A stretch of 64,000 nt of DNA, taken from assembly GCA_016125185.1 (NCBI GenBank), contig WGMG01000006.1, positions 496,001 through 560,000 of the forward strand, given 5' to 3'. Positions 1 to 64,000 of this stretch are shown here, in pieces. The notes beneath the pieces are model-generated. The model made no database searches. It had not been told where the DNA came from and saw only the letters and a program-made list of their open reading frames with translations. Within the stretch, counting starts at the first letter, position 1. Every line of letters begins with the position of its first letter. The translations under genes were made by a program, and so were the position numbers. This DNA comes from Armatimonadota bacterium (GTDB lineage Bacteria; Armatimonadota; Fimbriimonadia; Fimbriimonadales; Fimbriimonadaceae).

Positions 1-742
1 GTTCAAATCTGGCGATGCGGGCCGCGTCGATGCGGAGCAGGGAAGCGAGATACAGGGCTCGGCAAGCCTCACGGTAGCGGCCCTCGGCGATGAGCTTGTC
101 AGCGTTGGCGAGGTACTCGTCTTCGGTCAGCAGCTCTTCGCCTTCCTCTAGCATGCCGGTTCGGGCTCGCTTGACCTTGCCGCGGCTGGTCCACGACCAC
201 GGAATCTTGGTGATGAGGTAGATGAGGCCAATCACGGCTACGCCGACAATGACGTAGAAAAGGCCCTGCAGGAGCCCACCAATCCAAGTTGGAAGCTGGG
301 GTAGATCGGGAGTCGCCGGGCCCTGTCGCTTGAAGAGATTGCGTAGGCGCTCAAGCATCTTCTCGATCCAGTTGGAGGCGGTGGATTCGCGCTCGGCTTT
401 ATAGAGTGGATCGCTCTTGATAGCTTGGGCCTTGGCTTTCGCGCCCTTGACGGTGGAGAAGGACTCGGCCGCCGCGCTGGAGTCGACGAAGCTGACGATC
501 TCCTGATAAGTGGACTCTTTGGCGTCGTTGGTGGTTGCCGAATTGTAGTCGTCGATGAGCTCGTGCAGGTACTCCTCGTCGCTGGCATCACCGGACCCAT
601 CCCTCTCGCTGAGGGTTTTGATGGCCCCCTCTCGCGACTTGGCGGCATGAAACTTCTTGCTGACGGTCGTCCAATCCGCCATGGCGGCTATCGCGAGTCC
701 GATCAGGAACAGGCTAACGGCGGCTCGACGGAAGCTTCTCAT
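1..742 (-). CDS. DUF4129-type membrane protein, C-terminus cut by window edge
   Basis: My own translation of the minus strand from the ATG at 742 stays open to base 1, so the gene lacks its stop here. Residues 1-22 form a signal peptide ending AIAAMA. A polar region of about 130 residues follows, then one membrane segment (GLLQGLFYVIVGVAVIGLIY), then a cytoplasmic part containing EGRYREACRALYLASLLRID. That motif is the hallmark of DUF4129, a domain found at the C-terminus of transglutaminase-like and MoxR/DUF58-neighbourhood proteins. The start overlaps the end of the upstream membrane-protein gene by 29 bases, so the two are probably co-transcribed and translationally coupled. The domain's molecular function is unknown. 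Left of the window I would expect DUF58 or MoxR genes (inference). Confidence 0.75.
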   Translation of the reverse strand, partial: MRSFRRAAVSLFLIGLAIAAMADWTTVSKKFHAAKSREGAIKTLSERDGSGDASDEEYLHELIDDYNSATTNDAKESTYQEIVSFVDSSAAAESFSTVKGAKAKAQAIKSDPLYKAERESTASNWIEKMLERLRNLFKRQGPATPDLPQLPTWIGGLLQGLFYVIVGVAVIGLIYLITKIPWSWTSRGKVKRARTGMLEEGEELLTEDEYLANADKLIAEGRYREACRALYLASLLRIDAARIARFE

Positions 743-1736
743 AGAGGATAGAAATGTCGAGGCCCTCAACGCAGATGCGCCGTTGATAGTAGAAGAGGGC
801 GGCGGCGATGGCAACGAACGGCGTCACCAGCCAGATAGCGAGGAATTCGGGCAGGATGCCCAACACGATGTCGGCGATAACCTTGAGGTAGGGCGACGGC
901 ATGGCATTGCGGACCCAGTCTTGGATGCCGATGGCGGCCATGGCCGACGAGTAGCCGACACGGAGCAAGAGGTAGATCAGGAAGGTACTTCCGATGGCCG
1001 AGGCGGCGGGGTTGGCCTTGGGAGCCGGCTTGGATTTGGACCCAAAGAGGTACTTGGCACGCTCGATAGCTTCTTTCGGACTCTTGTTTTCGTTGAGCGC
1101 GACGGAGATCGCGCCGAGGCCGATATTGAGTCGAGTCAGGCTCCAAATGATGCCAACGGGAATGAAGAAGATCGAGAGTATGCCAAGGATGCCGGGGATG
1201 ACGTTTCCTTCGCCCGTGATGCCGACGAGGAGTCCGGAAACGATAAGCGGGATGACGGAAAGGAACGCGATGGAAAGCGTGTACCAAACCGTGCGGAGCA
1301 TCGTTTTGTAGGCGAGACTGAAGTAGGGCCGAGCGCGCCGCTCGATCTCGACTTGGTTGATCTCTTCGTTCTTCACCTCGGCTTCGACGAGCACGTGGGC
1401 GTAGGTTGCGACCTTGGCTAAACCGATGGTGGCGACGATGAAACCGGCCGTCAGTCCGCCGAAAAGATAGAGCGTGAACTCGAGGATTTGGCTAGATGTG
1501 TCGTTTTGGTAGCGGGTCTCGAACAGGCGGGGAAAGAGGAGTTCGAAGAAAACGACGGCAAAGCCACTGATGAAGAGACTGGGCAGTAAACTTAAGTTTG
1601 CAATTGCCGAAAATGACCTTCGGTAAAGAAAAATTGCCGCATCCGACGTCTCACCCGGGGCGTGCGGACGTAGAAGCTTAGAGGTAGTAGCAGACACATA
1701 TCGGGCGTAATCCTGGACAGGCCCATTCGTCTGCAT
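714..1736 (-). CDS. Polytopic membrane protein, GPDPase-membrane-domain-like
   Basis: The 340-residue protein has about six hydrophobic segments (near residues 45-75, 85-110, 150-175, 180-205, 250-275 and 290-320) and no signal peptide. It ends with YYQRRICVEGLDISIL, resembling the closing motif of membrane proteins annotated as glycerophosphoryl diester phosphodiesterase membrane domain, which lack the catalytic domain. It overlaps the DUF4129 gene by 29 bases, so they likely form one operon. A TATACT box lies 9 nt before the ATG, giving a very short leader. The assignment to that superfamily rests only on the tail motif and topology; no enzymatic role can be read from the sequence. Confidence 0.7.
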   Translation of the reverse strand: MQTNGPVQDYARYVSATTSKLLRPHAPGETSDAAIFLYRRSFSAIANLSLLPSLFISGFAVVFFELLFPRLFETRYQNDTSSQILEFTLYLFGGLTAGFIVATIGLAKVATYAHVLVEAEVKNEEINQVEIERRARPYFSLAYKTMLRTVWYTLSIAFLSVIPLIVSGLLVGITGEGNVIPGILGILSIFFIPVGIIWSLTRLNIGLGAISVALNENKSPKEAIERAKYLFGSKSKPAPKANPAASAIGSTFLIYLLLRVGYSSAMAAIGIQDWVRNAMPSPYLKVIADIVLGILPEFLAIWLVTPFVAIAAALFYYQRRICVEGLDISILYEKLPSSRR

Positions 1737-1780
1737 ACTTTGGATAGTATACGAGTCAAACCCCTGAGAAGAAGCACATT
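1737..1780. promoter_or_regulatory. Divergent promoter region with overlapping -10 boxes
   Basis: The short gap between divergent genes holds TAGTATA at 1745-1751. Read on the minus strand it gives TATACT, 9 nt before the ATG at 1736. Read on the plus strand it gives TAGTAT, 30 nt before the ATG at 1781. A GAGAAGAAG stretch precedes the plus start as a plausible ribosome site. The two polymerase sites would be mutually exclusive (inference). Confidence 0.4.
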
Positions 1781-2488
1781 ATGATGACAACGACACTGGC
1801 AGCGATGATTTTGGGAGGCACTCAATCGACGAATATCGATTCCTACCTGCCTTCCGGACTCAAGGACATCACCTTCAATGTTTCGATGACGAAGCGCAAC
1901 TCCAAAGAACTTGGCAAGATCGATCAATCGTTCGTACAACAGTACTCGATCGACTCGGCCACAGTCAGGGCAAAAGAGCCCTTCAAGCTTCGCATGGACG
2001 CACGGTCGGATGAGACGACAGTGATGACCATCGTAAACGGCGGAAGCAAGTTGATCAGCGTTCCCGCCCTTCGCATCAAGAAGAAGTCAAACGTTTCCGA
2101 GGAGCCTGGTCAGCGGCAAACGCTGATGGATTTCATCCTTCTGACTCCTGCCGCAGCGACCGATTTCCTCCATCCGAAGTTTGTGCGGTTCGACCGGCAG
2201 TCTGGCGACCCGGTGTTCGATCTAACATTCGCGTCGTCGCTGAACTATCCGGTGCGACACCGCGTTTGGATCGACAAAGATGAGCACTACGTGACCCGAC
2301 GCGAGTGGTACGGAACGGAGGGCCAGCTTCGAGCGACCTTCCTTTTTTCGAGCCCGGTGAAGGTCAAGGGCATCTATGTTCCGACGGTTATGCAGGTACT
2401 GAATGCCGACAACAAACTGGCGGGCGAAACCAAGTACACCAATATCAAGGTGAACGAAGGCCTTTCCGACAGCATCTTCGATATCTAA
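1781..2488 (+). CDS. Outer-membrane lipoprotein-sorting (LolA/LolB-fold) family protein
   Basis: This 235-residue protein shows the pattern of the LolA-like fold: beta-rich, with YSIDSATVRAKEPFKLRMDA, a central VRHRVWIDKDEHYVTRREWY strand pair, and a closing KYTNIKVNEGLSDSIFDI. The last motif is typical of proteins named outer membrane lipoprotein-sorting protein, whose members carry or sense lipoproteins in the periplasm. The N-terminus (MMTTTLAAMILGG) is a weak, short signal-like segment, so export is likely but not certain. The gene is divergent from the membrane-protein operon. Its stop overlaps the stop of the convergent gene by four bases (CTAA). Family-level call only. Confidence 0.65.
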   Translation: MMTTTLAAMILGGTQSTNIDSYLPSGLKDITFNVSMTKRNSKELGKIDQSFVQQYSIDSATVRAKEPFKLRMDARSDETTVMTIVNGGSKLISVPALRIKKKSNVSEEPGQRQTLMDFILLTPAAATDFLHPKFVRFDRQSGDPVFDLTFASSLNYPVRHRVWIDKDEHYVTRREWYGTEGQLRATFLFSSPVKVKGIYVPTVMQVLNADNKLAGETKYTNIKVNEGLSDSIFDI

Positions 2489-5400
2489 CTGAGCTTCGCT
2501 CGACCCGTGCGCTTGAGCTTGCCCCAACCCTGGGGCACGCCCAGCATGGCCCGCCAGAGGCCGCGCAGGACGACGGCGTACATAAGCTGTCGGTACACGA
2601 ACCGCTGAGGGATCAGCCACCACAAGCGCCACGCCGGCTTGCGGTCCATCTTGTACGCTACCCACCCCGAGATCAGCTCGAGGCCCAGAAATACGCCGTA
2701 GAGCACGATGATGGGGAGCAGGGCGTCGGTGATCTTGGGCGGCGGAGCCTCGCCAACGATCTTGCCGTAGCTCGACTGCGGGTCGGAGCCCGGCACTGGT
2801 GAGAAATACACCATGACGGCCGAAATGATAGCGAAGAAAATCTTCACGTCCATGATCGGCGCGAGTATCTGGAAGATGACCTGGAACAGCCAAAGCGTCG
2901 GCAACGCAAGGCGTCCGAACCAGCCGTAGCGCCCCAACGCCCGGCGGTGCTTCCATAGGCATTGTAGCGTGCCAAACGCCCATCGGAACCGCTGGCGGAA
3001 GAGCGCCGAGATCGTTTCGGGAGCCTCGGTGTAGGCGACGGCCCGGTTCTCAGTGTCGATTTTGTAGCCCAACATGCGGATGCGCCACGTGAGGTCCATG
3101 TCCTCGGCGAGCGTGTCCGATTGATATTCCTGGGCGGCGACCACTGCTTCGCGACGCCACATTCCAATCGCGCCGGGCACGACGGTGATGGCGTTGAGCT
3201 GGCTGTAGGCTTGGCGGTCCAGGTTCTGGCTGGTGCGGTATTCGACCGCTTGCCAAGACGTGACGACGTTGTGGATATTTCCGACCTCGACGTTGCCCGC
3301 GACTGCGCCGACCTTTTCGTCATCGAAGTAGGGAACCATGCACCCGATCGCATCGGGGTCGAGCTGGGTGTCGGCGTCGATGCAGAAAAGCAGTTCGCCG
3401 GTGGCTCGCTCGATGGCGGCGTTGAGGGCTGATGCTTTACCGCCGTTCTCCTTATGAATTGCGACGACCTCGGTCAGTTGGTCGATGACCTCGCGTGTGC
3501 CGTCGGTGGACCCGTCGTTCACGACGATCACCTCGGCTAAGGGATAGCGGGAAGCCAACACGCTCCGCACCGTCGCCTCGATGGTGGACTCTTCGTTATA
3601 GGCGGCGATCAGCACCGACACTGTCGGTCCGGTGGTGGGAATAACGTCCAACTGGGGCCGCCGTCGGAAGTGGACGAGGGCGAGGGGGAGCAGGAAGAAG
3701 ATTCGGACGATTCCTAACGCGATGGCGACAATGAAAAGAGTGGCCAGGAGCCACTGGAAGGAGAAGAAAAGCCAGAAGGCGAGGCGGTCAAGGTTGACGT
3801 TGGTGACCTCGTTGGGCGCGATTTTGGGCATGACCTTGTCTCGTCCCACGCCCTCCAACTGGGCGACGGAGACGAACTTGTAGCCCATCGCCTGGAGCTT
3901 TGGCACCACCATGCCGAGTGCACGAATGGTCTCTTCGCGGTTGCCGCCTGCGTCGTGGAGCAGGATGATGTTTCCTTCCTGGTGCTGTTCCTCGTCGCTC
4001 TGAATCTGGGAAATGATCTCTTCGGTGATGTCCTCGGCGGTGTGCTTCTTGGGATTGCCGTTCTCGTCAAAGATGGTCGGGCTCCAGTCGTGGGGATCGA
4101 TGTTTTCGCCCACGACGGTGTAGCCGAGGACCGACGCCCAATCGACGGGGAGGACCTGGTTGTTGGTCTCCGGCTGGCTGTCCGCGTTGTACGGCGGGCG
4201 AAAGAGCAGGGTTCCGTGGCCGGTCAGCGACTCGATGGCGCGTTGGGTGGCGTTGATCTCCAAGTTCGCCTGACTCTGGCCCAGCGGACCGAGGTCGGGG
4301 TGGGTGAAGCTGTGGTTGCCGATCTCGTGCCCTTCGTCGTAGATGCGGCGCACGATGTCCGGGTAGCGTTCGCAGTTTTCGCCGACGAGGAAGAAGGTTC
4401 CGGGCACTTTCAGCTTCTTGAGCTCGTCGAGGACGAGCGGCGTGTAGCGGGGATCGGGGCCGTCGTCGAAGGTGAGCACCAACTGCTTGGGCTTGTAGCC
4501 GGACTTCGCAATGACATAGGAGTACGGATATTGCTCGTAGCTTTGGTCGGTGATGAGTTGAGTGTCGGGGTCGATTTCCAATGACCGTTGGCCCGATTGC
4601 GGCCGCCGTTCGACCTTCAGGAGTTCGCCTTTGCCCGTGAAGTCGATGAGGCGCGGGAAGTCGATGACGGAGAGCGCTTTAGGGTCGGGAGGAGCGAAGA
4701 GGGTCTGGGCGTCGAGGCACTTCCAGATGCTGGGGTCTTCGGTACCGAGCGACCAAAGGGCCACGCCCTTGAGGTCCTTCGACCGGACAGATTGCCATTG
4801 GTTGTAGGCCGAAACCGCATCGAGGAGCCAGACGTCGTGGTGCGATTTGTCGTCGTCGTCCACGTACTCATAGTGCATGTTCAGCGAGTCGGGATCGAAA
4901 TCGAAGGCATCTTTCGGTGACTCATCGAGGTAGCCATCGGCCTGCGAGATCGCCTCTTCATAGCTAAGGCTGGCGGCTCCGGCCTTGCCGTTCTTCCAGT
5001 CATAGGCATAGCTCCCGACGCCCATCACGACCTTGTCCGCAGGAGCGCGGAGCAGGAAGCGATCGACCTGCTTGACGCTCCAATCCAGCGGGGCGATCGG
5101 TCCCGGTTTTCCATCCTCGCTGGATTTGTCGTACGCCATGAGGACCAGGTAGTCACACGCGTCGGCGCAGGCTTTGACGTTGAGTTCGTCGGCGGTGGTC
5201 TGAACGTCGATTGAAAGTTCGAAACCGCCCTTGTGGAGCGCAGGTCCAAGTTCTTTCAGGAATCCAGCGATATTGTTCTCGCCGTACTCATCAAGGTCTT
5301 CGAAGTCGAGGTTAATGCCAGCCAGACGATTATCGGTTAGAAAACCGACCAAGGATGTGATGAGATTTTTGCGCGCGGTCGGCGAACGGAGCATCTTATC

Positions 5401-5949
5401 GACCCGTTTGGGGTCGAACAGACCATCGTTGGCGCCTTCCATCGCGTTGGAGAGGATGGGCACTATCCGCACGTTGTTGCGCCGGGCGATGGTGATGATT
5501 TCGCCGTTGTTGGGGTTGGATTTCAGGTCGAAGTCGCGGGTATCGATGCCGTCGCCGTTGGGATTCAAGCGGAGCCAGACTGGCGAAACATGGGTGAGGT
5601 GAGGTGCGGCGTTGCGGAACGAATCGAGCGACGTCGGTTCCCAAGGAGCCAGAAAGCCGAGTACGATGGAGTCGGTTGGCGCTTTCGACTTGGCGGGATG
5701 CTTACGATCGACGACTTGCGGTCGGATGTGATCGAGCTCATGGGCGCGTTGCGAGCGAGCAATAGAAGGCGGAGAGATAATGCGGAACGGGCGGAACTGG
5801 GCCCGTAGACCGGCGAGGTTGGGCGTGAAGACCAGCGTGATGCCAAAGGCGATGAAGAGGATCAGGAGGAAGAAGACCAAAGCGGCCAAGGTCCGGCTAA
5901 AAATGCCGCGACGTCGTCCGGTTGGATCGTGGAAAACTTGCCTGTTCAT
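2485..5949 (-). CDS. Three-domain membrane enzyme: GH18-like + NodB deacetylase + GT2 glycosyltransferase
   Basis: The 1154-residue protein begins with an N-terminal anchor (residues 18-42). A GH18/YaaH-like barrel follows (about 92-420), with GINLDFED placing the catalytic Glu at 217. A NodB polysaccharide deacetylase comes next (about 488-700), with metal-site FDDGPD at 494-499, HSFTH at 546-550 and RPPYN at 584-588. Two membrane helices lie near 723-760. A processive GT2 domain spans about 776-1000, with NDG at 811, DAD at 858-860, AEDMD at 948-952 and QRFRW at 986-990. Three or more C-terminal helices complete it. The likely role is synthesis and trimming of an N-acetylhexosamine polymer across the inner membrane (inference from domains). 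Every catalytic motif I looked for is intact. It overlaps the convergent LolA-like gene by four bases. Confidence 0.88.
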   Translation of the reverse strand: MNRQVFHDPTGRRRGIFSRTLAALVFFLLILFIAFGITLVFTPNLAGLRAQFRPFRIISPPSIARSQRAHELDHIRPQVVDRKHPAKSKAPTDSIVLGFLAPWEPTSLDSFRNAAPHLTHVSPVWLRLNPNGDGIDTRDFDLKSNPNNGEIITIARRNNVRIVPILSNAMEGANDGLFDPKRVDKMLRSPTARKNLITSLVGFLTDNRLAGINLDFEDLDEYGENNIAGFLKELGPALHKGGFELSIDVQTTADELNVKACADACDYLVLMAYDKSSEDGKPGPIAPLDWSVKQVDRFLLRAPADKVVMGVGSYAYDWKNGKAGAASLSYEEAISQADGYLDESPKDAFDFDPDSLNMHYEYVDDDDKSHHDVWLLDAVSAYNQWQSVRSKDLKGVALWSLGTEDPSIWKCLDAQTLFAPPDPKALSVIDFPRLIDFTGKGELLKVERRPQSGQRSLEIDPDTQLITDQSYEQYPYSYVIAKSGYKPKQLVLTFDDGPDPRYTPLVLDELKKLKVPGTFFLVGENCERYPDIVRRIYDEGHEIGNHSFTHPDLGPLGQSQANLEINATQRAIESLTGHGTLLFRPPYNADSQPETNNQVLPVDWASVLGYTVVGENIDPHDWSPTIFDENGNPKKHTAEDITEEIISQIQSDEEQHQEGNIILLHDAGGNREETIRALGMVVPKLQAMGYKFVSVAQLEGVGRDKVMPKIAPNEVTNVNLDRLAFWLFFSFQWLLATLFIVAIALGIVRIFFLLPLALVHFRRRPQLDVIPTTGPTVSVLIAAYNEESTIEATVRSVLASRYPLAEVIVVNDGSTDGTREVIDQLTEVVAIHKENGGKASALNAAIERATGELLFCIDADTQLDPDAIGCMVPYFDDEKVGAVAGNVEVGNIHNVVTSWQAVEYRTSQNLDRQAYSQLNAITVVPGAIGMWRREAVVAAQEYQSDTLAEDMDLTWRIRMLGYKIDTENRAVAYTEAPETISALFRQRFRWAFGTLQCLWKHRRALGRYGWFGRLALPTLWLFQVIFQILAPIMDVKIFFAIISAVMVYFSPVPGSDPQSSYGKIVGEAPPPKITDALLPIIVLYGVFLGLELISGWVAYKMDRKPAWRLWWLIPQRFVYRQLMYAVVLRGLWRAMLGVPQGWGKLKRTGRAKLS

Positions 5950-6090
5950 GAATGGAGCCGCAATTCGCTTGGTTAGTGTTTCATAAGCGGGCTGCGCTTA
6001 ACTAGGGTAACGCGCGACATCACCCCGTTGGTTCGGCCATTTTTGAGAACCCTTGCCGGGTACAAATTCGACAAATCTAACGATTTAGTA

Positions 6091-6233
6091 GGTATTTTGG
6101 CGACAGCCTGAACAAATACCCCCAGTGCGGGAGTCAGAAAAAGAGACAACTCCCACAAAGAAGTTGTTGGCAAAAAGCCAAAACCAATCCCCTCCCCAAC
6201 AGGCCGATTCGAAAGAGTCGGCCCTTTCTTTTT
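6091..6233 (+). ncRNA. Candidate structured non-coding RNA with terminal rho-independent terminator
   Basis: No coding frame fits 5950-6250. The plus strand instead holds four successive helices. GGTATTT 6091-6097 pairs with AAATACC 6114-6120, enclosing a small GGC/GCC stem. GGGAGT 6129-6134 pairs with ACTCCC 6149-6154. TTGGC 6167-6171 pairs with GCCAA 6177-6181 over an A5 loop. A 9-bp stem followed by a T-run lies at 6202-6233. A terminator with no gene ahead of it on that strand implies a transcript ends here. It does not match the tmRNA, SRP RNA or RNase P hallmarks I know. It could instead be the 5' leader of an unseen small gene. Confidence 0.4.
6202..6233 (+). terminator. Rho-independent terminator
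   Basis: GGCCGATTC (6202-6210) pairs with GAGTCGGCC (6215-6223) around a GAAA loop, with one G-T wobble. CTTTCTTTTT follows at 6224-6233. It sits just before the promoter of the DUF1801 gene and would insulate it from transcription coming from 5950-6200. Confidence 0.75.
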
Positions 6234-6250
6234 GTGTTATAAAGGTCGGT

Positions 6251-6715
6251 ATGACCAGCAAAGCCGCGACCGTGGCCGAGTACCTTGAGGGGCTGCCTGA
6301 AGACCGTCGCGCCGCCATCGAGACCGTGCGAGCAACGATCCTGCAGAACCTGCCGAAAGGGTACGAGGAGGGCATGCAGTACGGCATGATCGGCTACTTC
6401 GTGCCGCATTCGATCTATCCCGCGGGGTACCACTGCGATCCCAAACAGCCACTCCCCTTTGTGGCGTTGGCCTCGCAGAAGAACTACATGTCGCTCTACC
6501 TGTCGTGCCTGTATTCGGACGCGGAATACTCGAAGGAATTCATCCAGGCATATCAGGAGTCGGGCAAGAAGTTGGATATGGGGGCGTGTTGTCTTCGATT
6601 CAAGAAGGTCGAAGACCTGCCGCTGGAGTTGGTGGGACGGTTTTTGTCGAAGATTTCGGTGGAGGAGTACATCCGGCATTACGAGTCGATGCGGCCGGGG
6701 AAGGGGAAGAGGTAG
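6251..6715 (+). CDS. DUF1801 domain protein
   Basis: The 154-residue protein carries the DUF1801 pattern: VAEYLEGLPEDRRAAIETVRATILQNLPKGYEEGMQYGMIGYFVP at the N-terminus, then LPFVALASQKNYMSLYLSC and a C-terminal ISVEEYIRHYE. Related proteins (YdhG/YjhG-like) are small, cytoplasmic and of unknown function; some are linked to iron or metal handling. I chose the ATG at 6251 rather than the longer in-frame start at 6125, because the latter would translate the terminator. TATAAA at 6238-6243 lies 7 nt before this ATG, consistent with a leaderless message. The gene stands alone. Confidence 0.8.
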   Translation: MTSKAATVAEYLEGLPEDRRAAIETVRATILQNLPKGYEEGMQYGMIGYFVPHSIYPAGYHCDPKQPLPFVALASQKNYMSLYLSCLYSDAEYSKEFIQAYQESGKKLDMGACCLRFKKVEDLPLELVGRFLSKISVEEYIRHYESMRPGKGKR

Positions 6716-6994
6716 GGAGTTGGCAGTCGGCAGTTGGGGGTAGCTCTTTGGGAGATGTGAGCGTCTCGCTCACAAGGATGCGAACCTAACCGCAGTTCCA
6801 CCAGATACTGGGACTTGTCTTTGGACTCCAGTTCGCCTGCTTGGGCATAAGTCTACTAGAGGTTCTCTTACCCTCAGAACCTCTGCCTGGAACGTCGAAA
6901 GGTTGTCCTATTCCTCGGCACTGAGGGAGCGATCCAAGTATTTCCCTTCTGCCAACTCCCGACTACAAACTCCCAACTCCTGACTGCCCGACCC
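6716..6994. other. Gene-free intergenic stretch with hairpins and heptamer repeats
   Basis: Nothing codes here. Degenerate 7-nt repeats of the GGCAGTT kind sit at 6716-6739 and, inverted, at 6949-6988. Between them are two hairpins: GTGAGCG/CGCTCAC at 6757-6773 and AGAGGTTCT/AGAACCTCT at 6858-6884. Neither has a T-run, so they are not clear terminators. Confidence 0.5.
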
Positions 6995-9307
6995 CTATCC
7001 CCCCGACTTACCTTTGTCTTTCGGCTTTTCGATCGGCGTGGCGACGATGAAGTCGGGTTGGTGGACGTTATTCGGCGTGAACGCCATCGGCGAAAGCACG
7101 AGGCAGTCCAGCGACACATCGGTCGTGGTCGAGCCCTCGATCTCCACCCGCACCGGAGTCTTAAAGCTCGGTAGGCGAGTCGTGCCCAGCCGGTACCAAG
7201 CGAAGCCGCTTCCGTATGGGCTCAGGGGCGGAGCGGTGAAGCTCATCGTCTGACCGCCGATCTTCAGCTTCAGCTTCTGGCGGTCGTCGAGGTTAGGAAT
7301 CTTGGCCGCGACCCACACTTCCAGGTTGCCGGTCGTGCGTTGGGGCACGTTCAGCGTGGCTTGGACGAGGCCGGTAGCGCTGGCCAGCGGCGTTCGAACC
7401 GTCAGATACGCCCCGTTGCTACATCCGGCGTCTTCGATCACCTCGCTGAACGTGTGGTCGCCACTGGTCTCGAACTCGGCCCAAATCATGCCTGTAAGCA
7501 TGTTATTGAGGCTATGCTCGACCCGCTTAGCCACGGCGTACGCCTTGTCCGGCTGGCTATCGATCAATTCCCGGTAGGCGCGGTAGTCCACCGTCTCGAT
7601 CGACGTGTCCTTGTGCTGGCTGGCGGCGATGCCGATCAGGTTGCCGATCTCGCGCTCCAGGCGTACAAATTCGCTTTCGGGCACCGGGCATCCGGCCGCT
7701 CCAGTGATGAAGATCGGCGAGTGGTCGAACTCGATGCGAAGGCCCGTCTTGGTCACCGAGACCACCGGCGGGAGGCCGATCAGCCCCTTGATCTGCGCAG
7801 TCGTTGGGTTGGCCAGGCGGAAGTCCACCGTCGTACGCGGGCCGTTGGTCCACAGTACGTAGGTGATGTTCTGCCCATCGGACATCTGGTACCCGCTGAT
7901 ATCCGGCCCAAGGTCCAAGCGGTTACCGTCGGCAGGAGAGGGAAGCCACAGCAGGTTTCCGGCCAGCTTTTGGGCGTACGCCGGGTTTGAGGCGTTGACG
8001 GGGAAGTAGATTGCGTCCGGCCGCATCTGCGTCGCCCCCAGCGACAGCTTGGCGATCTTGGCGTAATCGGCGTCCTTGGTCGCCCGCACAAACAGCCCGC
8101 GGATGCCGTAGACGTTCAGGTCTTCCAGCACCGACGGCTGGTCGAGGTCGGGCGAGTAGGGAACGTCGATGGCGAACACCGGACCGGGAGCCACGCTCCG
8201 CAGGTTCGAGCTCATCGCCCCCGACAGCGAATCCAGCAGAGCCGACGGGTTGAACTTATTCAGGCGGATGGTGAGGCCCGTCAGTTGGTTTTCGGGGTTC
8301 TCGAAGAACCAGCTCCAACCGGCCCAATCTTGGAACACCGGCACGCCCGCCGCCTTGCGGATGGAGCGGATGATGCGATGCACGCGCCGAATGCGCGTTT
8401 TGCTGATCGACTCGGCAAGGTCCGACCAGAACTGCGACTTACGAGGGTCGGCCGGAATGGTCGAGGCATGCACCGGATCATAGAAGTATTTGACGCCGCG
8501 CGCCCCGTTCCAGAGGGGGAACAGTTGCGCCGCCTCGGTGAAGTTGGCGATGTTGGGCGCCTGCATGTACCATGCCCGCATCAGGGTGTCGACGTTGCGA
8601 TACTTGTTGCTGAGGTAGTCGGCGAACTCGGCGGTGAACAGCGGACTAGAGGGCACAAACCCGTTGTCTCGGCTGGCGAGGTACGGTGTGCTTCCCAGCG
8701 GGTTGATGATGCCGCGCAGGCCGGGCTGGGAGCCCATCGTGCGCACCTGGCGCAGAATCTGATCGCGTCGCTCGTCCAGGCGGTCCCACAGGTCCTCCAT
8801 CATCAGCGATTCACCGACCGGGTAGATCAGCGCGACTTGTTCGGCGTCGGTGGCCGCCTTCACGTCGGTCTTTAGCACGCCCTTGGTCACATCGGCGAAC
8901 TTGGACGAGATGACGGTTCCATCGCGCGAGAGCGCTACCACCACAAAAGCCCGATCCGCCCCCGGCAGGTTGCACGTGATGGTCTGCGACGCCTTGATGT
9001 TGTTCAGGCGGTAGTACTGCGGCTGAACGATGGTGCCCCGAGCGCTGGGCAGGGCCGAGGTGACGGTGAAAAAGTACCGACTATCGCCCATCTGGGCGGC
9101 GACGTCCTTCCACTGTCCGGCGGCCGAGACCTCGACGTTGTAGTCCTTGATGCCCGCGGCTTGTCCGGCGGCGATATCCTTCGAGCCCGCCTCGACCTGG
9201 AGGCCCACCGGAACATAGTCCGAGCCTCCCCACGTGAGTTGAAGATGATTGCCGACGGCCCAATTCGGCGCAAGCGACAGAAATGCGATCAGACTGGATG
9301 CAATCAC
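6995..9307 (-). CDS. Secreted protein with a GH42-like barrel pattern, function unknown
   Basis: The 770-residue protein starts at a GTG. There is no ATG nearby and a purine-rich AGGTAGGTAAAG lies upstream. A signal peptide (MIASSLIAFLSLAPNWAVG) is followed by a beta-rich N-terminal part, then by a region resembling the barrel of GH42/GH-A enzymes: FTAEFADYLSNKYRNVDTLM, then WSDLAESISKTRIRRVHRIIRSIRKAAGVPVFQDWAGWSWF. The C-terminal 200 residues look like a jelly roll (PNLDDRQKLKLKIGGQTMSF). I cannot name a catalytic pair. It may be a glycoside hydrolase of an undescribed family or an inactive relative. It is divergent from transketolase across 39 bases. Confidence 0.6.
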   Translation of the reverse strand: MIASSLIAFLSLAPNWAVGNHLQLTWGGSDYVPVGLQVEAGSKDIAAGQAAGIKDYNVEVSAAGQWKDVAAQMGDSRYFFTVTSALPSARGTIVQPQYYRLNNIKASQTITCNLPGADRAFVVVALSRDGTVISSKFADVTKGVLKTDVKAATDAEQVALIYPVGESLMMEDLWDRLDERRDQILRQVRTMGSQPGLRGIINPLGSTPYLASRDNGFVPSSPLFTAEFADYLSNKYRNVDTLMRAWYMQAPNIANFTEAAQLFPLWNGARGVKYFYDPVHASTIPADPRKSQFWSDLAESISKTRIRRVHRIIRSIRKAAGVPVFQDWAGWSWFFENPENQLTGLTIRLNKFNPSALLDSLSGAMSSNLRSVAPGPVFAIDVPYSPDLDQPSVLEDLNVYGIRGLFVRATKDADYAKIAKLSLGATQMRPDAIYFPVNASNPAYAQKLAGNLLWLPSPADGNRLDLGPDISGYQMSDGQNITYVLWTNGPRTTVDFRLANPTTAQIKGLIGLPPVVSVTKTGLRIEFDHSPIFITGAAGCPVPESEFVRLEREIGNLIGIAASQHKDTSIETVDYRAYRELIDSQPDKAYAVAKRVEHSLNNMLTGMIWAEFETSGDHTFSEVIEDAGCSNGAYLTVRTPLASATGLVQATLNVPQRTTGNLEVWVAAKIPNLDDRQKLKLKIGGQTMSFTAPPLSPYGSGFAWYRLGTTRLPSFKTPVRVEIEGSTTTDVSLDCLVLSPMAFTPNNVHQPDFIVATPIEKPKDKGKSGG

Positions 9308-9346
9308 AATGCGACTTTACCTACCTACTAGGTACCCTATATAGCT

Positions 9347-11326
9347 GTGAGAATTGCTGAACCTTCGCTCGAAAACCTGTGTATCAACACGATTCGAGGG
9401 CTTTCGATTGACGCTGTTCAGAAAGCAAATAGCGGACATCCCGGACTCCCGATGGGTGCCGCTCCGATGGCTTTCGCGCTGTGGACCCGACACCTCCGGT
9501 TTAATCCGAAGAACCCGAAATGGTTCGATCGCGACCGATTCATTCTCAGCGCCGGCCACGGCTCGATGTTGCTTTACTCCCTCCTCCACCTCACAGGATA
9601 CGACGTTTCTTTGGAGGATTTGAAACAATTTCGCCAGGCGCACAGCAAAACCCCCGGCCACCCGGAGAATACGCTGACGCCGGGAGTCGAGATGGCCACC
9701 GGTCCGCTGGGGCAGGGATTTGCCCACGGAGTCGGGTTCGCCATTGCCGAGGCGCACCTTGCCGCTCGGTATAACCGGCCCGGCCACGAGGTCATCGACC
9801 ACTACACCTACGCCATCGTCTCGGACGGCGACCTGATGGAAGGTATCTCGAGTGAAGCCGGATCGCTGGCGGGCCACCTCCAGCTTGGCAAGCTGATCTA
9901 CCTGTACGACGACAACGGAATCTCCATCGATGGTTCGACCTCGTTGGCGTTCACCGAGGACGTGTACGGGCGGTTCACCGCGTTCGGATGGCACGTTCAG
10001 CGCGTGGACGGCATGAACGTCGAAGAGGTTTCCGCCGCTCTCGAAGCCGCCAAGAACGTGAAGGACAAGCCCTCGCTGATCATGTGCAAGACCGTCATCG
10101 GGTTTGGTTCGCCGCACAAGGCGGGCACGGCCAAAGCCCACGGATCGCCGCTGGGACCAGACGAAGTGAAGCTGACCAAAGAGAACCTGGGCATCCCGCT
10201 GGAGCCCGAGTTCTACGTTCCCGCCGAGGTGGCCGCGTTCATGAACAACGCGTGCACCGGCGACGACCTGGAAGGGGAGTGGAAAGGGAAGTGGAACGCC
10301 TATGCGTCGGCGTACCCGGCCGAAGCCGCCGAGCTGAAGGCGATGATCGACGGAGTTCTGCCTGAGGGTTGGACTTCGAAACTGCCAACGTTTACCGACC
10401 CGGCCGCAACCCGAAAGAACGGCCTGGACGTGCTGAACGCGGTGGCCGCCGTGCTCCCTGGCCTGCTGGGCGGGAGCGCCGACCTTTCCGAATCGACATT
10501 TACCACCATCCACGGCGAGGCATCGTTCCAACCGGGTGCGTACCAAAACCGCAACTTCTGCTACGGCGTGCGCGAGCATGCGATGGCGGCGGCGGTGAAC
10601 GGCATGACCCTGCATGGCGGCGTGAAGCCCATCGCTTCGTCGTTCGTGCAGTTTACGGACTACTGCCGACCTTCGATCCGCCTGGCGGCGCTGATGGAGT
10701 GCCCGTCGCTGTTCGTGTTCACCCACGACTCAATTGGGTTGGGTGAAGACGGACCGACCCACCAGCCGATTGAGCATTTGGCCGCGCTGAGGGCGATGCC
10801 AAACCTGAACACCATGCGCCCCTGCGACGGCAACGAGACGGCGGCGGCCTACAAGGTTGCGCTGGAATCGACCCATACGCCTTCGATGCTGGTGCTGACG
10901 CGGCAGAACCTGCCGGTGCTGTCTCCCTCGTCGGTGGCTTCGCATCCGCTGGAGAAGGGCGCGTACGTGCTGGTCGAGGCGTCGTCGACGCCGAAGGTGG
11001 TGCTGGTGGCCACGGGTAGCGAAGTCCAGTGGTGCGTCGAAGCGGCGAAGACGCTGGAAGGGGAAGGGATTCCTACGCGAGTGGTGTCGATGCCGTCGTG
11101 GTTCCTGTTCGAAAAGCAGTCCTCTTCGTACCAGACGTCGGTCCTGCCGAAGGGCGTTCCGACGCTGGCGGTGGAAGCCGGATGCTCGATGGGATGGGCC
11201 AAGTACTCGACGGATCAGATCTGCATCGATCGGTTTGGCGTGTCGGGTCCGGCGGGTGTGCTGTTCAAGGAGTTCGGGTTCACGGCGGAGAACGTGGCGG
11301 CTCGGGCTAGGGCTCTGCTGGCGTAG
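9347..11326 (+). CDS. tkt: Transketolase
   Basis: The 659 residues match transketolase over the full usual length. The thiamine-diphosphate enzyme moves two-carbon ketol units between sugar phosphates in the pentose phosphate pathway. Seen: N-terminal [20 protein letters not shown], the TPP motif with [18 protein letters not shown] and [23 protein letters not shown], and in the pyrimidine domain [14 protein letters not shown] and [19 protein letters not shown]. The start is a GTG that puts the conserved NTIR motif at the normal distance. TATATA precedes it by only three bases, so either the true -10 is elsewhere or the start is unusual. It is cytoplasmic and monocistronic, followed closely by tRNA-Arg. 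Confidence 0.96.
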
Positions 11327-11342
11327 GTACACTGAACCGTTC

Positions 11343-11418
<76 letters not shown>

Positions 11419-11420
11419 TT

Positions 11421-11490
11421 GCTCAGCTTCTAGCTATTAGCTTCTAGCTTTTAGCCTTCTGCTTTCAGCTTTCTGGCTTCTGGCTTCAGA
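11421..11490. repeat. 7-nt periodic repeat tract
   Basis: Successive variants of AGCTTCT (AGCTATT, AGCTTCT, AGCTTTT, then GCCTTCT and GGCTTCT) run in phase just after tRNA-Arg. The same family, in both orientations, recurs at 13570, 15328, 16112 and 18490. Confidence 0.6.
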
Positions 11491-11501
11491 ATCAGTCGTG
11501 G

Positions 11502-11572
11502 CACTGGTAAAGACGTCTGCTTGTCCGCCGAAGTCCCAGCACGGAGGAGGGCGTAGCTGGGATTTGCCAGTG
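11502..11572. repeat. Nested inverted repeat
   Basis: CACTGGTAAA (11502-11511) pairs, with one wobble, with TTTGCCAGTG (11563-11572). Inside it TCCCAGC (11534-11540) pairs with GCTGGGA (11556-11562). No T-run follows. It may be a REP-like element or a structured RNA. No gene lies between 11419 and 11679. Confidence 0.4.
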
Positions 11573-11679
11573 TTCAGACCTTCCACGCTTAACTCTCAGC
11601 TTCGCAGAGGTCGTTAATCGCGTCGAGAATCCTTTAGCTACGCTTAGTGGTCGAATAGTACATGAGCTAAAATGCTCTA

Positions 11680-13164
11680 ATGATCTCACCGGACCTGTTC
11701 GTGAAGGTCGGTACTTACCGGAAAGCGCTTCGAGTCGTGGACGGATTTACCATCTTAGTTGGGCCAAACAATTCTGGGAAGACAAGGTTGCTAAGACTAC
11801 TCTTTGAGACTAAGGCTGTAGTGCATTCAATTTCGACTCTTCGTCCAGCACTTGATCCATTAATTAATGATCAGTATGCCAAGAACCTTGTCTCATCATG
11901 TTTAACCAATTATGAACAGCAATCTCGCAGTTCGACAGGCGATATTACGCTTGATATTCAGGCAGGTCGAATACTCTTTCAAAACATTACTAGTGGGGGA
12001 GATAATATAGCGGACGTCGTGAGAGGCGCGCTGGGATTGGCATTCTGCGAAGGAGCAAATTGGTACATGATTTCCAGTAATAGGCGTCCAGTATTCACGG
12101 AAACGATACACAATTCACGGCGACCAGTAAGTGAGAATGCCATTTTTGTTACTGAACGTCTTTATGATGCCTTGAACGAAATACAGGAGGGGGATTACAA
12201 GTCCGTTGAGCGATTTCGTGCGACGGTCAGCCAAGTGTGTGAAATAGATGATATTCTTGGTGGCATCGAGAATAAAGAAAATATGATTTGCCGAGTAGTC
12301 CTGTCGAGCGGCGAAAAACAACAAAACCTCGATCAGATGGGGCATGGCATTAAGCAGGCAATTCTCCTCCTTGCGTTAGACACTTTTTGCGATGGTGCCT
12401 TTATTCTTGTTGATGAACCAGAATCTAATATGCATCCACGACTCCTGACAAGAATACTCGATCATCTGAAAGATTCGAAGCGGAACTATTATATCTTTGC
12501 AACTCATTCGAACATATTGCTAAGGCAGGAGTACTCTGCTTCCCTTTATGCAGTCAAGTGGCAAGGTGAAAATATCGAATTGTCGGAACTAAAGGATAGA
12601 AACCACGCTCTTGATGTACTTGGATATTCTTCAATTGATAATGTTCTGGCCGATGTTTTGATCTTGGTTGAAGGGCCGACAGATGTTCTTGCGGTCCGGG
12701 CGATTCTTGATCGTCATTTTAGTGGGAGGAAATCAAAGTACTACGCAATTTTGCATATGGGTGGCGATGCAATGCGGCACTTTGCATGTAGAGATTTGAG
12801 CGGCAGATTTGAGACAATATTTGTGATCCTTGATGGTGAAGACAATGCAACGGCGAAATCGGCGCGAAGTGACTTCAAGAAACTAAATAAGGACATTTTG
12901 CAGTCAGACCATATCTTCCAGTTGTCCAGGTACGCCCTTGAGAATTATTGGTCAGAGACAGCGATGATGTCTAAATTCGCAAAGGACATTCCGCCGGGCA
13001 CTGTGTTCCCAGTAGAAGGAAGCCTTAGTTCTATAAAAATTCCTAGTAAGCGTATGAAGTCTTTGAATCGAGAGCTAGCACTCGCCACGAGTTGGTCTGA
13101 ATTGGAGAGCACAGATTTCGGGCTTGCGATAACCAAGATTGTGAACTATTTGCAACTGGGCTAA
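11680..13164 (+). CDS. OLD-family-like ATPase with TOPRIM nuclease domain
   Basis: The 494-residue protein joins an ABC-type ATPase to a TOPRIM domain, as in OLD nucleases and their defence relatives. Seen: Walker A GPNNSGKT (28-35), Walker B FILVDEPE (241-248), H-loop ATHS (275-278), an SSGEKQQ signature-like stretch near 209, TOPRIM VEGPTD (330-335) and DGED (385-388). OLD proteins are metal-dependent DNA nucleases, several of them anti-phage. No helicase or reverse-transcriptase partner is present, so this would be a single-gene system if it is defensive (inference). It is clearly AT-richer than its neighbours and lies near tRNA-Arg, suggesting transfer. TAAAAT at 11668-11673 stands 6 nt before the ATG, a leaderless-type start. 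Confidence 0.8.
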   Translation: MISPDLFVKVGTYRKALRVVDGFTILVGPNNSGKTRLLRLLFETKAVVHSISTLRPALDPLINDQYAKNLVSSCLTNYEQQSRSSTGDITLDIQAGRILFQNITSGGDNIADVVRGALGLAFCEGANWYMISSNRRPVFTETIHNSRRPVSENAIFVTERLYDALNEIQEGDYKSVERFRATVSQVCEIDDILGGIENKENMICRVVLSSGEKQQNLDQMGHGIKQAILLLALDTFCDGAFILVDEPESNMHPRLLTRILDHLKDSKRNYYIFATHSNILLRQEYSASLYAVKWQGENIELSELKDRNHALDVLGYSSIDNVLADVLILVEGPTDVLAVRAILDRHFSGRKSKYYAILHMGGDAMRHFACRDLSGRFETIFVILDGEDNATAKSARSDFKKLNKDILQSDHIFQLSRYALENYWSETAMMSKFAKDIPPGTVFPVEGSLSSIKIPSKRMKSLNRELALATSWSELESTDFGLAITKIVNYLQLG

Positions 13165-13194
13165 TACTGGCAATCAAGTACTGCTGACAACACC

Positions 13195-13461
13195 CTACTT
13201 CCTGACACTAATATACGAACACAAGCCGCTTCGGAACTCGACGTCGGCGATGAGGACCGCCGCCTTGCTCGTCAGATCGGCTTGTTCCACTGCTTTGCGA
13301 ACCTCGATGGCTTCGTGTTCTTCCAGCCCGTACGCCATCAGTGAGGTGACGGCGCAATGCCTGAACGGCAGGTAGCCGCGGGCCAGGCGGCCCGGCTCGA
13401 TGCAGAACTGCACGAGGCACGGACCGACCTTGGCGCGGCAGTATTCGACATGCTCCCACAC
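13195..13461 (-). CDS. Small unknown protein, possibly the frameshifted remainder of a longer gene
   Basis: The frame gives an 88-residue protein from a GTG at 13461 (WEHVEYCRAKVG onward) with ordinary amino-acid composition. I do not recognise the family. The same frame stays open further upstream, giving a sensible ILTPTALAQYQED stretch, but has no usual start codon before a stop. A textbook TAAAAT box (13533-13538) and an ATG 6 nt after it (13524-13526) lie in another frame. A one-base shift in between would join that ATG to this frame. Either the gene is decayed, or the GTG with AGGAGG two bases ahead is the real start. Flanked by repeats and the OLD-like gene. Confidence 0.4.
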   Translation of the reverse strand: MWEHVEYCRAKVGPCLVQFCIEPGRLARGYLPFRHCAVTSLMAYGLEEHEAIEVRKAVEQADLTSKAAVLIADVEFRSGLCSYISVRK

Positions 13462-13569
13462 GTCCTCCTGGTACTGCGCAAGAGCAGTTGGAGTGAGGAT
13501 TGACGATAGGTAAGAGCTGGTAACATGGTTCTATTTTACCTGGAAATAGTAGACGTATGTATAGTATGT

Positions 13570-13670
13570 GTCAGTTAGCGGTTGGCAGTTGGCAGAGAGC
13601 CGATTGCATAGAGCATTGAGCACAGAAAGCAGAGAGCGGAAGCCTGAAGGCACATCGAAACCTGAAGCCT
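13570..13670. repeat. 7-nt periodic repeat tract
   Basis: Phased variants of GCAGTTG and GCAGAGA (GGTTGGCAGTTGGCAGAGAG, then ACAGAAAGCAGAGAGCGGAA) fill the gap before the first GYF-CD225 gene. The promoter box TATACT at 13679-13684 lies immediately after. Confidence 0.5.
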
Positions 13671-13714
13671 CTGACCTGTATACTCCGTATTCAAAGAAGA
13701 GACATCCAGTGAGC

Positions 13715-14197
13715 ATGTACTATGTGTGGGGATCGGGCGGAGAGCGGTACGGTCCGGCGAATGAGGACCTCCTGACCGAGTGGGCCAGCCAGGGCCGGAT
13801 TTCGCAATCGTCGATGGTGGAAGTGGTCGAGACGGGCGACCGAATGCTGGTCTCCAGTGTGCCGGGTTTCATCCCCTCGGCCGTAGTTTCGCAGGCTTGG
13901 CAGCCGCCAGCGACTCCCGCTCCGGCGTCCTATCCGCGGGCGTACGGGACGGTCAACAACCACCTCGTCAAGTCGATCCTCTCGATATTTTTTGGGGTGC
14001 ATATCCTCGGCATCATCGCCACGATCTTTGCTGTGCAGGTCGACGGGCACGTCCGGCGGGGCGACTATGTGAGCGCCGAGACCGCATCGAGGAGAGCCAA
14101 CTTGCTGGCCAACATTTCGATCGGGATCTTTGTGGCTATGGTGGTGTGCGGGATCTTGTTTGTGATCGTCGGCGTCGCGACAGGGCAGATGCATTAG
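13715..14197 (+). CDS. GYF_2 domain + CD225/dispanin-type membrane protein, copy 1
   Basis: The 160-residue protein has a GYF_2-like N-terminal domain (MYYVWGSGGERYGPANEDLLTEWA, to about 50). A Pro/Ala linker follows, then a CD225/dispanin module from about 88: NNHLVKSILSIFFG, a first membrane helix, QVDGHVRRGDYVSAETASRRA and a second helix. Bacterial proteins of this kind are small membrane proteins of unknown role; animal CD225 proteins (IFITM) affect membrane fusion. I start at the ATG at 13715 (GTG at 13709 is possible), because TATACT at 13679-13684 rules out the much longer upstream frame through the repeats. A paralogue lies at 15487. Confidence 0.75.
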   Translation: MYYVWGSGGERYGPANEDLLTEWASQGRISQSSMVEVVETGDRMLVSSVPGFIPSAVVSQAWQPPATPAPASYPRAYGTVNNHLVKSILSIFFGVHILGIIATIFAVQVDGHVRRGDYVSAETASRRANLLANISIGIFVAMVVCGILFVIVGVATGQMH

Positions 14198-14224
14198 CTC
14201 CAACCGATTGCGATAAGGCAAGTC

Positions 14225-14244
14225 GGCCCTCCTGTTGGAGGGCC
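14225..14244. terminator. Hairpin shared by convergent genes
   Basis: GGCCCTCC (14225-14232) and GGAGGGCC (14237-14244) form a perfect 8-bp stem with a TGTT loop between the convergent stops at 14197 and 14253. There is no strong T-run on either side, so termination is inferred from position. Confidence 0.5.
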
Positions 14245-14252
14245 ATGAAGAA

Positions 14253-14939
14253 CTAATGCTTCTTCTTTCGGCGGCGGCCAAGCGAGAGAATGCCCAGCCC
14301 AAGCGCGGCGAACGATGCAGGCTCCGGTACAGGCGATCCTCGCAAGCCCATAGAAAAGTCGTACCTTCCGTCGAAATCGGTCCCGACCGAATTAAAGAAG
14401 GCTCCATTTTCGGCCGAGGTCCAGAAGGAATTTCCATTCGCTAATGGGCTGCCAATTCCGTTGTCGCCCGATGTCGTCGCTACGAAGTACCACGATGTTG
14501 GATGGTCGACCGCTAGACCAAGGAAATAGGTCCCTGGTTCCAGAACGAAAGAATCCACATCGCTATCGTATAAGTAGCCAGGATTGCTGCCATCGATAAT
14601 GTCTCCATTGGACGTCACTGTTGCGTTACTGACAGTTCCGTCGTGAACAACAGTTCCTCCGTCGTGTGGGGTAATCCCTTTCCGGATTTCCCAGTAAAGG
14701 GTGTGGGAAAGCGTGGGATTCCCGATTGTGAAAAAGTTGCCGAAGACTCCGTCTATGCGGGTTTCCGTCGTGACCGTAAAGTCGTCGTAAACGACCGAGT
14801 TGTAGTAGCTTTCAGGGAAGATAGAATTGATTTCAGCGACGAGTGCGCTCGCGCCATCCCAGTCGCCGCCGTAAAAGACGGTCTGAGCTTGTGCCCCAAT
14901 CGAGAGGCCAAGGCAAGCGATAATTGCAAGTTTCTTCAT
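14253..14939 (-). CDS. Secreted PEP-CTERM sorting-domain protein
   Basis: The 228-residue protein has a signal peptide (MKKLAIIACLGLSIGAQAQ), a beta-rich body of about 180 residues and a classic PEP-CTERM tail. The tail consists of VPEPASFAALGLGILSLG followed by RRRKKK, that is, Pro-Glu-Pro, one membrane helix and a basic end. Such proteins are cleaved and processed by exosortase and often sit at the surface near exopolysaccharide. The body (FLGLAVDHPTSWYFVATTSG) resembles other uncharacterised PEP-CTERM bodies. The start at 14939 gives a clean signal peptide; an ATG two codons upstream is equally possible. No exosortase is in this window. Confidence 0.85.
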   Translation of the reverse strand: MKKLAIIACLGLSIGAQAQTVFYGGDWDGASALVAEINSIFPESYYNSVVYDDFTVTTETRIDGVFGNFFTIGNPTLSHTLYWEIRKGITPHDGGTVVHDGTVSNATVTSNGDIIDGSNPGYLYDSDVDSFVLEPGTYFLGLAVDHPTSWYFVATTSGDNGIGSPLANGNSFWTSAENGAFFNSVGTDFDGRYDFSMGLRGSPVPEPASFAALGLGILSLGRRRKKKH

Positions 14940-15324
14940 AACCATTCCGCTTATCGAAGAGATAAACAATTGAATCGTATCACTTGAATTTACTGTATAA
15001 AGCGCTCTAGCTGACAAATGAAATAAATTACTGAGAATCTGACATCTATCCTACGAAGATTAGTCTATGTAATGAGTTAGTATATTATATAGGCATAGCA
15101 ATACTTAAGGCAAATTGCCTTATTGTATCGCTTAAGATATCGCCCCAATGTGAGGTTACTTTTGATCCTTTGACGCCAAGGCGAGGTAGTTGTTCCGCCA
15201 TTGCTGAATAACCGAAGATTCTTTCGTTTGGGGGAGAGGGCAGTTTGTTTGAATCGCTAGCTGATCTCCATTTGCGACTCTACCCAAAACTTCGTTTCCT
15301 GGCTTCGTTGCTCCTTGTGCCGTT
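14940..15324. other. AT-rich gene-free region with a 17-nt palindrome
   Basis: No coding frame is convincing here. The stretch 14990-15160 is strikingly AT-rich for this genome. It holds a near-perfect palindrome at 15106-15122: TAAGGCAA, a central A, TTGCCTTA. That has the size and symmetry of a repressor operator or a short hairpin. Both flanking genes point away from or lie far from it. Confidence 0.4.
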
Positions 15325-15327
15325 AGA

Positions 15328-15420
15328 AGGCAGAGAGCAGAGAGCAGGGAGCAGTGCCGAGTGCGGAGTGCAAAGTGCAGAGTGCATTGAGCGCAGAAGG
15401 CAGAAGCCAGAAGGCTTCCT
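15328..15420. repeat. 7-nt periodic repeat tract
   Basis: In-phase heptamers read GCAGAGA, GCAGAGA, GCAGGGA, GCAGTGC, CGAGTGC, GGAGTGC, AAAGTGC, AGAGTGC, ATTGAGC, GCAGAAG, GCAGAAG, CCAGAAG. The array ends about 20 bases before the promoter of the second GYF-CD225 gene. Confidence 0.65.
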
Positions 15421-15440
15421 TCGCCGCACTCCCATTCCTG

Positions 15441-15446
15441 TATAAT
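15441..15446 (+). promoter_or_regulatory. -10 box of second GYF-CD225 gene
   Basis: A perfect TATAAT in GTATAATCC stands 9 nt before the ATG of a 12-codon reading frame and about 40 nt before the GTG of the main gene. Confidence 0.55.
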
Positions 15447-15455
15447 CCGATTTCG

Positions 15456-15494
15456 ATGATGGTTTCTTGGTGGGGATGGGGCGAAAGTGCCTGA
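15456..15494 (+). CDS. Possible 12-residue leader peptide (MMVSWWGWGESA)
   Basis: This short frame begins right at the predicted transcript start and ends in a TGA that overlaps the GTG of the following gene, so translation of the two could be coupled by re-initiation. It has three Trp in twelve residues. No attenuator hairpins are obvious, so it may be fortuitous. Confidence 0.25.
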   Translation: MMVSWWGWGESA

Positions 15495-15969
15495 CTATTA
15501 TGTGATTGGTCCAGAAGGGGAGAAATTCGGCCCTGCGTCGGCAAAGGTTCTCAACGAGTGGGCGAACCAAAACCGCGTCAACTCGTTCACGATGGTCGAA
15601 GAGCAAGGCACCGGGCGGCAAATGCGGATCACCGGCGTTCCCGGCTTTATCGCACCACCGGCCCACGCACCGCCGCCGATGGGTTACGGACAGGCGTACA
15701 ACCGGCCGTACATCCCGGTTGAGAACCACCTCGTCAAAGCGATTCTCTCGACGTTTTTCTGTTGCCTGCCGCTCGGAATCGTGGCGATCGTGTACGCCTC
15801 GCAGGTGGATGGACACGCGCGTCGCGGCGACCATCAGATGGCGCTCGACACTGCTCGCAAAGCGGACATCTGGGCGAATTGGTCGATCGGCCTCGTGGTG
15901 GTGTACATCTTTGGCTATCTGCTTTTGGTTGGCCTTGCCGCCTCGTCGGGGCATTCGACGTATCGGTGA
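15487..15969 (+). CDS. GYF_2 domain + CD225/dispanin-type membrane protein, copy 2
   Basis: The 160-residue protein is a paralogue of the one at 13715, with the same order: GYF_2-like YYVIGPEGEKFGPASAKVLNEWA, a Pro-rich linker, then VENHLVKAILSTFFCCLPLGIVAIVYASQVDGHARRGDHQMALDTARKA and a second membrane helix. The CCLPLG version of the first helix is closer to the CD225 consensus than copy 1. Only a GTG at 15487 is available, because an in-frame stop lies at 15457. The copies are separated by a PEP-CTERM gene and each is preceded by heptamer repeats, suggesting a segmental duplication. Function unknown; predicted inner membrane. Confidence 0.75.
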   Translation: MPDYYVIGPEGEKFGPASAKVLNEWANQNRVNSFTMVEEQGTGRQMRITGVPGFIAPPAHAPPPMGYGQAYNRPYIPVENHLVKAILSTFFCCLPLGIVAIVYASQVDGHARRGDHQMALDTARKADIWANWSIGLVVVYIFGYLLLVGLAASSGHSTYR

Positions 15970-16111
15970 GGGAGCTCCTAGCCGCAAGCTGTGCAGAGTG
16001 CACGGAAAGCAGAATGGGGTTCATCTTTCCTGAATCCGTCACCCCCCTCCGGTTCGCCTACGGTCTGCTCACCGACTCCCCTTCAGGGGCGTAGCGTGGC
16101 TAATAGGCTTG

Positions 16112-16245
16112 GGCAGAGAGCAGTGCAGAGTGCGGAGAGCACAGTGCGGAGAGCACAGAAGCCAGAAGGCCACAAAGCAAAAACCAAAAAGCCCCAAGCT
16201 ACAAACAAAACCGCTTGAGGCTAGAGGCTAGAGGCTAGAAGCTAA
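16112..16245. repeat. 7-nt periodic repeat tract
   Basis: The array runs GCAGAGA, GCAGTGC, AGAGTGC, GGAGAGC, ACAGTGC, GGAGAGC, ACAGAAG, CCAGAAG and ends in GCTAGAG, GCTAGAG, GCTAGAA, GCTAAAC. It abuts the end of the S9 peptidase gene. 15970-16111 before it has no gene. Confidence 0.6.
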
Positions 16246-16248
16246 ACC

Positions 16249-18438
16249 CTACTGATTCAGCTTGTTATACAAGTACCGCATGATCGTCGCCATCACGTGC
16301 GGACGCGACGTATCCTTCCCGATCGAGTGGTTGTCGCGCGGGTAGAACATGATGTCCGGGTGCTTGCCCGCATCGATCATTCGCTGGACCAGGCGCGCCG
16401 TGTCCTGGAACAGCACGTTGTCGTCCAGAATGCCGTGCACCAGCAGGAGATTGCCCTTCAGGCCATCGGCATACGTGATCGGCGAGCACTTGTCGAACCA
16501 CTCCTTGTCGTCCTTCACCAGGCCGAGGCGTCGGCGGGTGTACCACTCGTTGTAGCTCTTCCAGTCCGTCACGCTGGCCACCGCTACGCCGGCATAGAAC
16601 TCGCCCGGCTTGGTCAGCATGGTCATGCAGGTGAGGAAGCCGCCATAGCTCCAACCCCAGATTCCCACTCGGTCGCCGCGAACGTACGGCAGGCTGGCCA
16701 GGAAGTTCTTGGCCGAGACCGCCTCGTCGGCGTCCACGATGCCCATGCTTCGGTAGTAGCTGGCGTTGAAGTCGCCGTCGTAGCCCCAGCTTGATCGGAA
16801 ATCGACCGACAGCACGACCATATCCAGGTTCATCGCCGCGTAGTTTTCCATGAACCCGGCCCACGCCGCCTTGCCCGAATCGGCGTAGATGTTGCTGAGG
16901 AGCGCGGGATGCTTCTTGGTCATATCGAGGCCCGGCTTGGTGTACATCAGGCCGTGGATCTCGCGCCCGTCGGGCGACTTGAAGGTCACTTCTTTGATGT
17001 CGGCCCATTGAACCTTTTTGTAGTCGGCCGTCTGGCTCTCGGTCAGGCGCTTTTCGACCGGCTCGACCGCGTACAGCTCAGGGTTCAGCTTGCGCTCGCT
17101 GGCGAGGGTGGCCATCTTCTTGCCGTCGTCGCTGATCAGCGGCAGTTCGGCCCAGTTGAAGGCCTTTGGCGTCGAATAGCCGTCCTTCATCACCACGTGC
17201 ACGGTCTCCTTGCCGTTGGGCTCCAGCACGCGAATCTCGGTGGTGAGCGGGCTTCGGGCTGCGGTCACCAGGATCAGGCGATCGCTGTCCTTAGGTCGCA
17301 TAAAGCCGCCCACGTCGTGGAGCTTCATGTACACCGGCTGGATGTCCGAGCCATCGGCGTTCATCGAGAACACAGAGCGGTTGATGAAATGGTTGTCGTG
17401 GATGTCGGTGCCGAACAGGATTCGCTTGGAATCGCGGCTCCACGTCGCGTCGCGCCAGTCGTTGAGGGTGTAGCGAGGGGCGACCTCGTGGTACACGTCC
17501 TTCTTAACTGCCGTCGTGGGGTCCACCACCGCGATGGTGTACTCCTTAAAGTCGTCCTTGAACCAGCCGACCTCGACCTTCTTGCTGTCGGGCGACCAGG
17601 TGACGTTCTTGATCCAACTGTAATGCGGGATATCGGCCACGAACTTGATGAGGCCGCCGTCGGCCGAGACGATGCCGATTTGGTTGTCCTGCGAGAGATC
17701 GCCGTTCCAGTCGCGCTTGATCGGCACCACGGTGGCGCGATCCTTGCTGAAGTCCATCATCTGGTAGTTGCCAGTCTTCGAGCTGTCGCTCCACTGCACC
17801 ACGATCCATTTGCCGTCGGGCGAGAACTGGTAGTCGTCGATGGACGTGTTGGCTTTGGAGATGAAGGTGAGCTGTTTGGTGACGCCGGTCTTGCGGTCGC
17901 GTAGGAAGACGTTTTGGCCGTTGCTGTAGCTCATCGACTTGCCGTCCTCGGTGTACTTGATCGCACCGATGCCAGATGCGCCATCGAAAATGGTTCGCAG
18001 GTTGGAGCCGTCCGGGCTAACCAGCCAGACGCGGCCCTTGTAGCTGAACATCAGCTCTTTGTCGTCGGGTGACCATTCGGCCCCGCCAATGCCGCCGTCG
18101 TACAACTCGGCTTCCTTCTTTTCCAGGTCGGTGCGGCTGTCGTCTTGTCGCGGCAGGTCCTTGATCGAGGCAGCTTCGACGATGCGTTTGGGCTTGCCGT
18201 TGGGAAAATCGGTGACGTAGAGGTCCAGCTTTCGGTCGCCGGTGAGGTTCCATCCGAAGGCGATCTTTCCGCCCTCGTGGGACATGGCCGGTGCTGAGGG
18301 TGATCGTCCTTGGACGAGGGGATAGGAGTTCAGCCGCTCGATGCTAAGGTCGGATTGCGGTAGGTCTTGGGCGAAGAGTGTGGCAGAGGCGAAGACGAGC
18401 GCTAAGGCTGTTTTCGCACGGGAAGAGAGCTTGATCAT
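16249..18438 (-). CDS. S9 family (DPP-IV-like) serine peptidase
   Basis: The 729-residue protein has a signal peptide (MIKLSSRAKTALALVFASATLFAQ). An eight-bladed DPP-IV-type propeller follows (about 35-490), with repeated WSPDDKELMFSYKGRVWLVSPDGSN-like blades, and then an alpha/beta hydrolase domain. The triad is readable: Ser597 in GWSYGG, Asp672 in HGILDDN and His704 in PRDNHSIG. The Asp-His spacing of 32 is as in human DPP-IV. Such enzymes release dipeptides from periplasmic or extracellular peptides. It is monocistronic between two heptamer tracts. The exact N-terminal residue preference (Pro or other) cannot be told from sequence. Confidence 0.92.
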   Translation of the reverse strand: MIKLSSRAKTALALVFASATLFAQDLPQSDLSIERLNSYPLVQGRSPSAPAMSHEGGKIAFGWNLTGDRKLDLYVTDFPNGKPKRIVEAASIKDLPRQDDSRTDLEKKEAELYDGGIGGAEWSPDDKELMFSYKGRVWLVSPDGSNLRTIFDGASGIGAIKYTEDGKSMSYSNGQNVFLRDRKTGVTKQLTFISKANTSIDDYQFSPDGKWIVVQWSDSSKTGNYQMMDFSKDRATVVPIKRDWNGDLSQDNQIGIVSADGGLIKFVADIPHYSWIKNVTWSPDSKKVEVGWFKDDFKEYTIAVVDPTTAVKKDVYHEVAPRYTLNDWRDATWSRDSKRILFGTDIHDNHFINRSVFSMNADGSDIQPVYMKLHDVGGFMRPKDSDRLILVTAARSPLTTEIRVLEPNGKETVHVVMKDGYSTPKAFNWAELPLISDDGKKMATLASERKLNPELYAVEPVEKRLTESQTADYKKVQWADIKEVTFKSPDGREIHGLMYTKPGLDMTKKHPALLSNIYADSGKAAWAGFMENYAAMNLDMVVLSVDFRSSWGYDGDFNASYYRSMGIVDADEAVSAKNFLASLPYVRGDRVGIWGWSYGGFLTCMTMLTKPGEFYAGVAVASVTDWKSYNEWYTRRRLGLVKDDKEWFDKCSPITYADGLKGNLLLVHGILDDNVLFQDTARLVQRMIDAGKHPDIMFYPRDNHSIGKDTSRPHVMATIMRYLYNKLNQ

Positions 18439-18489
18439 AGCAATGAAGTCTGGCGCAGAGCTTACCGCGTACTTTGGTTTGGGATCAGC

Positions 18490-18643
18490 TTCTAGCCTCC
18501 AGCTTCTAGCTTCTAGCGGGTGGCGCTCAGATTTCTGCCTTCTGCTCTCTGCTCTCTGCTCTCTGTGCTCAGTGCTCTGTGCTCAGCGCTCTGTGCCCTC
18601 GGCACCGCTTGCGGCTTGTAGCTAGTAGCTTGAAGCTAACAGC
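18490..18643. repeat. 7-nt periodic repeat tract, opposite orientation
   Basis: Phased AGCTTCT, AGCCTCC, AGCTTCT units pass into GCTCTCT, GCTCTCT, GTGCTCA, GTGCTCT and finish with GTAGCTTGAAGCTAACAGCT. It is the reverse-strand form of the arrays at 15328 and 16112. No gene lies in 18439-18643. Confidence 0.6.
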
Positions 18644-19768
18644 TCACGCCGCCTCATCCACCAAGACTCGCGGGACCGAACAGTCGGGTTGACGGATTGG
18701 CAATCGAATAAAAAATGTCGTGCCTTTCCCCACTTCGCTCTCGAAGGTCAGCGAGCCGTTATGCGTCTCTTCGACCACCTGGCGAGAGATCGCGAGCCCT
18801 TGGCCGGTGCCTTTGCCGATCTCTTTGGTGGTAAAGAATGGCGCGAAAATCTTGCTCTGAATGTCCTTCGGAATACCGCCTCCGGTGTCGGAAATCTCGA
18901 CCACCACGTCGCTCTCGTCGCGACGCGTGCGAACCACGATACGGCCCATTTCGCCGGTGCAGGTCGTCACTTCTTCGACGGCATGCGCCGCGTTCACAAT
19001 CAGGTTCAAAAACACTTGGTTGATCTCACCGCTGTGGCACTCCACGACCGGAATCGGGTTGAATTCGGTTTCGACGCTGGCGAAGTACTTGTATTCGTTT
19101 TTGGACAGCGAGAGCGCCATTTTGAGAGCGGCGACGAGATCGTAAGGTGCCATCGCCTTCTGGTCAGGATAGCTGAACGCCTTCATCGACGCGACGATCT
19201 CGCGGATACGGCCGAGGCCTTCGACGGCGCGTTCCAGCGCGCGGGGAAGTTGTTCGGCCAGGTACGGCAAGTCGTATTGGTCCTTGAGGTGGCGAATGGT
19301 CGCCATCGCCTCTTGGCACTTCGGCGAAAGATGCTCGGTTCCATGGTCCATCAGGGCGTTGAGTTCACCCATCAGGCAAAGCAGGTCCTGCACGCCTTCT
19401 TGCACGAAGCAAACGCTGTCGCCAACGAACTGAACCGGCGTATTGATTTCATGGGCCACGCCGGCGGTCAGGCGTCCGATGGCTTCCATCTTCTGCGCCT
19501 GCAAGAGCTCGGATTGGGCCAGATTGAGGGCCGAATAGACCTTCTCAAGCTCTCGCGTTCGCTCCGAAAGCTCACGCGACTTGCACTCGACCATGCGGTT
19601 GAGCGCGATGGTGATATCATCGTGGGTCGCCTCGGCTTCCTGTCGGTAGATCTTCTCAATCAGCCGATCGAGAAGGTCGGCCTTTGCCTGGATCTCCTTT
19701 TGGTACGAAGACTCAAATTCGCTCATTTTCTGCCCTGTAAGGTTCACTACGGGATCAAGTTGTCCCAT
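18644..19768 (-). CDS. Soluble sensor histidine kinase, paralogue 1
   Basis: The 374 residues contain no membrane segment. An N-terminal coiled coil (about 15-95) leads to a HisKA-like helix pair with phospho-acceptor His106 in GVAHEINTP. An HATPase_c domain follows: N-box NLIVNAAHAVEE, DTGGGIP, and GTGQGLAISRQVV. It lacks a recognisable sensor and a receiver. The start is uncertain: the ATG at 19768 has no ribosome site, whereas the ATG at 19726 (MSEFESS) follows CAGGGCAG. It lies 59 bases downstream of paralogue 2 in the same direction. It probably phosphorylates a response regulator encoded elsewhere. Confidence 0.85.
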   Translation of the reverse strand: MGQLDPVVNLTGQKMSEFESSYQKEIQAKADLLDRLIEKIYRQEAEATHDDITIALNRMVECKSRELSERTRELEKVYSALNLAQSELLQAQKMEAIGRLTAGVAHEINTPVQFVGDSVCFVQEGVQDLLCLMGELNALMDHGTEHLSPKCQEAMATIRHLKDQYDLPYLAEQLPRALERAVEGLGRIREIVASMKAFSYPDQKAMAPYDLVAALKMALSLSKNEYKYFASVETEFNPIPVVECHSGEINQVFLNLIVNAAHAVEEVTTCTGEMGRIVVRTRRDESDVVVEISDTGGGIPKDIQSKIFAPFFTTKEIGKGTGQGLAISRQVVEETHNGSLTFESEVGKGTTFFIRLPIRQPDCSVPRVLVDEAA

Positions 19769-19827
19769 AAATAGGTACTATTTATATCGGCTTATCTGTG
19801 ATAAAAACTTAGCTTCTTGCAGTTTTC

Positions 19828-20943
19828 CTAGGCCGCCGTCTGATGGACGATGCCGGTCTGCTCGACGGGGAAACGGAGGAAGAACGTCGTACCCTTGCCC
19901 AGTTCGCTTTCGAACCAGATCTCGCCACCGTGCATCTGCGTGACCACCTTATGAGCAAGCGCCAAGCCTTGGCCGGTGCCCTTGCCGACCTCTTTGGTCG
20001 TAAAGAAGGGATCGAAGATTTGATTGCGGATTTCGAGTGGGATTCCTGAACCGGTATCGGAGATTTCGACCACGACACTGCTTCCGTCTCGCCGGGTGCG
20101 AAGGGTGATCTTGCCCTGCTCGCCGGTCTTCTTGTGGACGTCTTCGATGGCATGAGAGGCGTTGATGATCAGGTTCAAAAAGACCTGATTCATCTCGCCG
20201 AGATACCCTTGCACGAACGGAATCTCGCCGAATTCGGTCTCAACGTTGGCGACGTATTTGTACTCGTTCTTCGCCACGGTCAGCGTGGTCGCAAGGCCGC
20301 TGTTGATGTCGACCGCCGACATTGTTTTCTGGTCGGGATGGGCAAACGCTTTCATCGACTGCACGATCTCGGCGACGCGCGCAAGGCCATCGGCCGACCG
20401 CTTCACCGATTTAGGAATATTCTGCGTCAGGTACTCGTAGTCGTATTTTTCGCACAGGGTCTCGACCGTTGCCTCGACCATCTGAATCGACATCTGCCCG
20501 TTGGCGATGTCGTTCATGACGACGAGGAGCTCGGACATCAGCGAGAGGATGTCATCGATGCTTTCGGCCAGAAAGTGGATGCTATCGCCGACAAACTGAA
20601 CCGGCGTGTTGATCTCGTGGGCGACGCCCGAGGCCAGACGACCGATGGACTCCAGCTTTTGGGCCTGGAGGAGTTCGGACTGCGCCATGCTAAGCGCTGC
20701 ATGGGCGTTTTCCAATTCCATATTTCGTTCCTCTAGTTCGTGCGTCTTCTTGGTGACGATGTGCTTCAGCGTCGTGTTGGTGGCCAAAGTTTGGAACGCG
20801 CTGGTGCCTTCGGCTTGCTCCTTACGGAAGCGGTCGACGAGGACGGTCAGTGTTTTGTCTTTGGACGCAAGCTGTTGCTCAAGCTCAGTCACCCGAGCCT
20901 TCAGCGCTTCGATCTCGGTCGTGGGTGTCGATACTTGGTCCAT
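19828..20943 (-). CDS. Soluble sensor histidine kinase, paralogue 2
   Basis: The 371 residues have a coiled coil at 5-50 (IEALKARVTELEQQLASKD), a linker helix, the acceptor His in GVAHEINTPVQFVGDSIHF, N-box NLIINASHAIEDV, DTGSGIP and a GTGQGLALAHKVV lid. There are no membrane segments, PAS domain or receiver. I use the ATG at 20943, two bases after the FIST gene stop (TAG-TC-ATG). The longer upstream frame would run back into that gene. The tight spacing says FIST protein and kinase are co-translated, so the FIST protein is the likely input sensor (inference). Confidence 0.88.
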   Translation of the reverse strand: MDQVSTPTTEIEALKARVTELEQQLASKDKTLTVLVDRFRKEQAEGTSAFQTLATNTTLKHIVTKKTHELEERNMELENAHAALSMAQSELLQAQKLESIGRLASGVAHEINTPVQFVGDSIHFLAESIDDILSLMSELLVVMNDIANGQMSIQMVEATVETLCEKYDYEYLTQNIPKSVKRSADGLARVAEIVQSMKAFAHPDQKTMSAVDINSGLATTLTVAKNEYKYVANVETEFGEIPFVQGYLGEMNQVFLNLIINASHAIEDVHKKTGEQGKITLRTRRDGSSVVVEISDTGSGIPLEIRNQIFDPFFTTKEVGKGTGQGLALAHKVVTQMHGGEIWFESELGKGTTFFLRFPVEQTGIVHQTAA

Positions 20944-20945
20944 GA

Positions 20946-22070
20946 CTAGGCTCCGATGGCGATTCCTGTGAATGTCTGGTTGACGTGGACCGCGTCCCAC
21001 TGTTCGCCATAGGTGTTAAAGCCGACGACGTTGTTCATCAAGTAGATTTCGCTCATTGGCCCATTGATGTTCTTTTCGTTGAACTCCAGTCGGCGCAGAA
21101 TGCAACTGCTTCCGATCGTCAACTGGGGACGGCCGATCTGAGCCGCAACCTTGTCGAATGCCTTTCGGGCTGTTTCCATCGGGTCGAGAGCTCGACCTAC
21201 GGAGAGGATGACGCCGTCTTCGATCGCGCAGAAGAGGGTCAGCGATCCATCTGCATTCGCCGATTGGATCGAGCGCACATAAACCTCACCACTCAATTCG
21301 AGGATGAGCGGATGGCTAGCGAAAAGCGTGGAATTGAAGTCCTCGACGGATACGCCCAGTTCGGCGGCATAGACCTCGGCCGCGGGCAATCCGTTGATCT
21401 CCTTCACGACTCGAATTGCAGGATCCGAAGCGGTCACAACCAGCGGATTCGGCGTTGGCTCAAAGTGTTGGAACTTCACGGTCTGAAAGGCGTGATGGGT
21501 GGCGATGGTGGTGAAGACCGCCATACCACTCTGAAACTTGCCATCAGAGAAGACGTAGGTCTTTTCAAACTTTAAGTCGTCTCCGGCCGAACCTCCAATA
21601 ATCGGAACCTCGCCCAGCTCTTGGTACAACGCTGCGACCAGGTGTTCTTCGGACAGCGACAGGCCATCGACGAGCAGGACGGCAAAGCTCCGTTCTGCAT
21701 CGCTACTTTTTGGCTTATCGGCGATCGCTTGTCCAATTCGGTGGGCTTCGCCCGAGCAATCTTGCAGATCAATCGCATAAAGATCGGCTCGGACATCCCC
21801 AGAGAAGCTCATTCCCGTAATGCTCGAGTTTGTAAACCCGCTTGGCCCAATTTCGCCAGCGGTTGTACAGCCGACCACCTTACCAGGGAACAACCGATTG
21901 ACCTCGGCCTCGATTTCGGCAAGATTGTAGTTGGAAGAACAGAAGAACATGGTTAGTTCCACGTCTTCCTGATGAAGCGCTTCGTATAGCTCCCGAACTG
22001 CAGTCGCAGCATCATTGGACTGCGAACATCCGCTTCGAATTTGAAGCGGCGAAATATTAGAAGTTTTCAT
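20946..22070 (-). CDS. FIST-domain sensory protein
   Basis: The 374-residue protein matches the FIST N and C domains. Seen: LTMFFCSSNYNLAEIEAEVNRLFPGKVVGCTTAGEIGPSGF, then GGSAGDDLKFEKTYVFSDGK, and the C-terminal LSVGRALDPMETARKAFDKVAAQIGRPQLTIGSSCILRRLEF ending with GFNTYGEQWDAVHVNQTF. FIST proteins are intracellular ligand sensors linked to chemotaxis and histidine kinases; NosP-type members bind haem and sense nitric oxide. It has no transmembrane segment and is directly coupled to kinase paralogue 2. The ligand cannot be read; a haem-binding His should be looked for by modelling. Confidence 0.85.
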   Translation of the reverse strand: MKTSNISPLQIRSGCSQSNDAATAVRELYEALHQEDVELTMFFCSSNYNLAEIEAEVNRLFPGKVVGCTTAGEIGPSGFTNSSITGMSFSGDVRADLYAIDLQDCSGEAHRIGQAIADKPKSSDAERSFAVLLVDGLSLSEEHLVAALYQELGEVPIIGGSAGDDLKFEKTYVFSDGKFQSGMAVFTTIATHHAFQTVKFQHFEPTPNPLVVTASDPAIRVVKEINGLPAAEVYAAELGVSVEDFNSTLFASHPLILELSGEVYVRSIQSANADGSLTLFCAIEDGVILSVGRALDPMETARKAFDKVAAQIGRPQLTIGSSCILRRLEFNEKNINGPMSEIYLMNNVVGFNTYGEQWDAVHVNQTFTGIAIGA

Positions 22071-22163
22071 ACCCCGTATCCATATCTTAGGTCTTACATT
22101 GATAAAACATTACGTATAAGAATTGAGTCATCCAAATTTAGGACGAAGCCTAAAGATTTGGCC

Positions 22164-23243
22164 CTAAGCTGCCGAACGAAGGCGTTCGTCTGTCGTCGAT
22201 GTCTGAGCGATCGGGAGCGTAATGGTAAAGGTGGTGCCTTGACCCTGCCTGGTTCGAAAGCAGATCGTTCCCCCGTGCATCTTCTGAATGACCTTCTTGG
22301 CGAGCGAGAGCCCCTGCCCAGTTCCTTTGCCCACCGGCTTGGTGGTAAAGAAATCGTCGAAAATCCTTGCCTGAACCTCGGTTGGGATTCCGGTACCGGT
22401 ATCTGAAATCTCGATCACGACGTTCTCATCCTGGGTTCGAGTTTCAACGGTAATGGTTCCGCGGATGTTGTCGCTGGACTGCGCTTCAGTAATGGCGTGG
22501 GCGGCGTTGACTACGATATTGAGAAAGGCCTGATTGAGTTCGCCGGCGAGGCAGCGAATCTTGGGGATTTCTCCGTATCGAGTCACAACATCGGCGACAT
22601 ATTTGTACTCGTTCTTGCTGATTGCGAGCGTGCTTCTGAGACCCTCGTTGACATCTGCCATGGTCATGGTCGTGCGGTCGGGATGTGAGAACGACTTCAT
22701 AGATCGAACGATTTCGGTGACGCGGGCGATGCCCTCCCCGGCTCGCTTTAGCGAGGCCGGAAGCTGTTCGCGAAGGTACTCGTAGTCGAGCTCTTCGCGA
22801 GCCGTTCCCACCTGCTCCTGGCGGGCCCCGGCTTCCGCTTCCGATGCGGTTTCCGTCAGTCGTTCAACCAGGTCGAGAAGGTCGGTCAGACCTTGCTCCA
22901 GAAAGAACAGGCTGTCGCTAACGAACTGGATAGGCGTGTTGATTTCGTGAGCCAAACCTGCCGATAGCCTTCCCAGAGACTCCATTTTCTGGGCTTGATA
23001 CAGTTCGCACTGGGCAACCTCGAGCATCTTTCCAATTGAATCCAACTCGGCCTGACGTTCCCGAAGTTCTTCGGTTTTCTTGGCCACCAGCTTTTGGATT
23101 GCGGAGTTGGTCGAGAGGACATTGGCCGCGGCCTTGGCCCGGATATGCTCGTGATGAGTTCCGGCGGCGTGACGCTGGAGTTCTTGCTCCAATTCGCAGA
23201 TTCGGTGTTTTAGCCCTTCGTTCTCCGCCGCGAAGTCGTGCAT
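22164..23243 (-). CDS. Soluble sensor histidine kinase, paralogue 3
   Basis: The 359 residues show the same plan as the two kinases downstream: coiled coil MHDFAAENEGLKHRICELEQELQ, a helix ending QCELYQAQKMESLGRLSAGLAHEINTP with the acceptor His, N-box NIVVNAAHAITEA, DTGTGIP and GTGQGLSLAKKVIQKMHGG. No membrane segments, PAS or receiver. It begins 8 bases after the small unknown gene, so rhodanese, small protein and kinase form one operon. The three kinases share more sequence with one another than a generic kinase would, pointing to local duplication. Confidence 0.87.
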   Translation of the reverse strand: MHDFAAENEGLKHRICELEQELQRHAAGTHHEHIRAKAAANVLSTNSAIQKLVAKKTEELRERQAELDSIGKMLEVAQCELYQAQKMESLGRLSAGLAHEINTPIQFVSDSLFFLEQGLTDLLDLVERLTETASEAEAGARQEQVGTAREELDYEYLREQLPASLKRAGEGIARVTEIVRSMKSFSHPDRTTMTMADVNEGLRSTLAISKNEYKYVADVVTRYGEIPKIRCLAGELNQAFLNIVVNAAHAITEAQSSDNIRGTITVETRTQDENVVIEISDTGTGIPTEVQARIFDDFFTTKPVGKGTGQGLSLAKKVIQKMHGGTICFRTRQGQGTTFTITLPIAQTSTTDERLRSAA

Positions 23244-23251
23244 AGTGGCTC

Positions 23252-23674
23252 CTAGATGAGGCTCAAGAGAAGTCGAACAGCTTCGCCCGATCCGATGATG
23301 TGACCGTTTGAATCGAAGAATTGAAGCTTGCCGGAGAGGAACATCTCGGCTCGCTCGTCGTGGTCGAGGGCCTGAAATTCTTGTGGGGTGAACTCCCGGT
23401 TTCCGTCCTCATGAACGATTTTTGCCAGCTCGGCACCGGAGTTGAGAATGTGTCGAACCTCGTGGCGCTGGTGGGTCTGGAGTCGCTCGGCTGCGATCTC
23501 CAAAGCTTGCTGGACCGCATTCTCCTCGGTTCGAGCTTTGGCCCGGCAAAGCGTCGCACTGGGATCGAGGTTGGAGACGATGCAGACGTAGTCTCGCCCT
23601 ACGGAATAGGTGAGCACGTTCAGGTTCCAATCGGAAACCTTCACCATCTGCTCCTTGTAGATTTCGTTTTGCAT
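23252..23674 (-). CDS. Unknown small soluble protein between rhodanese and kinase genes
   Basis: The 140-residue protein (MQNEIYKEQMVKVSDWNLNV onward) has a beta-strand-rich first half (VGRDYVCIVSNLDPSATLCRAKARTEENAVQQALEIAAERL) and a second half resembling a small helical module (EFTPQEFQALDHDERAEMFLSGKLQFFDSNGHIIGSG). There is no signal or membrane segment, and I do not recognise the family. I start at the ATG at 23674, one base after the rhodanese TGA. Its tight packing with a rhodanese and a histidine kinase suggests a role in the same signalling or sulfur step. Confidence 0.65.
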   Translation of the reverse strand: MQNEIYKEQMVKVSDWNLNVLTYSVGRDYVCIVSNLDPSATLCRAKARTEENAVQQALEIAAERLQTHQRHEVRHILNSGAELAKIVHEDGNREFTPQEFQALDHDERAEMFLSGKLQFFDSNGHIIGSGEAVRLLLSLI

Positions 23675-23675
23675 G

Positions 23676-24557
23676 TCAGGCCGCCTCCCCTTCGACGACC
23701 GGAGCATTTGGCAGTCGGCTCCAATAAGACATTGAGCGATCGTAGTTCTTCGCCTCATAGCCCAGCAGTTCGTGGAGAACGAACCAACTCAGGCTGGCGC
23801 GCTCGCCGATCGCGCAATAGGTGATGATCGACTGTTCGCCAGAGACGCCGTATTGAGCGTAGAGAGCCTTCAATTCTTCGGGCGATTTGAACGACCCATC
23901 GGCTCCGCAATTAAGGTCCCAAGGCACGTTGAGCGCGGTAGGGATGTGCCCGCCGACCGCGCAGGTTTCCGGCATTCCCACGCCGGGGCCGAGAAGTTCG
24001 CCGCGATATTCGGCCTTGGAGCGCACATCGAGGATGCGGCTTGAATCGGGTGCCAACATGGCTTTCATCACGTCGGTCGAAGTGGCCTGGTAATCGTGAT
24101 CGGCTTGCTGCACCTCATAAGACGTTGGCACAAAGCTTGGGGCGTCGGTCGTAAGCGGTCGTCGCTCGGCCAGCCATTTGTTGGCTCCGCCATCGAGGAT
24201 CCGGACATCGTTATGTCCGTACGACTTCATGATCCAGTAAGCCCAGCAGGCAAACCACCCATTGTTGTCGCCGTAGAGAACGACCGGCGTGCCGTTACCG
24301 ATGCCGGTTCGCTCCATCAGGACTCGGAAACCGGCTTCATCAATAACTTCTTCAGTGGCGGGGTCGCGAAGGTCCATCGCCCAGTCCCATTGGCGAGCGC
24401 CGGGCACGTGCCCGTGGTCGTAGGCCACCGGATCGACGTCGACTTCGACCACGACGACATCCGACCCCAGAAGGGCTTCAAGCTCAGACGTGGTTGCCAA
24501 GACGTCGGGGAAATGGGGATGTCGATATTGCTCCAAGAAAACCTCTGCAAGTCCCAT
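23676..24557 (-). CDS. sseA: Thiosulfate/3-mercaptopyruvate sulfurtransferase (tandem rhodanese)
   Basis: The 293 residues hold two rhodanese domains. The first (about 22-135) has VAYDHGHVPGARQWDW and no active Cys at the loop. The second (about 165-285) has ILDVRSKAEYRGE and the active loop CAIGER with Cys248. This layout is the normal length for single-copy thiosulfate or 3-mercaptopyruvate sulfurtransferases, which transfer sulfane sulfur to thiol acceptors or cyanide. It is cytoplasmic, with no signal peptide. It is first in an operon with the unknown 140-residue protein and kinase paralogue 3. Whether mercaptopyruvate or thiosulfate is the donor is not decidable from the loop alone. Confidence 0.88.
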   Translation of the reverse strand: MGLAEVFLEQYRHPHFPDVLATTSELEALLGSDVVVVEVDVDPVAYDHGHVPGARQWDWAMDLRDPATEEVIDEAGFRVLMERTGIGNGTPVVLYGDNNGWFACWAYWIMKSYGHNDVRILDGGANKWLAERRPLTTDAPSFVPTSYEVQQADHDYQATSTDVMKAMLAPDSSRILDVRSKAEYRGELLGPGVGMPETCAVGGHIPTALNVPWDLNCGADGSFKSPEELKALYAQYGVSGEQSIITYCAIGERASLSWFVLHELLGYEAKNYDRSMSYWSRLPNAPVVEGEAA

Positions 24558-24655
24558 TAACCCCTATTTTTTAGGAGACAAATTTAGGCTTACGGGCGAA
24601 TCGTTCCACAGATCGTTGGGAATCTACCACGTATTTTTTATCAGGAATTTACGTA

Positions 24656-25198
24656 TTACAGGAAACAGCCAATAGCGGTGGTGACGGGCATGGAGATCGG
24701 CTTGCCTGATAGGTACTCGTCCAGCGCGATGCGGAGGTCGTGGCGATAGCCAGGGCGAATCACGCCATGCTCGACGTTTTGATCGTCGATTCGACCTCGA
24801 TAAATCATCATGCCCAGCTTGTTCACCACTGCAACTTCGGGTGTGACCGTCACGCCGGTTTCTTTGACCAGGCTCCGCTTGGGGTCCAGAATCGCGGTCA
24901 TAGGAAGGCTATAGTCCTTGCCGTGCTGGGCAACCTCGGCGACATGAGACTTATCCAGTACGTACACGCGGTAGCATCGGACACCCTTGGTGGCATAGTC
25001 CTTCGCAATGCGGCCGATCTCGGGAGCGTAGCGGTTTGCGATCGGGCAATCGGTCGCAATAAAGAAGAGAACGCTAGCTTTCGAGCGGCTGTAGGGAACC
25101 GCAGCCGCTTTCGCCTGGAGGTCGATTCCTCCCGTTAATTTGAGCGGGTTTCTCGGCAGTTGTCCGACGATGAGGCCAAGCAAGAAACTGGAAAGCAT
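24656..25198 (-). CDS. Thioredoxin-fold redoxin, exported
   Basis: The 180-residue protein has a signal/anchor (MLSSFLLGLIVGQLP) and a redoxin core: SKASVLFFIATDCPIANRYAPEIGRIAKDY, then DKSHVAEVAQHGKDYSLPMTAILDPKRSLVKETGVTVTPEVAVV. The TDCPIAN loop has one Cys, as in the AhpC/TSA-redoxin group that sits with planctomycete-type cytochromes. I start at the ATG at 25198 instead of the longer frame that runs into the divergent gene. TACAAT lies 5 nt upstream, a leaderless-type start. It is divergent from the cytochrome c/monooxygenase-like gene. In acidobacteria and planctomycetes the same domains occur fused. Confidence 0.8.
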   Translation of the reverse strand: MLSSFLLGLIVGQLPRNPLKLTGGIDLQAKAAAVPYSRSKASVLFFIATDCPIANRYAPEIGRIAKDYATKGVRCYRVYVLDKSHVAEVAQHGKDYSLPMTAILDPKRSLVKETGVTVTPEVAVVNKLGMMIYRGRIDDQNVEHGVIRPGYRHDLRIALDEYLSGKPISMPVTTAIGCFL

Positions 25199-25246
25199 GC
25201 TCCATTGTAACGTGTTGTAGAATCTATGGGAAGGGACGAAGGCGTC
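25199..25246. promoter_or_regulatory. Divergent promoters of redoxin and cytochrome genes
   Basis: On the minus strand TACAAT (25204-25209) lies 5 nt from the redoxin ATG. On the plus strand TAGAAT (25218-25223) lies 23 nt before the ATG at 25247, with a purine-rich GGGAAGGGACGAAGG between. The plus box would make the earlier in-frame ATG at 25226 fall before the transcript start, which decides the start at 25247. Confidence 0.45.
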
Positions 25247-26425
25247 ATGAAGGGGTTGTCGATACTGGGATTTGCCGCATTGCCGCTGGCTTTTGGCCTC
25301 GCTCCCAAGCGCGAAGAGGTCACCTACGCCAACCGCATCGAACCGATGTTTCGCGCCAAGTGCCTGCCGTGCCATGGGGCGGCTAAAGTCGGCCCGTTCG
25401 ACTTTTCGAAGTATGAAGGCATCTCGGTTCGCCCGGAACTCATCCGCACCCAACTGCTCTCGCGGAACATGCCACCCGTTTGGTCACACTCGGACTACGG
25501 TCAGCTTGCCTCGGTTGAAGCCGTCACTGATCAGGACATCGTCGACTTCCAGGAGTGGGTACGAAAAGGAATGCCCAAGGGCTCGGCGCCGGTGGACGAA
25601 ACCAGCCCGGCGACGACCGAAAAGCCGGTGGCGATTGTACAGGTTGAGCCGACCGAGAAGCTTCGCACCGAGGGGACGCCTTACTGGATGGTGCACACCG
25701 TCGATCTACCCAAGAACCTGAAGGATTTCGACGGCTTCCGAATCGTTCCCGATAGTCCACGATCTCTCCATTCCGCCACCCTCGCCATGGTGCCCTCCGA
25801 CGCCAAGCTCCCCAAGGAGACCTTCGGAAGCATGGACATTCCCGGCCACCAACTGATCGGCGTTTGGGCGGCGGGTTACCGAGAATGGCGACTGCCCGAA
25901 GGGCAAACGATGAAAGCCCTGTCGGGTTCCAAGCTGGCGATCCAGGCTCATTACAGCCCGACGGGGCGAGGCGACTCGATCGGCTTTCGCATCGAATTCC
26001 TGCGTCGTGACCGTGCCGCCAATGGCCACCCCGCCTGGGTGGACATCGAGCGGTCTCCACTCCTGATCGACGCCAACAGCTCGCCCATCATCGAGCTGAA
26101 GCTGGACATCGAGAAGGATGCGAGGCTGATCTCGATTCTGCCGGAAGCCCGGTTCTTTGCTGGACGGGTCGAACTGTTCTACGACAAGCCTGGCCAGCCA
26201 CGAAAGACGGTGTTCGAATCCACCCGCTGGGACCCGTACTGGCTGGGCAACTTCATGTTCCCGACCCCGATCAAGGTGGAGAAAGGTGCGAGCCTCACCG
26301 CGCAGTTCTACTACAACAACGACGAGAACTGCCGAATGAACGAAGGCCGCCCGATCGTTCCGATCAAAGGCGGCCCTGGCGTTTCCGACGAGGTGTGCCG
26401 CATGCACTACCTCTTCGAAAACTAA
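25247..26425 (+). CDS. Cytochrome c + Cu-monooxygenase C-domain-like secreted protein
   Basis: The 392-residue protein has a signal peptide (MKGLSILGFAALPLAFGLA). A planctomycete-type cytochrome c domain follows (about 25-110) with one haem site CLPCH, a distal Met in LLSRNMPPV, and DQDIVDFQEWVRKGMPKG. From about 140 to the end it resembles the C-terminal half of copper type II ascorbate-dependent monooxygenases: PDSPRSLHSATLAMVP, HYSPTGRGDS, ISILPEARFFAGRVELF, YYNNDENCRM. Not all copper ligands of the classical family are visible, so catalysis is uncertain. It probably receives electrons in the periplasm, with the divergent redoxin as partner. Its stop overlaps the convergent stop by four bases. 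Confidence 0.78.
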   Translation: MKGLSILGFAALPLAFGLAPKREEVTYANRIEPMFRAKCLPCHGAAKVGPFDFSKYEGISVRPELIRTQLLSRNMPPVWSHSDYGQLASVEAVTDQDIVDFQEWVRKGMPKGSAPVDETSPATTEKPVAIVQVEPTEKLRTEGTPYWMVHTVDLPKNLKDFDGFRIVPDSPRSLHSATLAMVPSDAKLPKETFGSMDIPGHQLIGVWAAGYREWRLPEGQTMKALSGSKLAIQAHYSPTGRGDSIGFRIEFLRRDRAANGHPAWVDIERSPLLIDANSSPIIELKLDIEKDARLISILPEARFFAGRVELFYDKPGQPRKTVFESTRWDPYWLGNFMFPTPIKVEKGASLTAQFYYNNDENCRMNEGRPIVPIKGGPGVSDEVCRMHYLFEN

Positions 26426-28032
26426 CGGGTGATGCGGAAGTTGAACTGGTTGATCGTCGTGGCCTGAAGTCCAACTGTCGCCGTCGTGGTCCACTCCATC
26501 TGAGCTTTCACCTGTCGATCCGTCGGGTTGACGTAGCGACTAGGATCGCCCGGAACCGTGATCTCGTACGGATTCTCCACCGAGCTGACGAGCCGAGAAT
26601 CGACCTCGACATAGGCATTGGCAACCCAGTCGAACATGCGAACATGCTGAGTGATGTTCGGCGTGGTGGATTTGAGTTTGCCGCTAGCGGTTGCCTGCAC
26701 GGTGAGGCGAATCTTGTTCGGAGACGTATCGTAGGCGGTGCCTGTTACCGTCATGACGAACGGGTTGGCGGTTTGTCGCAGAGGGTTGATGCGGTTGATG
26801 GTCACCCACGAGCTATCGCTGGCGGCGAGGTCGGATACCGAACCGATCACCCGCGCATTGGTCGGGAAGGTCATCGCGCCCGGGACCACGTTGCGTGTGG
26901 TTGCCTCGGTCACGTCCAAGATGTAGAGACCGGTGTTAATGTCGCTGACGATGACGGTGCCGCTGGGGAAGAATGGATAGTTGCTCCAAGCGCCGCTGAA
27001 GTTGTCGTCGTCACTGCTGGGATAGGTGTCATAGTAGCCAACTTGAACCGGCGCTTCCGGGTTGCCCGCAAGGTCGAAGATGCGGAGCCCGCTGCGGTAG
27101 TTCGCTTGGAACGTGAAGCCGTCGGTGACGTACTGGTTGTGGTCGATTGAAGGAAGGCCCGACGTGAACGACGTGACGTATGACGCGTGAGCGATGTCCT
27201 CGACGTTGAAGATCAGTGAGCGAGTGTTGATCGTCCCGCCGCTATTCATTTCGTCCAGTTCGTCGTCCACATAAAGATACTTTCGGTCGGCACTGAGCCA
27301 AGCTTGGTGACAGTAGCCCATCGACGGGTAGGTGATGCGCTTGAGCATGACCGGCGCATTCTTGTCGGTCATGTCGTACACGTCGACGCCGCGGCCTTCG
27401 CTGCAGCCGAACCAGATTTCATGGCCCGCATATGGACCCGACGTGTAGGTCACGACGTTAGCGTCGTGTTGATAGTCGGTGGTGAGTGAGGCGACACCGA
27501 CCTGAACCGGATTGGCGGGGTCGGCAAGACTGAAGCACGTGGTGGTGCCGGTGCCTTCTCGCGAGCCCACGGTGTAAAGGTAGCCGCTGGCAGGGTTCAG
27601 GACTAGGTTATGGCTTCGCCCTGGCGACATGATGGTCTTGACCAGCGTAACCACGCCGGAGTCGATCTGTCCCATGTCGATGACCTGGATGCCGGTGCCC
27701 GACGTCTCGGTGACGTCGTAAGCATAGTGGCCGTACACCTTGATGTCGCACCAGGTACTGCTGGAATGGGGGATAGTGGCGACGATCGTCGGCGAGGCGG
27801 GATTGGTGATCTCGACGAACGCGACTTTGTTGTTCAAACCCATCAGGGCGTACTCGCGGCCTGACGGCGAAACATAGCCCCAGCAATCGTTTCCGGCGCT
27901 GGAACCGAAGGTCGAAAGCGTGATCTGTTTGATCTTGGTGACGTTGAGGTTGCCGGCCTGGGAAAGGGAAAATGCGGAGAGCCCTACCGATAACGCAGCG
28001 GCGCCGGTGCGCAAAAGTGAACGTAACGACAT
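26422..28032 (-). CDS. Choice-of-anchor B family (LVIVD-repeat) secreted protein
   Basis: The 536-residue protein has a signal peptide (MSLRSLLRTGAAALSVGLSAFSLSQAG) and a beta-propeller-like body with repeats such as VAFVEITNPASPTIVATIPH, VQVIDMGQIDSG, CFSLADPANPVQVGVASL, VDVYDMTDKNAPVMLKRI and LRIFDLAGNPEAPVQVGYYDTYP. It also has a region HDANVVTYTSGPYAGHEIWFGCSEG. This is the pattern of choice-of-anchor B proteins, surface proteins with varied C-terminal anchors. Here the C-terminus is a plain beta-sandwich-like domain with no PEP-CTERM or LPXTG tail. Role unknown. It is convergent with the cytochrome gene. Confidence 0.8.
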   Translation of the reverse strand: MSLRSLLRTGAAALSVGLSAFSLSQAGNLNVTKIKQITLSTFGSSAGNDCWGYVSPSGREYALMGLNNKVAFVEITNPASPTIVATIPHSSSTWCDIKVYGHYAYDVTETSGTGIQVIDMGQIDSGVVTLVKTIMSPGRSHNLVLNPASGYLYTVGSREGTGTTTCFSLADPANPVQVGVASLTTDYQHDANVVTYTSGPYAGHEIWFGCSEGRGVDVYDMTDKNAPVMLKRITYPSMGYCHQAWLSADRKYLYVDDELDEMNSGGTINTRSLIFNVEDIAHASYVTSFTSGLPSIDHNQYVTDGFTFQANYRSGLRIFDLAGNPEAPVQVGYYDTYPSSDDDNFSGAWSNYPFFPSGTVIVSDINTGLYILDVTEATTRNVVPGAMTFPTNARVIGSVSDLAASDSSWVTINRINPLRQTANPFVMTVTGTAYDTSPNKIRLTVQATASGKLKSTTPNITQHVRMFDWVANAYVEVDSRLVSSVENPYEITVPGDPSRYVNPTDRQVKAQMEWTTTATVGLQATTINQFNFRITR

Positions 28033-28097
28033 AGCAGTGCCCGCATTTTAAGGGGTTTGGCAGGAAAGGTCAATACTGGGTTTAGGTACAACTTAGA

Positions 28098-29129
28098 GTG
28101 CTTATGCAGGAAATCATCGTTCTCCAGGATCAGGCTCTCGCCGAGGTGAAAAGTGCCGCCTCGACGGCTGAACTCAAGGACCTGAAGATCAAGTTTTTGG
28201 GCAACAACGGTTTGATTTCTGGCAAGCTCCGCGAGATCGGCTCTTACCAGGGCGATAAGAAGGCATTCGGCCAGGCGGTCAATGCCGCCAAGCAGACGGT
28301 TGACGAAGCTCTGACGGAGAGGGAAGAGGCGCTTCGGGTTGGCGAACTCGTGGCTCAGTTTGAGAATGAGCGGATCGACGTCACGATGCCTGCTCGGGTC
28401 ACGCGCGTCGGCTACGAGCACATCCTTCAGCAGACCACGAACAAGATCAAGCGGGTCCTCGGCTCGCTAGGCTTCGAGTACCTCGAGAGCCCGGAATTGG
28501 AGCATGTCAAATACAATTTCGATGCCCTGAACTACCCGCCGGACCATCCGGCGATGGACGATCAGGACACGTTCTACATCGACGACGACTACCTGCTCCG
28601 CACCCAATGTACGGACCTACAGGGGCGCGTGTTCGAGGAAGTTCGCGACGGAAAGCGCACGTTGCCTCTGCGTGTGTTCACGGTCGGACGAACGTTCCGA
28701 AACGAAGCCGTGGACCGAACCCACAGCCACACTTTCCACCAGGTGGACTGCTTCATGGTCGACGAAAAGGTGTCGATGGCGAACCTGAAAGGCACGCTGG
28801 GCATCTTTGCGCGGCAGATGTTCGGCAAAGACGTCACCGTCCGCTTCCGACCCGACTTCTTCCCGTTTGTCGAGCCGGGAGTGGACTATGCGATCTCAAC
28901 GCCAAAGCTGTTCAACGGCCGCTGGGTCGAGCTTGGCGGCGCGGGGCTGATCCATCCGAATATTTTGGAGAACTACGGCATCGATACCGAGCGGTACTCG
29001 GGTTTTGCGTTTGGCCTTGGGGTCGAGCGAATCCCGATGATGTCGTACGGCGTGGACGACCTGCGGCACTTCTTGGAGAACGATCTGCGGTTCCTGGAGC
29101 AGTTTAAGGCTGAACCGGTCGAGCTTTAG
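28098..29129 (+). CDS. pheS: Phenylalanine--tRNA ligase alpha subunit
   Basis: The 343 residues match PheS: an N-terminal coiled-coil arm (to about 85), then the class II core. Motif 2 is readable as VFTVGRTFRNEAVDRTHSHTFHQVDCFMV and motif 3 as GFAFGLGVERIPMMSYGVDDLRHF, with RPDFFPFVEPGVDY between. The enzyme charges tRNA-Phe as an alpha2-beta2 tetramer, so it needs PheT. pheT is not downstream, where a repeat region begins instead. The start is either the GTG at 28098 or the ATG at 28104. TACAAC lies 5 nt before the GTG, favouring a leaderless start there. Confidence 0.96.
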   Translation: MLMQEIIVLQDQALAEVKSAASTAELKDLKIKFLGNNGLISGKLREIGSYQGDKKAFGQAVNAAKQTVDEALTEREEALRVGELVAQFENERIDVTMPARVTRVGYEHILQQTTNKIKRVLGSLGFEYLESPELEHVKYNFDALNYPPDHPAMDDQDTFYIDDDYLLRTQCTDLQGRVFEEVRDGKRTLPLRVFTVGRTFRNEAVDRTHSHTFHQVDCFMVDEKVSMANLKGTLGIFARQMFGKDVTVRFRPDFFPFVEPGVDYAISTPKLFNGRWVELGGAGLIHPNILENYGIDTERYSGFAFGLGVERIPMMSYGVDDLRHFLENDLRFLEQFKAEPVEL

Positions 29130-29177
29130 GTTCATGGCCATGGCTCTTCGTTTGACCGTAAAGGCCCTTAAGTTGGC

Positions 29178-29201
29178 GCGGTCCTTCAGACCGCCTATTT
29201 T
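29178..29201 (+). terminator. pheS terminator / REP-like hairpin
   Basis: GCGGTC (29178-29183) and GACCGC (29189-29194) form a stem over CTTCA, followed by CTATTTTTG. An exact inverted 17-bp copy lies at 29625-29641 at the end of the transposase gene, so the same hairpin serves as repeat and probable terminator. Confidence 0.6.
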
Positions 29202-29213
29202 TGGTCGATTCGA

Positions 29214-29264
29214 ACCCAGCCCTGGCGGACTGGGCTAACTTGGAACGGACCTTCGGCCCTTTGG
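29214..29264 (+). repeat. REP-like repeat, copy 1
   Basis: It begins ACCCAGCCCTGGCGGACTGG and includes a palindromic core (AGCCC/GGGCT). It matches 30152-30202 directly and, over its first 30 bp, 29576-29605 in reverse. Confidence 0.7.
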
Positions 29265-29590
29265 TTGGTGACAGAACGGCGCAAATTTCCGCCCTCTCAG
29301 TCCGAAAGCGTTCGGGAACAGGAAGTATCGTCAGTTCGAGCACCTTGATGGCAACATCGTGGATCCAAAATCCCACAAGCCTCAACGAGGCGGTCCAAGT
29401 GATGGACCAGGCTAACTTTCGGAACGAACCTTAGGCCCTTTGGTTGGTGACACCGCGACGCAGGTTTTCGCCCTCTCGGTCCGAAAAGCGTTCGGGAATA
29501 GGATAGTGTCGTCAGTCCGAGCATCTTGGTTGAAGCATCAGGAATCCCAAAGCCCACGAGCCCCAACGGGGCGACCCAAGTTAGCCCAGT
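29235..29590. repeat. Degenerate tandem duplication, about 180 bp unit
   Basis: Two copies of a unit start near 29235 and 29411. Matching landmarks are GGCCCTTTGGTTGGTGAC at 29255 and 29433 (offset 178), and CCCACAAGCC/CCCACGAGCC near 29372 and 29553. Divergence is roughly one base in five. No open frame is preserved, so it is not a coding duplication. Confidence 0.6.
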
Positions 29591-29605
29591 CCGCCAGGGC
29601 TGGGT
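29576..29605 (-). repeat. REP-like repeat, inverted copy
   Basis: The reverse complement of 29214-29243 over 30 bases without mismatch, between the tandem duplication and the transposase stop. Confidence 0.7.
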
Positions 29606-29642
29606 AAAGGTTATCGTTAGAAAAGCGGTCTGAAGGACCGCC

Positions 29643-30092
29643 TCAATCCCAAACATAGCGTTCGTCGAACGTAATTCCAAATTCGACCAACAAGCGTCGA
29701 TATTCATCTTGAAACGAAAACACTTGGTGGTGAGTTTCTTGATTGGCGATGTATGCGACTGTCGATTGCTGGTCTCCTGGGGACACGCTGAATACACCGT
29801 AGCCGTGTTGCCATGCGAAATCTGCAATGCTGAACTCCTCCTTCATCCATCTTGAACTAGAGGTCTTTGTCGCGGACACAGCGCTGGCGATCGTGGCCGT
29901 TCTTGAAAGGCCGAAATGCATGTGAACATGGTCGGTATGACCGCCAACGATGATAGGCACATGTCCATCGTTGGCCAGAACCGTCGAAAGGTAAGCGTGG
30001 AGGCGTGGTTGCAGTTCTGGAGTGATCGAAGGCGTTCGAACTTTGGTGCTGTAAACCAGGTGAACAAGAACCTGCGATAGAGATTGCGGCAT
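29643..30092 (-). CDS. Y1 (IS200-like) REP-associated transposase
   Basis: The 149-residue protein starts SLSQVLVHLVYSTKVR. The HUH metal motif is HVHMHF (in GGHTDHVHMHFGLSRT). The nucleophilic Tyr sits in a helix STVAYIANQETHHQVFSF after a WQHGYGVFSVSP strand. This is the compact Y1 transposase fold of IS200/IS605 TnpA, and the WQHGY variant is typical of RAYT domesticated transposases. It would nick at REP-type hairpins, and such hairpins flank it. The start ATG at 30092 follows a weak GAGG. All catalytic residues are present, so it may be active. Confidence 0.88.
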   Translation of the reverse strand: MPQSLSQVLVHLVYSTKVRTPSITPELQPRLHAYLSTVLANDGHVPIIVGGHTDHVHMHFGLSRTATIASAVSATKTSSSRWMKEEFSIADFAWQHGYGVFSVSPGDQQSTVAYIANQETHHQVFSFQDEYRRLLVEFGITFDERYVWD

Positions 30093-30151
30093 CCTCGAAG
30101 TTTAACCAGATTAGAACCATCCTTCCGACCTTGGTTCTTTGAGCACCCGGT

Positions 30152-30202
30152 ACCCAGCCCTGGCGGACTGGGCTAATTTGGAACGGACCTTCGGCCCTTT
30201 GG
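30152..30202 (+). repeat. REP-like repeat, copy 2 (direct)
   Basis: Identical to 29214-29264 except for one C-to-T change. It lies upstream of the transposase gene, so the two direct copies bracket the module. Confidence 0.7.
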
Positions 30203-30250
30203 ATCGTAATGGGTACGGATTCACGCTAGAGATTCAAGGCTCCGCGAGAA

Positions 30251-32161
30251 TCAGCTCCCCGCGTGATCCGAGAGCCACTTGGTGAAACCTTCCACATCGT
30301 CCAGGAACGGCGTGGAACCGACAACCGTGCTACCGTCCGGAGACACAACCACGTACGTCGGAAGGGTGACCGTCTGCACCAGTTTCTGCTGCAGGTTCGA
30401 GTTCTTGGTGTCGGATTCAGCGTACTTGGGGTTCTTGATTCGGTCGGTGTAAAGCGAGACCTTGTTGAACTTCTCGAACTCCTTCTGCACCTGCGGCGAA
30501 GGGAAGATGGTGTTCTCCATCACCCGACAGTTGGTGCAGAATTGGCCGGTAAAGTCGATGAAGATCGGCTTGCCGTTCTCTTTCGCCTTTGCCAGAGCTG
30601 CGTCGTAGTCCTCCACAAAGTCGCGATTCCAGGTTTTGCCGACCTGCGACGTTCCTGGGTACGGCGACGGAGGCAAGTAGCCTTCGAGCTGACCAAGGGT
30701 GCCGCCGTTGAACGCCTTACCGATCCATAGGGCCAGAAGAAGGGTGCCAACGCCAAACGCGAGGCGAAGCGGGCCGATCTTGCCATCGTGAACCTTCGGC
30801 AAGCGAATCCAGCCGAAAAGGTATGCGGCGGCAAAGACGAGGAGCAGGAACCACAGCGCAAGGTTCATTTCGCGAGTGATCAGGCCCCACTCAAAGCTGA
30901 GATCGAACGTACTGAGGAATTTCACCGCTGCGATCAGCTCGATAAAGCCCATGTACGCCTTCACCGTCACCATCCAGGCACCCGATTTGGGAAGCTTGGC
31001 CAGCGCCTGAGGGAACAGGGCCAGCAGGAAGAAGGGAAGGCAGAATGCGGTCGAGAACCCGAGCATGCCCACGATCGGATAGAAATACTTGCCGTTGGCC
31101 GCGCCGACCAGCACCGCACCAACGAACGGCAAGGTGCAGGTGAAAGAGGTGAGGCTGAAGGTGAGTCCCATCAGCACCGGAGCGAGGAGCTCCGATTTGC
31201 CGCTCGAATCGAACTTATTGACGAACTTCGATGGCAGGCCAAGCTCGAAAACGCCAAATAACGACAGCGCCAGTACGATGAAGATCGTCGCCAGCAACAG
31301 GTTCACCCATGGATTATTCGCGAGTTGGGTAAGGCCGGTCGCACCGAAAAGGATCGACACCACCATGCCGAGAACCGTAAAGGTTCCGATGATGCCCGCG
31401 CAGTAGAGCAGGGCTGGTTTGATGCCCGAGCCTTCCTTCTTCTGCTTGCTAAAGAAGCTGACGGTGATGGGAATCATCGGGAAAACGCACGGCGTGAGGA
31501 GGGCGGTGAAACCAGCCAGAATCGCCACCCAAAGGTAGACGAGCAAGCCCCCCTTTTCGGCGTCTTCAAGCTTTCCCTTTTCTCCAACTGGCCCATTCTT
31601 GATGGTAGTCCCTCCCGTTGAGGAAGGCGGAGGCGTCTTCTCCTCCGAAGCCGAAACCGGATCGGGCGACTTGGCGGGCATGGTGGTTGTCGCCACCACC
31701 GGAACGTCCTTCAGCGCCAGCGTCGAAGGCTGGGGCGGGATGCAGATTCCGTTGTTGCAGACCTGATATGTAACCGTAATCGAGGCGTTGGCGATACCCT
31801 TCGGGCCAATCGTGACCGGAACCCAGAACGTCGCTTTATCGCGGAAAAAGTTGATGTCCTTCTTGAAGCCCTTGTCCTTCTCGCGAATCAGCGGCTGTTC
31901 GACGATCGCTTCCGGCGCGCCGACCGTCAGATCGGCCCCTTCGAACAGAGTTGGAAAGGGACCGTTGCCATCGGGCTTGGTCTGGTCTAGTACCGAATAC
32001 AGATGCCAGCCAGACTTGATTTCGGCTTCCAGCTTCACGTCGGCTTTCGCGCCAGGAGCGGTGCTTCCTTCGATCTGCGTGACCGTCCATTTGACCTCGC
32101 CGTTGGCCCATCCAAGGGCAGACAGCATCACCAGCAAGACAATCGTCAGGACTTTTCGCAT
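30251..32161 (-). CDS. dsbD: Thiol:disulfide interchange protein DsbD
   Basis: The 636 residues show all three DsbD parts. After a signal peptide, an N-terminal immunoglobulin-like domain carries the Cys pair in QVCNNGICIPP. An eight-helix membrane domain carries TPCVFPMIP and FTCTLPFVG, each with one conserved Cys. A C-terminal thioredoxin domain has QFCTNCRVME. DsbD relays electrons from cytoplasmic thioredoxin to periplasmic thiol proteins and cytochrome c maturation, which fits the exported redoxin and cytochrome nearby. A Pro/Ser-rich linker joins the first and second parts. All six cysteines are intact. Confidence 0.95.
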   Translation of the reverse strand: MRKVLTIVLLVMLSALGWANGEVKWTVTQIEGSTAPGAKADVKLEAEIKSGWHLYSVLDQTKPDGNGPFPTLFEGADLTVGAPEAIVEQPLIREKDKGFKKDINFFRDKATFWVPVTIGPKGIANASITVTYQVCNNGICIPPQPSTLALKDVPVVATTTMPAKSPDPVSASEEKTPPPSSTGGTTIKNGPVGEKGKLEDAEKGGLLVYLWVAILAGFTALLTPCVFPMIPITVSFFSKQKKEGSGIKPALLYCAGIIGTFTVLGMVVSILFGATGLTQLANNPWVNLLLATIFIVLALSLFGVFELGLPSKFVNKFDSSGKSELLAPVLMGLTFSLTSFTCTLPFVGAVLVGAANGKYFYPIVGMLGFSTAFCLPFFLLALFPQALAKLPKSGAWMVTVKAYMGFIELIAAVKFLSTFDLSFEWGLITREMNLALWFLLLVFAAAYLFGWIRLPKVHDGKIGPLRLAFGVGTLLLALWIGKAFNGGTLGQLEGYLPPSPYPGTSQVGKTWNRDFVEDYDAALAKAKENGKPIFIDFTGQFCTNCRVMENTIFPSPQVQKEFEKFNKVSLYTDRIKNPKYAESDTKNSNLQQKLVQTVTLPTYVVVSPDGSTVVGSTPFLDDVEGFTKWLSDHAGS

Positions 32162-32186
32162 TCTCGTATTACTAAGTATGAAGGGG

Positions 32187-32214
32187 TCAGGAGAGTTCCA
32201 TTGAACTCTCCTGA
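32187..32214. terminator. Perfect 11-bp hairpin between hppD and dsbD
   Basis: TCAGGAGAGTT (32187-32197) and AACTCTCCTGA (32204-32214) enclose CCATTG. The T-run (ATTTTG) is on the plus strand, whereas both neighbours run on the minus strand. Termination of hppD by it is therefore probable but not textbook. Confidence 0.5.
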
Positions 32215-32220
32215 ATTTTG

Positions 32221-33306
32221 TTAGAGGGTGCCGCGGACGGCTTGCTCGCGCTCGATCGACTCGAAGAGAGCCTTGAAGTTGCCTTTGCCGAAGCTAGTCG
32301 CGCCCTTGCGGTTGATGATTTCGTAAAACAGCGTCGGCCGGTCGGTGATCGGCTTGGTGAAGATCTGGAGCAGGTAGCCCTCGTCGTCACGGTCCACCAA
32401 GATGCCAAGCTCGGCCAACACCTCGATGTCCTCGTCGATCTCACCCACCCGGTCGGGGAGCATGTCGTAGTACGTCTTCGGTACGCGCAGGAACTCGATT
32501 CCCCGAGCCCGTAACCGGCTGACTGTGTAGACGATGTCGTCCGTGCGGAGCGCGACGTGCTGGACGCCCGCGCCACCAAAGAACTCGATGTATTCGTCGA
32601 TCTGGCTCTTCTTCTTGCCCTGGGCTGGTTCGTTGATCGGGAACTTCACCCGCCCGTTGCCAGAGGCCATGACCTTCGACATCAGCGACGTGTATTCGGT
32701 TGAAATGTCATTGTCGTCGAAGCTGATGAGGTTTTTGAACCCAAGCACGTCCTCGTACCACTTCACCCAAACGTTCATTTGGCCAAGCTCGACGTTGCCC
32801 ACGCAGTGGTCGATCTCGATGATGCCGATGTCGTCGCCGGGTTCGTTTCGCTTCTTGAATCCGGGAAGGAAGTGGCCCCGGAAGTTGTCGCGGTTGATGA
32901 AGGTGTGGATCGTGTCGCCGTAAATATGGATCGACGCAAGGCGAACCTCGCCTTCATCGTTCTTAAGCGAAAACGGCTCGCGGGCTGGTTTCGCTCCGCG
33001 GCGAACCGCCTCGTGGAACGACCAATCGACGTCGTCGACTTCAAATGCAATGTCCTGAACGAAGTCACCGTGTATGGCCAGCGCTTCGGCGATGGCATGC
33101 CCGGGTCGGACAGGGGCGGTCAACAGGAGCCGAACGTCGTTCTGCTCCAACAGGTAGTCCACCTCGTGCTTTAAGCCGGTTTCCAGACCGTGGTAGCCGG
33201 TGATGCTGAAGCCAAAGACGTGTTGGTAGTAGTACGCCGATTGTCGAGCGTTGCCAACATAGTGCCGGATATGGTCAACCTTGCGAATGGGAAATGTATC
33301 TTGCAT
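32221..33306 (-). CDS. hppD: 4-Hydroxyphenylpyruvate dioxygenase
   Basis: The 361-residue protein has two VOC-type halves. The C-terminal half carries the iron ligands His167 (EIDHCVGNV), His250 (GVQHVAL) and Glu329 (LFYEIINR), and ends with RKGATSFGKGNFKALFESIEREQ. HPPD converts 4-hydroxyphenylpyruvate to homogentisate in tyrosine breakdown, with O2 and Fe(II). Its length and motifs are standard for the bacterial enzyme. No homogentisate dioxygenase or fumarylacetoacetase is in the window, so the remaining pathway lies elsewhere, or homogentisate is made for quinone or pigment. The start at 33306 is supported by VDHIRHYVGNA at the usual distance. Confidence 0.95.
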   Translation of the reverse strand: MQDTFPIRKVDHIRHYVGNARQSAYYYQHVFGFSITGYHGLETGLKHEVDYLLEQNDVRLLLTAPVRPGHAIAEALAIHGDFVQDIAFEVDDVDWSFHEAVRRGAKPAREPFSLKNDEGEVRLASIHIYGDTIHTFINRDNFRGHFLPGFKKRNEPGDDIGIIEIDHCVGNVELGQMNVWVKWYEDVLGFKNLISFDDNDISTEYTSLMSKVMASGNGRVKFPINEPAQGKKKSQIDEYIEFFGGAGVQHVALRTDDIVYTVSRLRARGIEFLRVPKTYYDMLPDRVGEIDEDIEVLAELGILVDRDDEGYLLQIFTKPITDRPTLFYEIINRKGATSFGKGNFKALFESIEREQAVRGTL

Positions 33307-33351
33307 CGTCGCAGTGTCCTTTTCCCTTATTGTACTTGCCAGCCGGTACGG

Positions 33352-34674
33352 TTACTGGTCCAGACCGTGGACTTCTCGGAAAGTCCCAATCCAACTCGTC
33401 AATTCGGGCGCGTACGTTGCCGAGTCAGTGGGCATCTGCGAGGCGCCCTTGGCGATCGACTCGACCGTCGCCGGTTTGAGGTCCCACAGTCGGTGCGACG
33501 ACAACTGATTGTTCTGAACGATGGCGATACCATCCTGGATTGAATACACCTGGGCGGGTTGTCCATCGATGTTGGCTTGGATCGGGCTCGCCTCGCTCGT
33601 CGTCAGCACGAAGTTGCTCAACCACTGCTTGAACTGCACCAGGTTTTCGTACTTCTTGATCATCACCATGCCTTGGGTCGAAGTGGCTCCCGGTGAAGCC
33701 TGAATCTCGGCGGCGACGCCCGCGTAATCGTAGGCATTGGTCTTGGCGGCGATGTCGGAAATCTGGTCGGGAGTGAGGGAAATCGAGTCCGACGGAGCGT
33801 TGTTGTTCGCGGGGTCGTTTGCTGCCTGGTTATTGGCTACGGGGGCGTTATTGCCGTCCTTAAATCCGAGCCTCTGACGGATGTCCTTGGCTACTTCGCC
33901 ATCAGCCTTGCCCATCACGAATCCTCGGCCGTCGCGGCGGGCCTGCTCGTCGGCGGACTTTTGCGCGGCTCGTAGAAGAAAGATCGGCGAGGCGGCTGCG
34001 AAGATGAGGATGACGGCGGCGATAAGGAAAAGCGCTCCGCGACGACCAGTCGCACCATCGACTGCGTCGATGTTAGGCGCGACAAATAGCGAGTCGGCGA
34101 CCTGCTGACGGATCGCATCGTCGATCGGCGGAATTTCGAAAATCGGAATCGCTTCGGGAATGTTTCGTGCTCGCCTTGGGCCGAGGTATTTCGCCGAAAA
34201 ACGAACCTTGTCCTTCACCATATCGTGGAACTCGCGGGACATGGCGATTGAGTCTGGACGGGCAAGCGTTTCGATACGTGAAGCTTGGTTGACGCCGTCG
34301 CCCATCGTATTCTTGCCGTTGAGGATGATATCGCCAACATGAACCCCGATACGATGCTGAAGTACGCCGTCGATTGGTCGGCTGAGGCATTGACGGTGCA
34401 GGTCGCCCTGGATGGCAAGCGCGCACTGCATGCACGAAGTGGCGCTGTTGAAGACGATCATCATGCCGTCGCCCATAGTGTTCAGCACCTGGCCACCGTG
34501 GGCGGCTACCTGACGGTAGATGATGTCGAAATCACGGTTGAGCGCACGAAGCGTGCGCTGCTCGTCGATGGCGCTGTGCTTGCTAAAGCCGGCCACGTCG
34601 GTGAACATGATGGAGAGCGTACGACGCTCACCCCCTGTAGGGGCGATTCTCTGACTGCCTGGCTGGCCTGACAT
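33352..34674 (-). CDS. Class III adenylate/guanylate cyclase-like membrane protein
   Basis: The 440 residues begin with a class III cyclase domain (about 15-185): LSIMFTDVAGFSKHSA, NTMGDGMMIVFNSA, IGVHVGDIILNG and TMGDGVNQASRIETLA. The metal Asp residues are present. The substrate-specifying Lys is not obvious, so the nucleotide is uncertain. One membrane helix follows (about 215-240), then a periplasmic C-terminal region of 200 residues with no known domain. This inverted order, catalytic domain first, occurs in bacterial cyclases with tail sensors. I use the ATG at 34674; the longer frame needs a TTG. Monocistronic. Confidence 0.82.
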   Translation of the reverse strand: MSGQPGSQRIAPTGGERRTLSIMFTDVAGFSKHSAIDEQRTLRALNRDFDIIYRQVAAHGGQVLNTMGDGMMIVFNSATSCMQCALAIQGDLHRQCLSRPIDGVLQHRIGVHVGDIILNGKNTMGDGVNQASRIETLARPDSIAMSREFHDMVKDKVRFSAKYLGPRRARNIPEAIPIFEIPPIDDAIRQQVADSLFVAPNIDAVDGATGRRGALFLIAAVILIFAAASPIFLLRAAQKSADEQARRDGRGFVMGKADGEVAKDIRQRLGFKDGNNAPVANNQAANDPANNNAPSDSISLTPDQISDIAAKTNAYDYAGVAAEIQASPGATSTQGMVMIKKYENLVQFKQWLSNFVLTTSEASPIQANIDGQPAQVYSIQDGIAIVQNNQLSSHRLWDLKPATVESIAKGASQMPTDSATYAPELTSWIGTFREVHGLDQ

Positions 34675-34754
34675 TCTGTGATCTTCCAATAAGATTTTCC
34701 TCCGACCTTGAGAAGTTTAGACGGCACAAGTTCCGTTTTTGTGCCCTGAAAGGG

Positions 34755-34760
34755 TATATT
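34755..34760 (+). promoter_or_regulatory. -10 box of tRNA-Thr
   Basis: TATATT lies 16 nt before the tRNA 5' end. CACAA/TTGTG form a small inverted repeat just upstream. No convincing -35 is visible. Confidence 0.35.
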
Positions 34761-34776
34761 CGTTGTCTCACATCAG

Positions 34777-34851
34777 GCCGATGTAGCTCAGCGGCAGAGC
34801 AGCTGTTTCGTAAACAGCAGGTCACCGGTTCAAATCCGGTCATCGGCTCCA
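34777..34851 (+). tRNA. tRNA-Thr (anticodon CGT)
   Basis: Acceptor GCCGATG pairs with CATCGGC. The D arm is GCTC/GAGC, and the anticodon stem GCTGT/ACAGC holds loop TTCGTAA. The T arm is CCGGTTCAAATCCGG. The CCA is encoded. It reads ACG codons. The next 235 bases before the DoxX-like gene show no gene. Confidence 0.95.
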
Positions 34852-35086
34852 GAAGACTTCGAGGCCTTTCGGTGCTTCTTCTTAACATTACTTACCCAAT
34901 TGACGATTCGTTCATTGTGTAAGAGAAATCATGCATTTGGTTTCCACCCCGCCTCTCACCTAACAATCTAAGCCGAAACTTCGTTCGCAAGATTTTCAAT
35001 ATATTCCTGAGCGGCTGTCCGATTCTCCGTTTCCCATTCGTTGTCCCTTCGAAATCGAGCCAAAAAGCTCGTTCGAAAGGAAAGCC

Positions 35087-35497
35087 ATGACCACGACACG
35101 AATTTCATCGACGATCGGCGCGGCGGAAGTCAGCCGTGCCCAACTTTGGACCGGGCGCGTGCTCTGGTTCCTCACCGTCCCGTTCCTTATCATGGACGCG
35201 GGCATGCACATCGCCAAGCCTGCTCCAGTCCTCGAAGCTTGTCAAAAGCTTCAATTCCCGGTCGGAGCCATGACCTGGCTCGGGTTGGTCCAATTGGTCT
35301 GCTTGGCCCTCTACTTGATTCCGAGAACCGCGGTGCTGGGGGGCGTGCTCCTCACCGGCTACCTCGGCGGAGCCGTGGCAACCCACGTGCGGGTTGGCGA
35401 TCCGCTCTGGTTCCCGATCCTCCTCGGCGCGCTCCTCTGGATCTCGCTTTACTGCCGCGATGCTCGCGTTCGTGCCCTGATTTCACCCAGCAAATAA
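35087..35497 (+). CDS. DoxX-like family membrane protein
   Basis: The 136-residue protein has four predicted helices (about 22-40, 60-78, 84-100, 108-126) and motifs of the DoxX-like group: GRVLWFLTVPFLIMDAGMHIAKP, LGLVQLVCLALYLIPRTAVLGGVLLTGYLGGAVATHVRVG and ISLYCRDARVRALI. Such proteins are inner-membrane and poorly understood. They often accompany PhnB-like VOC proteins and are linked to stress or extracytoplasmic-function sigma loci. It starts at an ATG with AAGGAAA 6 bases upstream. It is followed after 12 bases by the PhnB-like gene, so the two form an operon. Confidence 0.82.
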   Translation: MTTTRISSTIGAAEVSRAQLWTGRVLWFLTVPFLIMDAGMHIAKPAPVLEACQKLQFPVGAMTWLGLVQLVCLALYLIPRTAVLGGVLLTGYLGGAVATHVRVGDPLWFPILLGALLWISLYCRDARVRALISPSK

Positions 35498-35509
35498 AAG
35501 AAGAAAACC

Positions 35510-35929
35510 ATGAAAACACTCAATCCCTATCTCAGCTTCGGCGGAAAGTGCCGAGAGGCTATGTCGTTCTACAAGACCTGCTTTGGCGGCGAATTGAATA
35601 TCATGACCGTCGGCGAATCGCCGATGGGCGCTCAGAGTAGCGACGACGAAAAAAGCAAGATCATGCACTCGTGTCTGATGTTCGAGGGCGGCACCATCAT
35701 GGCCACCGACATGAGTCCTTGCAACGCAGCACCGAACGCTCCCACGACCTCGATCGCCCTCGACTGCACGTCGAGCGACGAAGCCGAGCGACTGTTCAAG
35801 GCGTTCGAGGATGGCGGCGCGGTGGTCTGCCCCCTTGGCCCAGCGTTCTGGGGCGGCATCTTCGGTGCGGTTACCGACCGATACGGCGTCAACTGGATGA
35901 TGACGTTCAACGACCAGGCTCCGGCGTAA
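35510..35929 (+). CDS. PhnB-like VOC family protein
   Basis: The 139 residues show the PhnB/DUF3335-type VOC pattern: LNPYLSFGGKCREAMSFYKTCFGGEL, MHSCLMFEGGTIMATDM, and C-terminal WGGIFGAVTDRYGVNWMMTF. Homologues adopt the glyoxalase-bleomycin resistance fold. The metal residues of true glyoxalases are only partly present, and most members have no known substrate. It is cytoplasmic and co-transcribed with the DoxX-like gene, an association common in many bacteria. A GAAGAAAACC precedes the ATG. Confidence 0.85.
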   Translation: MKTLNPYLSFGGKCREAMSFYKTCFGGELNIMTVGESPMGAQSSDDEKSKIMHSCLMFEGGTIMATDMSPCNAAPNAPTTSIALDCTSSDEAERLFKAFEDGGAVVCPLGPAFWGGIFGAVTDRYGVNWMMTFNDQAPA

Positions 35930-35941
35930 GCTCCTTGGTTC

Positions 35942-35968
35942 TAGCCTCTGCCGGTTTGGCAGAGGCTA
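35942..35968. terminator. Bidirectional terminator
   Basis: TAGCCTCTGCC (35942-35952) and GGCAGAGGCTA (35958-35968) form a perfect 11-bp stem over GGTTT, between the convergent stops at 35929 and 35966. CTCTTTTC follows on the plus strand. The minus gene's stop codon is inside the stem. Confidence 0.7.
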
Positions 35969-37057
35969 CTGCACTCTTTTCAATGAGAGGAAGGCGTACT
36001 TGTCGTTCTTCGCGCCGAGCACGATCAGGTTGCCATCGTCGTCAACATTGAGACCCTTAACGAAGTCCCATCCGTCCTGATTCGGCGCGACATTCTTGAG
36101 GTCGACGGCCCTACCTCCCGAATAGATAAAGGCTGAGTCCGTCCCAAATGAGTTCGGGAAGGAGCCAGTTGCATATCCAAGCGTCGATGAGCCCATCACG
36201 ATGCCAAACGGAAATCCAACGACAGGGCGCATGTCGACTGGGCTTGTCGTTCCGGGCAACCAAAATGAGGCAATGGGGTAGCTGGGGCCGAGCCCGTAAG
36301 CGCCACTGATGGTGCCATCGGATGAAACCGAAGAGACGGTCGAGTACGTCGCGTCAGGAGTGCCCGAAATCAATTGGGCGCTGGCGGTGCGATCCTTCAC
36401 GTAAAACGCATTCCCAGGCTGGCCAACGACGACCCCGCCAGATTCGTCAAGGTGAAAGAGGTTTGCGTTGTAGGCATCGAAGGTATCGGCTGCGTAAATT
36501 TGAGGGTCAGCGTCTTCGTTGGCCCAATAGATGAGGTGGTACGCCGAGTAATTGATCGAAGCCACCCCGATGATCTCGCCCTTTTTGTTGGCGGCTCTGG
36601 CTGAAGAGTAGGTTGCGCCAGCCGGTTCTCTCAGCACTTTGATATGTCCGGTATCGAGGTGGTAGACGAGCCCAAACGGGTGGATGTATGAGTTGGCGGT
36701 AGGTTGTATAGTTCCCACGGCGATGTCGGCGTCGGAAAGGTTCAAAATTTGAATATAGGAATAGTCGATTCCGTCGTACGAACTATCAAATGCTTCGGCA
36801 ACATGGTTTTTAGCGGTTGGATCCAACCAAACGTCGATACCGGTACCAACACGCGCGACATGGCCCTTCGAGTTAAAGGCCATAAACGGAACGTTATCGG
36901 GAAAGAAGGTGGTCGTGCCGTCTAGCATGACCGGTGCGGCATATTGGAGCGAGTCGACGCTAGGACCACCCGTTGGACCCAGGAACATCGTCGAACCTCC
37001 ACACGCCAGAATTGTAGCTAGAAAAGCCGAAGAAGCAACGCGCCGCATGACCTTCAT
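35966..37057 (-). CDS. Secreted lipoprotein with HAF-type repeats
   Basis: The 363-residue protein has a lipoprotein signal (MKVMRRVASSAFLATILAC, lipobox ILAC) and a body of short beta repeats. These include FMAFNSKGHVARVGTGIDVWL, AARAANKKGEIIGVASI, VSSDGTISGAYGLG and LNVDDDGNLIVLGAKNDKYAFL. The alternation of D/N-x-G-x-I/V-x-G strands is the HAF (probable extracellular repeat) pattern. The 659-residue gene at 55323 shares it, including the YWANEDADP/YWTDKDADP motif. Probably outer-membrane-anchored; role unknown. TATAGT lies 8 nt before the ATG. Confidence 0.72.
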   Translation of the reverse strand: MKVMRRVASSAFLATILACGGSTMFLGPTGGPSVDSLQYAAPVMLDGTTTFFPDNVPFMAFNSKGHVARVGTGIDVWLDPTAKNHVAEAFDSSYDGIDYSYIQILNLSDADIAVGTIQPTANSYIHPFGLVYHLDTGHIKVLREPAGATYSSARAANKKGEIIGVASINYSAYHLIYWANEDADPQIYAADTFDAYNANLFHLDESGGVVVGQPGNAFYVKDRTASAQLISGTPDATYSTVSSVSSDGTISGAYGLGPSYPIASFWLPGTTSPVDMRPVVGFPFGIVMGSSTLGYATGSFPNSFGTDSAFIYSGGRAVDLKNVAPNQDGWDFVKGLNVDDDGNLIVLGAKNDKYAFLSLKRVQ

Positions 37058-37238
37058 CCCAATAAACTATATCCCTTATGGATTCGGGCCGTCCGGCAAT
37101 CGTGAAATTCAGACTAATCTTTAACGCTCTCCGTGGTCGGCTTTGAACTCAGCTCGGACAAATTAGCCCTGGGTTTGTTCACAAATAGCTGCAGAAAAAT
37201 TCTCCTTTACATGGAGTGTGTATAATCCCGATCCTGTT

Positions 37239-37715
37239 ATGCAATTTGGAGTTCAAGATGCGGTAACGCTCCTAGTGGAAACAAAACTAAAGGACGAATC
37301 TGGTCGGACACTTTGGATCGCCAACCACGCCATTCACTATTCCTTCATTGCGCCGCTCTACGCTCGTGAAGAAGGGCTTTGCTTGAGCGCTGATCCAAGA
37401 GAGAGCTACTCTCCAATGCCCTCGGGAAATGAACTGATGGTGTATCAAGCCGCTGGATTGATACCGAAGCATCTGCCAGAACCCAGACTCCAAACTTCCG
37501 ACTGGATCTTTGGATTTTTGCTTTGGTGGGTATTCATTGGAGTCACTGCTTACGAATTGATCAAGCGGAAAATTAAGAAAAAGTTTGGTCGCGAGAAAAG
37601 TGTAGCAACCCCCGCCGTAGAGCCCGTAGGAGAGCCGAAGACCGAGCCTCAGTCACAGGAAGCCGTTCCAAAGGACGAGGAATACGACGACGATTACGAC
37701 GAGGAAGAGGAATAA
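37239..37715 (+). CDS. Single-pass membrane protein with acidic tail, unknown
   Basis: The 158-residue protein has a soluble first 90 residues, one membrane helix (SDWIFGFLLWWVFIGVTAYELI), a basic stop-transfer KRKIKKKFGREK, and an acidic C-terminus rich in D/E/Y. I do not recognise it. The start is the ATG at 37239: the earlier in-frame GTG at 37218 overlaps a perfect TATAAT (37221-37226) and would fall ahead of the transcript. It stands alone, convergent with the lectin-like gene. Confidence 0.65.
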   Translation: MQFGVQDAVTLLVETKLKDESGRTLWIANHAIHYSFIAPLYAREEGLCLSADPRESYSPMPSGNELMVYQAAGLIPKHLPEPRLQTSDWIFGFLLWWVFIGVTAYELIKRKIKKKFGREKSVATPAVEPVGEPKTEPQSQEAVPKDEEYDDDYDEEEE

Positions 37716-37719
37716 CTGC

Positions 37720-38349
37720 TCAGACCGATCGCCAGCGGCACCAGTCAAACTCGGCGTAGCCGGACTTGGTCGGGCTCATCGCATAAACTCCGACCAGAGC
37801 GTCACCCGGTGATCGGAAGGGAAGTTGGATCGAACCGACCACTTCCATGCCTTCAATAATCTCAAAGCGCATTTGGCCTGCTTCGGCTCGCACTCGAAGG
37901 CGGGCGGAACCAAACTCAGAACGTTCCATGTCGAGCACAATCCGAGTACTTCGAAAGTCGGTAGTCCGCACTCGGTAACCAGCGGGCGTCACAAAAAGCT
38001 CGCATCGAAGCGTGGCGCTTTGGATACTGATTCCGGCTTCATCGTCGCCGGTCAAGAACGCCTCGATGCTGGCTTCGAACTCAACGTTCGCCAACTCACA
38101 CACTTGACCGATCCACGTGCATCGGCTGTCGTCGGGACCGTATGGGCAACCGGTAAGGATCAGATACCCGAGGCGCTCTTCGAGGGTGAGCAACCCCGGG
38201 TCTGACTCGTCGAACACCACCCACTCCGACGATAAGAGACCGTCAAAATCCTCGAACTGCCCCAAATCCTCGACCAAGCGAAGCAATGCCGGCGACGGCT
38301 TGTGCGGTGTCGCGGCTTGCTTGCGGTTGAGGGTCTTGGCGCTTTTCAT
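37720..38349 (-). CDS. Concanavalin-like (DUF1349-type) protein linked to xylanase
   Basis: The 209-residue cytoplasmic-type protein (no signal peptide) resembles the DUF1349/GH43-C2 beta-sandwich: FEASIEAFLTGDDEAGISIQSATLRCELFVTPAGYRVRTTDFRSTRIVLDMERS followed by GDALVGVYAMSPTKSGYAEFDWCRW. In that superfamily the sandwich accompanies beta-xylosidases or acts as a lectin. Its ATG comes 4 bases after the GH10 stop, so it is co-translated with the xylanase. Role inferred from context only; absence of a signal peptide is odd for a partner of an exported enzyme. Confidence 0.6.
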   Translation of the reverse strand: MKSAKTLNRKQAATPHKPSPALLRLVEDLGQFEDFDGLLSSEWVVFDESDPGLLTLEERLGYLILTGCPYGPDDSRCTWIGQVCELANVEFEASIEAFLTGDDEAGISIQSATLRCELFVTPAGYRVRTTDFRSTRIVLDMERSEFGSARLRVRAEAGQMRFEIIEGMEVVGSIQLPFRSPGDALVGVYAMSPTKSGYAEFDWCRWRSV

Positions 38350-38353
38350 GGCG

Positions 38354-39457
38354 TTACTTTCCGGTCAAGGCTTTGAAAACGGCTTCGAAAGCGGGTTTCG
38401 GCTTGTAGCCCTTGTCGAACAACAAAGCCGCCCCGCGCTTGCCCTGGGTTGAATCGGGAATCCAACTATGCCCATCGGTCATCCCCCAAAGCTGGATGCC
38501 TTCGCAGTTCTTGTAGCTGAGGCCCATCTTCACAAACGCTTCGTAGGAGGCCGCCTGTTGCTTCAGGTCGTCGGGGTTGGCCGGAATCTGACCGTAGCTG
38601 GGATCGTTTCGGGCCGCCTTTTCGATGGGAACCGAAAGGTCGAGTTCGGTCATCATGAACTTCAGATTGCGGTTTCGAATCTCGTCGAGCACACCATAGA
38701 ACTTATCGCCTGGTTGTGGAACCTCCACCGCCCAACGGTGGAATTGAAGGCCGATGCCGTCGATCGGCACATTTTTCGACTTCAAAAAGTCGACCATCTT
38801 CAGCATGTTCTCGGTCTTCGCTCCGCCGGTTTCCACACTGTAGTCGTTGTAGTACAGGTGGCACTTTGGATCAGCTTCGTGGGCAAATTGAAAGGCGTAG
38901 ACCAGGAAATCGGTGCCCAATTTGCGATACCAGAACGAGTCACGCAGGTTGAACGGGCGCGTGTTCGGCGCGTCGTCAATGGCTTCGTTGACCACGTCCC
39001 ACATGGCGATTTTGCCCTTGTAGCGCCCCACCACGGTTGTGATGTAGTCGTGCAGAATCTTCTTCGCCTGTTCGGGCGTGATGTCCTTCTCCATTTGCAT
39101 CAGCCAGCGGGGAATGGTGTAGCCACGGTCGCTGGCGTACACCAGCACATGGCCTCGAACCTTTAGCTTGTTGGCCTTCGCCCAGTCGATCAGGTAGTCG
39201 GGCTTGGAGAAGTCAATCTCGTCCAGACCCTTCCACATTGCCGGAGGCTTCAGGTCGTTCTCGGGCTCGATCATCGTAAAGTGGTCGAGAATCGACTGGC
39301 GGTACTGGCCGTCATCGATATTGTTCTTGACCCAGTCGCTCTGGACCGCGACTCCAAAATTGAGTCTATTCTTCTCGGCGAGGGGACGTAAATGATCCTC
39401 ACCGGGGCCGGCATTGGCCATTAGCATTGCCACCACAACATAGCAGGCTCGCGTCAT
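38354..39457 (-). CDS. GH10 endo-1,4-beta-xylanase
   Basis: The 367-residue protein has a short signal-like N-terminus (to about 17) and a full GH10 barrel. The acid/base Glu158 is in WDVVNEAID and the nucleophile Glu271 in MMTELDLSV. NFGVAVQSD, MIEPENDLKP and LWGMTDGHSW complete the family picture. It cuts xylan backbone linkages. The usual RGHTLVWH strand reads RGHVLVYASDRG here, losing the conserved Trp-His, which could alter the -1 site. It is followed by a lectin-like gene in the same operon and lies near GH115 and GH52 genes. TATAGT lies 11 nt before the ATG. Confidence 0.93.
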   Translation of the reverse strand: MTRACYVVVAMLMANAGPGEDHLRPLAEKNRLNFGVAVQSDWVKNNIDDGQYRQSILDHFTMIEPENDLKPPAMWKGLDEIDFSKPDYLIDWAKANKLKVRGHVLVYASDRGYTIPRWLMQMEKDITPEQAKKILHDYITTVVGRYKGKIAMWDVVNEAIDDAPNTRPFNLRDSFWYRKLGTDFLVYAFQFAHEADPKCHLYYNDYSVETGGAKTENMLKMVDFLKSKNVPIDGIGLQFHRWAVEVPQPGDKFYGVLDEIRNRNLKFMMTELDLSVPIEKAARNDPSYGQIPANPDDLKQQAASYEAFVKMGLSYKNCEGIQLWGMTDGHSWIPDSTQGKRGAALLFDKGYKPKPAFEAVFKALTGK

Positions 39458-39505
39458 CGCTTGCCGTTACTATACATGATTTAACGAAAAATCAGAACAG
39501 ATACC

Positions 39506-40279
39506 TTAAAGATTGAACGATTTCCACCGGGCGATAAGCCTTCGTGCCTGAGGAGGCTCGATCAAGCCATTCTGGCTGATGTGGTGGTCAAGTTCCTGGA
39601 TCAGCCAATCTGTCTCTGCCTGAATGAACGGCTTCAAACCTTTCGACTCGCCATACCCGGTCAGGTACTCGCGAGTGAATCGTCGCGTCATGCGGGCAAA
39701 GTCCTTTTCTGATCGATCGAGCAGGGGCGTGCAAAGCAGGAGCGAGACGGTGCGTGCGACGTCGCGTCGCGGATCGCCCCAACTGGAGTTCGTCCAGTCA
39801 ATGACGGCCGCGATGCCGTGAAAGTCGACCAAGATGTTGAGGGGATGATAGTCGAGGTGCAAGAGACTGGTACCGTCTTGGCGCATGGTGTCTTCGTGCA
39901 ACCGGCGATGGAGCCGACCAGCGGCTCGGCCCAGATGCGACATCGCCTCTGGCGAATCGCACGCATCCGAGAGCGTTTTTCCGTCGATCCATTCGAGCAC
40001 CATGCACGGGTGGCTTCGGAACATGCCGGAACGCAGAACGCCAGGAACCGGAATCCCAGCCGCCGAAGCCAAATTCATCGCCTGGATTTCGAAGCGGAAT
40101 TGCTCGGCCTGTTCAGGACGAAAAACCCGGAGGGCGGCGTAGCCCTCGTCGATCATCACCTTCCAGATTTGGGTGTCCATTCCCCCGGTCTCCTTCTGCA
40201 TGACGATGAAATCGCCGCAGTCGAGATACCGCAGAATGTCGGCAGGGTTGAACTGGATAGTTGCGTTAGGGGTAGCCAT
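39506..40279 (-). CDS. Aminoglycoside phosphotransferase (APH)-family kinase
   Basis: The 257-residue protein has the APH fold: VWK-type beta-lobe with EGYAALRVFRPEQAEQF, hinge MVLEWIDGKTLSD, catalytic loop LLHLDYHPLNILVD (Asp and Asn present) and metal-binding VIDWTNSSWGDPRRD. Family members phosphorylate small molecules such as antibiotics, choline, homoserine or sugars. The substrate here is unknown and resistance should not be assumed. I start at the ATG at 40279, whose TGATG overlap with the preceding small gene indicates coupling, rather than the longer frame inside that gene. Confidence 0.8.
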   Translation of the reverse strand: MATPNATIQFNPADILRYLDCGDFIVMQKETGGMDTQIWKVMIDEGYAALRVFRPEQAEQFRFEIQAMNLASAAGIPVPGVLRSGMFRSHPCMVLEWIDGKTLSDACDSPEAMSHLGRAAGRLHRRLHEDTMRQDGTSLLHLDYHPLNILVDFHGIAAVIDWTNSSWGDPRRDVARTVSLLLCTPLLDRSEKDFARMTRRFTREYLTGYGESKGLKPFIQAETDWLIQELDHHISQNGLIEPPQARRLIARWKSFNL

Positions 40280-40500
40280 CAAGCGCCTTCGACCCAAAAC
40301 GCCCGATAAACGACGCCGTCGTCGCCAATCTTGTCTTCGGTCCTAAACTGGGGAGCCATGGTTGCCAAGTGGGAGACCCAATCGTTGCGTTCGCTTTGCG
40401 TCAGATTCTGAAACATGGCTTCTTCGTCTTGATTCCAAGGGCGGCCCTTGGCAGCTACGAAGAGGTCGGCAAAGCTGAAACAGCATTCGGGTCCTCGCAT
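40279..40500 (-). CDS. Small unknown protein upstream of APH kinase
   Basis: A 73-residue soluble protein (MRGPECCFSFADLFVAAKGRPW onward) with a helical middle QDEEAMFQNLTQSERNDWVSHLA and a beta end VYRAFWVEG. I do not recognise it. Two features support it as a real gene: TAAACT (40507-40512) stands exactly 6 nt before its ATG, and its TGA overlaps the ATG of the APH gene. It is probably leaderless and first in a two-gene operon. Confidence 0.6.
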   Translation of the reverse strand: MRGPECCFSFADLFVAAKGRPWNQDEEAMFQNLTQSERNDWVSHLATMAPQFRTEDKIGDDGVVYRAFWVEGA

Positions 40501-40595
40501 GCTCCCAGTTTACATGCGCAGGGACGCTACCCTTCAAATAGTACGAAATTTGTCGATGCGATCTGGTGACGGCGAGCGGTTAAACTGGCACCAGC
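40501..40595. promoter_or_regulatory. Divergent promoters
   Basis: Minus strand: TAAACT at 40507-40512, 6 nt from the small-gene ATG. Plus strand: TAAACT in GCGGTTAAACTGGC, 9 nt from the S37 ATG at 40596. Both boxes are identical. Confidence 0.45.
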
Positions 40596-41870
40596 ATGTC
40601 TCGCGCAACCAAGTTCGCTCTTCCTCTCTTCCTGCTTGCCGCTTTGCCCGTCTGTGCGTCAGCGCAGGATGCCGACCTCACTGCGAAGATCAAGGCGATT
40701 CCTCGCGTGATCAGCGTTCAATCCAGCGGGGCGAACTACGAGATCATGTTCGACCAGCCGTTGGACCACACGAACCCCAGCGGAGCCCACTTCCAACAGC
40801 GAATCTTTCTGCGTAATGCGGGGCCAGACAAGCCGGTGCTCCTCGGTACTGAAGGCTATTCGGCTCGCGGCGTGTACGGTGGCGAACTCAAGACCATCCT
40901 GAACGATCCCAACCAACTGACGGTCGAACATCGGTTCTTCGGTAAGTCGATGCCCTCGCCGGTGGAGTGGAAGTACCTGACGATCAAGAATGCCGCCGAC
41001 GACATGCACGACATCGTGACCGCCTTTAAGAACCTGTACAAAGGGAAGTGGGTGGCCAGCGGCGCCAGCAAGGGTGGTCAAACCGCGCTGTTCTTCAAGG
41101 CTTACTATCCGAACGATGTCGATGTAACAGTGGCCTACGTCGCGCCGATCAACCTCGCGCAGGAGGACCCGCGCATCTATCAATGGCTGAATTCAGTGGG
41201 CGACGAAGGCACTCGGCAGAAGATCAAAGACTTGCAGATTGCGCTGTTGAAGAGGGAAGACGAGGTGCTTCCGCTTCTGAATGCCGACCCCAAGGACTAT
41301 GCGATGGGTGTAAACAAGGCGTACGAGTACGGCGTGCTGGAGTTTCCGTTTGCGCTGTGGCAGTACGGCACCAAGCCGGAAGGGCTGCCCGAGCCGGACG
41401 CTCCTGCCGCGGAGCTTGCCAAAGCCTATCGGCAGGTCAATTCGATGTTCTACTACTCGGATGCGGGCATCAAAACTTTCCAGGCGTTCTACTATCAGGC
41501 GTTCACCGAGATCGGCTACTACAACTACGACATCACCGATTTTCGGCCTTATCTAAAGCACAATCCGAACCCAACCAACCTTGATCTTTGCCCGCCGGGA
41601 ACCAAGGATTCGATCGTGTACAACCCGGCGACGCTCTCCTTCGTGTACCACTTCCTGCAATACGAAGCGAACAACGTCATCTATGTGTACGGCGAAACCG
41701 ACACGTGGTCGGCGACCCAAATGGAGCTGATCGGACGGACGAACGAGGTGAAGATTTTGGTGAAGGGCGCGTATCACAATGCCAGCATCCGGCTTGCTTC
41801 GCCGTTGCAGAAGAGCCAGGTGTTAGCCGCAATGGAAGACTGGCTGGGGATGCAGCTGACGAAGGTCTGA
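40596..41870 (+). CDS. S37-family (PS-10-like) exported aminopeptidase
   Basis: The 424-residue protein has a signal peptide (MSRATKFALPLFLLAALPVCASAQ) and the alpha/beta hydrolase layout of peptidase family S37, the Streptomyces tripeptidyl aminopeptidase group. Seen: FDQPLDHTNPSGAHFQQRIFLRN, the nucleophile Ser158 in ASGASKGG, Asp369 in YGETDTWSA and His394 in GAYHNASI, with the long helical insertion between. It probably releases short peptides outside the inner membrane. It is isolated within the xylan locus. Its TGA abuts the convergent GH115 stop with no spacer. Confidence 0.85.
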   Translation: MSRATKFALPLFLLAALPVCASAQDADLTAKIKAIPRVISVQSSGANYEIMFDQPLDHTNPSGAHFQQRIFLRNAGPDKPVLLGTEGYSARGVYGGELKTILNDPNQLTVEHRFFGKSMPSPVEWKYLTIKNAADDMHDIVTAFKNLYKGKWVASGASKGGQTALFFKAYYPNDVDVTVAYVAPINLAQEDPRIYQWLNSVGDEGTRQKIKDLQIALLKREDEVLPLLNADPKDYAMGVNKAYEYGVLEFPFALWQYGTKPEGLPEPDAPAAELAKAYRQVNSMFYYSDAGIKTFQAFYYQAFTEIGYYNYDITDFRPYLKHNPNPTNLDLCPPGTKDSIVYNPATLSFVYHFLQYEANNVIYVYGETDTWSATQMELIGRTNEVKILVKGAYHNASIRLASPLQKSQVLAAMEDWLGMQLTKV

Positions 41871-44711
41871 TTATGAGCCGCTCGCCCGAATGAACGTACT
41901 CTCCGGTGGACCGAAGTAGCTCGGCTTCAGTCCGCCGGTGTCCACGACGATCTTTTGCAAAACCACGCCAGGGTCGACGCCCCAAAACCGAATCTTGTGC
42001 CTCCCTGGCTTTACCAAGGCGAAAGGAATCGTCTTGATGATGGCGTTCTGCGCCACCGACGCTTCCCAACTCGGCGTGAAATACACGTACTTCTCGTGCA
42101 TGTTCACCTCGACCGGCTCGCCGTCGTCGAGTGAGACGGCGAACCGCAGGCCCGAACCCGGCTTCAACAGTTGCGTAGGTGACAAGATGGTTTGAATCTG
42201 GATCGGTCCGCTTGAGAACAGATAAATTGGGTATTCCAAAAAGACTTGATCCTTCGTCGGTATCAGCGGCGCGGCGGTTGTAGGAACCAAAGCGACGCCC
42301 GAGTCGGTTCGGCTCAAGCCGGGAAGCTCGGCAAAGCGCACCTTTCCGTTGTCGGAATGGCCTTTGAAATGGTTGGCCTCGATGGACACATAACCGTCTC
42401 CCTCGACAAAGCCATCGACGACCGTATTGGGATAGGCGAGCAATGGTCGCACAGGCACGGAAAGTTGGAAAGACGAACCGTCCGAACCCATGATCGTAAT
42501 CGACCCGGAGGTGGCGGTTTTAGGAACCCGGATCCAGTTGGCGGAGACATAAATCCGCTTGTCGTGGCTTAATTCACCCTCGGATGAACTCAAGCTTAGC
42601 CAAGGATTAGCGGTGGCGGTGAACGTCAGCTTGCCCAACCCCTTATTGAATAGGTCGAAATAAACATCTCCCGACGAATAGGCGCTGAGGAGTGGCAGGA
42701 CGCCTTCCGCGCCGCCTTCAGGAGCCATACCCATCGCGGGCCGATCCTTTGGAGTGACCCGTTCAACCGCAGGCGGGGTGTCTTTGTCCGGTTGTTGCCA
42801 ACTGGTGTATCCGATGTGCGTCTGGTCCATCATGTGGTCCCATTTCCCATCGTGGATCGTGTGATATTGCCGCTGGAGGTCGCGATCTTTCTGGAACAAA
42901 CCACCGACGATATTGGCGGCAATATTCGCCGAAACCCGCCCCTGCTTCGCCCAAAGGTGGTTCAGACCGGCCGCGTAATAAAGCAGATTGAGGTTGGCGC
43001 TCGCCTCGACCGGATAGCCGACCAACTGGAAGTACGCGTCGCGATACTCCTGGGGAAGAAGGTTCTGAACGGCCTGCGACTGCTTGGCCAGGCTCTCCCA
43101 ATCGTCTGCCACCCGCTCCGCCTCGCGGTAGTTCTCCAGGCTGTAAGTTGAAGGGGATAGAAGCTCCGGCTTGCGCCGACCGTTGAACTTCGTGTACTTC
43201 TCGATCAGGTCGGCGATCGAAGGCGAATGCTCGTCGCCAAACTCTCGTCGAACCCAGTTCTCGGCATATTTCCCCAGGGTCGCCGCCGTCCAGCGGTCGG
43301 GGTCCCAGCCCATGCGAATGAAGAACTCGGTCGGGAATTCGTTCGGCTTGATGTCACCGACGTTGGCGATCCATATTCGATCTGCCTTCCATTCGTACGC
43401 CATGTGCATCTGCTCCCAGATTCGCGGCAGGGGACTGGTATCCACCCATTTGTAGTTGCGAGGCCCACCCACATAGTCGAAGTGGTAATACACCCCCGCC
43501 CCGCCGGAGCGCTTTCGCTCCTCGGGCGTTGGTAACCGTCGAATGTTGCCCCAGTTGTCGTCGGCCCAAAGCAGGGTGACGTCGTCCGGCACCCGCATGC
43601 CCTTGTCGTAGTAGTTCTGGACCTCCTTGTACAGGCACCAAAGCTGAGGAACCTTGGTGACGTCCGGGTTCACTTCCTTGGCCAGGATTCGACGCTGGGC
43701 GGCCACGATCTTCTCCAGCAAGCCGATGTTTTCGTCCTCCGACATCGGCGTGTCGATCTTGCCGCGCATGGCGATGGTCGTGATGCTCTCGTACGGCTTG
43801 TTGCGCCGCACGCCATCGGCCCAAAACTTCTCAAGTTCGTCCGGGTTCTTGAGGTAGTTCCACTGGTCGGCGGTGTAGCCAAGTCGGTTCCATTCCTTGT
43901 CGGCCCGCATCATCGGCTCCACGTGCGAGGTGCCCATCACGATGCCGTATTCGTCGGCCATCTTGGGGTTCAGTGGGTCGTCTTCGTTGAAGCAGTTGTT
44001 CCACATGGCAGGCCAAAGATAGTTGGCTCGCAGGCGCAAAAGAAGCTCGAATACGTGGACGTAGAACTCGTGTTTATAGTTGCCAAAGTTCTTGTAGACC
44101 CAGTTGCTGAGGCACGGCGCTTCGTCGTTGATGAAAATGCCGCGATACTTCACTTTCGGCGATTTCTGCACGTATCGACCGGGAGTGACGGCTAGTCGGG
44201 CATGCTTTTTGACCGGCACATCGGCCCACCAGTACCACGGGGAAACTCCGGCTTGCTCGGATAGCTCGTAGGCTCCATAGATGGTGCCCCGCTTGTCGCT
44301 CCCGGCGATGACGACCGCCTTTTCGACGCCCCTCATCGGGTGCTCGACGGTTTGAACCACGAACGACTCCCACGTGCCCTTCACCCCGTGAACATCGAGC
44401 TTGTGGTCTCGAACCAATTTGTCGACGAGCGGACACTTGCCGATGGTTCCCAGGATGATCGCGACCTTGCCACTTCCGTTGATCCTCGGTCTGTGGCCGG
44501 TCACGCGCTCGATGTCGTCGCGCAGATCTCCCGCAACCCGCTTAACGCCCGCCCAGTCTTCGTCCGCGACCAGGATCGGCACTGCGCCGACTGGACCCGC
44601 GATCTCGATTCCACCGGTCTCTCGCACGAAGGTTGGCGTCATGAACTGCACTTCTTCGCCAAAGGCGGCGGCCACGCAAGCAATGGGTAGGAGGAGCAGA
44701 AGAATTTTCAT
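41871..44711 (-). CDS. GH115 xylan alpha-1,2-glucuronidase
   Basis: The 946-residue protein has a signal peptide (MKILLLLLPIACVAAAFG) and the GH115 plan. An N-terminal domain carries VVIAGSDKRGTIYGAYELSEQAGVSPWYWWADVP. A barrel has YRGIFINDEAPCLSNWV, NYLWPAMWNNCFNEDDPLNPKMADEYGIVMGTSHVEPM and LLWADDNWGNIRRLPTPEE. A helical domain and a C-terminal beta domain follow (IRFWGVDPGVVLQKIVVDTGG). GH115 enzymes strip (methyl)glucuronic acid from xylan chains, including internal units. Its ATG overlaps the TGA of the upstream transporter gene by four bases, tying release of glucuronate to its uptake. Confidence 0.92.
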   Translation of the reverse strand: MKILLLLLPIACVAAAFGEEVQFMTPTFVRETGGIEIAGPVGAVPILVADEDWAGVKRVAGDLRDDIERVTGHRPRINGSGKVAIILGTIGKCPLVDKLVRDHKLDVHGVKGTWESFVVQTVEHPMRGVEKAVVIAGSDKRGTIYGAYELSEQAGVSPWYWWADVPVKKHARLAVTPGRYVQKSPKVKYRGIFINDEAPCLSNWVYKNFGNYKHEFYVHVFELLLRLRANYLWPAMWNNCFNEDDPLNPKMADEYGIVMGTSHVEPMMRADKEWNRLGYTADQWNYLKNPDELEKFWADGVRRNKPYESITTIAMRGKIDTPMSEDENIGLLEKIVAAQRRILAKEVNPDVTKVPQLWCLYKEVQNYYDKGMRVPDDVTLLWADDNWGNIRRLPTPEERKRSGGAGVYYHFDYVGGPRNYKWVDTSPLPRIWEQMHMAYEWKADRIWIANVGDIKPNEFPTEFFIRMGWDPDRWTAATLGKYAENWVRREFGDEHSPSIADLIEKYTKFNGRRKPELLSPSTYSLENYREAERVADDWESLAKQSQAVQNLLPQEYRDAYFQLVGYPVEASANLNLLYYAAGLNHLWAKQGRVSANIAANIVGGLFQKDRDLQRQYHTIHDGKWDHMMDQTHIGYTSWQQPDKDTPPAVERVTPKDRPAMGMAPEGGAEGVLPLLSAYSSGDVYFDLFNKGLGKLTFTATANPWLSLSSSEGELSHDKRIYVSANWIRVPKTATSGSITIMGSDGSSFQLSVPVRPLLAYPNTVVDGFVEGDGYVSIEANHFKGHSDNGKVRFAELPGLSRTDSGVALVPTTAAPLIPTKDQVFLEYPIYLFSSGPIQIQTILSPTQLLKPGSGLRFAVSLDDGEPVEVNMHEKYVYFTPSWEASVAQNAIIKTIPFALVKPGRHKIRFWGVDPGVVLQKIVVDTGGLKPSYFGPPESTFIRASGS

Positions 44712-46342
44712 GGCTTGGGCGGGATCGTGGTGGCGAGTACCTGATCGACGGTTGGGCCCTCGTAATGCGCTGTCTTGGCCCCTTTGGGATCGACGATCGG
44801 GCGCAATTCGCGGTCAAATTTGATCAGTTCGGGCTTAGGCTTGCCGTCTGGACCTGCCCAAACGTACCACTTCGCATCCATCCAACCCACCTTGGCGTTT
44901 GGACCGACGCTCGGTTGGCCATTGGACTTCAATTGGGTCACGCGCTTCTGCAAATAGTCGTCCAGCGAAGCGTAAGGCGGACGGTTGAGAAGGTAGGTCG
45001 TGGCAAAGAACAGTGTCAGCATTGCCACCGCTCCAGCCACGATCGCTGGCAGTGGAACCCGCTTCTTGGGTTGTGTGGGGTCCACGGTCGGCAGGATCAA
45101 GTGAATGCATAGCAGGCCGAAGAAGTAGAGCGTGCCCGCCATGATGAACGGCAAGGTGTATGAACTGGTTTTCTCGACCCATACGCCGATGATCACCTGC
45201 ATGAGCGCCGCACCGACCGCGCCGAACGCGGTCATCACACCGACCGTCGCCGCGACTGCCTTGCGAGGCATCGTATCCGAAGCGAGGGTGAATAGGTTGC
45301 AACTCCATCCTTGGTGGGCACCCGCCGCGATGGCAATGATGGTCAGGGCGACGTAGATCGTTGGGATTCCGGCGATGTCCGGCTTGCCAACCATGAGGCC
45401 GACGAGCATGACCGGCGTCACACACAGGGCGCTCGCCAGCATGGCGACTTTGCGCGAGAAGCCAACCGATTTGCCCGCCTTGATGAGCCTCGATGAAAGC
45501 CAACCGCCTAAGACCGAGCCGATGTCGGCGATGAGATAGACGAAGACCACCGCCCCCGCCATGAACTCTGCGGAGAGCTTGAACTGGTCGACCAGGAACT
45601 TGGGGAGCCAGGCAAGATAGAACCACCAAGGCGCGTCCGAGAAGAATTTGCCCATCGCCACCGCGTACAGCGGGCGCATGCCAAATAGCTCTTGGTACGA
45701 AACCTTCTCGCCCTCCGGCTCGGCGTCGCCCTCGATATGCTCGAGCTCTTGCGGACTGAGCGACGGGTGATCATGAGGCGAGGCGTACAGCTTCGCCCAG
45801 AACAACAGCCAGACCGCGCCGATGCTCCCAAGAATCAGAAAAGCGGCTCGCCAGCCGAACTGCTTGGCCACATAGACGGCCAAAAAGGGAGCCAGAACCG
45901 CGCCAATATTCGTTCCCGAGTTGAACCAGCCGGTGGCCAACGCGCGCTCCTTCTTAGGGAACCACTCGGCCGTGGTTTTGACGGAAGCAGGGAAGTTGGC
46001 GGACTCGCCGACGCCCAGCATAAACCGAGCGGCGATGAAACCCATGAACCCGCCCACCAGCGCATGTGCCGCCGAAGCGATTGTCCAAACAAAGAAGCCC
46101 CAGCCGAGCCCCTTCTTCGTCCCGATGCGGTCGATCAGGCGTCCGACGAACACCATTCCGAAGCCGTACGCCAGCAGGAAGCTAGCGTTGATGAGGGCAA
46201 TATCGACGGGCCCGATCCGCAGTTCGTTGTCAAAGAAGGGAACCAAGAGTGCGAAAAGCTGGCGGTCCAAATAGTTGATGGTCGTCGCCGCGAACAGAAG
46301 TCCGCAAATAGTCCACCGCACCCGCCCTATCGCCTTCACCAT
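44708..46342 (-). CDS. MFS transporter, ACS/hexuronate (ExuT-like) type
   Basis: The 544-residue protein has twelve helices with the anion:cation symporter signature: INYLDRQLFALLVPFFDNEL, GRLIDRIGTKKGLGWGFFVWTIASAAHAL, GVGESANFPASVKTTAEWFPKKERALATGWFNSGTNIGAVLAP. Relatives (ExuT, GudP) import hexuronates with protons, matching the GH115 gene it is coupled to. Oddly, after the last helix near 450 there is an extra tail of about 95 residues (PPYASLDDYLQKRVTQLKSNGQP... PGP-poor, hydrophilic) not usual for the family. It starts 50 bases from operator O1 and is divergent from lacI. Confidence 0.88.
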   Translation of the reverse strand: MVKAIGRVRWTICGLLFAATTINYLDRQLFALLVPFFDNELRIGPVDIALINASFLLAYGFGMVFVGRLIDRIGTKKGLGWGFFVWTIASAAHALVGGFMGFIAARFMLGVGESANFPASVKTTAEWFPKKERALATGWFNSGTNIGAVLAPFLAVYVAKQFGWRAAFLILGSIGAVWLLFWAKLYASPHDHPSLSPQELEHIEGDAEPEGEKVSYQELFGMRPLYAVAMGKFFSDAPWWFYLAWLPKFLVDQFKLSAEFMAGAVVFVYLIADIGSVLGGWLSSRLIKAGKSVGFSRKVAMLASALCVTPVMLVGLMVGKPDIAGIPTIYVALTIIAIAAGAHQGWSCNLFTLASDTMPRKAVAATVGVMTAFGAVGAALMQVIIGVWVEKTSSYTLPFIMAGTLYFFGLLCIHLILPTVDPTQPKKRVPLPAIVAGAVAMLTLFFATTYLLNRPPYASLDDYLQKRVTQLKSNGQPSVGPNAKVGWMDAKWYVWAGPDGKPKPELIKFDRELRPIVDPKGAKTAHYEGPTVDQVLATTIPPKP

Positions 46343-46391
46343 CGAAATCGTCCTGCTCCCACGACGGCGCGGGAACGCTTAAAGCCTATAT

Positions 46392-46407
46392 GATTTACCG
46401 GTAGATT
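46392..46407. promoter_or_regulatory. LacI-type operator O1
   Basis: GATTTA-CCGG-TAGATT, an inverted repeat with a central CpG as preferred by LacI-family repressors. It lies 50 bases upstream of the transporter ATG, where its promoter should be. It has the same 6-4-6 design and left half-site as O2. Confidence 0.65.
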
Positions 46408-46462
46408 CGCAAGCGGCCCGATTTGCCTGACATCGAGCGCCAGCCTGTGATATGATTTCTAT

Positions 46463-46478
46463 GATTTAGCCTTAAATC
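46463..46478. promoter_or_regulatory. LacI-type operator O2
   Basis: GATTTA-GCCT-TAAATC, a perfect 6-bp inverted repeat ending two bases before the lacI ATG and just downstream of TATGAT at 46451-46456. It is well placed for autoregulation of lacI and the following GH52 gene. Confidence 0.65.
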
Positions 46479-46480
46479 TT

Positions 46481-47512
46481 ATGAAAACAACGATGCGACA
46501 GGTGGCCGAGGCGGCCGGAGTCTCTGCGATGGCGGTCTCGTACGTCCTGCACGGCACGGGCAAGAACGTGCGTGTAAGCAAGGAAACCGCCGAGAAAATT
46601 CGCCGGGTTGCGGCGGAGCTTCGCTACCAGCCAAACAACGTGGCCCGCAGTCTGCGAAACCGACAGACGCACATGATCGGCGTCGTTTTTCAGCACTTCA
46701 GCCGCCTCAGCGATGCCAACCCGTACTATCCGCAGTTGCTGAACGGCGTGATGTCGGCCCTGTTTCCGCAGAAGTACACGCTCGCCCTGTGCCCCGAACT
46801 CGCGATGGGCACCGCCGAAGAAGCGATCTTCGATGGTCGTTTTGATGGAATCCTCTGGGCCCGTCCCGACTTCAACGAGGCATCCATCGAGAAGTTCCGC
46901 CACGCCTCGACGCCGCTTGTTCTGATGCACGCTCCCCCCGGAACCGCCGAAGGCGTTCCGACCTTCTGCGCTGACAACGAAGGCGCTTTGCGGCTGGTCA
47001 CCCGCCACCTTCGCGATCTCAAACACGAAAACATCTGCTTCGTGGTGGACGAACTCAGCGAGCCGACCGCCGAGGGTAAGGCGCGCATCTCGGCTTTTCT
47101 GTCGGCGGTCGAAGAAGAAGGAATTTGGGGCGAAGTATTCGTTTGGGACGAGAATCCGCGGACCTTCAAGGAGTATCTGCAGGCCCATCCGAGAATCACG
47201 GCGATGGCGTGCTTCAGCGATACCATCGCGGGAACCGTTCTTCAAACCTGCAAGGTGCTGGACATCCAGGTTCCGTGGGACCTGTCCGTCATAGGTTTTG
47301 ACTCTTCGTCATTTTGCGAGCGCACGCATCCGCGCCTGACCTCCGTGCATCAGCCGGTGGAGTTGATCGCCTTCGAAGCGGTGACGCACCTGCTGTCGAT
47401 GGTCCGCGATCGAGCAAACGGGATCGAACTTGAGCCCGGCGTCCCCACGACCTACAAGTGCGGCCTGGACCTGCGCGACTCGACGACGACCCCCTCAAAG
47501 AAGAGGTTTTGA
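46481..47512 (+). CDS. LacI-family transcriptional regulator of the xylan locus
   Basis: The 343-residue protein has an N-terminal HTH and hinge (TMRQVAEAAGVSAMAVSYVLHGTGKNVRVSKETAEKIRRVAAELRYQPNNVARSLRNRQT) and a periplasmic-binding-protein-like sensor (60-335): IGVVFQHFSR, DGILWARPDF, HLRDLKHENICFVVDE, VIGFDSSSFCERTHPRLTSVHQP. It probably binds a xylo-oligosaccharide or glucuronate signal (inference). It sits between the divergent transporter-GH115 operon and the GH52 gene 28 bases downstream, and two matching 16-bp operators flank its start. DNA-binding residues look intact. Confidence 0.92.
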   Translation: MKTTMRQVAEAAGVSAMAVSYVLHGTGKNVRVSKETAEKIRRVAAELRYQPNNVARSLRNRQTHMIGVVFQHFSRLSDANPYYPQLLNGVMSALFPQKYTLALCPELAMGTAEEAIFDGRFDGILWARPDFNEASIEKFRHASTPLVLMHAPPGTAEGVPTFCADNEGALRLVTRHLRDLKHENICFVVDELSEPTAEGKARISAFLSAVEEEGIWGEVFVWDENPRTFKEYLQAHPRITAMACFSDTIAGTVLQTCKVLDIQVPWDLSVIGFDSSSFCERTHPRLTSVHQPVELIAFEAVTHLLSMVRDRANGIELEPGVPTTYKCGLDLRDSTTTPSKKRF

Positions 47513-47540
47513 CGGGCGATAAGCCCGAACGGTAAGAAGA

Positions 47541-49714
<2,174 letters not shown>

Positions 49715-49718
<4 letters not shown>

Positions 49719-52700
49719 CCCTTTCCCCTTGGTCTCGCCGGAAGGGGAATCTCAAGGCCTGAACTCGAGAACATCCAGTCCGTGAAGAAGAAGCCATCAA
49801 AGATGTCGGGCCAGACAGCTTTCATCGGCGAGTATCCGAGCGGACCCGCGATCTGCTGATTGTGAAACGGCGATGTCGCCGGTAAGGCGTGAAAGTCCAC
49901 GAAGGCGTAAGGGTGCCCCACGTTGTGAAGCCACCCCTCGATGGAGTCGTCGCTGGCGGTATCGAGGGCTTGGTCGCCGAAGAACGGGTTGCCGATCCAG
50001 CCGTGGTGGGCCACGAATGCGATGGTGTACATTCGCTTGCCAAGGGCCTCATGCGCCCAGTCTCCCATATCGCGCAGGTTCTTGTAGCTGAGCGTCGGAA
50101 GCTGGGTATCGATCTGTGACGGATTCCGCATCAGGTGGAAACTCGCGGCCCACACGATGATCTTTCGGTTCTTGTAGGGACCGTTCGCCAACCAAACAAG
50201 ATTCTCGCCCATGCGCCGGTCGCGCGGGTTGTTGGAATCGACACCCGAGGTGTTGCCCTTGATCATCGCTAAAATGGCTGCGTTCCCTAAATAGCGAATC
50301 ATTCTTTCGGTTTTGGTTGCTCCCACCTTGGCTTCGAACGCCACCCCATTCTCCGAGATCAGCTTACTAAGAGATTCGAACGTTTGTTTGGATTCCGAAG
50401 CAGTTCCGCCGTCGGAATTAAGGGCGGTGTAGCCACAAGCTATCGACAGCGCATGGCGAAGATCGGCGGCTAGCGGCATACCTGCATCGCTAAAGAACTT
50501 TGCCACCGATGCTTCAAATCCATTGGAGGCTTGGCCAGAAAATTGCGGATCGGCGCCGGACATCTGCAAAGGATTTTTGGTCTTCCAAGTGGAGGCGGCG
50601 TACTCGAACAACTGCCGAACCGGCGGCGTCTTGCCCCAGATCGGAAAGATTCCTTGGTCGATCGCCTCGGTCCAGCTCCTGCCGTCGGCTAGCGTCTGAT
50701 TCATCTGATCGCAGTCGTACATTCCCGATTCCCAAACCAGCACGTCGAATCCGCACTTTTCGTGCAGGTACCGAATCAGCCGGGCTTTGGCCAAGAACGT
50801 CGCTCCGTCCTGGTGACTCGGCTCGCCTAACTGGACGATCTGGGCGTCGCCGATCGCGTGCCGAATGGATTGGAGATCGGAGAAATCTGTGTCACCAATT
50901 TCAATTGACCGGACCGGGTGCACCGCCTGAGCGACGGTCGCCGGAACCTTCGCAGGCTTGGCCGGTTCGCCAGCTTTCAACCGAATATCGGGCAATACCG
51001 ATGACGCCGACGGAAAGCGCATCGAGTTCTTCTCCCACCATTCCACCCACCACCTCGCATCCTGCGCGCCGAAGTAGTCGATGTGGTTGGGCATGCAGAT
51101 TGCGAAGTACCCGATGTCGTACTTCATCGAATCGCCATAGGCTCGGATTGCGGCGACCAGATAGGGGATAGCGCGAATTCGGTCGGCTCGGTTCAGGGTG
51201 TTGCAAAGTTTCTCCCGCTTCTTGGCATCGAGAAATTCGCCTTTCGAGGCGCTCTCGACAAACAACTTTGCTACCTCCTCGAAGGACATTTCGGCGTCTG
51301 CTTTTTCCGCTACCGAGGTTGATTGGATTGTCACCTCTGGCATGGGAAAGTCTTTCAGCGCCGGGTAGTCCTTAGCGTGCTGGGTCCACCAATCTCGCCA
51401 CCATTGGCGCGTGTGCAAAGCGTCGTACGGAATTCCGGTCAGGGGCGAAAGTCCGAAGTAATCCAACCAGTATTTCCAGCCGTCAGGTCCCAGGATGATG
51501 AGCCGAATAAACTCGGGGATTAGCCGGTCGTCCTTACGGTCGTTGGTGCTAGGTGTCAGGAGGCTGATATGCTCGCCGATGGGTCCGTCTGGGGCGGCGG
51601 CGAGTTTTTGGAATTGGTCGAGAATCGCGTCTTTCGCCCAGTCCGACGATTGGCGAGTGAGGATCATGACTGCCTTGCTGTACTTATCGCTGTCCTTGGG
51701 GTTCGCCAACACGGGAAGAATCTCGTCGCGGACCACCGTCGAGTCCGCGCCAAGCTTGGCGATGAAATCGTAGACCGTCGTCAAAGGTTGATCGCTTTCC
51801 AGAGCCGCCTTCCAGAGCTTTTGGAAGACCTCGTTGCGTGTTTGGAGATCGATAGATTCAGGAATCGAATGTCCGTAGATCGAAGAAAGGAGGGCGTCGG
51901 CTTTGTGCAATGCGTCCTGCGGATTTGACTTCACAAGCGCGTCGAAGAACAACTTCATGACCAATGCGTTGAGGCCGGCTTTGGATAAATCGTTGTGGTC
52001 CCTTGCCCACGCTAACGCCTCGGTAGAGGATACAAAGCAGGTGAGGGATTGCTGGCTGAGCGAAGTCAGAGCCCGTCCCCGGACGCCGAGGTCGGCGTCG
52101 CCAAAGGCGAGTTCGAGGAAGGGAAGCTGGTTTGCGAGCTTCTGCGACTGGATATTGGTGAGAAGAGACTGTTTCGACAAGGGAACAAGTTTCGACCAGC
52201 CGTCACTCAAAGCCTCCGTCGGTGACTTGGTCAGGTTCATCATGAGCTGATTGGAGGCTCGAAGTTGTTCTTGCGTAGGTTCAGGAGCCATCGTCGAGGA
52301 TTCGACCGCCTGGCGGTTTTCGGCGTACCAAGCCTTCCACCAATCCGCGTTAGTATCGCCCTCCCAAGTCACCGAGGTCACCTGCGGAAGCAGACGCGAG
52401 CAGATGCCCCGCGTCACCGTAGGGGGCGCGGTGTCGAGGATGCTTACTAATGGCTCGATAATTCGCGGATCGTGAATGTTTTGATAGTAGAGTTCGAAGT
52501 AGATCATGCTGCGTTGCAGGCGCTCGGGGTGCTCGCAGGTGAATCGAACCATGCCCAGCATCACATCGTTGGTCCAAGGCGACTTCATCGAATAGAGAAC
52601 CCGCAGAGCCTGCTCTTCGTTTTTGCCCTCGTACCAACCGGGCACGAGATTCGCCTTGGCGTATCGTTCAGAAACCCCGACTGTATCCATAAGGTCGTCG

Positions 52701-53311
52701 AAGTCTCGCAAGCTGCTTGGATCGACCTGCCGCTTTGCTTCTTCCGCGCTGAGCCTTTGGTAGATCGTGTCGCGTTGGTCATCGGTCCACATCTTGGGGA
52801 ATTCACGCATACCCATCGAATGGGAATAAAACGAAACCGACCAGTCCAGGTCACGTCCAGATTGCTTGTGCAGTCGGCGATACGCTTCGGCCGCCAATCC
52901 GGTCATCGCTTCCTGGCGAGACTTTCCGGCGTTAGCGCGGCTCCAAGCTTGAGCAGCCCGAAAGTCGTAAGATGATGGATTCGCCATCTCGCGCATTAGC
53001 GTTTCCAGGCAAGTCGAGACCACTTCGCTTTCGCCATCGTGCAGGCCTAAATCCAGGCTGGGCATCAGGCCGAATCGGGAGCTCCGAGAGAAGTACACGA
53101 CCAGTTCGTTCTTTCGCTTCAGACTCATTTTTGGCCAAGCGGCGCGGAGAAGTCGGTCCATCTGGCCATTGCTCAGGTTTCCCGTCTCATTCTCGATCGT
53201 CTGCCAAACTGGCTTGCCTGCGACCAGTTTTTGCACCAAGTCGTTGGAAGCTTGTCCAAACACCGTACAGGCGAGGGGAAGCAAAAGAGTGGTCATCGAG
53301 AGGCGTTGCAT
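49715..53311 (-). CDS. Secreted 1198-aa protein: HEAT-like repeats + erythromycin-esterase-like domain
   Basis: A signal peptide (MQRLSMTTLLLPLACTVFG) leads to about 800 residues of helical, HEAT-like repeats (QALRVLYSMKSPWTNDVMLGMVRFTCEHPERLQRSMIYFELYY, LPFLELAFGDADLGVRGRALTSLSQQSL). The last third resembles the erythromycin esterase superfamily: IVQLGEPSHQDGATFLAKARLIRYLHEKCGFDVLVWESGMYDC, then WAASFHLMRNP and IAFVAHHGWIGNPFF. That superfamily (EreA/B, succinoglycan-linked relatives) uses a Glu/His-based hydrolase site, and the GE.SH motif is present. The substrate here is unknown. It is divergent from blaI/blaR1-like genes with two BlaI boxes in its promoter, so it is probably induced by their signal. 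The start may be 53311 or 53296. Confidence 0.72.
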
Positions 53312-53317
53312 TGGTCT

Positions 53318-53333
53318 GACTACGATTGTAGTC
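53318..53333. promoter_or_regulatory. BlaI/MecI-type operator A
   Basis: GACTAC-GATT-GTAGTC, a perfect 6-bp inverted repeat with the TAC...GTA core of BlaI/MecI boxes. On the minus strand it contains TACAAT, a -10 candidate for the esterase-like gene whose ATG is 6 bases away. Confidence 0.75.
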
Positions 53334-53351
53334 TCACTTTCGCAAATTTTG

Positions 53352-53367
53352 GACTACAATTGTAGGC
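53352..53367. promoter_or_regulatory. BlaI/MecI-type operator B
   Basis: GACTAC-AATT-GTAGGC, differing from a perfect palindrome at one base. On the plus strand it contains TACAAT, a -10 candidate for the blaI-like gene. Its centre lies 34 bp from that of operator A, about three helical turns. Confidence 0.75.
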
Positions 53368-53388
53368 AGAAGGGAAAAAATTTCAAAA

Positions 53389-53763
53389 ATGAGACTTGGC
53401 GACTCCGAACTTCAGCTTCTCAAATACATTCAAGACAGCGGCCCGTCTTCGGTCCGACAAGTGGCGGATGAGTACGGAGAAGCGAAGGGTTTGGCCCGTA
53501 CAACCGTCCAAACCGTGATGGAGCGCCTGCGCAAAAAGGGCTTCCTTGAGCGCGAGGAGCGCGAGGGATCCTTTGTGTACTCCGCTCGTCAAGGCAAGGA
53601 ACGGACTTTGCACGACTCCATCGATTCGTTTGTCAAGAACACGCTCGGCGGGTCGATTGCACCGATCGCATCGTACTTTGCCAACGCCAAGAACCTCACG
53701 CCCGAGGAGGTCGAGATGCTCCGCTCGGTGGTTGAAAAACTTGGTGAGGATGGAAAATCATGA
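53389..53763 (+). CDS. BlaI/MecI-family repressor
   Basis: The 124-residue protein is a typical BlaI-type winged helix: LGDSELQLLKYIQDSGPSSVRQVADEYGEAKGLARTTVQTVMERLRKKGFLEREEREGSFVYSARQGKER, then a C-terminal dimerisation helix region with the usual protease-exposed stretch. BlaI repressors are cleaved or released after BlaR1-type proteases are activated. Its stop overlaps the ATG of the M56 gene by four bases, as in blaI-blaR operons. The two palindromes just upstream fit its DNA site. AGAAGGG precedes the start. Confidence 0.92.
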   Translation: MRLGDSELQLLKYIQDSGPSSVRQVADEYGEAKGLARTTVQTVMERLRKKGFLEREEREGSFVYSARQGKERTLHDSIDSFVKNTLGGSIAPIASYFANAKNLTPEEVEMLRSVVEKLGEDGKS

Positions 53764-55295
53764 TCGAATTCACGATCAGCCTCCTATCCATTGCCGCGAC
53801 GATGGGGATCTTTACGGCTATTTTGGCGCTCGCCCTTCGAAAGTTTGCCAATGTTCCACCTCGCCAAGTAGCGGGAATATGGCTTTTCTTCGCGTTCGCG
53901 CCGGTCATCTTGTTGGTCCTCGGCCTAGCAGGACAGCAATCGGGACGCTTTGATTTGGTTACCACAGCCCAATCGGTGGTGCTGAGGGGGGCCAGTGTCA
54001 CCTTAGTGGATAATTCGCTTTTCAGGCTGTCAGATGGCAATTGGCAACCAATGCCGGGCGTTATGATATTGCTTCGTGTCTTCTTCGCCATATGGGCGGT
54101 CGGCGCCTTCGCGCTTCTGATCATCCGTGGCTACCAGCTTTTTCTGGCCCAACAGTTTTCGGTGTGGGCCAACGATTTAGAAGATGAACGGGTGCGGGAC
54201 GAAGCCAAATACATGGGCTGGAGTTTTGGCATGGCGACTCCTCAGATTCGAGAATCGGTATTGGTTCGTTCTCCGTTGGTGGTCGGTGTCCGTAAGTTCA
54301 CGCTTTTGATGCCGGCTGGCATGTCCCGAGACCTCACTGACGACGAGCTTCGGGCTATCCTCGCCCATGAGTTTTCGCACATCGCCAAGGCCGACACCCG
54401 CGTCCTTGCTCTGCTGATCATCAACGAATGCCTCTTTTGGTTCAGCCCGTTCACTTGGCTGGTCCAACGGAATTGGGCCACGTACCGAGAACTCGACGCG
54501 GACCGCGAAGCGATCCTCCGTTCTTCGATCGAACCGAAGCGGTTCGCCAATCTCCTCGTTCGGATCGTGACCTCATCCAAAACGCCGTGGCTTCAGACCG
54601 CGATTGGCGCGACAAGGGATTTCAAAGCTCTCAAAAGGCGGATCCTCAACATGAGTCGACCAACGACCGACTTTCCTTCGTCGCGTGGTTTCGTGTTCCT
54701 CTCCTGTTTCATGGGTACTTGGCTTGGAATGTCAGTGTCGTTGAGACCGACATTCGAGCGGATCACCGACTCCAATCTCGTCATCGACGGTGGATTTGAA
54801 AGCGGGTTGGAGACCTGGCGACCCGGCACGATGCCGGAGGAATCCGACACGGGCGTGACCTACAAACTCGACACCGAGGTCTACCATTCTGGCCACGCGA
54901 GCCTCAAATACACCAAACAGCGCCCCACCTATTTCCCGATTCAAGTGATGCGGCCGCAATTGATGCCGTACCGCATGACCAAACGAGTCGAAACGACCTG
55001 CTGGATGAAGGCTCGGAATGCGGGCAAGGCTACGATCTGCCTCGTGTTTCATCGCAAAGGTCATGAGTCGGACTACCATTGGGCGGTCTATGCATCGGGG
55101 CCAAAACCCGATGTCGGTGTCACGCATGACTGGAAGCAGTACCAAAGCGTGGTCGCCGTTCCGGAGGACACAACCTCGGTAGAAATGCTAGTGCAGATGT
55201 ACGGGCCGGGAGAGGCCTGGTTCGACGATGTATCCCTCAAGTTCGTCGCTGACGAGACACCGATCGTCGAGGCTGTCGATATGACCAAGGGCTAG
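53760..55295 (+). CDS. BlaR1-like M56 metalloprotease with a CBM-like sensor domain
   Basis: The 511-residue protein has N-terminal helices (about 5-25, 38-57, 101-122), a cytoplasmic M56 zinc-protease domain with HEFSH at 203-207 and a distal ELDADREAIL, and a fourth helix near 325-345. A periplasmic domain follows from about 350: NLVIDGGFESGLETWRPG, SGHASLKYTKQRP, TCWMKARNAGKATICLVFHRKG, and GEAWFDDVSLKFV. That is the pattern of CBM4/9-like jelly rolls, not of a penicillin-binding domain, whose SxxK/KTG motifs are absent. It likely senses a glycan or cell-wall fragment and triggers BlaI removal (inference). It is translationally coupled to blaI. Confidence 0.85.
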   Translation: MIEFTISLLSIAATMGIFTAILALALRKFANVPPRQVAGIWLFFAFAPVILLVLGLAGQQSGRFDLVTTAQSVVLRGASVTLVDNSLFRLSDGNWQPMPGVMILLRVFFAIWAVGAFALLIIRGYQLFLAQQFSVWANDLEDERVRDEAKYMGWSFGMATPQIRESVLVRSPLVVGVRKFTLLMPAGMSRDLTDDELRAILAHEFSHIAKADTRVLALLIINECLFWFSPFTWLVQRNWATYRELDADREAILRSSIEPKRFANLLVRIVTSSKTPWLQTAIGATRDFKALKRRILNMSRPTTDFPSSRGFVFLSCFMGTWLGMSVSLRPTFERITDSNLVIDGGFESGLETWRPGTMPEESDTGVTYKLDTEVYHSGHASLKYTKQRPTYFPIQVMRPQLMPYRMTKRVETTCWMKARNAGKATICLVFHRKGHESDYHWAVYASGPKPDVGVTHDWKQYQSVVAVPEDTTSVEMLVQMYGPGEAWFDDVSLKFVADETPIVEAVDMTKG

Positions 55296-55317
55296 AGATA
55301 ACTCTCTAGCCCTTGGT
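55284..55317. terminator. Bidirectional terminator at the end of the blaR1-like gene
   Basis: ACCAAGGGCTAGAG (55284-55297) and CTCTAGCCCTTGGT (55304-55317) form a perfect 14-bp stem; the gene's last codons and TAG stop lie inside it. It separates convergent genes. T-runs are weak, with CGCTTTAG on the plus side. Confidence 0.65.
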
Positions 55318-55322
55318 CCGCT

Positions 55323-57302
55323 TTAGTTCTTCTTGACGAAGACCCAGGTGTAGTCAGCGTGGCCCGTGGCCTGAGCCAGTCCGTACAGGTTGCCGTTGTC
55401 GTCCATGAATTGGGCCGTTCTCATCGTCCACTGACCAGGAGTGCCAATCAGATTCTGGAGCGTTGAGAGGTTGTTGCCTAACTTGACGAAGGCGCTCAGA
55501 GTGCCGCCCGAGTCTCGCTGGTAACCGCATCCGTTTCCGTTGGAGTCATAGGCGGATAGGGTCGCGTCGGCAATTCCAGAGGTGAATCCGATCTCCGTCT
55601 GGGTCGTCGAACCCGCCGCCCAATAGCCGGGATGCGAGCCGTTGCCGTTAGAATTGATATGGCCGCCGTAGGCGATTCCGCCTGGTGTCACACCCACCAT
55701 GTAGGCTTGATTCGTGCCGCCGCCAGGCGTCATTTCGACGGGATCGGAGGTCGTCGTCGCCCACTTCACCCACTTGCTTCCGATCGTGCCGAAGATTTCA
55801 CCGGCATTATCGACAAAGTTAGCCGTTGGGTTACCAGAGAAAGCGCCCAGAGACAGCGCGGCCGGGTCAGCATCTTTGTCAGTCCAGTAGCAGGCGACTT
55901 GGGTCGAGTTGGTCAGGTAATAACCGACGATTAGACCCGAATCGTTCACGGAGTAGGCCAGTCCCGTGAAGAAGTTCTGTGGCAGATTCAGAATCTTCGG
56001 GGCGACCGTGGGACCCGAGTAGTAGATTGGCTTCCGAACCGACGAAGGGCTCGACACTTCACCAACCATTTCGCCTGTCGCGTTGACGCTATAGAGTTGA
56101 ACATAGTCGTCGGTGGTTAATCGCTGAAGTTCGGTTGGGCTGGTAGGCGAAGTCCACAGAACCGGTCGTCGAGGGCTACTTCCGTCAACCGCTACAAAGC
56201 CGAGAATCTTGCCATCGTGACTAACGCCCGTGATGACGAGGTCCGCGTCGTTGTTGGAGACCGGCGTGAGCGTGGACGGAGTCGCGAACGTCCCCGCCGT
56301 TGTGGCGGTCGTTGCCGTAGTCGACGTTGTTGCTGTTGTGGCAGTTGTAGCCGTAGTAGCGGTTGTTCCCGTCGTATTGCCGCCCGGTCGCGTGAGATCG
56401 GCGGTCGATGGGTCGGTCACTGTGTCCGAAGTGCTGTCGGGGTACGAGATCACCAGCTTTCCGTCCGCGCCTAAAACGGCGTTCGCGGCTCCGCTGGGAG
56501 TTTGCAACTGCATCGTGAAGAGGCCATCGCTAGGCGTAAACGAACCCGTGCCCGTCCAGCTTTCCGGCTGAATCGAGACGTGGCCCGTCATGGTATCGAA
56601 CGGATTGCCGGAGACGTTGGTGAGGGTAAAGGTCGAGGCTGGCGTCGTGATGGTCACCTGGCCGGACGAGTTTTGAGTATTGGACAAGGCCAAGTCGATG
56701 TTGATCTGCACATTCGTGGTCGGAAGAGTGAGCGAGCCTTGCATCGTATTCGCGCCCGAGCTATCCTGGTAAGTCAGTGTCAGCGAACCATTCATCGGAA
56801 TCTTTCCGCCCGTCACGTTCGCCGTCGCCGAGATCGTCTGCGGATAGGTCGAGTAGTTGGTGTCGAACGAGCTTTGACCGACCATCGTGATCGTCATATT
56901 GCCCGCGGCCTGGGTGCCGATGGAATCGGTGAAGTAGCTGATCGTCATCGTATTTCCGGCCGTCCCGACGCTGTAGTACAGACCCAAGAAGGGAAGATAG
57001 TCCAATGCAGCCGCGCGGCTGGCCTGATTCGGATCGGTGACCTTCTGTTTCTTTGTATTGAAGAGCGCCTGGGCGAACGCGGTGGTCTTGCTGAGGCCGC
57101 TACCCGTCGGCGCGGTGCGCTTGAGGGTCACAAACCCAACGTTGAGCCCACCCTGAAGCGACTGGTGACTCGCCACCGAGTTTGCGTAAACCGCGTCCTT
57201 ATCGGCGCTGGCGAATTCCGTACCGCCTCCACCGCATCCAAAGATGCCCACGGCGAGGATGATGATTGCGGCCACACCGGCCCAAATACGACTTGTCTTC
57301 AT
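55323..57302 (-). CDS. Large HAF-repeat lipoprotein with Thr/Ala linker
   Basis: The 659-residue protein has a lipoprotein signal (MKTSRIWAGVAAIIILAVGIFGC, then GGGG). A beta-rich N-terminal domain follows (to about 305), then a low-complexity linker of TTATTATT repeats near 312-345, and a HAF-repeat domain (LVITGVSHDGKILGFVAVDGS, YSVNATGEMVGEVSSPS, YSVNDSGLIVGYYLTNS, AYDSNGNGCGYQRDSGG, FMDDNGNLYGLAQATG). The C-terminal half is related to the 363-residue lipoprotein at 35966. It is probably surface-anchored; role unknown. The TTA linker is encoded by GTTGTNGC-type triplet repeats that could change length by slippage. Confidence 0.72.
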   Translation of the reverse strand: MKTSRIWAGVAAIIILAVGIFGCGGGGTEFASADKDAVYANSVASHQSLQGGLNVGFVTLKRTAPTGSGLSKTTAFAQALFNTKKQKVTDPNQASRAAALDYLPFLGLYYSVGTAGNTMTISYFTDSIGTQAAGNMTITMVGQSSFDTNYSTYPQTISATANVTGGKIPMNGSLTLTYQDSSGANTMQGSLTLPTTNVQINIDLALSNTQNSSGQVTITTPASTFTLTNVSGNPFDTMTGHVSIQPESWTGTGSFTPSDGLFTMQLQTPSGAANAVLGADGKLVISYPDSTSDTVTDPSTADLTRPGGNTTGTTATTATTATTATTSTTATTATTAGTFATPSTLTPVSNNDADLVITGVSHDGKILGFVAVDGSSPRRPVLWTSPTSPTELQRLTTDDYVQLYSVNATGEMVGEVSSPSSVRKPIYYSGPTVAPKILNLPQNFFTGLAYSVNDSGLIVGYYLTNSTQVACYWTDKDADPAALSLGAFSGNPTANFVDNAGEIFGTIGSKWVKWATTTSDPVEMTPGGGTNQAYMVGVTPGGIAYGGHINSNGNGSHPGYWAAGSTTQTEIGFTSGIADATLSAYDSNGNGCGYQRDSGGTLSAFVKLGNNLSTLQNLIGTPGQWTMRTAQFMDDNGNLYGLAQATGHADYTWVFVKKN

Positions 57303-57413
57303 ACTCCTTGAGTCCTTGTTCCAATGATAAAAGGCGGGTGTGACAGCCGCGTGACAAGACCGGTTTCCAAGGCGGGTAACATGCCGCTGACCCTTGAGGG
57401 GGAGTTCGATTCG

Positions 57414-58496
57414 ATGAAGAAGTACTATTTAGTTCTCCTAGGTTGTCTGGCGGTGGGAATCGCCCATGCGCAGGTTCCTGGCGACTTGGCTCAGGCCAAA
57501 AACTACCGCGCGTTCAAGGCGTCCAGCGCCGATCCGACCGGACATAACGCCGACGCCCGCGGGATCGCGCCGGGCCAGACCATCACTGTGGCTGACGTGA
57601 AGGGTGCAGGTGAATTTACGCACCTTTGGATGACCATCGCGGCGCAATCGCCCGACCATCTTCGGCAGTTGGTGATCCGCATGACTTGGGACGACGCGGC
57701 GACGCCCGCCGTCGAGTGCCCGATCGGCGACTTCTTTGCGCAAGGCCCCGGTGAAGCCGCCGAGGGGCGAGGCTATGTCGAGTTTCACAGCGCCCCGGTC
57801 TCCGTCGGCGGACAGTTCGCGCTCAACTGCTACTGGCCGATGCCGTTCAAAAAGCACGCCGTGATCACGGTCACTAACGAGGGCGACAAGCAGGTCAATG
57901 CGTACTACTGGAACTACGACTACCGAATCTACGACCGACCTCAGCGCGACACGTTGTACTTCCACACGCAGTACAAGAACTATTTCCCGGCTCCAGAAGG
58001 AAAGCCACTGACCATCACCGAGGTGAAGGGCCGAGGGCACTATGTTGGGACGGTTGTGCAGGTTCTCGCCAACAGCGATGGCTGGTGGGGTGAGGGCGAT
58101 GACAATTTTTATGTCGATGGCAACATCCAGCCGTCACTATCGGGAACGGGAAGCGAAGACTACTTCTGCGGCGCATGGGATTTCGGCCACACGTTCGAGA
58201 CGCCGTACTTCGGAGTCACCTATTACGACAACCCCAAGAAGGGCGGCGAAAAGAGGGGGATATACAACACGGTCTATCGCTGGCACATCCTCGATCCGGT
58301 TCCATTCACCAAGAGCCTGCTATTCACGCTCGAACACGGTCGCGGTGGCTGGGACGAGAAGCGAAGCCCCTTCACCAACCACTACACCACCGTTGGGCTC
58401 TACTATGTGGACCACGCAGAGCGCGACGGCGAGGCGATCCCTCCTTACTCGAAGCGAATACCGAAGCTGATCCCGCTTCCCGGCGACAAGGGCTAG
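57414..58496 (+). CDS. GH172 (DUF2961) glycoside hydrolase, copy 1
   Basis: The 360-residue protein has a signal peptide (MKKYYLVLLGCLAVGIAHAQ) and the DUF2961 core: GEFTHLWMTIAAQSP, MTWDDAATPAVECPIGDFFA, FALNCYWPMPFKKHAVITVTN, GRGHYVGTVVQVLANSDGWWGEGDDNFYVDG and GTGSEDYFCGAWDF. GH172 members act on alpha-D-arabinofuranosides or D-fructofuranosides. The conserved acidic pair in GEGDDNFYVDG and GTGSEDYF is present. I choose the ATG at 57414 because it gives a proper signal peptide and follows GAGGGGGAG; the longer frame would overlap the divergent gene's promoter. Its stop overlaps the toxin-like gene's by four bases. Confidence 0.88.
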   Translation: MKKYYLVLLGCLAVGIAHAQVPGDLAQAKNYRAFKASSADPTGHNADARGIAPGQTITVADVKGAGEFTHLWMTIAAQSPDHLRQLVIRMTWDDAATPAVECPIGDFFAQGPGEAAEGRGYVEFHSAPVSVGGQFALNCYWPMPFKKHAVITVTNEGDKQVNAYYWNYDYRIYDRPQRDTLYFHTQYKNYFPAPEGKPLTITEVKGRGHYVGTVVQVLANSDGWWGEGDDNFYVDGNIQPSLSGTGSEDYFCGAWDFGHTFETPYFGVTYYDNPKKGGEKRGIYNTVYRWHILDPVPFTKSLLFTLEHGRGGWDEKRSPFTNHYTTVGLYYVDHAERDGEAIPPYSKRIPKLIPLPGDKG

Positions 58497-58840
58497 GAAC
58501 GATTTCGTTTGGGGTGGGGACCTTCGATGACGTAGACCCGCCCCGGCGAACACGACAGAAGGATTTCTAGAATCGCGGGAACGCAGTTGATCTCGTTTTC
58601 GAGAATGTTAGGGTGGATGTCAAGAATAAGAAAGGCAAATGGGTGAGTCGCGACATTCTGCTGATGTTGCAGGTTTTTGTCGACGGTGACAAAGGCTTGG
58701 AAGCCGTTTTCTGAGGCAAGCTTCAGCAACTTTCCATTGATGATGCCGTTCCACCCTAAGTGTGTAACATGGAGTACTTCGTGCCCGGGAAGATGGGCAA
58801 CTAAGTCCTTGTCAAGGTTTTCGTCGAGAAGAATTCTCAA
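58493..58840 (-). CDS. DUF5615 PIN-like toxin component
   Basis: The 115-residue protein begins RILLDENLDKDLVAHLPGHEVLHVTHLGW and has FVTVDKNLQHQQN, the acidic motif set of DUF5615 (Mut7-C/PIN-like) proteins. These pair with DUF433 partners as type II toxin-antitoxin modules with presumed RNase activity. Only a TTG at 58840 supplies the N-terminus expected for the family, and it overlaps the TGA of the antitoxin gene (TTGA). The gene therefore depends on translational coupling, which would keep toxin below antitoxin. It is wedged between two GH172 genes. Confidence 0.78.
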   Translation of the reverse strand: MRILLDENLDKDLVAHLPGHEVLHVTHLGWNGIINGKLLKLASENGFQAFVTVDKNLQHQQNVATHPFAFLILDIHPNILENEINCVPAILEILLSCSPGRVYVIEGPHPKRNRS

Positions 58841-59073
58841 GATGCCAGGCCAAGAACAAGTCTAGAGTTTTCGGATTGCCATTCCAAAACCTTCTTTGCT
58901 TGGGCCTCGCTGACCGAGGGAAATCCGTCCAGGAATCGTTCTAATGAGTGCCCTGTTTCGATGTAGTCGAGAAAAGTTTCGACCGGCACCCTAGTTCCTG
59001 CAAAGCAGATAGTGCCCCCGAGAACTTCGGGGCTAGAGGTAAGCACGCCTTGCAATGAGCACGGGATTTCCAT
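58837..59073 (-). CDS. DUF433 antitoxin component
   Basis: The 78-residue protein contains the DUF433 pattern GTICFAGTRVPVETFLDYIETGHSLERFLDGFPSVSEAQAKKVLEW, a helical winged-type module that neutralises DUF5615 partners. I start at the ATG at 59073, since the longer frame enters the neighbouring gene; TACAAT lies about 13 nt before it. It is the first gene of the pair. The combination is common in cyanobacteria, Chloroflexi and other soil lineages and is often plasmid- or island-borne. Confidence 0.8.
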   Translation of the reverse strand: MEIPCSLQGVLTSSPEVLGGTICFAGTRVPVETFLDYIETGHSLERFLDGFPSVSEAQAKKVLEWQSENSRLVLGLAS

Positions 59074-59129
59074 GGTCGTAAACACTATTGTAACGTAATC
59101 CCCGGTGATCCCGGGAATTACGTTTCGGC

Positions 59130-60752
59130 TTAGTCCCAAAGGTGCGGATTTTTCCGCCAATCCTGGTCCTTTTCGTAGCCCATCGCTTTCACTCGAGGAC
59201 GCCGTTCGCGGAGCCGAACGGATTCCAGACCCAGGTAGTAGCCGCGCGAAGCGGGGTTTTTGCCGACGCATTCCAGCCGTAGCGTGTACTCGCCGGGATC
59301 GGGCCAGAAGTCCATCAAATGAACTTCTCGATCCGTCGTTTCGGTGGCGTACAGGTCGATGGGGCCGCCGATCTTCACGCCGTTCAGGTACGCCTGGTAG
59401 ATGCCGAAGTCGTACGACGTGCAGGCATTGAGCAACAACCGAAGCGGTTCTTTCTCCTTCACCGTGAACGGGATTTCGAGGAATGCACCGTCCTCCGCCT
59501 TGGGCTGGTAGAGCAGTTGCGAATGATCGAAGAAGTCGAGGTCCTGCGGACCGGCCGATCCCGATCCGTGTTTGGCTGCTGGGTCGGTCGCATAGGCGAT
59601 GATCCGTTCCAGGCTAGGCAACGTTCGCTCCTTGGCATCCGGGGCGCGGGCGGTAAAGGTCGACTCGCCGGTCTGATACCAAAACGCCACGCTGGAGAAG
59701 TCGTCCTCACGCTCGTTCCAACTCATCGACTTATGGTCGGGGTTCTCGTCGGGAGGTATCCAGCCGAAATGCTCGATGGTGACCTTGATGCCCTTTTGAA
59801 AGACGATCGGATCATTGATGTGCCACCGATAGGCGCTGGTGTGGCCGCCCACGATGCCCCATTGGTCGAAGTACGGTGTCCCGAAGTACGGCGTCGAATT
59901 ACGCTTGAGGCCCCACGCGGCGAGGAAGTAGTCCTCCGTGCCGGTGCCCCAAATCGAGGCTGACTTTTCGCCGTCGATGTAGATCTTCTCGTCGCCTTCA
60001 CCGAACCAGCTTGGGCTCCTGGTCCGCACCGAGAGGACGGTGCCGACGTAGTGACCCTTGCCGGTCGTTTCCAAAATCGTATAGTCCTTGCCATGCTCAG
60101 CCGGATATTCCTGGCGGTATTGCGCATGGAAGAGCGGCGTGTCTTTCGGCAGGCTCGTCCGTTTGATCCAGTCGATGTTGTAGTAAAGCAGGTTAATGTT
60201 CTTCGTGCTCTGGTTGACGATCTCCACTCGTGCCGACTTGTAAAACGGCATGGGCCAGAAGCAGTTGTAGGCATCGCCGTCATCGACGATCACGGGCAAG
60301 CTGTTGACCTCCGATCGCCGACCAAATGCGTTGGCGAAGAAGTCGCCCACCGGGGCTTCAACCTGGGGCTTTTTCGCTCCATCGAAGTAGATGCGAAGAA
60401 GCATTTCCTGATGATTGGCCGAGCCTTGCGGCGCCCAATTCTGCTTTTCGGGACCGAGGAAGGTCAGCCACATGTGGGTGATGACTCCCGGACCCTGGCG
60501 ATCCATCAGGACGTGGGTTTGGCCCGGGCCGACTCGAAAGTTGTCGTAGTTGCTATGCTCCAGCAGGTCGCCCGTGGGCGGAGCCTTGGGGTCATATTTG
60601 CCATCTTTGCCCGCGCGGAAGGTCGAAGACTCGCGCATGCTTCGCCCGTCCTGGGGTTGCATCAGATTTCCAAGCGGTCCCGATCCGGTTTGCGCCCACC
60701 CCAAGCAACCCACCGCGATCAGGAATCCCGCCATTGAGATTCGTCCGATCAT
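59130..60752 (-). CDS. GH172 (DUF2961) glycoside hydrolase, copy 2
   Basis: The 540-residue protein has a signal peptide (MIGRISMAGFLIAVGCLGWAQ) and a DUF2961 barrel (about 60-375). It has THMWLTFLGPEKQNW, YFDGAKKPQVEAPVGDFFANAFG, AYNCFWPMPFYKSARVEIVNQS, GKGHYVGTVLSVRTRSPSWFGEGDEKIYIDG and GTGTEDYFLAAWG. It also has an extra C-terminal jelly roll of about 130 residues (LLLNACTSYDFGIYQAYLNGVKIG) missing from copy 1. The two are related but clearly divergent, so probably differ in substrate. It is divergent from the ABC sugar permease gene. Start at the second in-frame ATG, which begins the signal peptide. Confidence 0.88.
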   Translation of the reverse strand: MIGRISMAGFLIAVGCLGWAQTGSGPLGNLMQPQDGRSMRESSTFRAGKDGKYDPKAPPTGDLLEHSNYDNFRVGPGQTHVLMDRQGPGVITHMWLTFLGPEKQNWAPQGSANHQEMLLRIYFDGAKKPQVEAPVGDFFANAFGRRSEVNSLPVIVDDGDAYNCFWPMPFYKSARVEIVNQSTKNINLLYYNIDWIKRTSLPKDTPLFHAQYRQEYPAEHGKDYTILETTGKGHYVGTVLSVRTRSPSWFGEGDEKIYIDGEKSASIWGTGTEDYFLAAWGLKRNSTPYFGTPYFDQWGIVGGHTSAYRWHINDPIVFQKGIKVTIEHFGWIPPDENPDHKSMSWNEREDDFSSVAFWYQTGESTFTARAPDAKERTLPSLERIIAYATDPAAKHGSGSAGPQDLDFFDHSQLLYQPKAEDGAFLEIPFTVKEKEPLRLLLNACTSYDFGIYQAYLNGVKIGGPIDLYATETTDREVHLMDFWPDPGEYTLRLECVGKNPASRGYYLGLESVRLRERRPRVKAMGYEKDQDWRKNPHLWD

Positions 60753-60779
60753 GGCCCATTCTTGCATAGAATCGGTGGG

Positions 60780-60785
60780 TAGAAT
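60780..60785 (+). promoter_or_regulatory. -10 box of ABC sugar operon
   Basis: TAGAAT overlaps the first in-frame ATG (60784) of the permease frame. Transcription would start after it, so the ATG at 60802 is preferred. Confidence 0.4.
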
Positions 60786-60801
60786 GCACGAAGTTCAACG
60801 T

Positions 60802-61758
60802 ATGCGAACTCCCGCCCAACGAAGAAGTTGGATAGTCACGTTCCAAAAATATCAGGGCTTCGTTGGCCTTGCCATTTTGTTGGCTGCGGCCGCCTACATG
60901 GACCGCACCCACTTCTTCTCGTCGGCCAACCTCGCGAACATCCTGAACCAACTGGCCGTGCCCGGCATTCTCGCCGTCGGCATGACGTTCGTCATCCTCA
61001 CCGGCGGAATCGACCTCAGCGTTGGCTCGCTCCTGGGCCTTCTGAACTGCGTTTGCGCCACCTGGCTAGTCGGCGGAGCTTCGACGCCTACGACCATTGC
61101 CTTCGTGCTGTTCCTGGGAACCGCCATCGGCGCGATTATCGGCGGCCTCATCAGCGTGTCCAAGATGCAACCGTTCGTGGTGACTCTAGCCGCGATGGTG
61201 AGTTTACGCGGCATCGCCTATGTGTACACCAACAACGGAACCGTTAGCGGCTTGGGCGACAAGCTCGAATTCCTGCTCACTCCCAAGCTCGGCATTCCCA
61301 CCAACGCGTGGATCATGCTCGTGATTACCGCTATCGCTGCGATCATCCTGTGGGCAACCGTCTTTGGTCGCCGGATCTACGCCCTTGGTGGCAACGAGCA
61401 GGCGGCCAGGTATTCCGGCATTCCCCTCACGAGGGTTAGAATGGGGGCGTATGCCATTAACGGGCTCTGCATCGCCATCGCTGCGCTCATTTTTACGGCG
61501 CGAAACACTAACGGTGATCCAGGCGCGGGCATGGGGTACGAACTCGATGCCATCACCGCCGTCGTGGTGGGCGGCACCTCGCTCTTGGGCGGATACGGGA
61601 ACATCGTCGGAACCTTTCTCGGCGCGCTGTTCATTGTCTGCCTCAACGTCCTACTCATCCTCAAAGGCGTCAATACCTACGTGGGGATGGGCTGGAAAGG
61701 ACTCGTTATTCTCGTCGCCGTTTACTTGCAAAGCTTAGGTAGGAAACAAGACTCATGA
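60802..61758 (+). CDS. ABC sugar transporter permease (RbsC-like)
   Basis: The 318-residue protein has eight or more helices and the RbsC signature: LNQLAVPGILAVGMTFVILTGGIDLSVGSLLGL, KMQPFVVTLAAMVSLRGIAYVYTN and GGNEQAARYSGIPLTRVRMGAYAINGL (the EAA-like coupling loop), TAVVVGGTSLLGGYGNIVGTFLGALFI. It is the membrane channel of a CUT2-type importer for ribose- or other monosaccharide-like sugars. The stop overlaps the binding-protein ATG by four bases. No ATPase gene of the RbsA type is in the operon here, so it must come from elsewhere. Confidence 0.93.
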   Translation: MRTPAQRRSWIVTFQKYQGFVGLAILLAAAAYMDRTHFFSSANLANILNQLAVPGILAVGMTFVILTGGIDLSVGSLLGLLNCVCATWLVGGASTPTTIAFVLFLGTAIGAIIGGLISVSKMQPFVVTLAAMVSLRGIAYVYTNNGTVSGLGDKLEFLLTPKLGIPTNAWIMLVITAIAAIILWATVFGRRIYALGGNEQAARYSGIPLTRVRMGAYAINGLCIAIAALIFTARNTNGDPGAGMGYELDAITAVVVGGTSLLGGYGNIVGTFLGALFIVCLNVLLILKGVNTYVGMGWKGLVILVAVYLQSLGRKQDS

Positions 61759-62738
61759 AATATCTACTGCCACTGATCGCTCTCCTTTTCGTCGCCGGGT
61801 GTGGACCCAGCGGCGACACGAACTCAACGTCGAGTACCCCTTCTGGCGGTACGGTCTCATCGGGCGAAAAGCCCCTGGTTGCGTTTTCGCAGGCTAACTC
61901 TCAGGACCCGTGGCGAAAGGTTTTCGATGCCACAACCAAAGCCGAAGCCGACAAGCATTCCAGCGAATTTAGCTTTGAGGAGCAAGACGCATCGGGCGAC
62001 TCCAAGAAGCAAAACGACATCATCGACACCTTCATGGTCCGCAAGCCAAAGATCCTGCTCGTCTCGCCCAACGACACGGCTGTGACCAAGTCGGTAGAGA
62101 AGGCTTTTGACGCGGGAACGTCGGTCATTCTGCTGGATCGCGCCATCGAAGGCGACAAGTACACCTGCTACATCGGCGGCGACAACAAGGAAATCGGACG
62201 ACAAGCCGGTCAATTCGTGGCCGACAAGCTCGCCGGTAAAGGCGTGGTGCTAATGATTCAGGGCATCGCCGACGCGACGCCGACCCACGACCGACGCGAC
62301 GGCTTCATGGAAGTCATCAAGAAGTACCCGGGCATCTCGATCATCGATGGCGACGACTGCGGCTATCAGCGACAAAAGGCTCGCTCGTACATGGAGACCT
62401 TCCTTCAGACCGGCAAACACATCGACTGCGTTTACGCCCACAACGACGAGATGGCGATCGGCGCTCGCTTGGCTTGGGATGCGGCGCATCCGAACGACAA
62501 AGCCCCGCTCTTTGTGGGAATCGACGGATGCCAAAAGGAAGTGGTGAACATGATCAAGAGCGGCAAGCTCGACGCGACCTTCCAGTATCCGACGCCAGGT
62601 GCGAAGGGAATCGAGATCGCGGCGGAAATCCTGAAAGGCAACATGCCGAAGGACAAGAAGATCATTCTGCCGACGGTTCGAGTGGATAAGGATTCGGCTG
62701 ACAAGTACTTGGCGGACAACCCCAACCTCGCTCCGTAG
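61755..62738 (+). CDS. Sugar-binding lipoprotein of ABC transporter (RbsB-like)
   Basis: The 327-residue protein has a lipoprotein signal (MKYLLPLIALLFVAGC) and a Ser/Thr/Gly linker. A periplasmic-binding fold follows: VAFSQANSQDPWRKVFDATTKAEAD, ILLVSPNDTAVTKSVEKAFDAGTSVILLDRAIEGDKYTCYIGGDN, VYAHNDEMAIGARLAWDAA, FVGIDGCQKEVVNMIKSGKLDATFQYPTPGAKG. It resembles galactofuranose/ribose-class CUT2 binding proteins. It is coupled to the permease by a four-base overlap. The sugar is unknown; the surrounding GH172 genes make a furanose plausible (inference). Confidence 0.92.
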   Translation: MKYLLPLIALLFVAGCGPSGDTNSTSSTPSGGTVSSGEKPLVAFSQANSQDPWRKVFDATTKAEADKHSSEFSFEEQDASGDSKKQNDIIDTFMVRKPKILLVSPNDTAVTKSVEKAFDAGTSVILLDRAIEGDKYTCYIGGDNKEIGRQAGQFVADKLAGKGVVLMIQGIADATPTHDRRDGFMEVIKKYPGISIIDGDDCGYQRQKARSYMETFLQTGKHIDCVYAHNDEMAIGARLAWDAAHPNDKAPLFVGIDGCQKEVVNMIKSGKLDATFQYPTPGAKGIEIAAEILKGNMPKDKKIILPTVRVDKDSADKYLADNPNLAP

Positions 62739-62744
62739 GTCGAT

Positions 62745-64000
62745 ATGTTGACTTCAGCCCTCGCTCTCCAGGCAATTCTTCTGACGACCCAGAAGAAGCC
62801 GATCATCGTTCAAGGAAAGGACGTAGCTTTGCGGCTCGACTTCGTGAACGGGGAATGGCTTGAAACCTTTCTTGCAAAGGATGAGAAAGGCAAGTTTCGC
62901 GAGGTGCTGAAGTCGGCTACCTCCCAAGGATTACCCTTGGAGGAAGGGAAAACCGGCGTCACGGCGCTTTCGAGTCCGTCGTCGAGTTCACTTTTTGCTT
63001 CGGCGCCAACATTTGGATTCACGGATGCGAGCGTGGATAACTTGCAGTCTACGGGCACGCGCCGTCCCGTCTATCTGCACGTTGTCCGCAATGGCGTTCA
63101 TATTACGAAGGCCCTGTCGGTGCCATACACAGGTCACGAGATTAGGGTCAAATTGGAAGTACGCTTTGATGAAGCGCGACCCCAAATCGAATATCTATTC
63201 AACTCCTACGCCTTTGCGCCCGATGGAAAGACCATCAAGCAAGGTGGAATGCCGGACTCGACGTTCAGTCCAGGTTTGAGAAAGGAGAGCGACTTTGTCG
63301 TCGGAGATCACTTCTTCCGATCCCCGGCTATCAGTGCGCAGAAGGGAAGTCTGGCCGCCGTCCTGATTCCCGATGTCGAGAGCCTGAAGAAGGATCGGGT
63401 AATGCCGACCGTACTCGACCTCGACTGTCGTAATGGCGTCGTCGATGCGCCGCTGATGTCCTACGGATTCTGCGACTATCAACTTGCGGGTCATGTTTGG
63501 TACAGCCACGACCGCTCGATGGTGCGACATGTGCCGCAGACCCTGCACCTGGGCATGACGGTCATTGTCGATGCCCAAACCCGACCCTATTCGGCCCACG
63601 AATTGGCGGCCGACTACTCGTGGAAGGTCGGGCACGAATACTTCGACAAGATTCTGCCCCAGGCGATGCCGTTTGCCGACTACGCGAAGGTCTGCTATCC
63701 GGCGGTGTTCGATGAGCACTACGGCAACCAAAAGAACGGTTGGTTCGATGTCACGATCGACGGGAAGCCGTGCGGCGGCATCATGTCCGGTTGGGGCTGG
63801 CAGAACGGATGGGTGAGCTGGCAGGACTGGTTCAACAACCTTCGATCTGCATGGGGCATCCGCTGGTGGGGCCAAAAGCTGGACAAGCCGGATTGGGTCG
63901 ATAAGGCGGACAAAATGCTGAACTTGGCGCTCGCCGCACCGATGAATCAGGGCGCTTGTCCGACCACCTACATGAGCAAGGAAAAGCAGTGGAAGGGATG
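62745..64000 (+). CDS. Large secreted protein, cut by right edge, unknown
   Basis: My own translation runs open from the ATG at 62745, 6 bases after the binding-protein stop, to base 64000 (418 codons, no stop seen). The N-terminus (MLTSALALQAILLTTQ) is signal-like. The first 300 residues are beta-rich (LHVVRNGVHITKALSVPYTGHEIRVKLEVRFDEARPQIEY), then helical stretches with FDVTIDGKPCGGIMSGWGWQNGWVSWQDWFNNLRSAWGIRWWG. This resembles a beta-sandwich followed by an alpha/alpha-toroid, as in some glycosidases. I do not recognise the family. It is likely in the same operon as the sugar importer. Confidence 0.7.
   Translation, partial: MLTSALALQAILLTTQKKPIIVQGKDVALRLDFVNGEWLETFLAKDEKGKFREVLKSATSQGLPLEEGKTGVTALSSPSSSSLFASAPTFGFTDASVDNLQSTGTRRPVYLHVVRNGVHITKALSVPYTGHEIRVKLEVRFDEARPQIEYLFNSYAFAPDGKTIKQGGMPDSTFSPGLRKESDFVVGDHFFRSPAISAQKGSLAAVLIPDVESLKKDRVMPTVLDLDCRNGVVDAPLMSYGFCDYQLAGHVWYSHDRSMVRHVPQTLHLGMTVIVDAQTRPYSAHELAADYSWKVGHEYFDKILPQAMPFADYAKVCYPAVFDEHYGNQKNGWFDVTIDGKPCGGIMSGWGWQNGWVSWQDWFNNLRSAWGIRWWGQKLDKPDWVDKADKMLNLALAAPMNQGACPTTYMSKEKQWKG

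Follow-up and report, generated by a model that had tools for sequence, protein, structure and literature searches.

An M56 protease paired with BlaI and bearing a carbohydrate-binding-module-like tail: a candidate glycan sensor in a xylan-type locus

To our knowledge, BlaR1 and BlaI have been studied almost exclusively as a beta-lactam switch. The gene pair described here shares with BlaR1/MecR1 and BlaI/MecI the HExxH motif of an M56 protease, a similar pattern of hydrophobic segments, a blaI gene directly upstream and palindromes in the blaI promoter region. It differs in the sensor, which is class D beta-lactamase-like in BlaR1/MecR1, whereas here we find a beta-sandwich resembling carbohydrate-binding modules of the CBM_4_9 type, encoded in a xylan-type locus. 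Judged by its sequence, the protein is thus a member of the M56 family that lacks the defining sensor feature of BlaR1/MecR1. The other described system that comes close is that of the Clostridium thermocellum RsgI proteins with C-terminal CBMs, which likewise unite an outside carbohydrate-binding domain and an inside regulator in one membrane protein (PMC4711584); in RsgI6, an enzyme domain (GH10) has already become a binding sensor (PMC4711584). We found no description of a CBM-bearing M56 protein in a library of mostly open papers, which is weak evidence of novelty.

Coordinates below refer to the window, that is, the whole stretch of 64,000 nucleotides that was analysed. The gene pair and the elements within it are:

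53389..53763, + strand: blaI-type repressor gene, 124 aa (Penicillinase_R 8.3e-25; matches to BlaI 1sd4 and MecI 1okr)
53760..55295, + strand: M56 protease gene with C-terminal CBM_4_9-like domain, 511 aa, ATG start (open reading frame and Pfam)
54366..54380, + strand: HEFSH zinc motif, residues 203-207 (sequence reading)
54489-54491, + strand: distal Glu244 of the M56 protease (sequence reading)
54774..55256, + strand: CBM_4_9-like domain, residues 339-499 (Pfam, AF2 model and structure matches)
55283..55318, no strand: terminator-like stem of 16 pairs over the M56 stop codon, between convergent genes (stem search)

The original prediction of a HEFSH protease coupled to blaI is borne out on both counts. 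Peptidase_M56 (Pfam) matches residues 9-296, a span that includes HEFSH, with E 9.4e-28 and 97.7 bits against a cut-off of 31, and the start of its gene overlaps the last 4 bases of the blaI gene directly upstream, whose product reaches 87.8 bits for Penicillinase_R against a cut-off of 22.6. HEFSH and E244 are both invariant in the ortholog from a second Fimbriimonas (see below), and phmmer matches the protein to BlaR1 structure 8exs at 1.6e-9. Hydropathy marks hydrophobic segments at residues 8-26, 37-55, 103-121 and 310-328, with a weaker one at 215-233 beside HEFSH, a pattern consistent with the BlaR1 topology, in which the C-terminus would lie outside. No site in the aligned loop of the M56 protein clearly corresponds to the autocleavage site of S. 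aureus BlaR1, Ser283-Phe284 (PMC9834060); at the S. aureus BlaI cleavage site, the Phe aligns with a Phe in the local BlaI, where a Tyr precedes it. Note that the stem search returned 3 matches where shuffles led us to expect 3.0, the stem over the M56 stop codon being by far the longest.

The outer part of the protein had been read as a CBM4/9 jelly roll, and both Pfam and an all-beta AF2 model of residues 339-499 (pLDDT 75.7, pTM 0.74) support this reading, with the domain beginning at about residue 339, slightly earlier than the span of 350-511 first proposed. Scanned at full length, the protein reaches 24.1 bits for CBM_4_9 (PF02018), slightly under the cut-off of 25.9; the tail searched alone reaches 27.2 bits, above it, and the ortholog 27.1 bits, likewise above. 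The AF2 tail model was built from three sequences and its first 24 residues are of low quality. Its best structural matches are carbohydrate-binding modules, namely a CBM70 hyaluronan module, CBM16, CBM4-2 and CBM22, alongside other proteins of the same fold (Z 10-13); for the CBM70, CBM16 and CBM4-2 chains, 123-132 residues superpose with Z 11-12 and rmsd 2.3-2.8. Phage tail proteins and MAM domains are also among the matches, and the modelled fold is no proof of function; non-sugar roles use the same beta-sandwich. At the sequence level, 26 of the 27 positions that are invariant among the 14 other modules of the CBM subfamily are kept in the M56 tail, several of them aromatic. Only two CBM_4_9 matches occur in the whole 4.5-Mb genome. 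A motif scan of the tail found no K[TS]G, no [SY]xN and no ordered SxxK/[SY]xN/K[TS]G set; the predicted absence of KTG therefore stands, while that of SxxK fails to the letter, as residues 446-449 read SGPK, an isolated string without the other two motifs.

How unusual is such a tail? Among ~100 M56 proteins from 60 related genomes, nearly all of which adjoin a blaI-type gene, we find carboxypeptidase-regulatory-like repeats (15/100), STN domains (7/100), a PQQ propeller, coiled coils, Gly-rich and HEAT-like tails, and others. A CBM_4_9 tail is present in two, this protein and its ortholog, so that a varied tail is normal in the group and a CBM tail rare; a survey covering 291 genomes of the phylum showed close members of the CBM subfamily in these two proteins and, as a contig-edge fragment, in G077. 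Tail turnover is the rule among the M56 proteins of related genomes. The suggestion that a penicillin sensor had been replaced finds no support here: none of the ~100 proteins carries penicillin-sensor motifs in the motif scan, hence there is no sign that the lineage ever had such a sensor, and we dropped the idea of an ancestral one. In a tree of M56 proteins, the ortholog is the only close relative (support 1.0); deeper nodes nearby have support of 0.21-0.34, with one at 0.91, and because they are weak we draw no history of tail exchange. This genome holds seven M56 matches above the Pfam cut-off. Within the genus, the number of M56 matches per genome ranges from 0 to 13, which suggests that M56 genes may be gained and lost rapidly.

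The neighbourhood of the pair contains the following genes:

38357..39457, - strand: GH10 (xylanase family) gene (PF00331 3.3e-84)
41874..44711, - strand: GH115 (xylan alpha-glucuronidase family) gene (PF15979 7.7e-155)
44711..46342, - strand: MFS transporter gene (PF07690 1.2e-56), syntenic in G009
46481..47509, + strand: LacI-type regulator gene (PF00356 1.1e-12), syntenic in G009
47541..49715, + strand: GH52 (beta-xylosidase family) gene (PF03512 2.2e-156), syntenic in G009
57324..58496, + strand: DUF2961 (GH172) gene (PF11175 6.4e-74), syntenic in G009
59130..60767, - strand: second DUF2961 (GH172) gene (PF11175 1.2e-84), syntenic in G009

DUF2961 corresponds to GH172 (PMC10115798, PMC8605356), and a gene for a sugar ABC binding protein also lies within the locus. 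Taken together, the gene families point to xylan as the likely substrate, and GH115 to glucuronoxylan. As a control we considered ~98 other M56 loci with flanks of 3-5 kb: homologs of GH52, GH10 and GH115 occur in none of them, and GH172 in two. The order MFS-LacI-GH52-blaI-M56-lipoprotein-GH172-GH172 is kept in G009, the second Fimbriimonas, which has genes for a KDPG aldolase and a PfkB kinase between GH52 and blaI, where this genome has a HEAT/esterase gene; their annotation would fit hexuronate use. The putative lipoprotein (55323-57302, - strand) is convergent with the M56 gene, keeps its position in G009, contains a Thr/Ala (TTATTATTATT) stretch and has no Pfam match. Further along, two small adjoining ORFs (58493-59271, - strand) look by eye like a DUF5615/DUF433 toxin-antitoxin-like pair.

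The ortholog itself (G009, L106; CAMFIS010000012.1, from an uncultured Fimbriimonas metagenome-assembled genome) is 50-51% identical and syntenic, and it has the architecture M56-CBM-alpha/beta-hydrolase. It differs from the protein studied here in the ~240 residues that follow the CBM (Abhydrolase_2 1.5e-3), as well as in the gene upstream of blaI. A profile of this hydrolase part built with planctomycete relatives matches carboxylesterase structure 1auo at 1.4e-9, and Ser, Asp and His of the GxSxG type are conserved in position. A search of this genome turned up no close homolog of the hydrolase. The simplest history we infer from these two genomes is that a ready-made CBM-hydrolase was fused to an M56 protein and that the hydrolase was subsequently lost here.

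Such ready-made enzymes exist in Planctomycetes, where a profile detects the same CBM subfamily in four genomes (E 1e-42 to 1e-48), and a second search yielded further cases. There, the module and the same type of hydrolase form free proteins of ~420 residues with apparent signal peptides (L192-L195, L222-L230), which are 37-38% identical to the CBM-hydrolase part of the ortholog and differ from it in lacking the M56 fusion. A blaI-M56 pair lies within 5 kb of the CBM-hydrolase gene in 8 of the 11 loci with full flanks. With 11-27 M56 genes in each of these genomes, chance neighbours should account for only a few per cent per locus; note, though, that the eight loci come from one clade, so they are not independent and represent one or two events. 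The adjoining M56 proteins carry other tails. The planctomycete blaI genes have paired A+T-rich palindromes, some of the form CTAAN4TTAG, and these occur at blaI only, no operator-like site having been found before the CBM-hydrolase genes.

Related modules turn up in other settings as well. One planctomycete protein (L236:2701-6645) combines HEAT repeats and a hydrolase of the G009 type with a Ser/Thr kinase, so that the same outside modules sit on another signalling head. Another planctomycete gene (L107:3334-6576) encodes the same CBM subfamily without M56 or hydrolase and adjoins sigma-factor-like and Ser/Thr-kinase genes. GH51-type arabinofuranosidases with CBM_4_9 lie near blaI-M56 pairs with non-CBM tails in two further loci (L094:828-3131, L066:11339-13648).

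Upstream of blaI, the intergenic region and the gene beyond it contain:

49715..53311, - strand: divergent gene, 1198 aa, with a signal peptide predicted by eye, HEAT-like repeats and an erythromycin-esterase-like domain at residues 850-1159 (PF05139 6.8e-23)
53320..53331, no strand: operator-like palindrome 1, CTACGATTGTAG (pattern search)
53354..53365, no strand: operator-like palindrome 2, CTACAATTGTAG (pattern search)
53359..53386, - strand: sigma-70-like promoter TTGAAA-16-TACAAT toward the divergent gene (10/12 matches; a consensus match only)

The two palindromes lie between blaI and the divergent HEAT/erythromycin-esterase-like gene. They start at 53320 and 53354, a spacing of 34 bp, immediately ahead of blaI, and no other CTACN4GTAG site occurs in the 64-kb window. 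The 19-kb G009 region likewise has only two such sites, at 9798 and 9832, with the same 34-bp spacing and directly in front of blaI. For a longer form of the pattern, allowing one mismatch, we count 4 occurrences in the window against 0.20 expected from shuffles. The second hexamer of the sigma-70-like match falls inside palindrome 2. No CTACN4GTAG site precedes the GH10, GH115, GH52, LacI or GH172 genes, and the xylan genes therefore do not stand out as BlaI targets; LacI may control them. We do not claim a genome-wide BlaI regulon on the basis of the palindrome: counts are near those of a reversed-pattern control, and the one further exact CTACAATTGTAG in the genome (C6:2002772; L051:4773-4784), which lies ~20 bases before a gene whose 256-aa product looks exported, could be a chance match. 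In C. thermocellum, BlaI regulons are described that are small and autoregulated and have sites for four protomers (PMC8457756). The repeats of the divergent gene are related to those of the planctomycete kinase-HEAT-esterase protein mentioned above (E 6e-22). The gene was not found in the G009 genome and, in its full-length form, is present in this genome only among the 37 searched.

We favour glycan sensing as the best reading of the CBM-like tail, for four reasons: the locus is xylan-type and largely syntenic in a second Fimbriimonas; the ortholog and Planctomycetes join the same CBM to a hydrolase, near blaI-M56 pairs; the tail keeps nearly all residues invariant in its subfamily; and the palindrome pair precedes blaI in both species. 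Specifically, we propose, with a probability of roughly 0.6, that the BlaI/M56 pair carries an extracytoplasmic CBM-type sensor for a xylan-type glycan, a module of the kind found in secreted-type CBM-alpha/beta-hydrolases. The sensor would be periplasmic if the host is diderm, as is known for the group. A xylan-type oligo- or polysaccharide would bind the module, the resulting change would reach the zinc protease in the cytosol by way of the last membrane helix, and the protease would cleave BlaI, which would then leave both CTACN4GTAG operators and allow transcription of blaI-M56 and of the divergent HEAT/erythromycin-esterase-like gene. As the glycoside hydrolase genes have no palindrome, the response may be limited to these transcripts. 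The full-length AF2 model is too poor (pLDDT 42.8; few homologs) to reveal how the module is coupled to the membrane helix.

Imagine instead that the domain sensed the cell's own envelope glycans, such as peptidoglycan fragments or lipopolysaccharide sugars, and that the protein were an envelope-stress sensor to which the xylan locus is incidental. With BlaR1-like topology the domain would be periplasmic, a compartment that intact xylan would not reach, and the operator is found at no xylan gene. Moreover, a peptidoglycan fragment acts in the bla system of Bacillus licheniformis (PMC3305447). Against this, the locus and its conserved gene order have a xylan-type character, and the module's relatives are fused to hydrolases, so that we consider the scenario unlikely. 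We also think it improbable that the beta-sandwich recognises another protein or plays a structural role (as a spacer or dimerisation element), with the signal entering through another part of the protein, for example the loop that connects helices 2 and 3. The fold is indeed shared by phage tail proteins and MAM domains, and elsewhere in the clade M56 tails are coiled coils, Gly-rich or HEAT-like and can do without a small ligand. If the module were a pure spacer, however, we would expect it to drift more than it has, considering how well it preserves the residues, several of them aromatic, that are invariant across its enzyme-linked relatives.

Might the module sense nothing at all? The ancestor could have been a membrane-bound CBM-hydrolase under the control of its own BlaI, as in G009, that lost the hydrolase and left the CBM as a remnant. 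The ortholog does have the hydrolase, no close homolog of which was found in this genome, and the gene stops just past the CBM, at the terminator-like stem. Yet the conserved residues have been kept despite an overall identity to the ortholog of only 50-51%, and so have blaI and the operator pair, which makes a mere remnant very unlikely. Finally, M56 and blaI are parts of beta-lactam sensing systems, and one could suspect a true beta-lactam sensor in disguise. With the transpeptidase motifs missing from the tail and from the ~100 relatives, a CBM-like fold in their place, an NCBIfam blaR1 score of 66.4 bits, far below the cut-off of 400, and no beta-lactamase among the window genes examined, this possibility is largely refuted and scarcely credible, and we rejected it.

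If the glycan reading holds, a BlaR-type relay of protease and repressor would serve as a polysaccharide receptor. More broadly, the protein could be a glycan receptor in which a BlaR-type protease bears the binding module of a secreted-type hydrolase (in the sister species, the hydrolase as well), making the BlaI/M56 relay a general platform that recruits its sensors from enzymes active on the same substrate, an idea to which we give somewhat less than even odds. The bla system offers one parallel: its sensor is related to the secreted beta-lactamase, just as the sensor here is related to the part of a secreted-type hydrolase that does the binding. In addition, having many different tails on one type of protease would make it possible to study how outside domains of unrelated kinds act on the same membrane protease, which work on BlaR1 alone leaves open. 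Neither the sigma-I-binding N-terminal domain of RsgI nor a sigI neighbour is found here, the N-terminal part being M56 and the neighbour blaI, and the output differs accordingly: an anti-sigma factor and sigma-I in RsgI, a built-in protease and the BlaI repressor in the present case. In both systems, the sensor gene adjoins that of its transcription factor. The RsgI/sigma-I sensors are closest in logic, a likeness of working rather than of kinship, and the M56 protein described here would be the counterpart of the CBM-bearing RsgI sensors.
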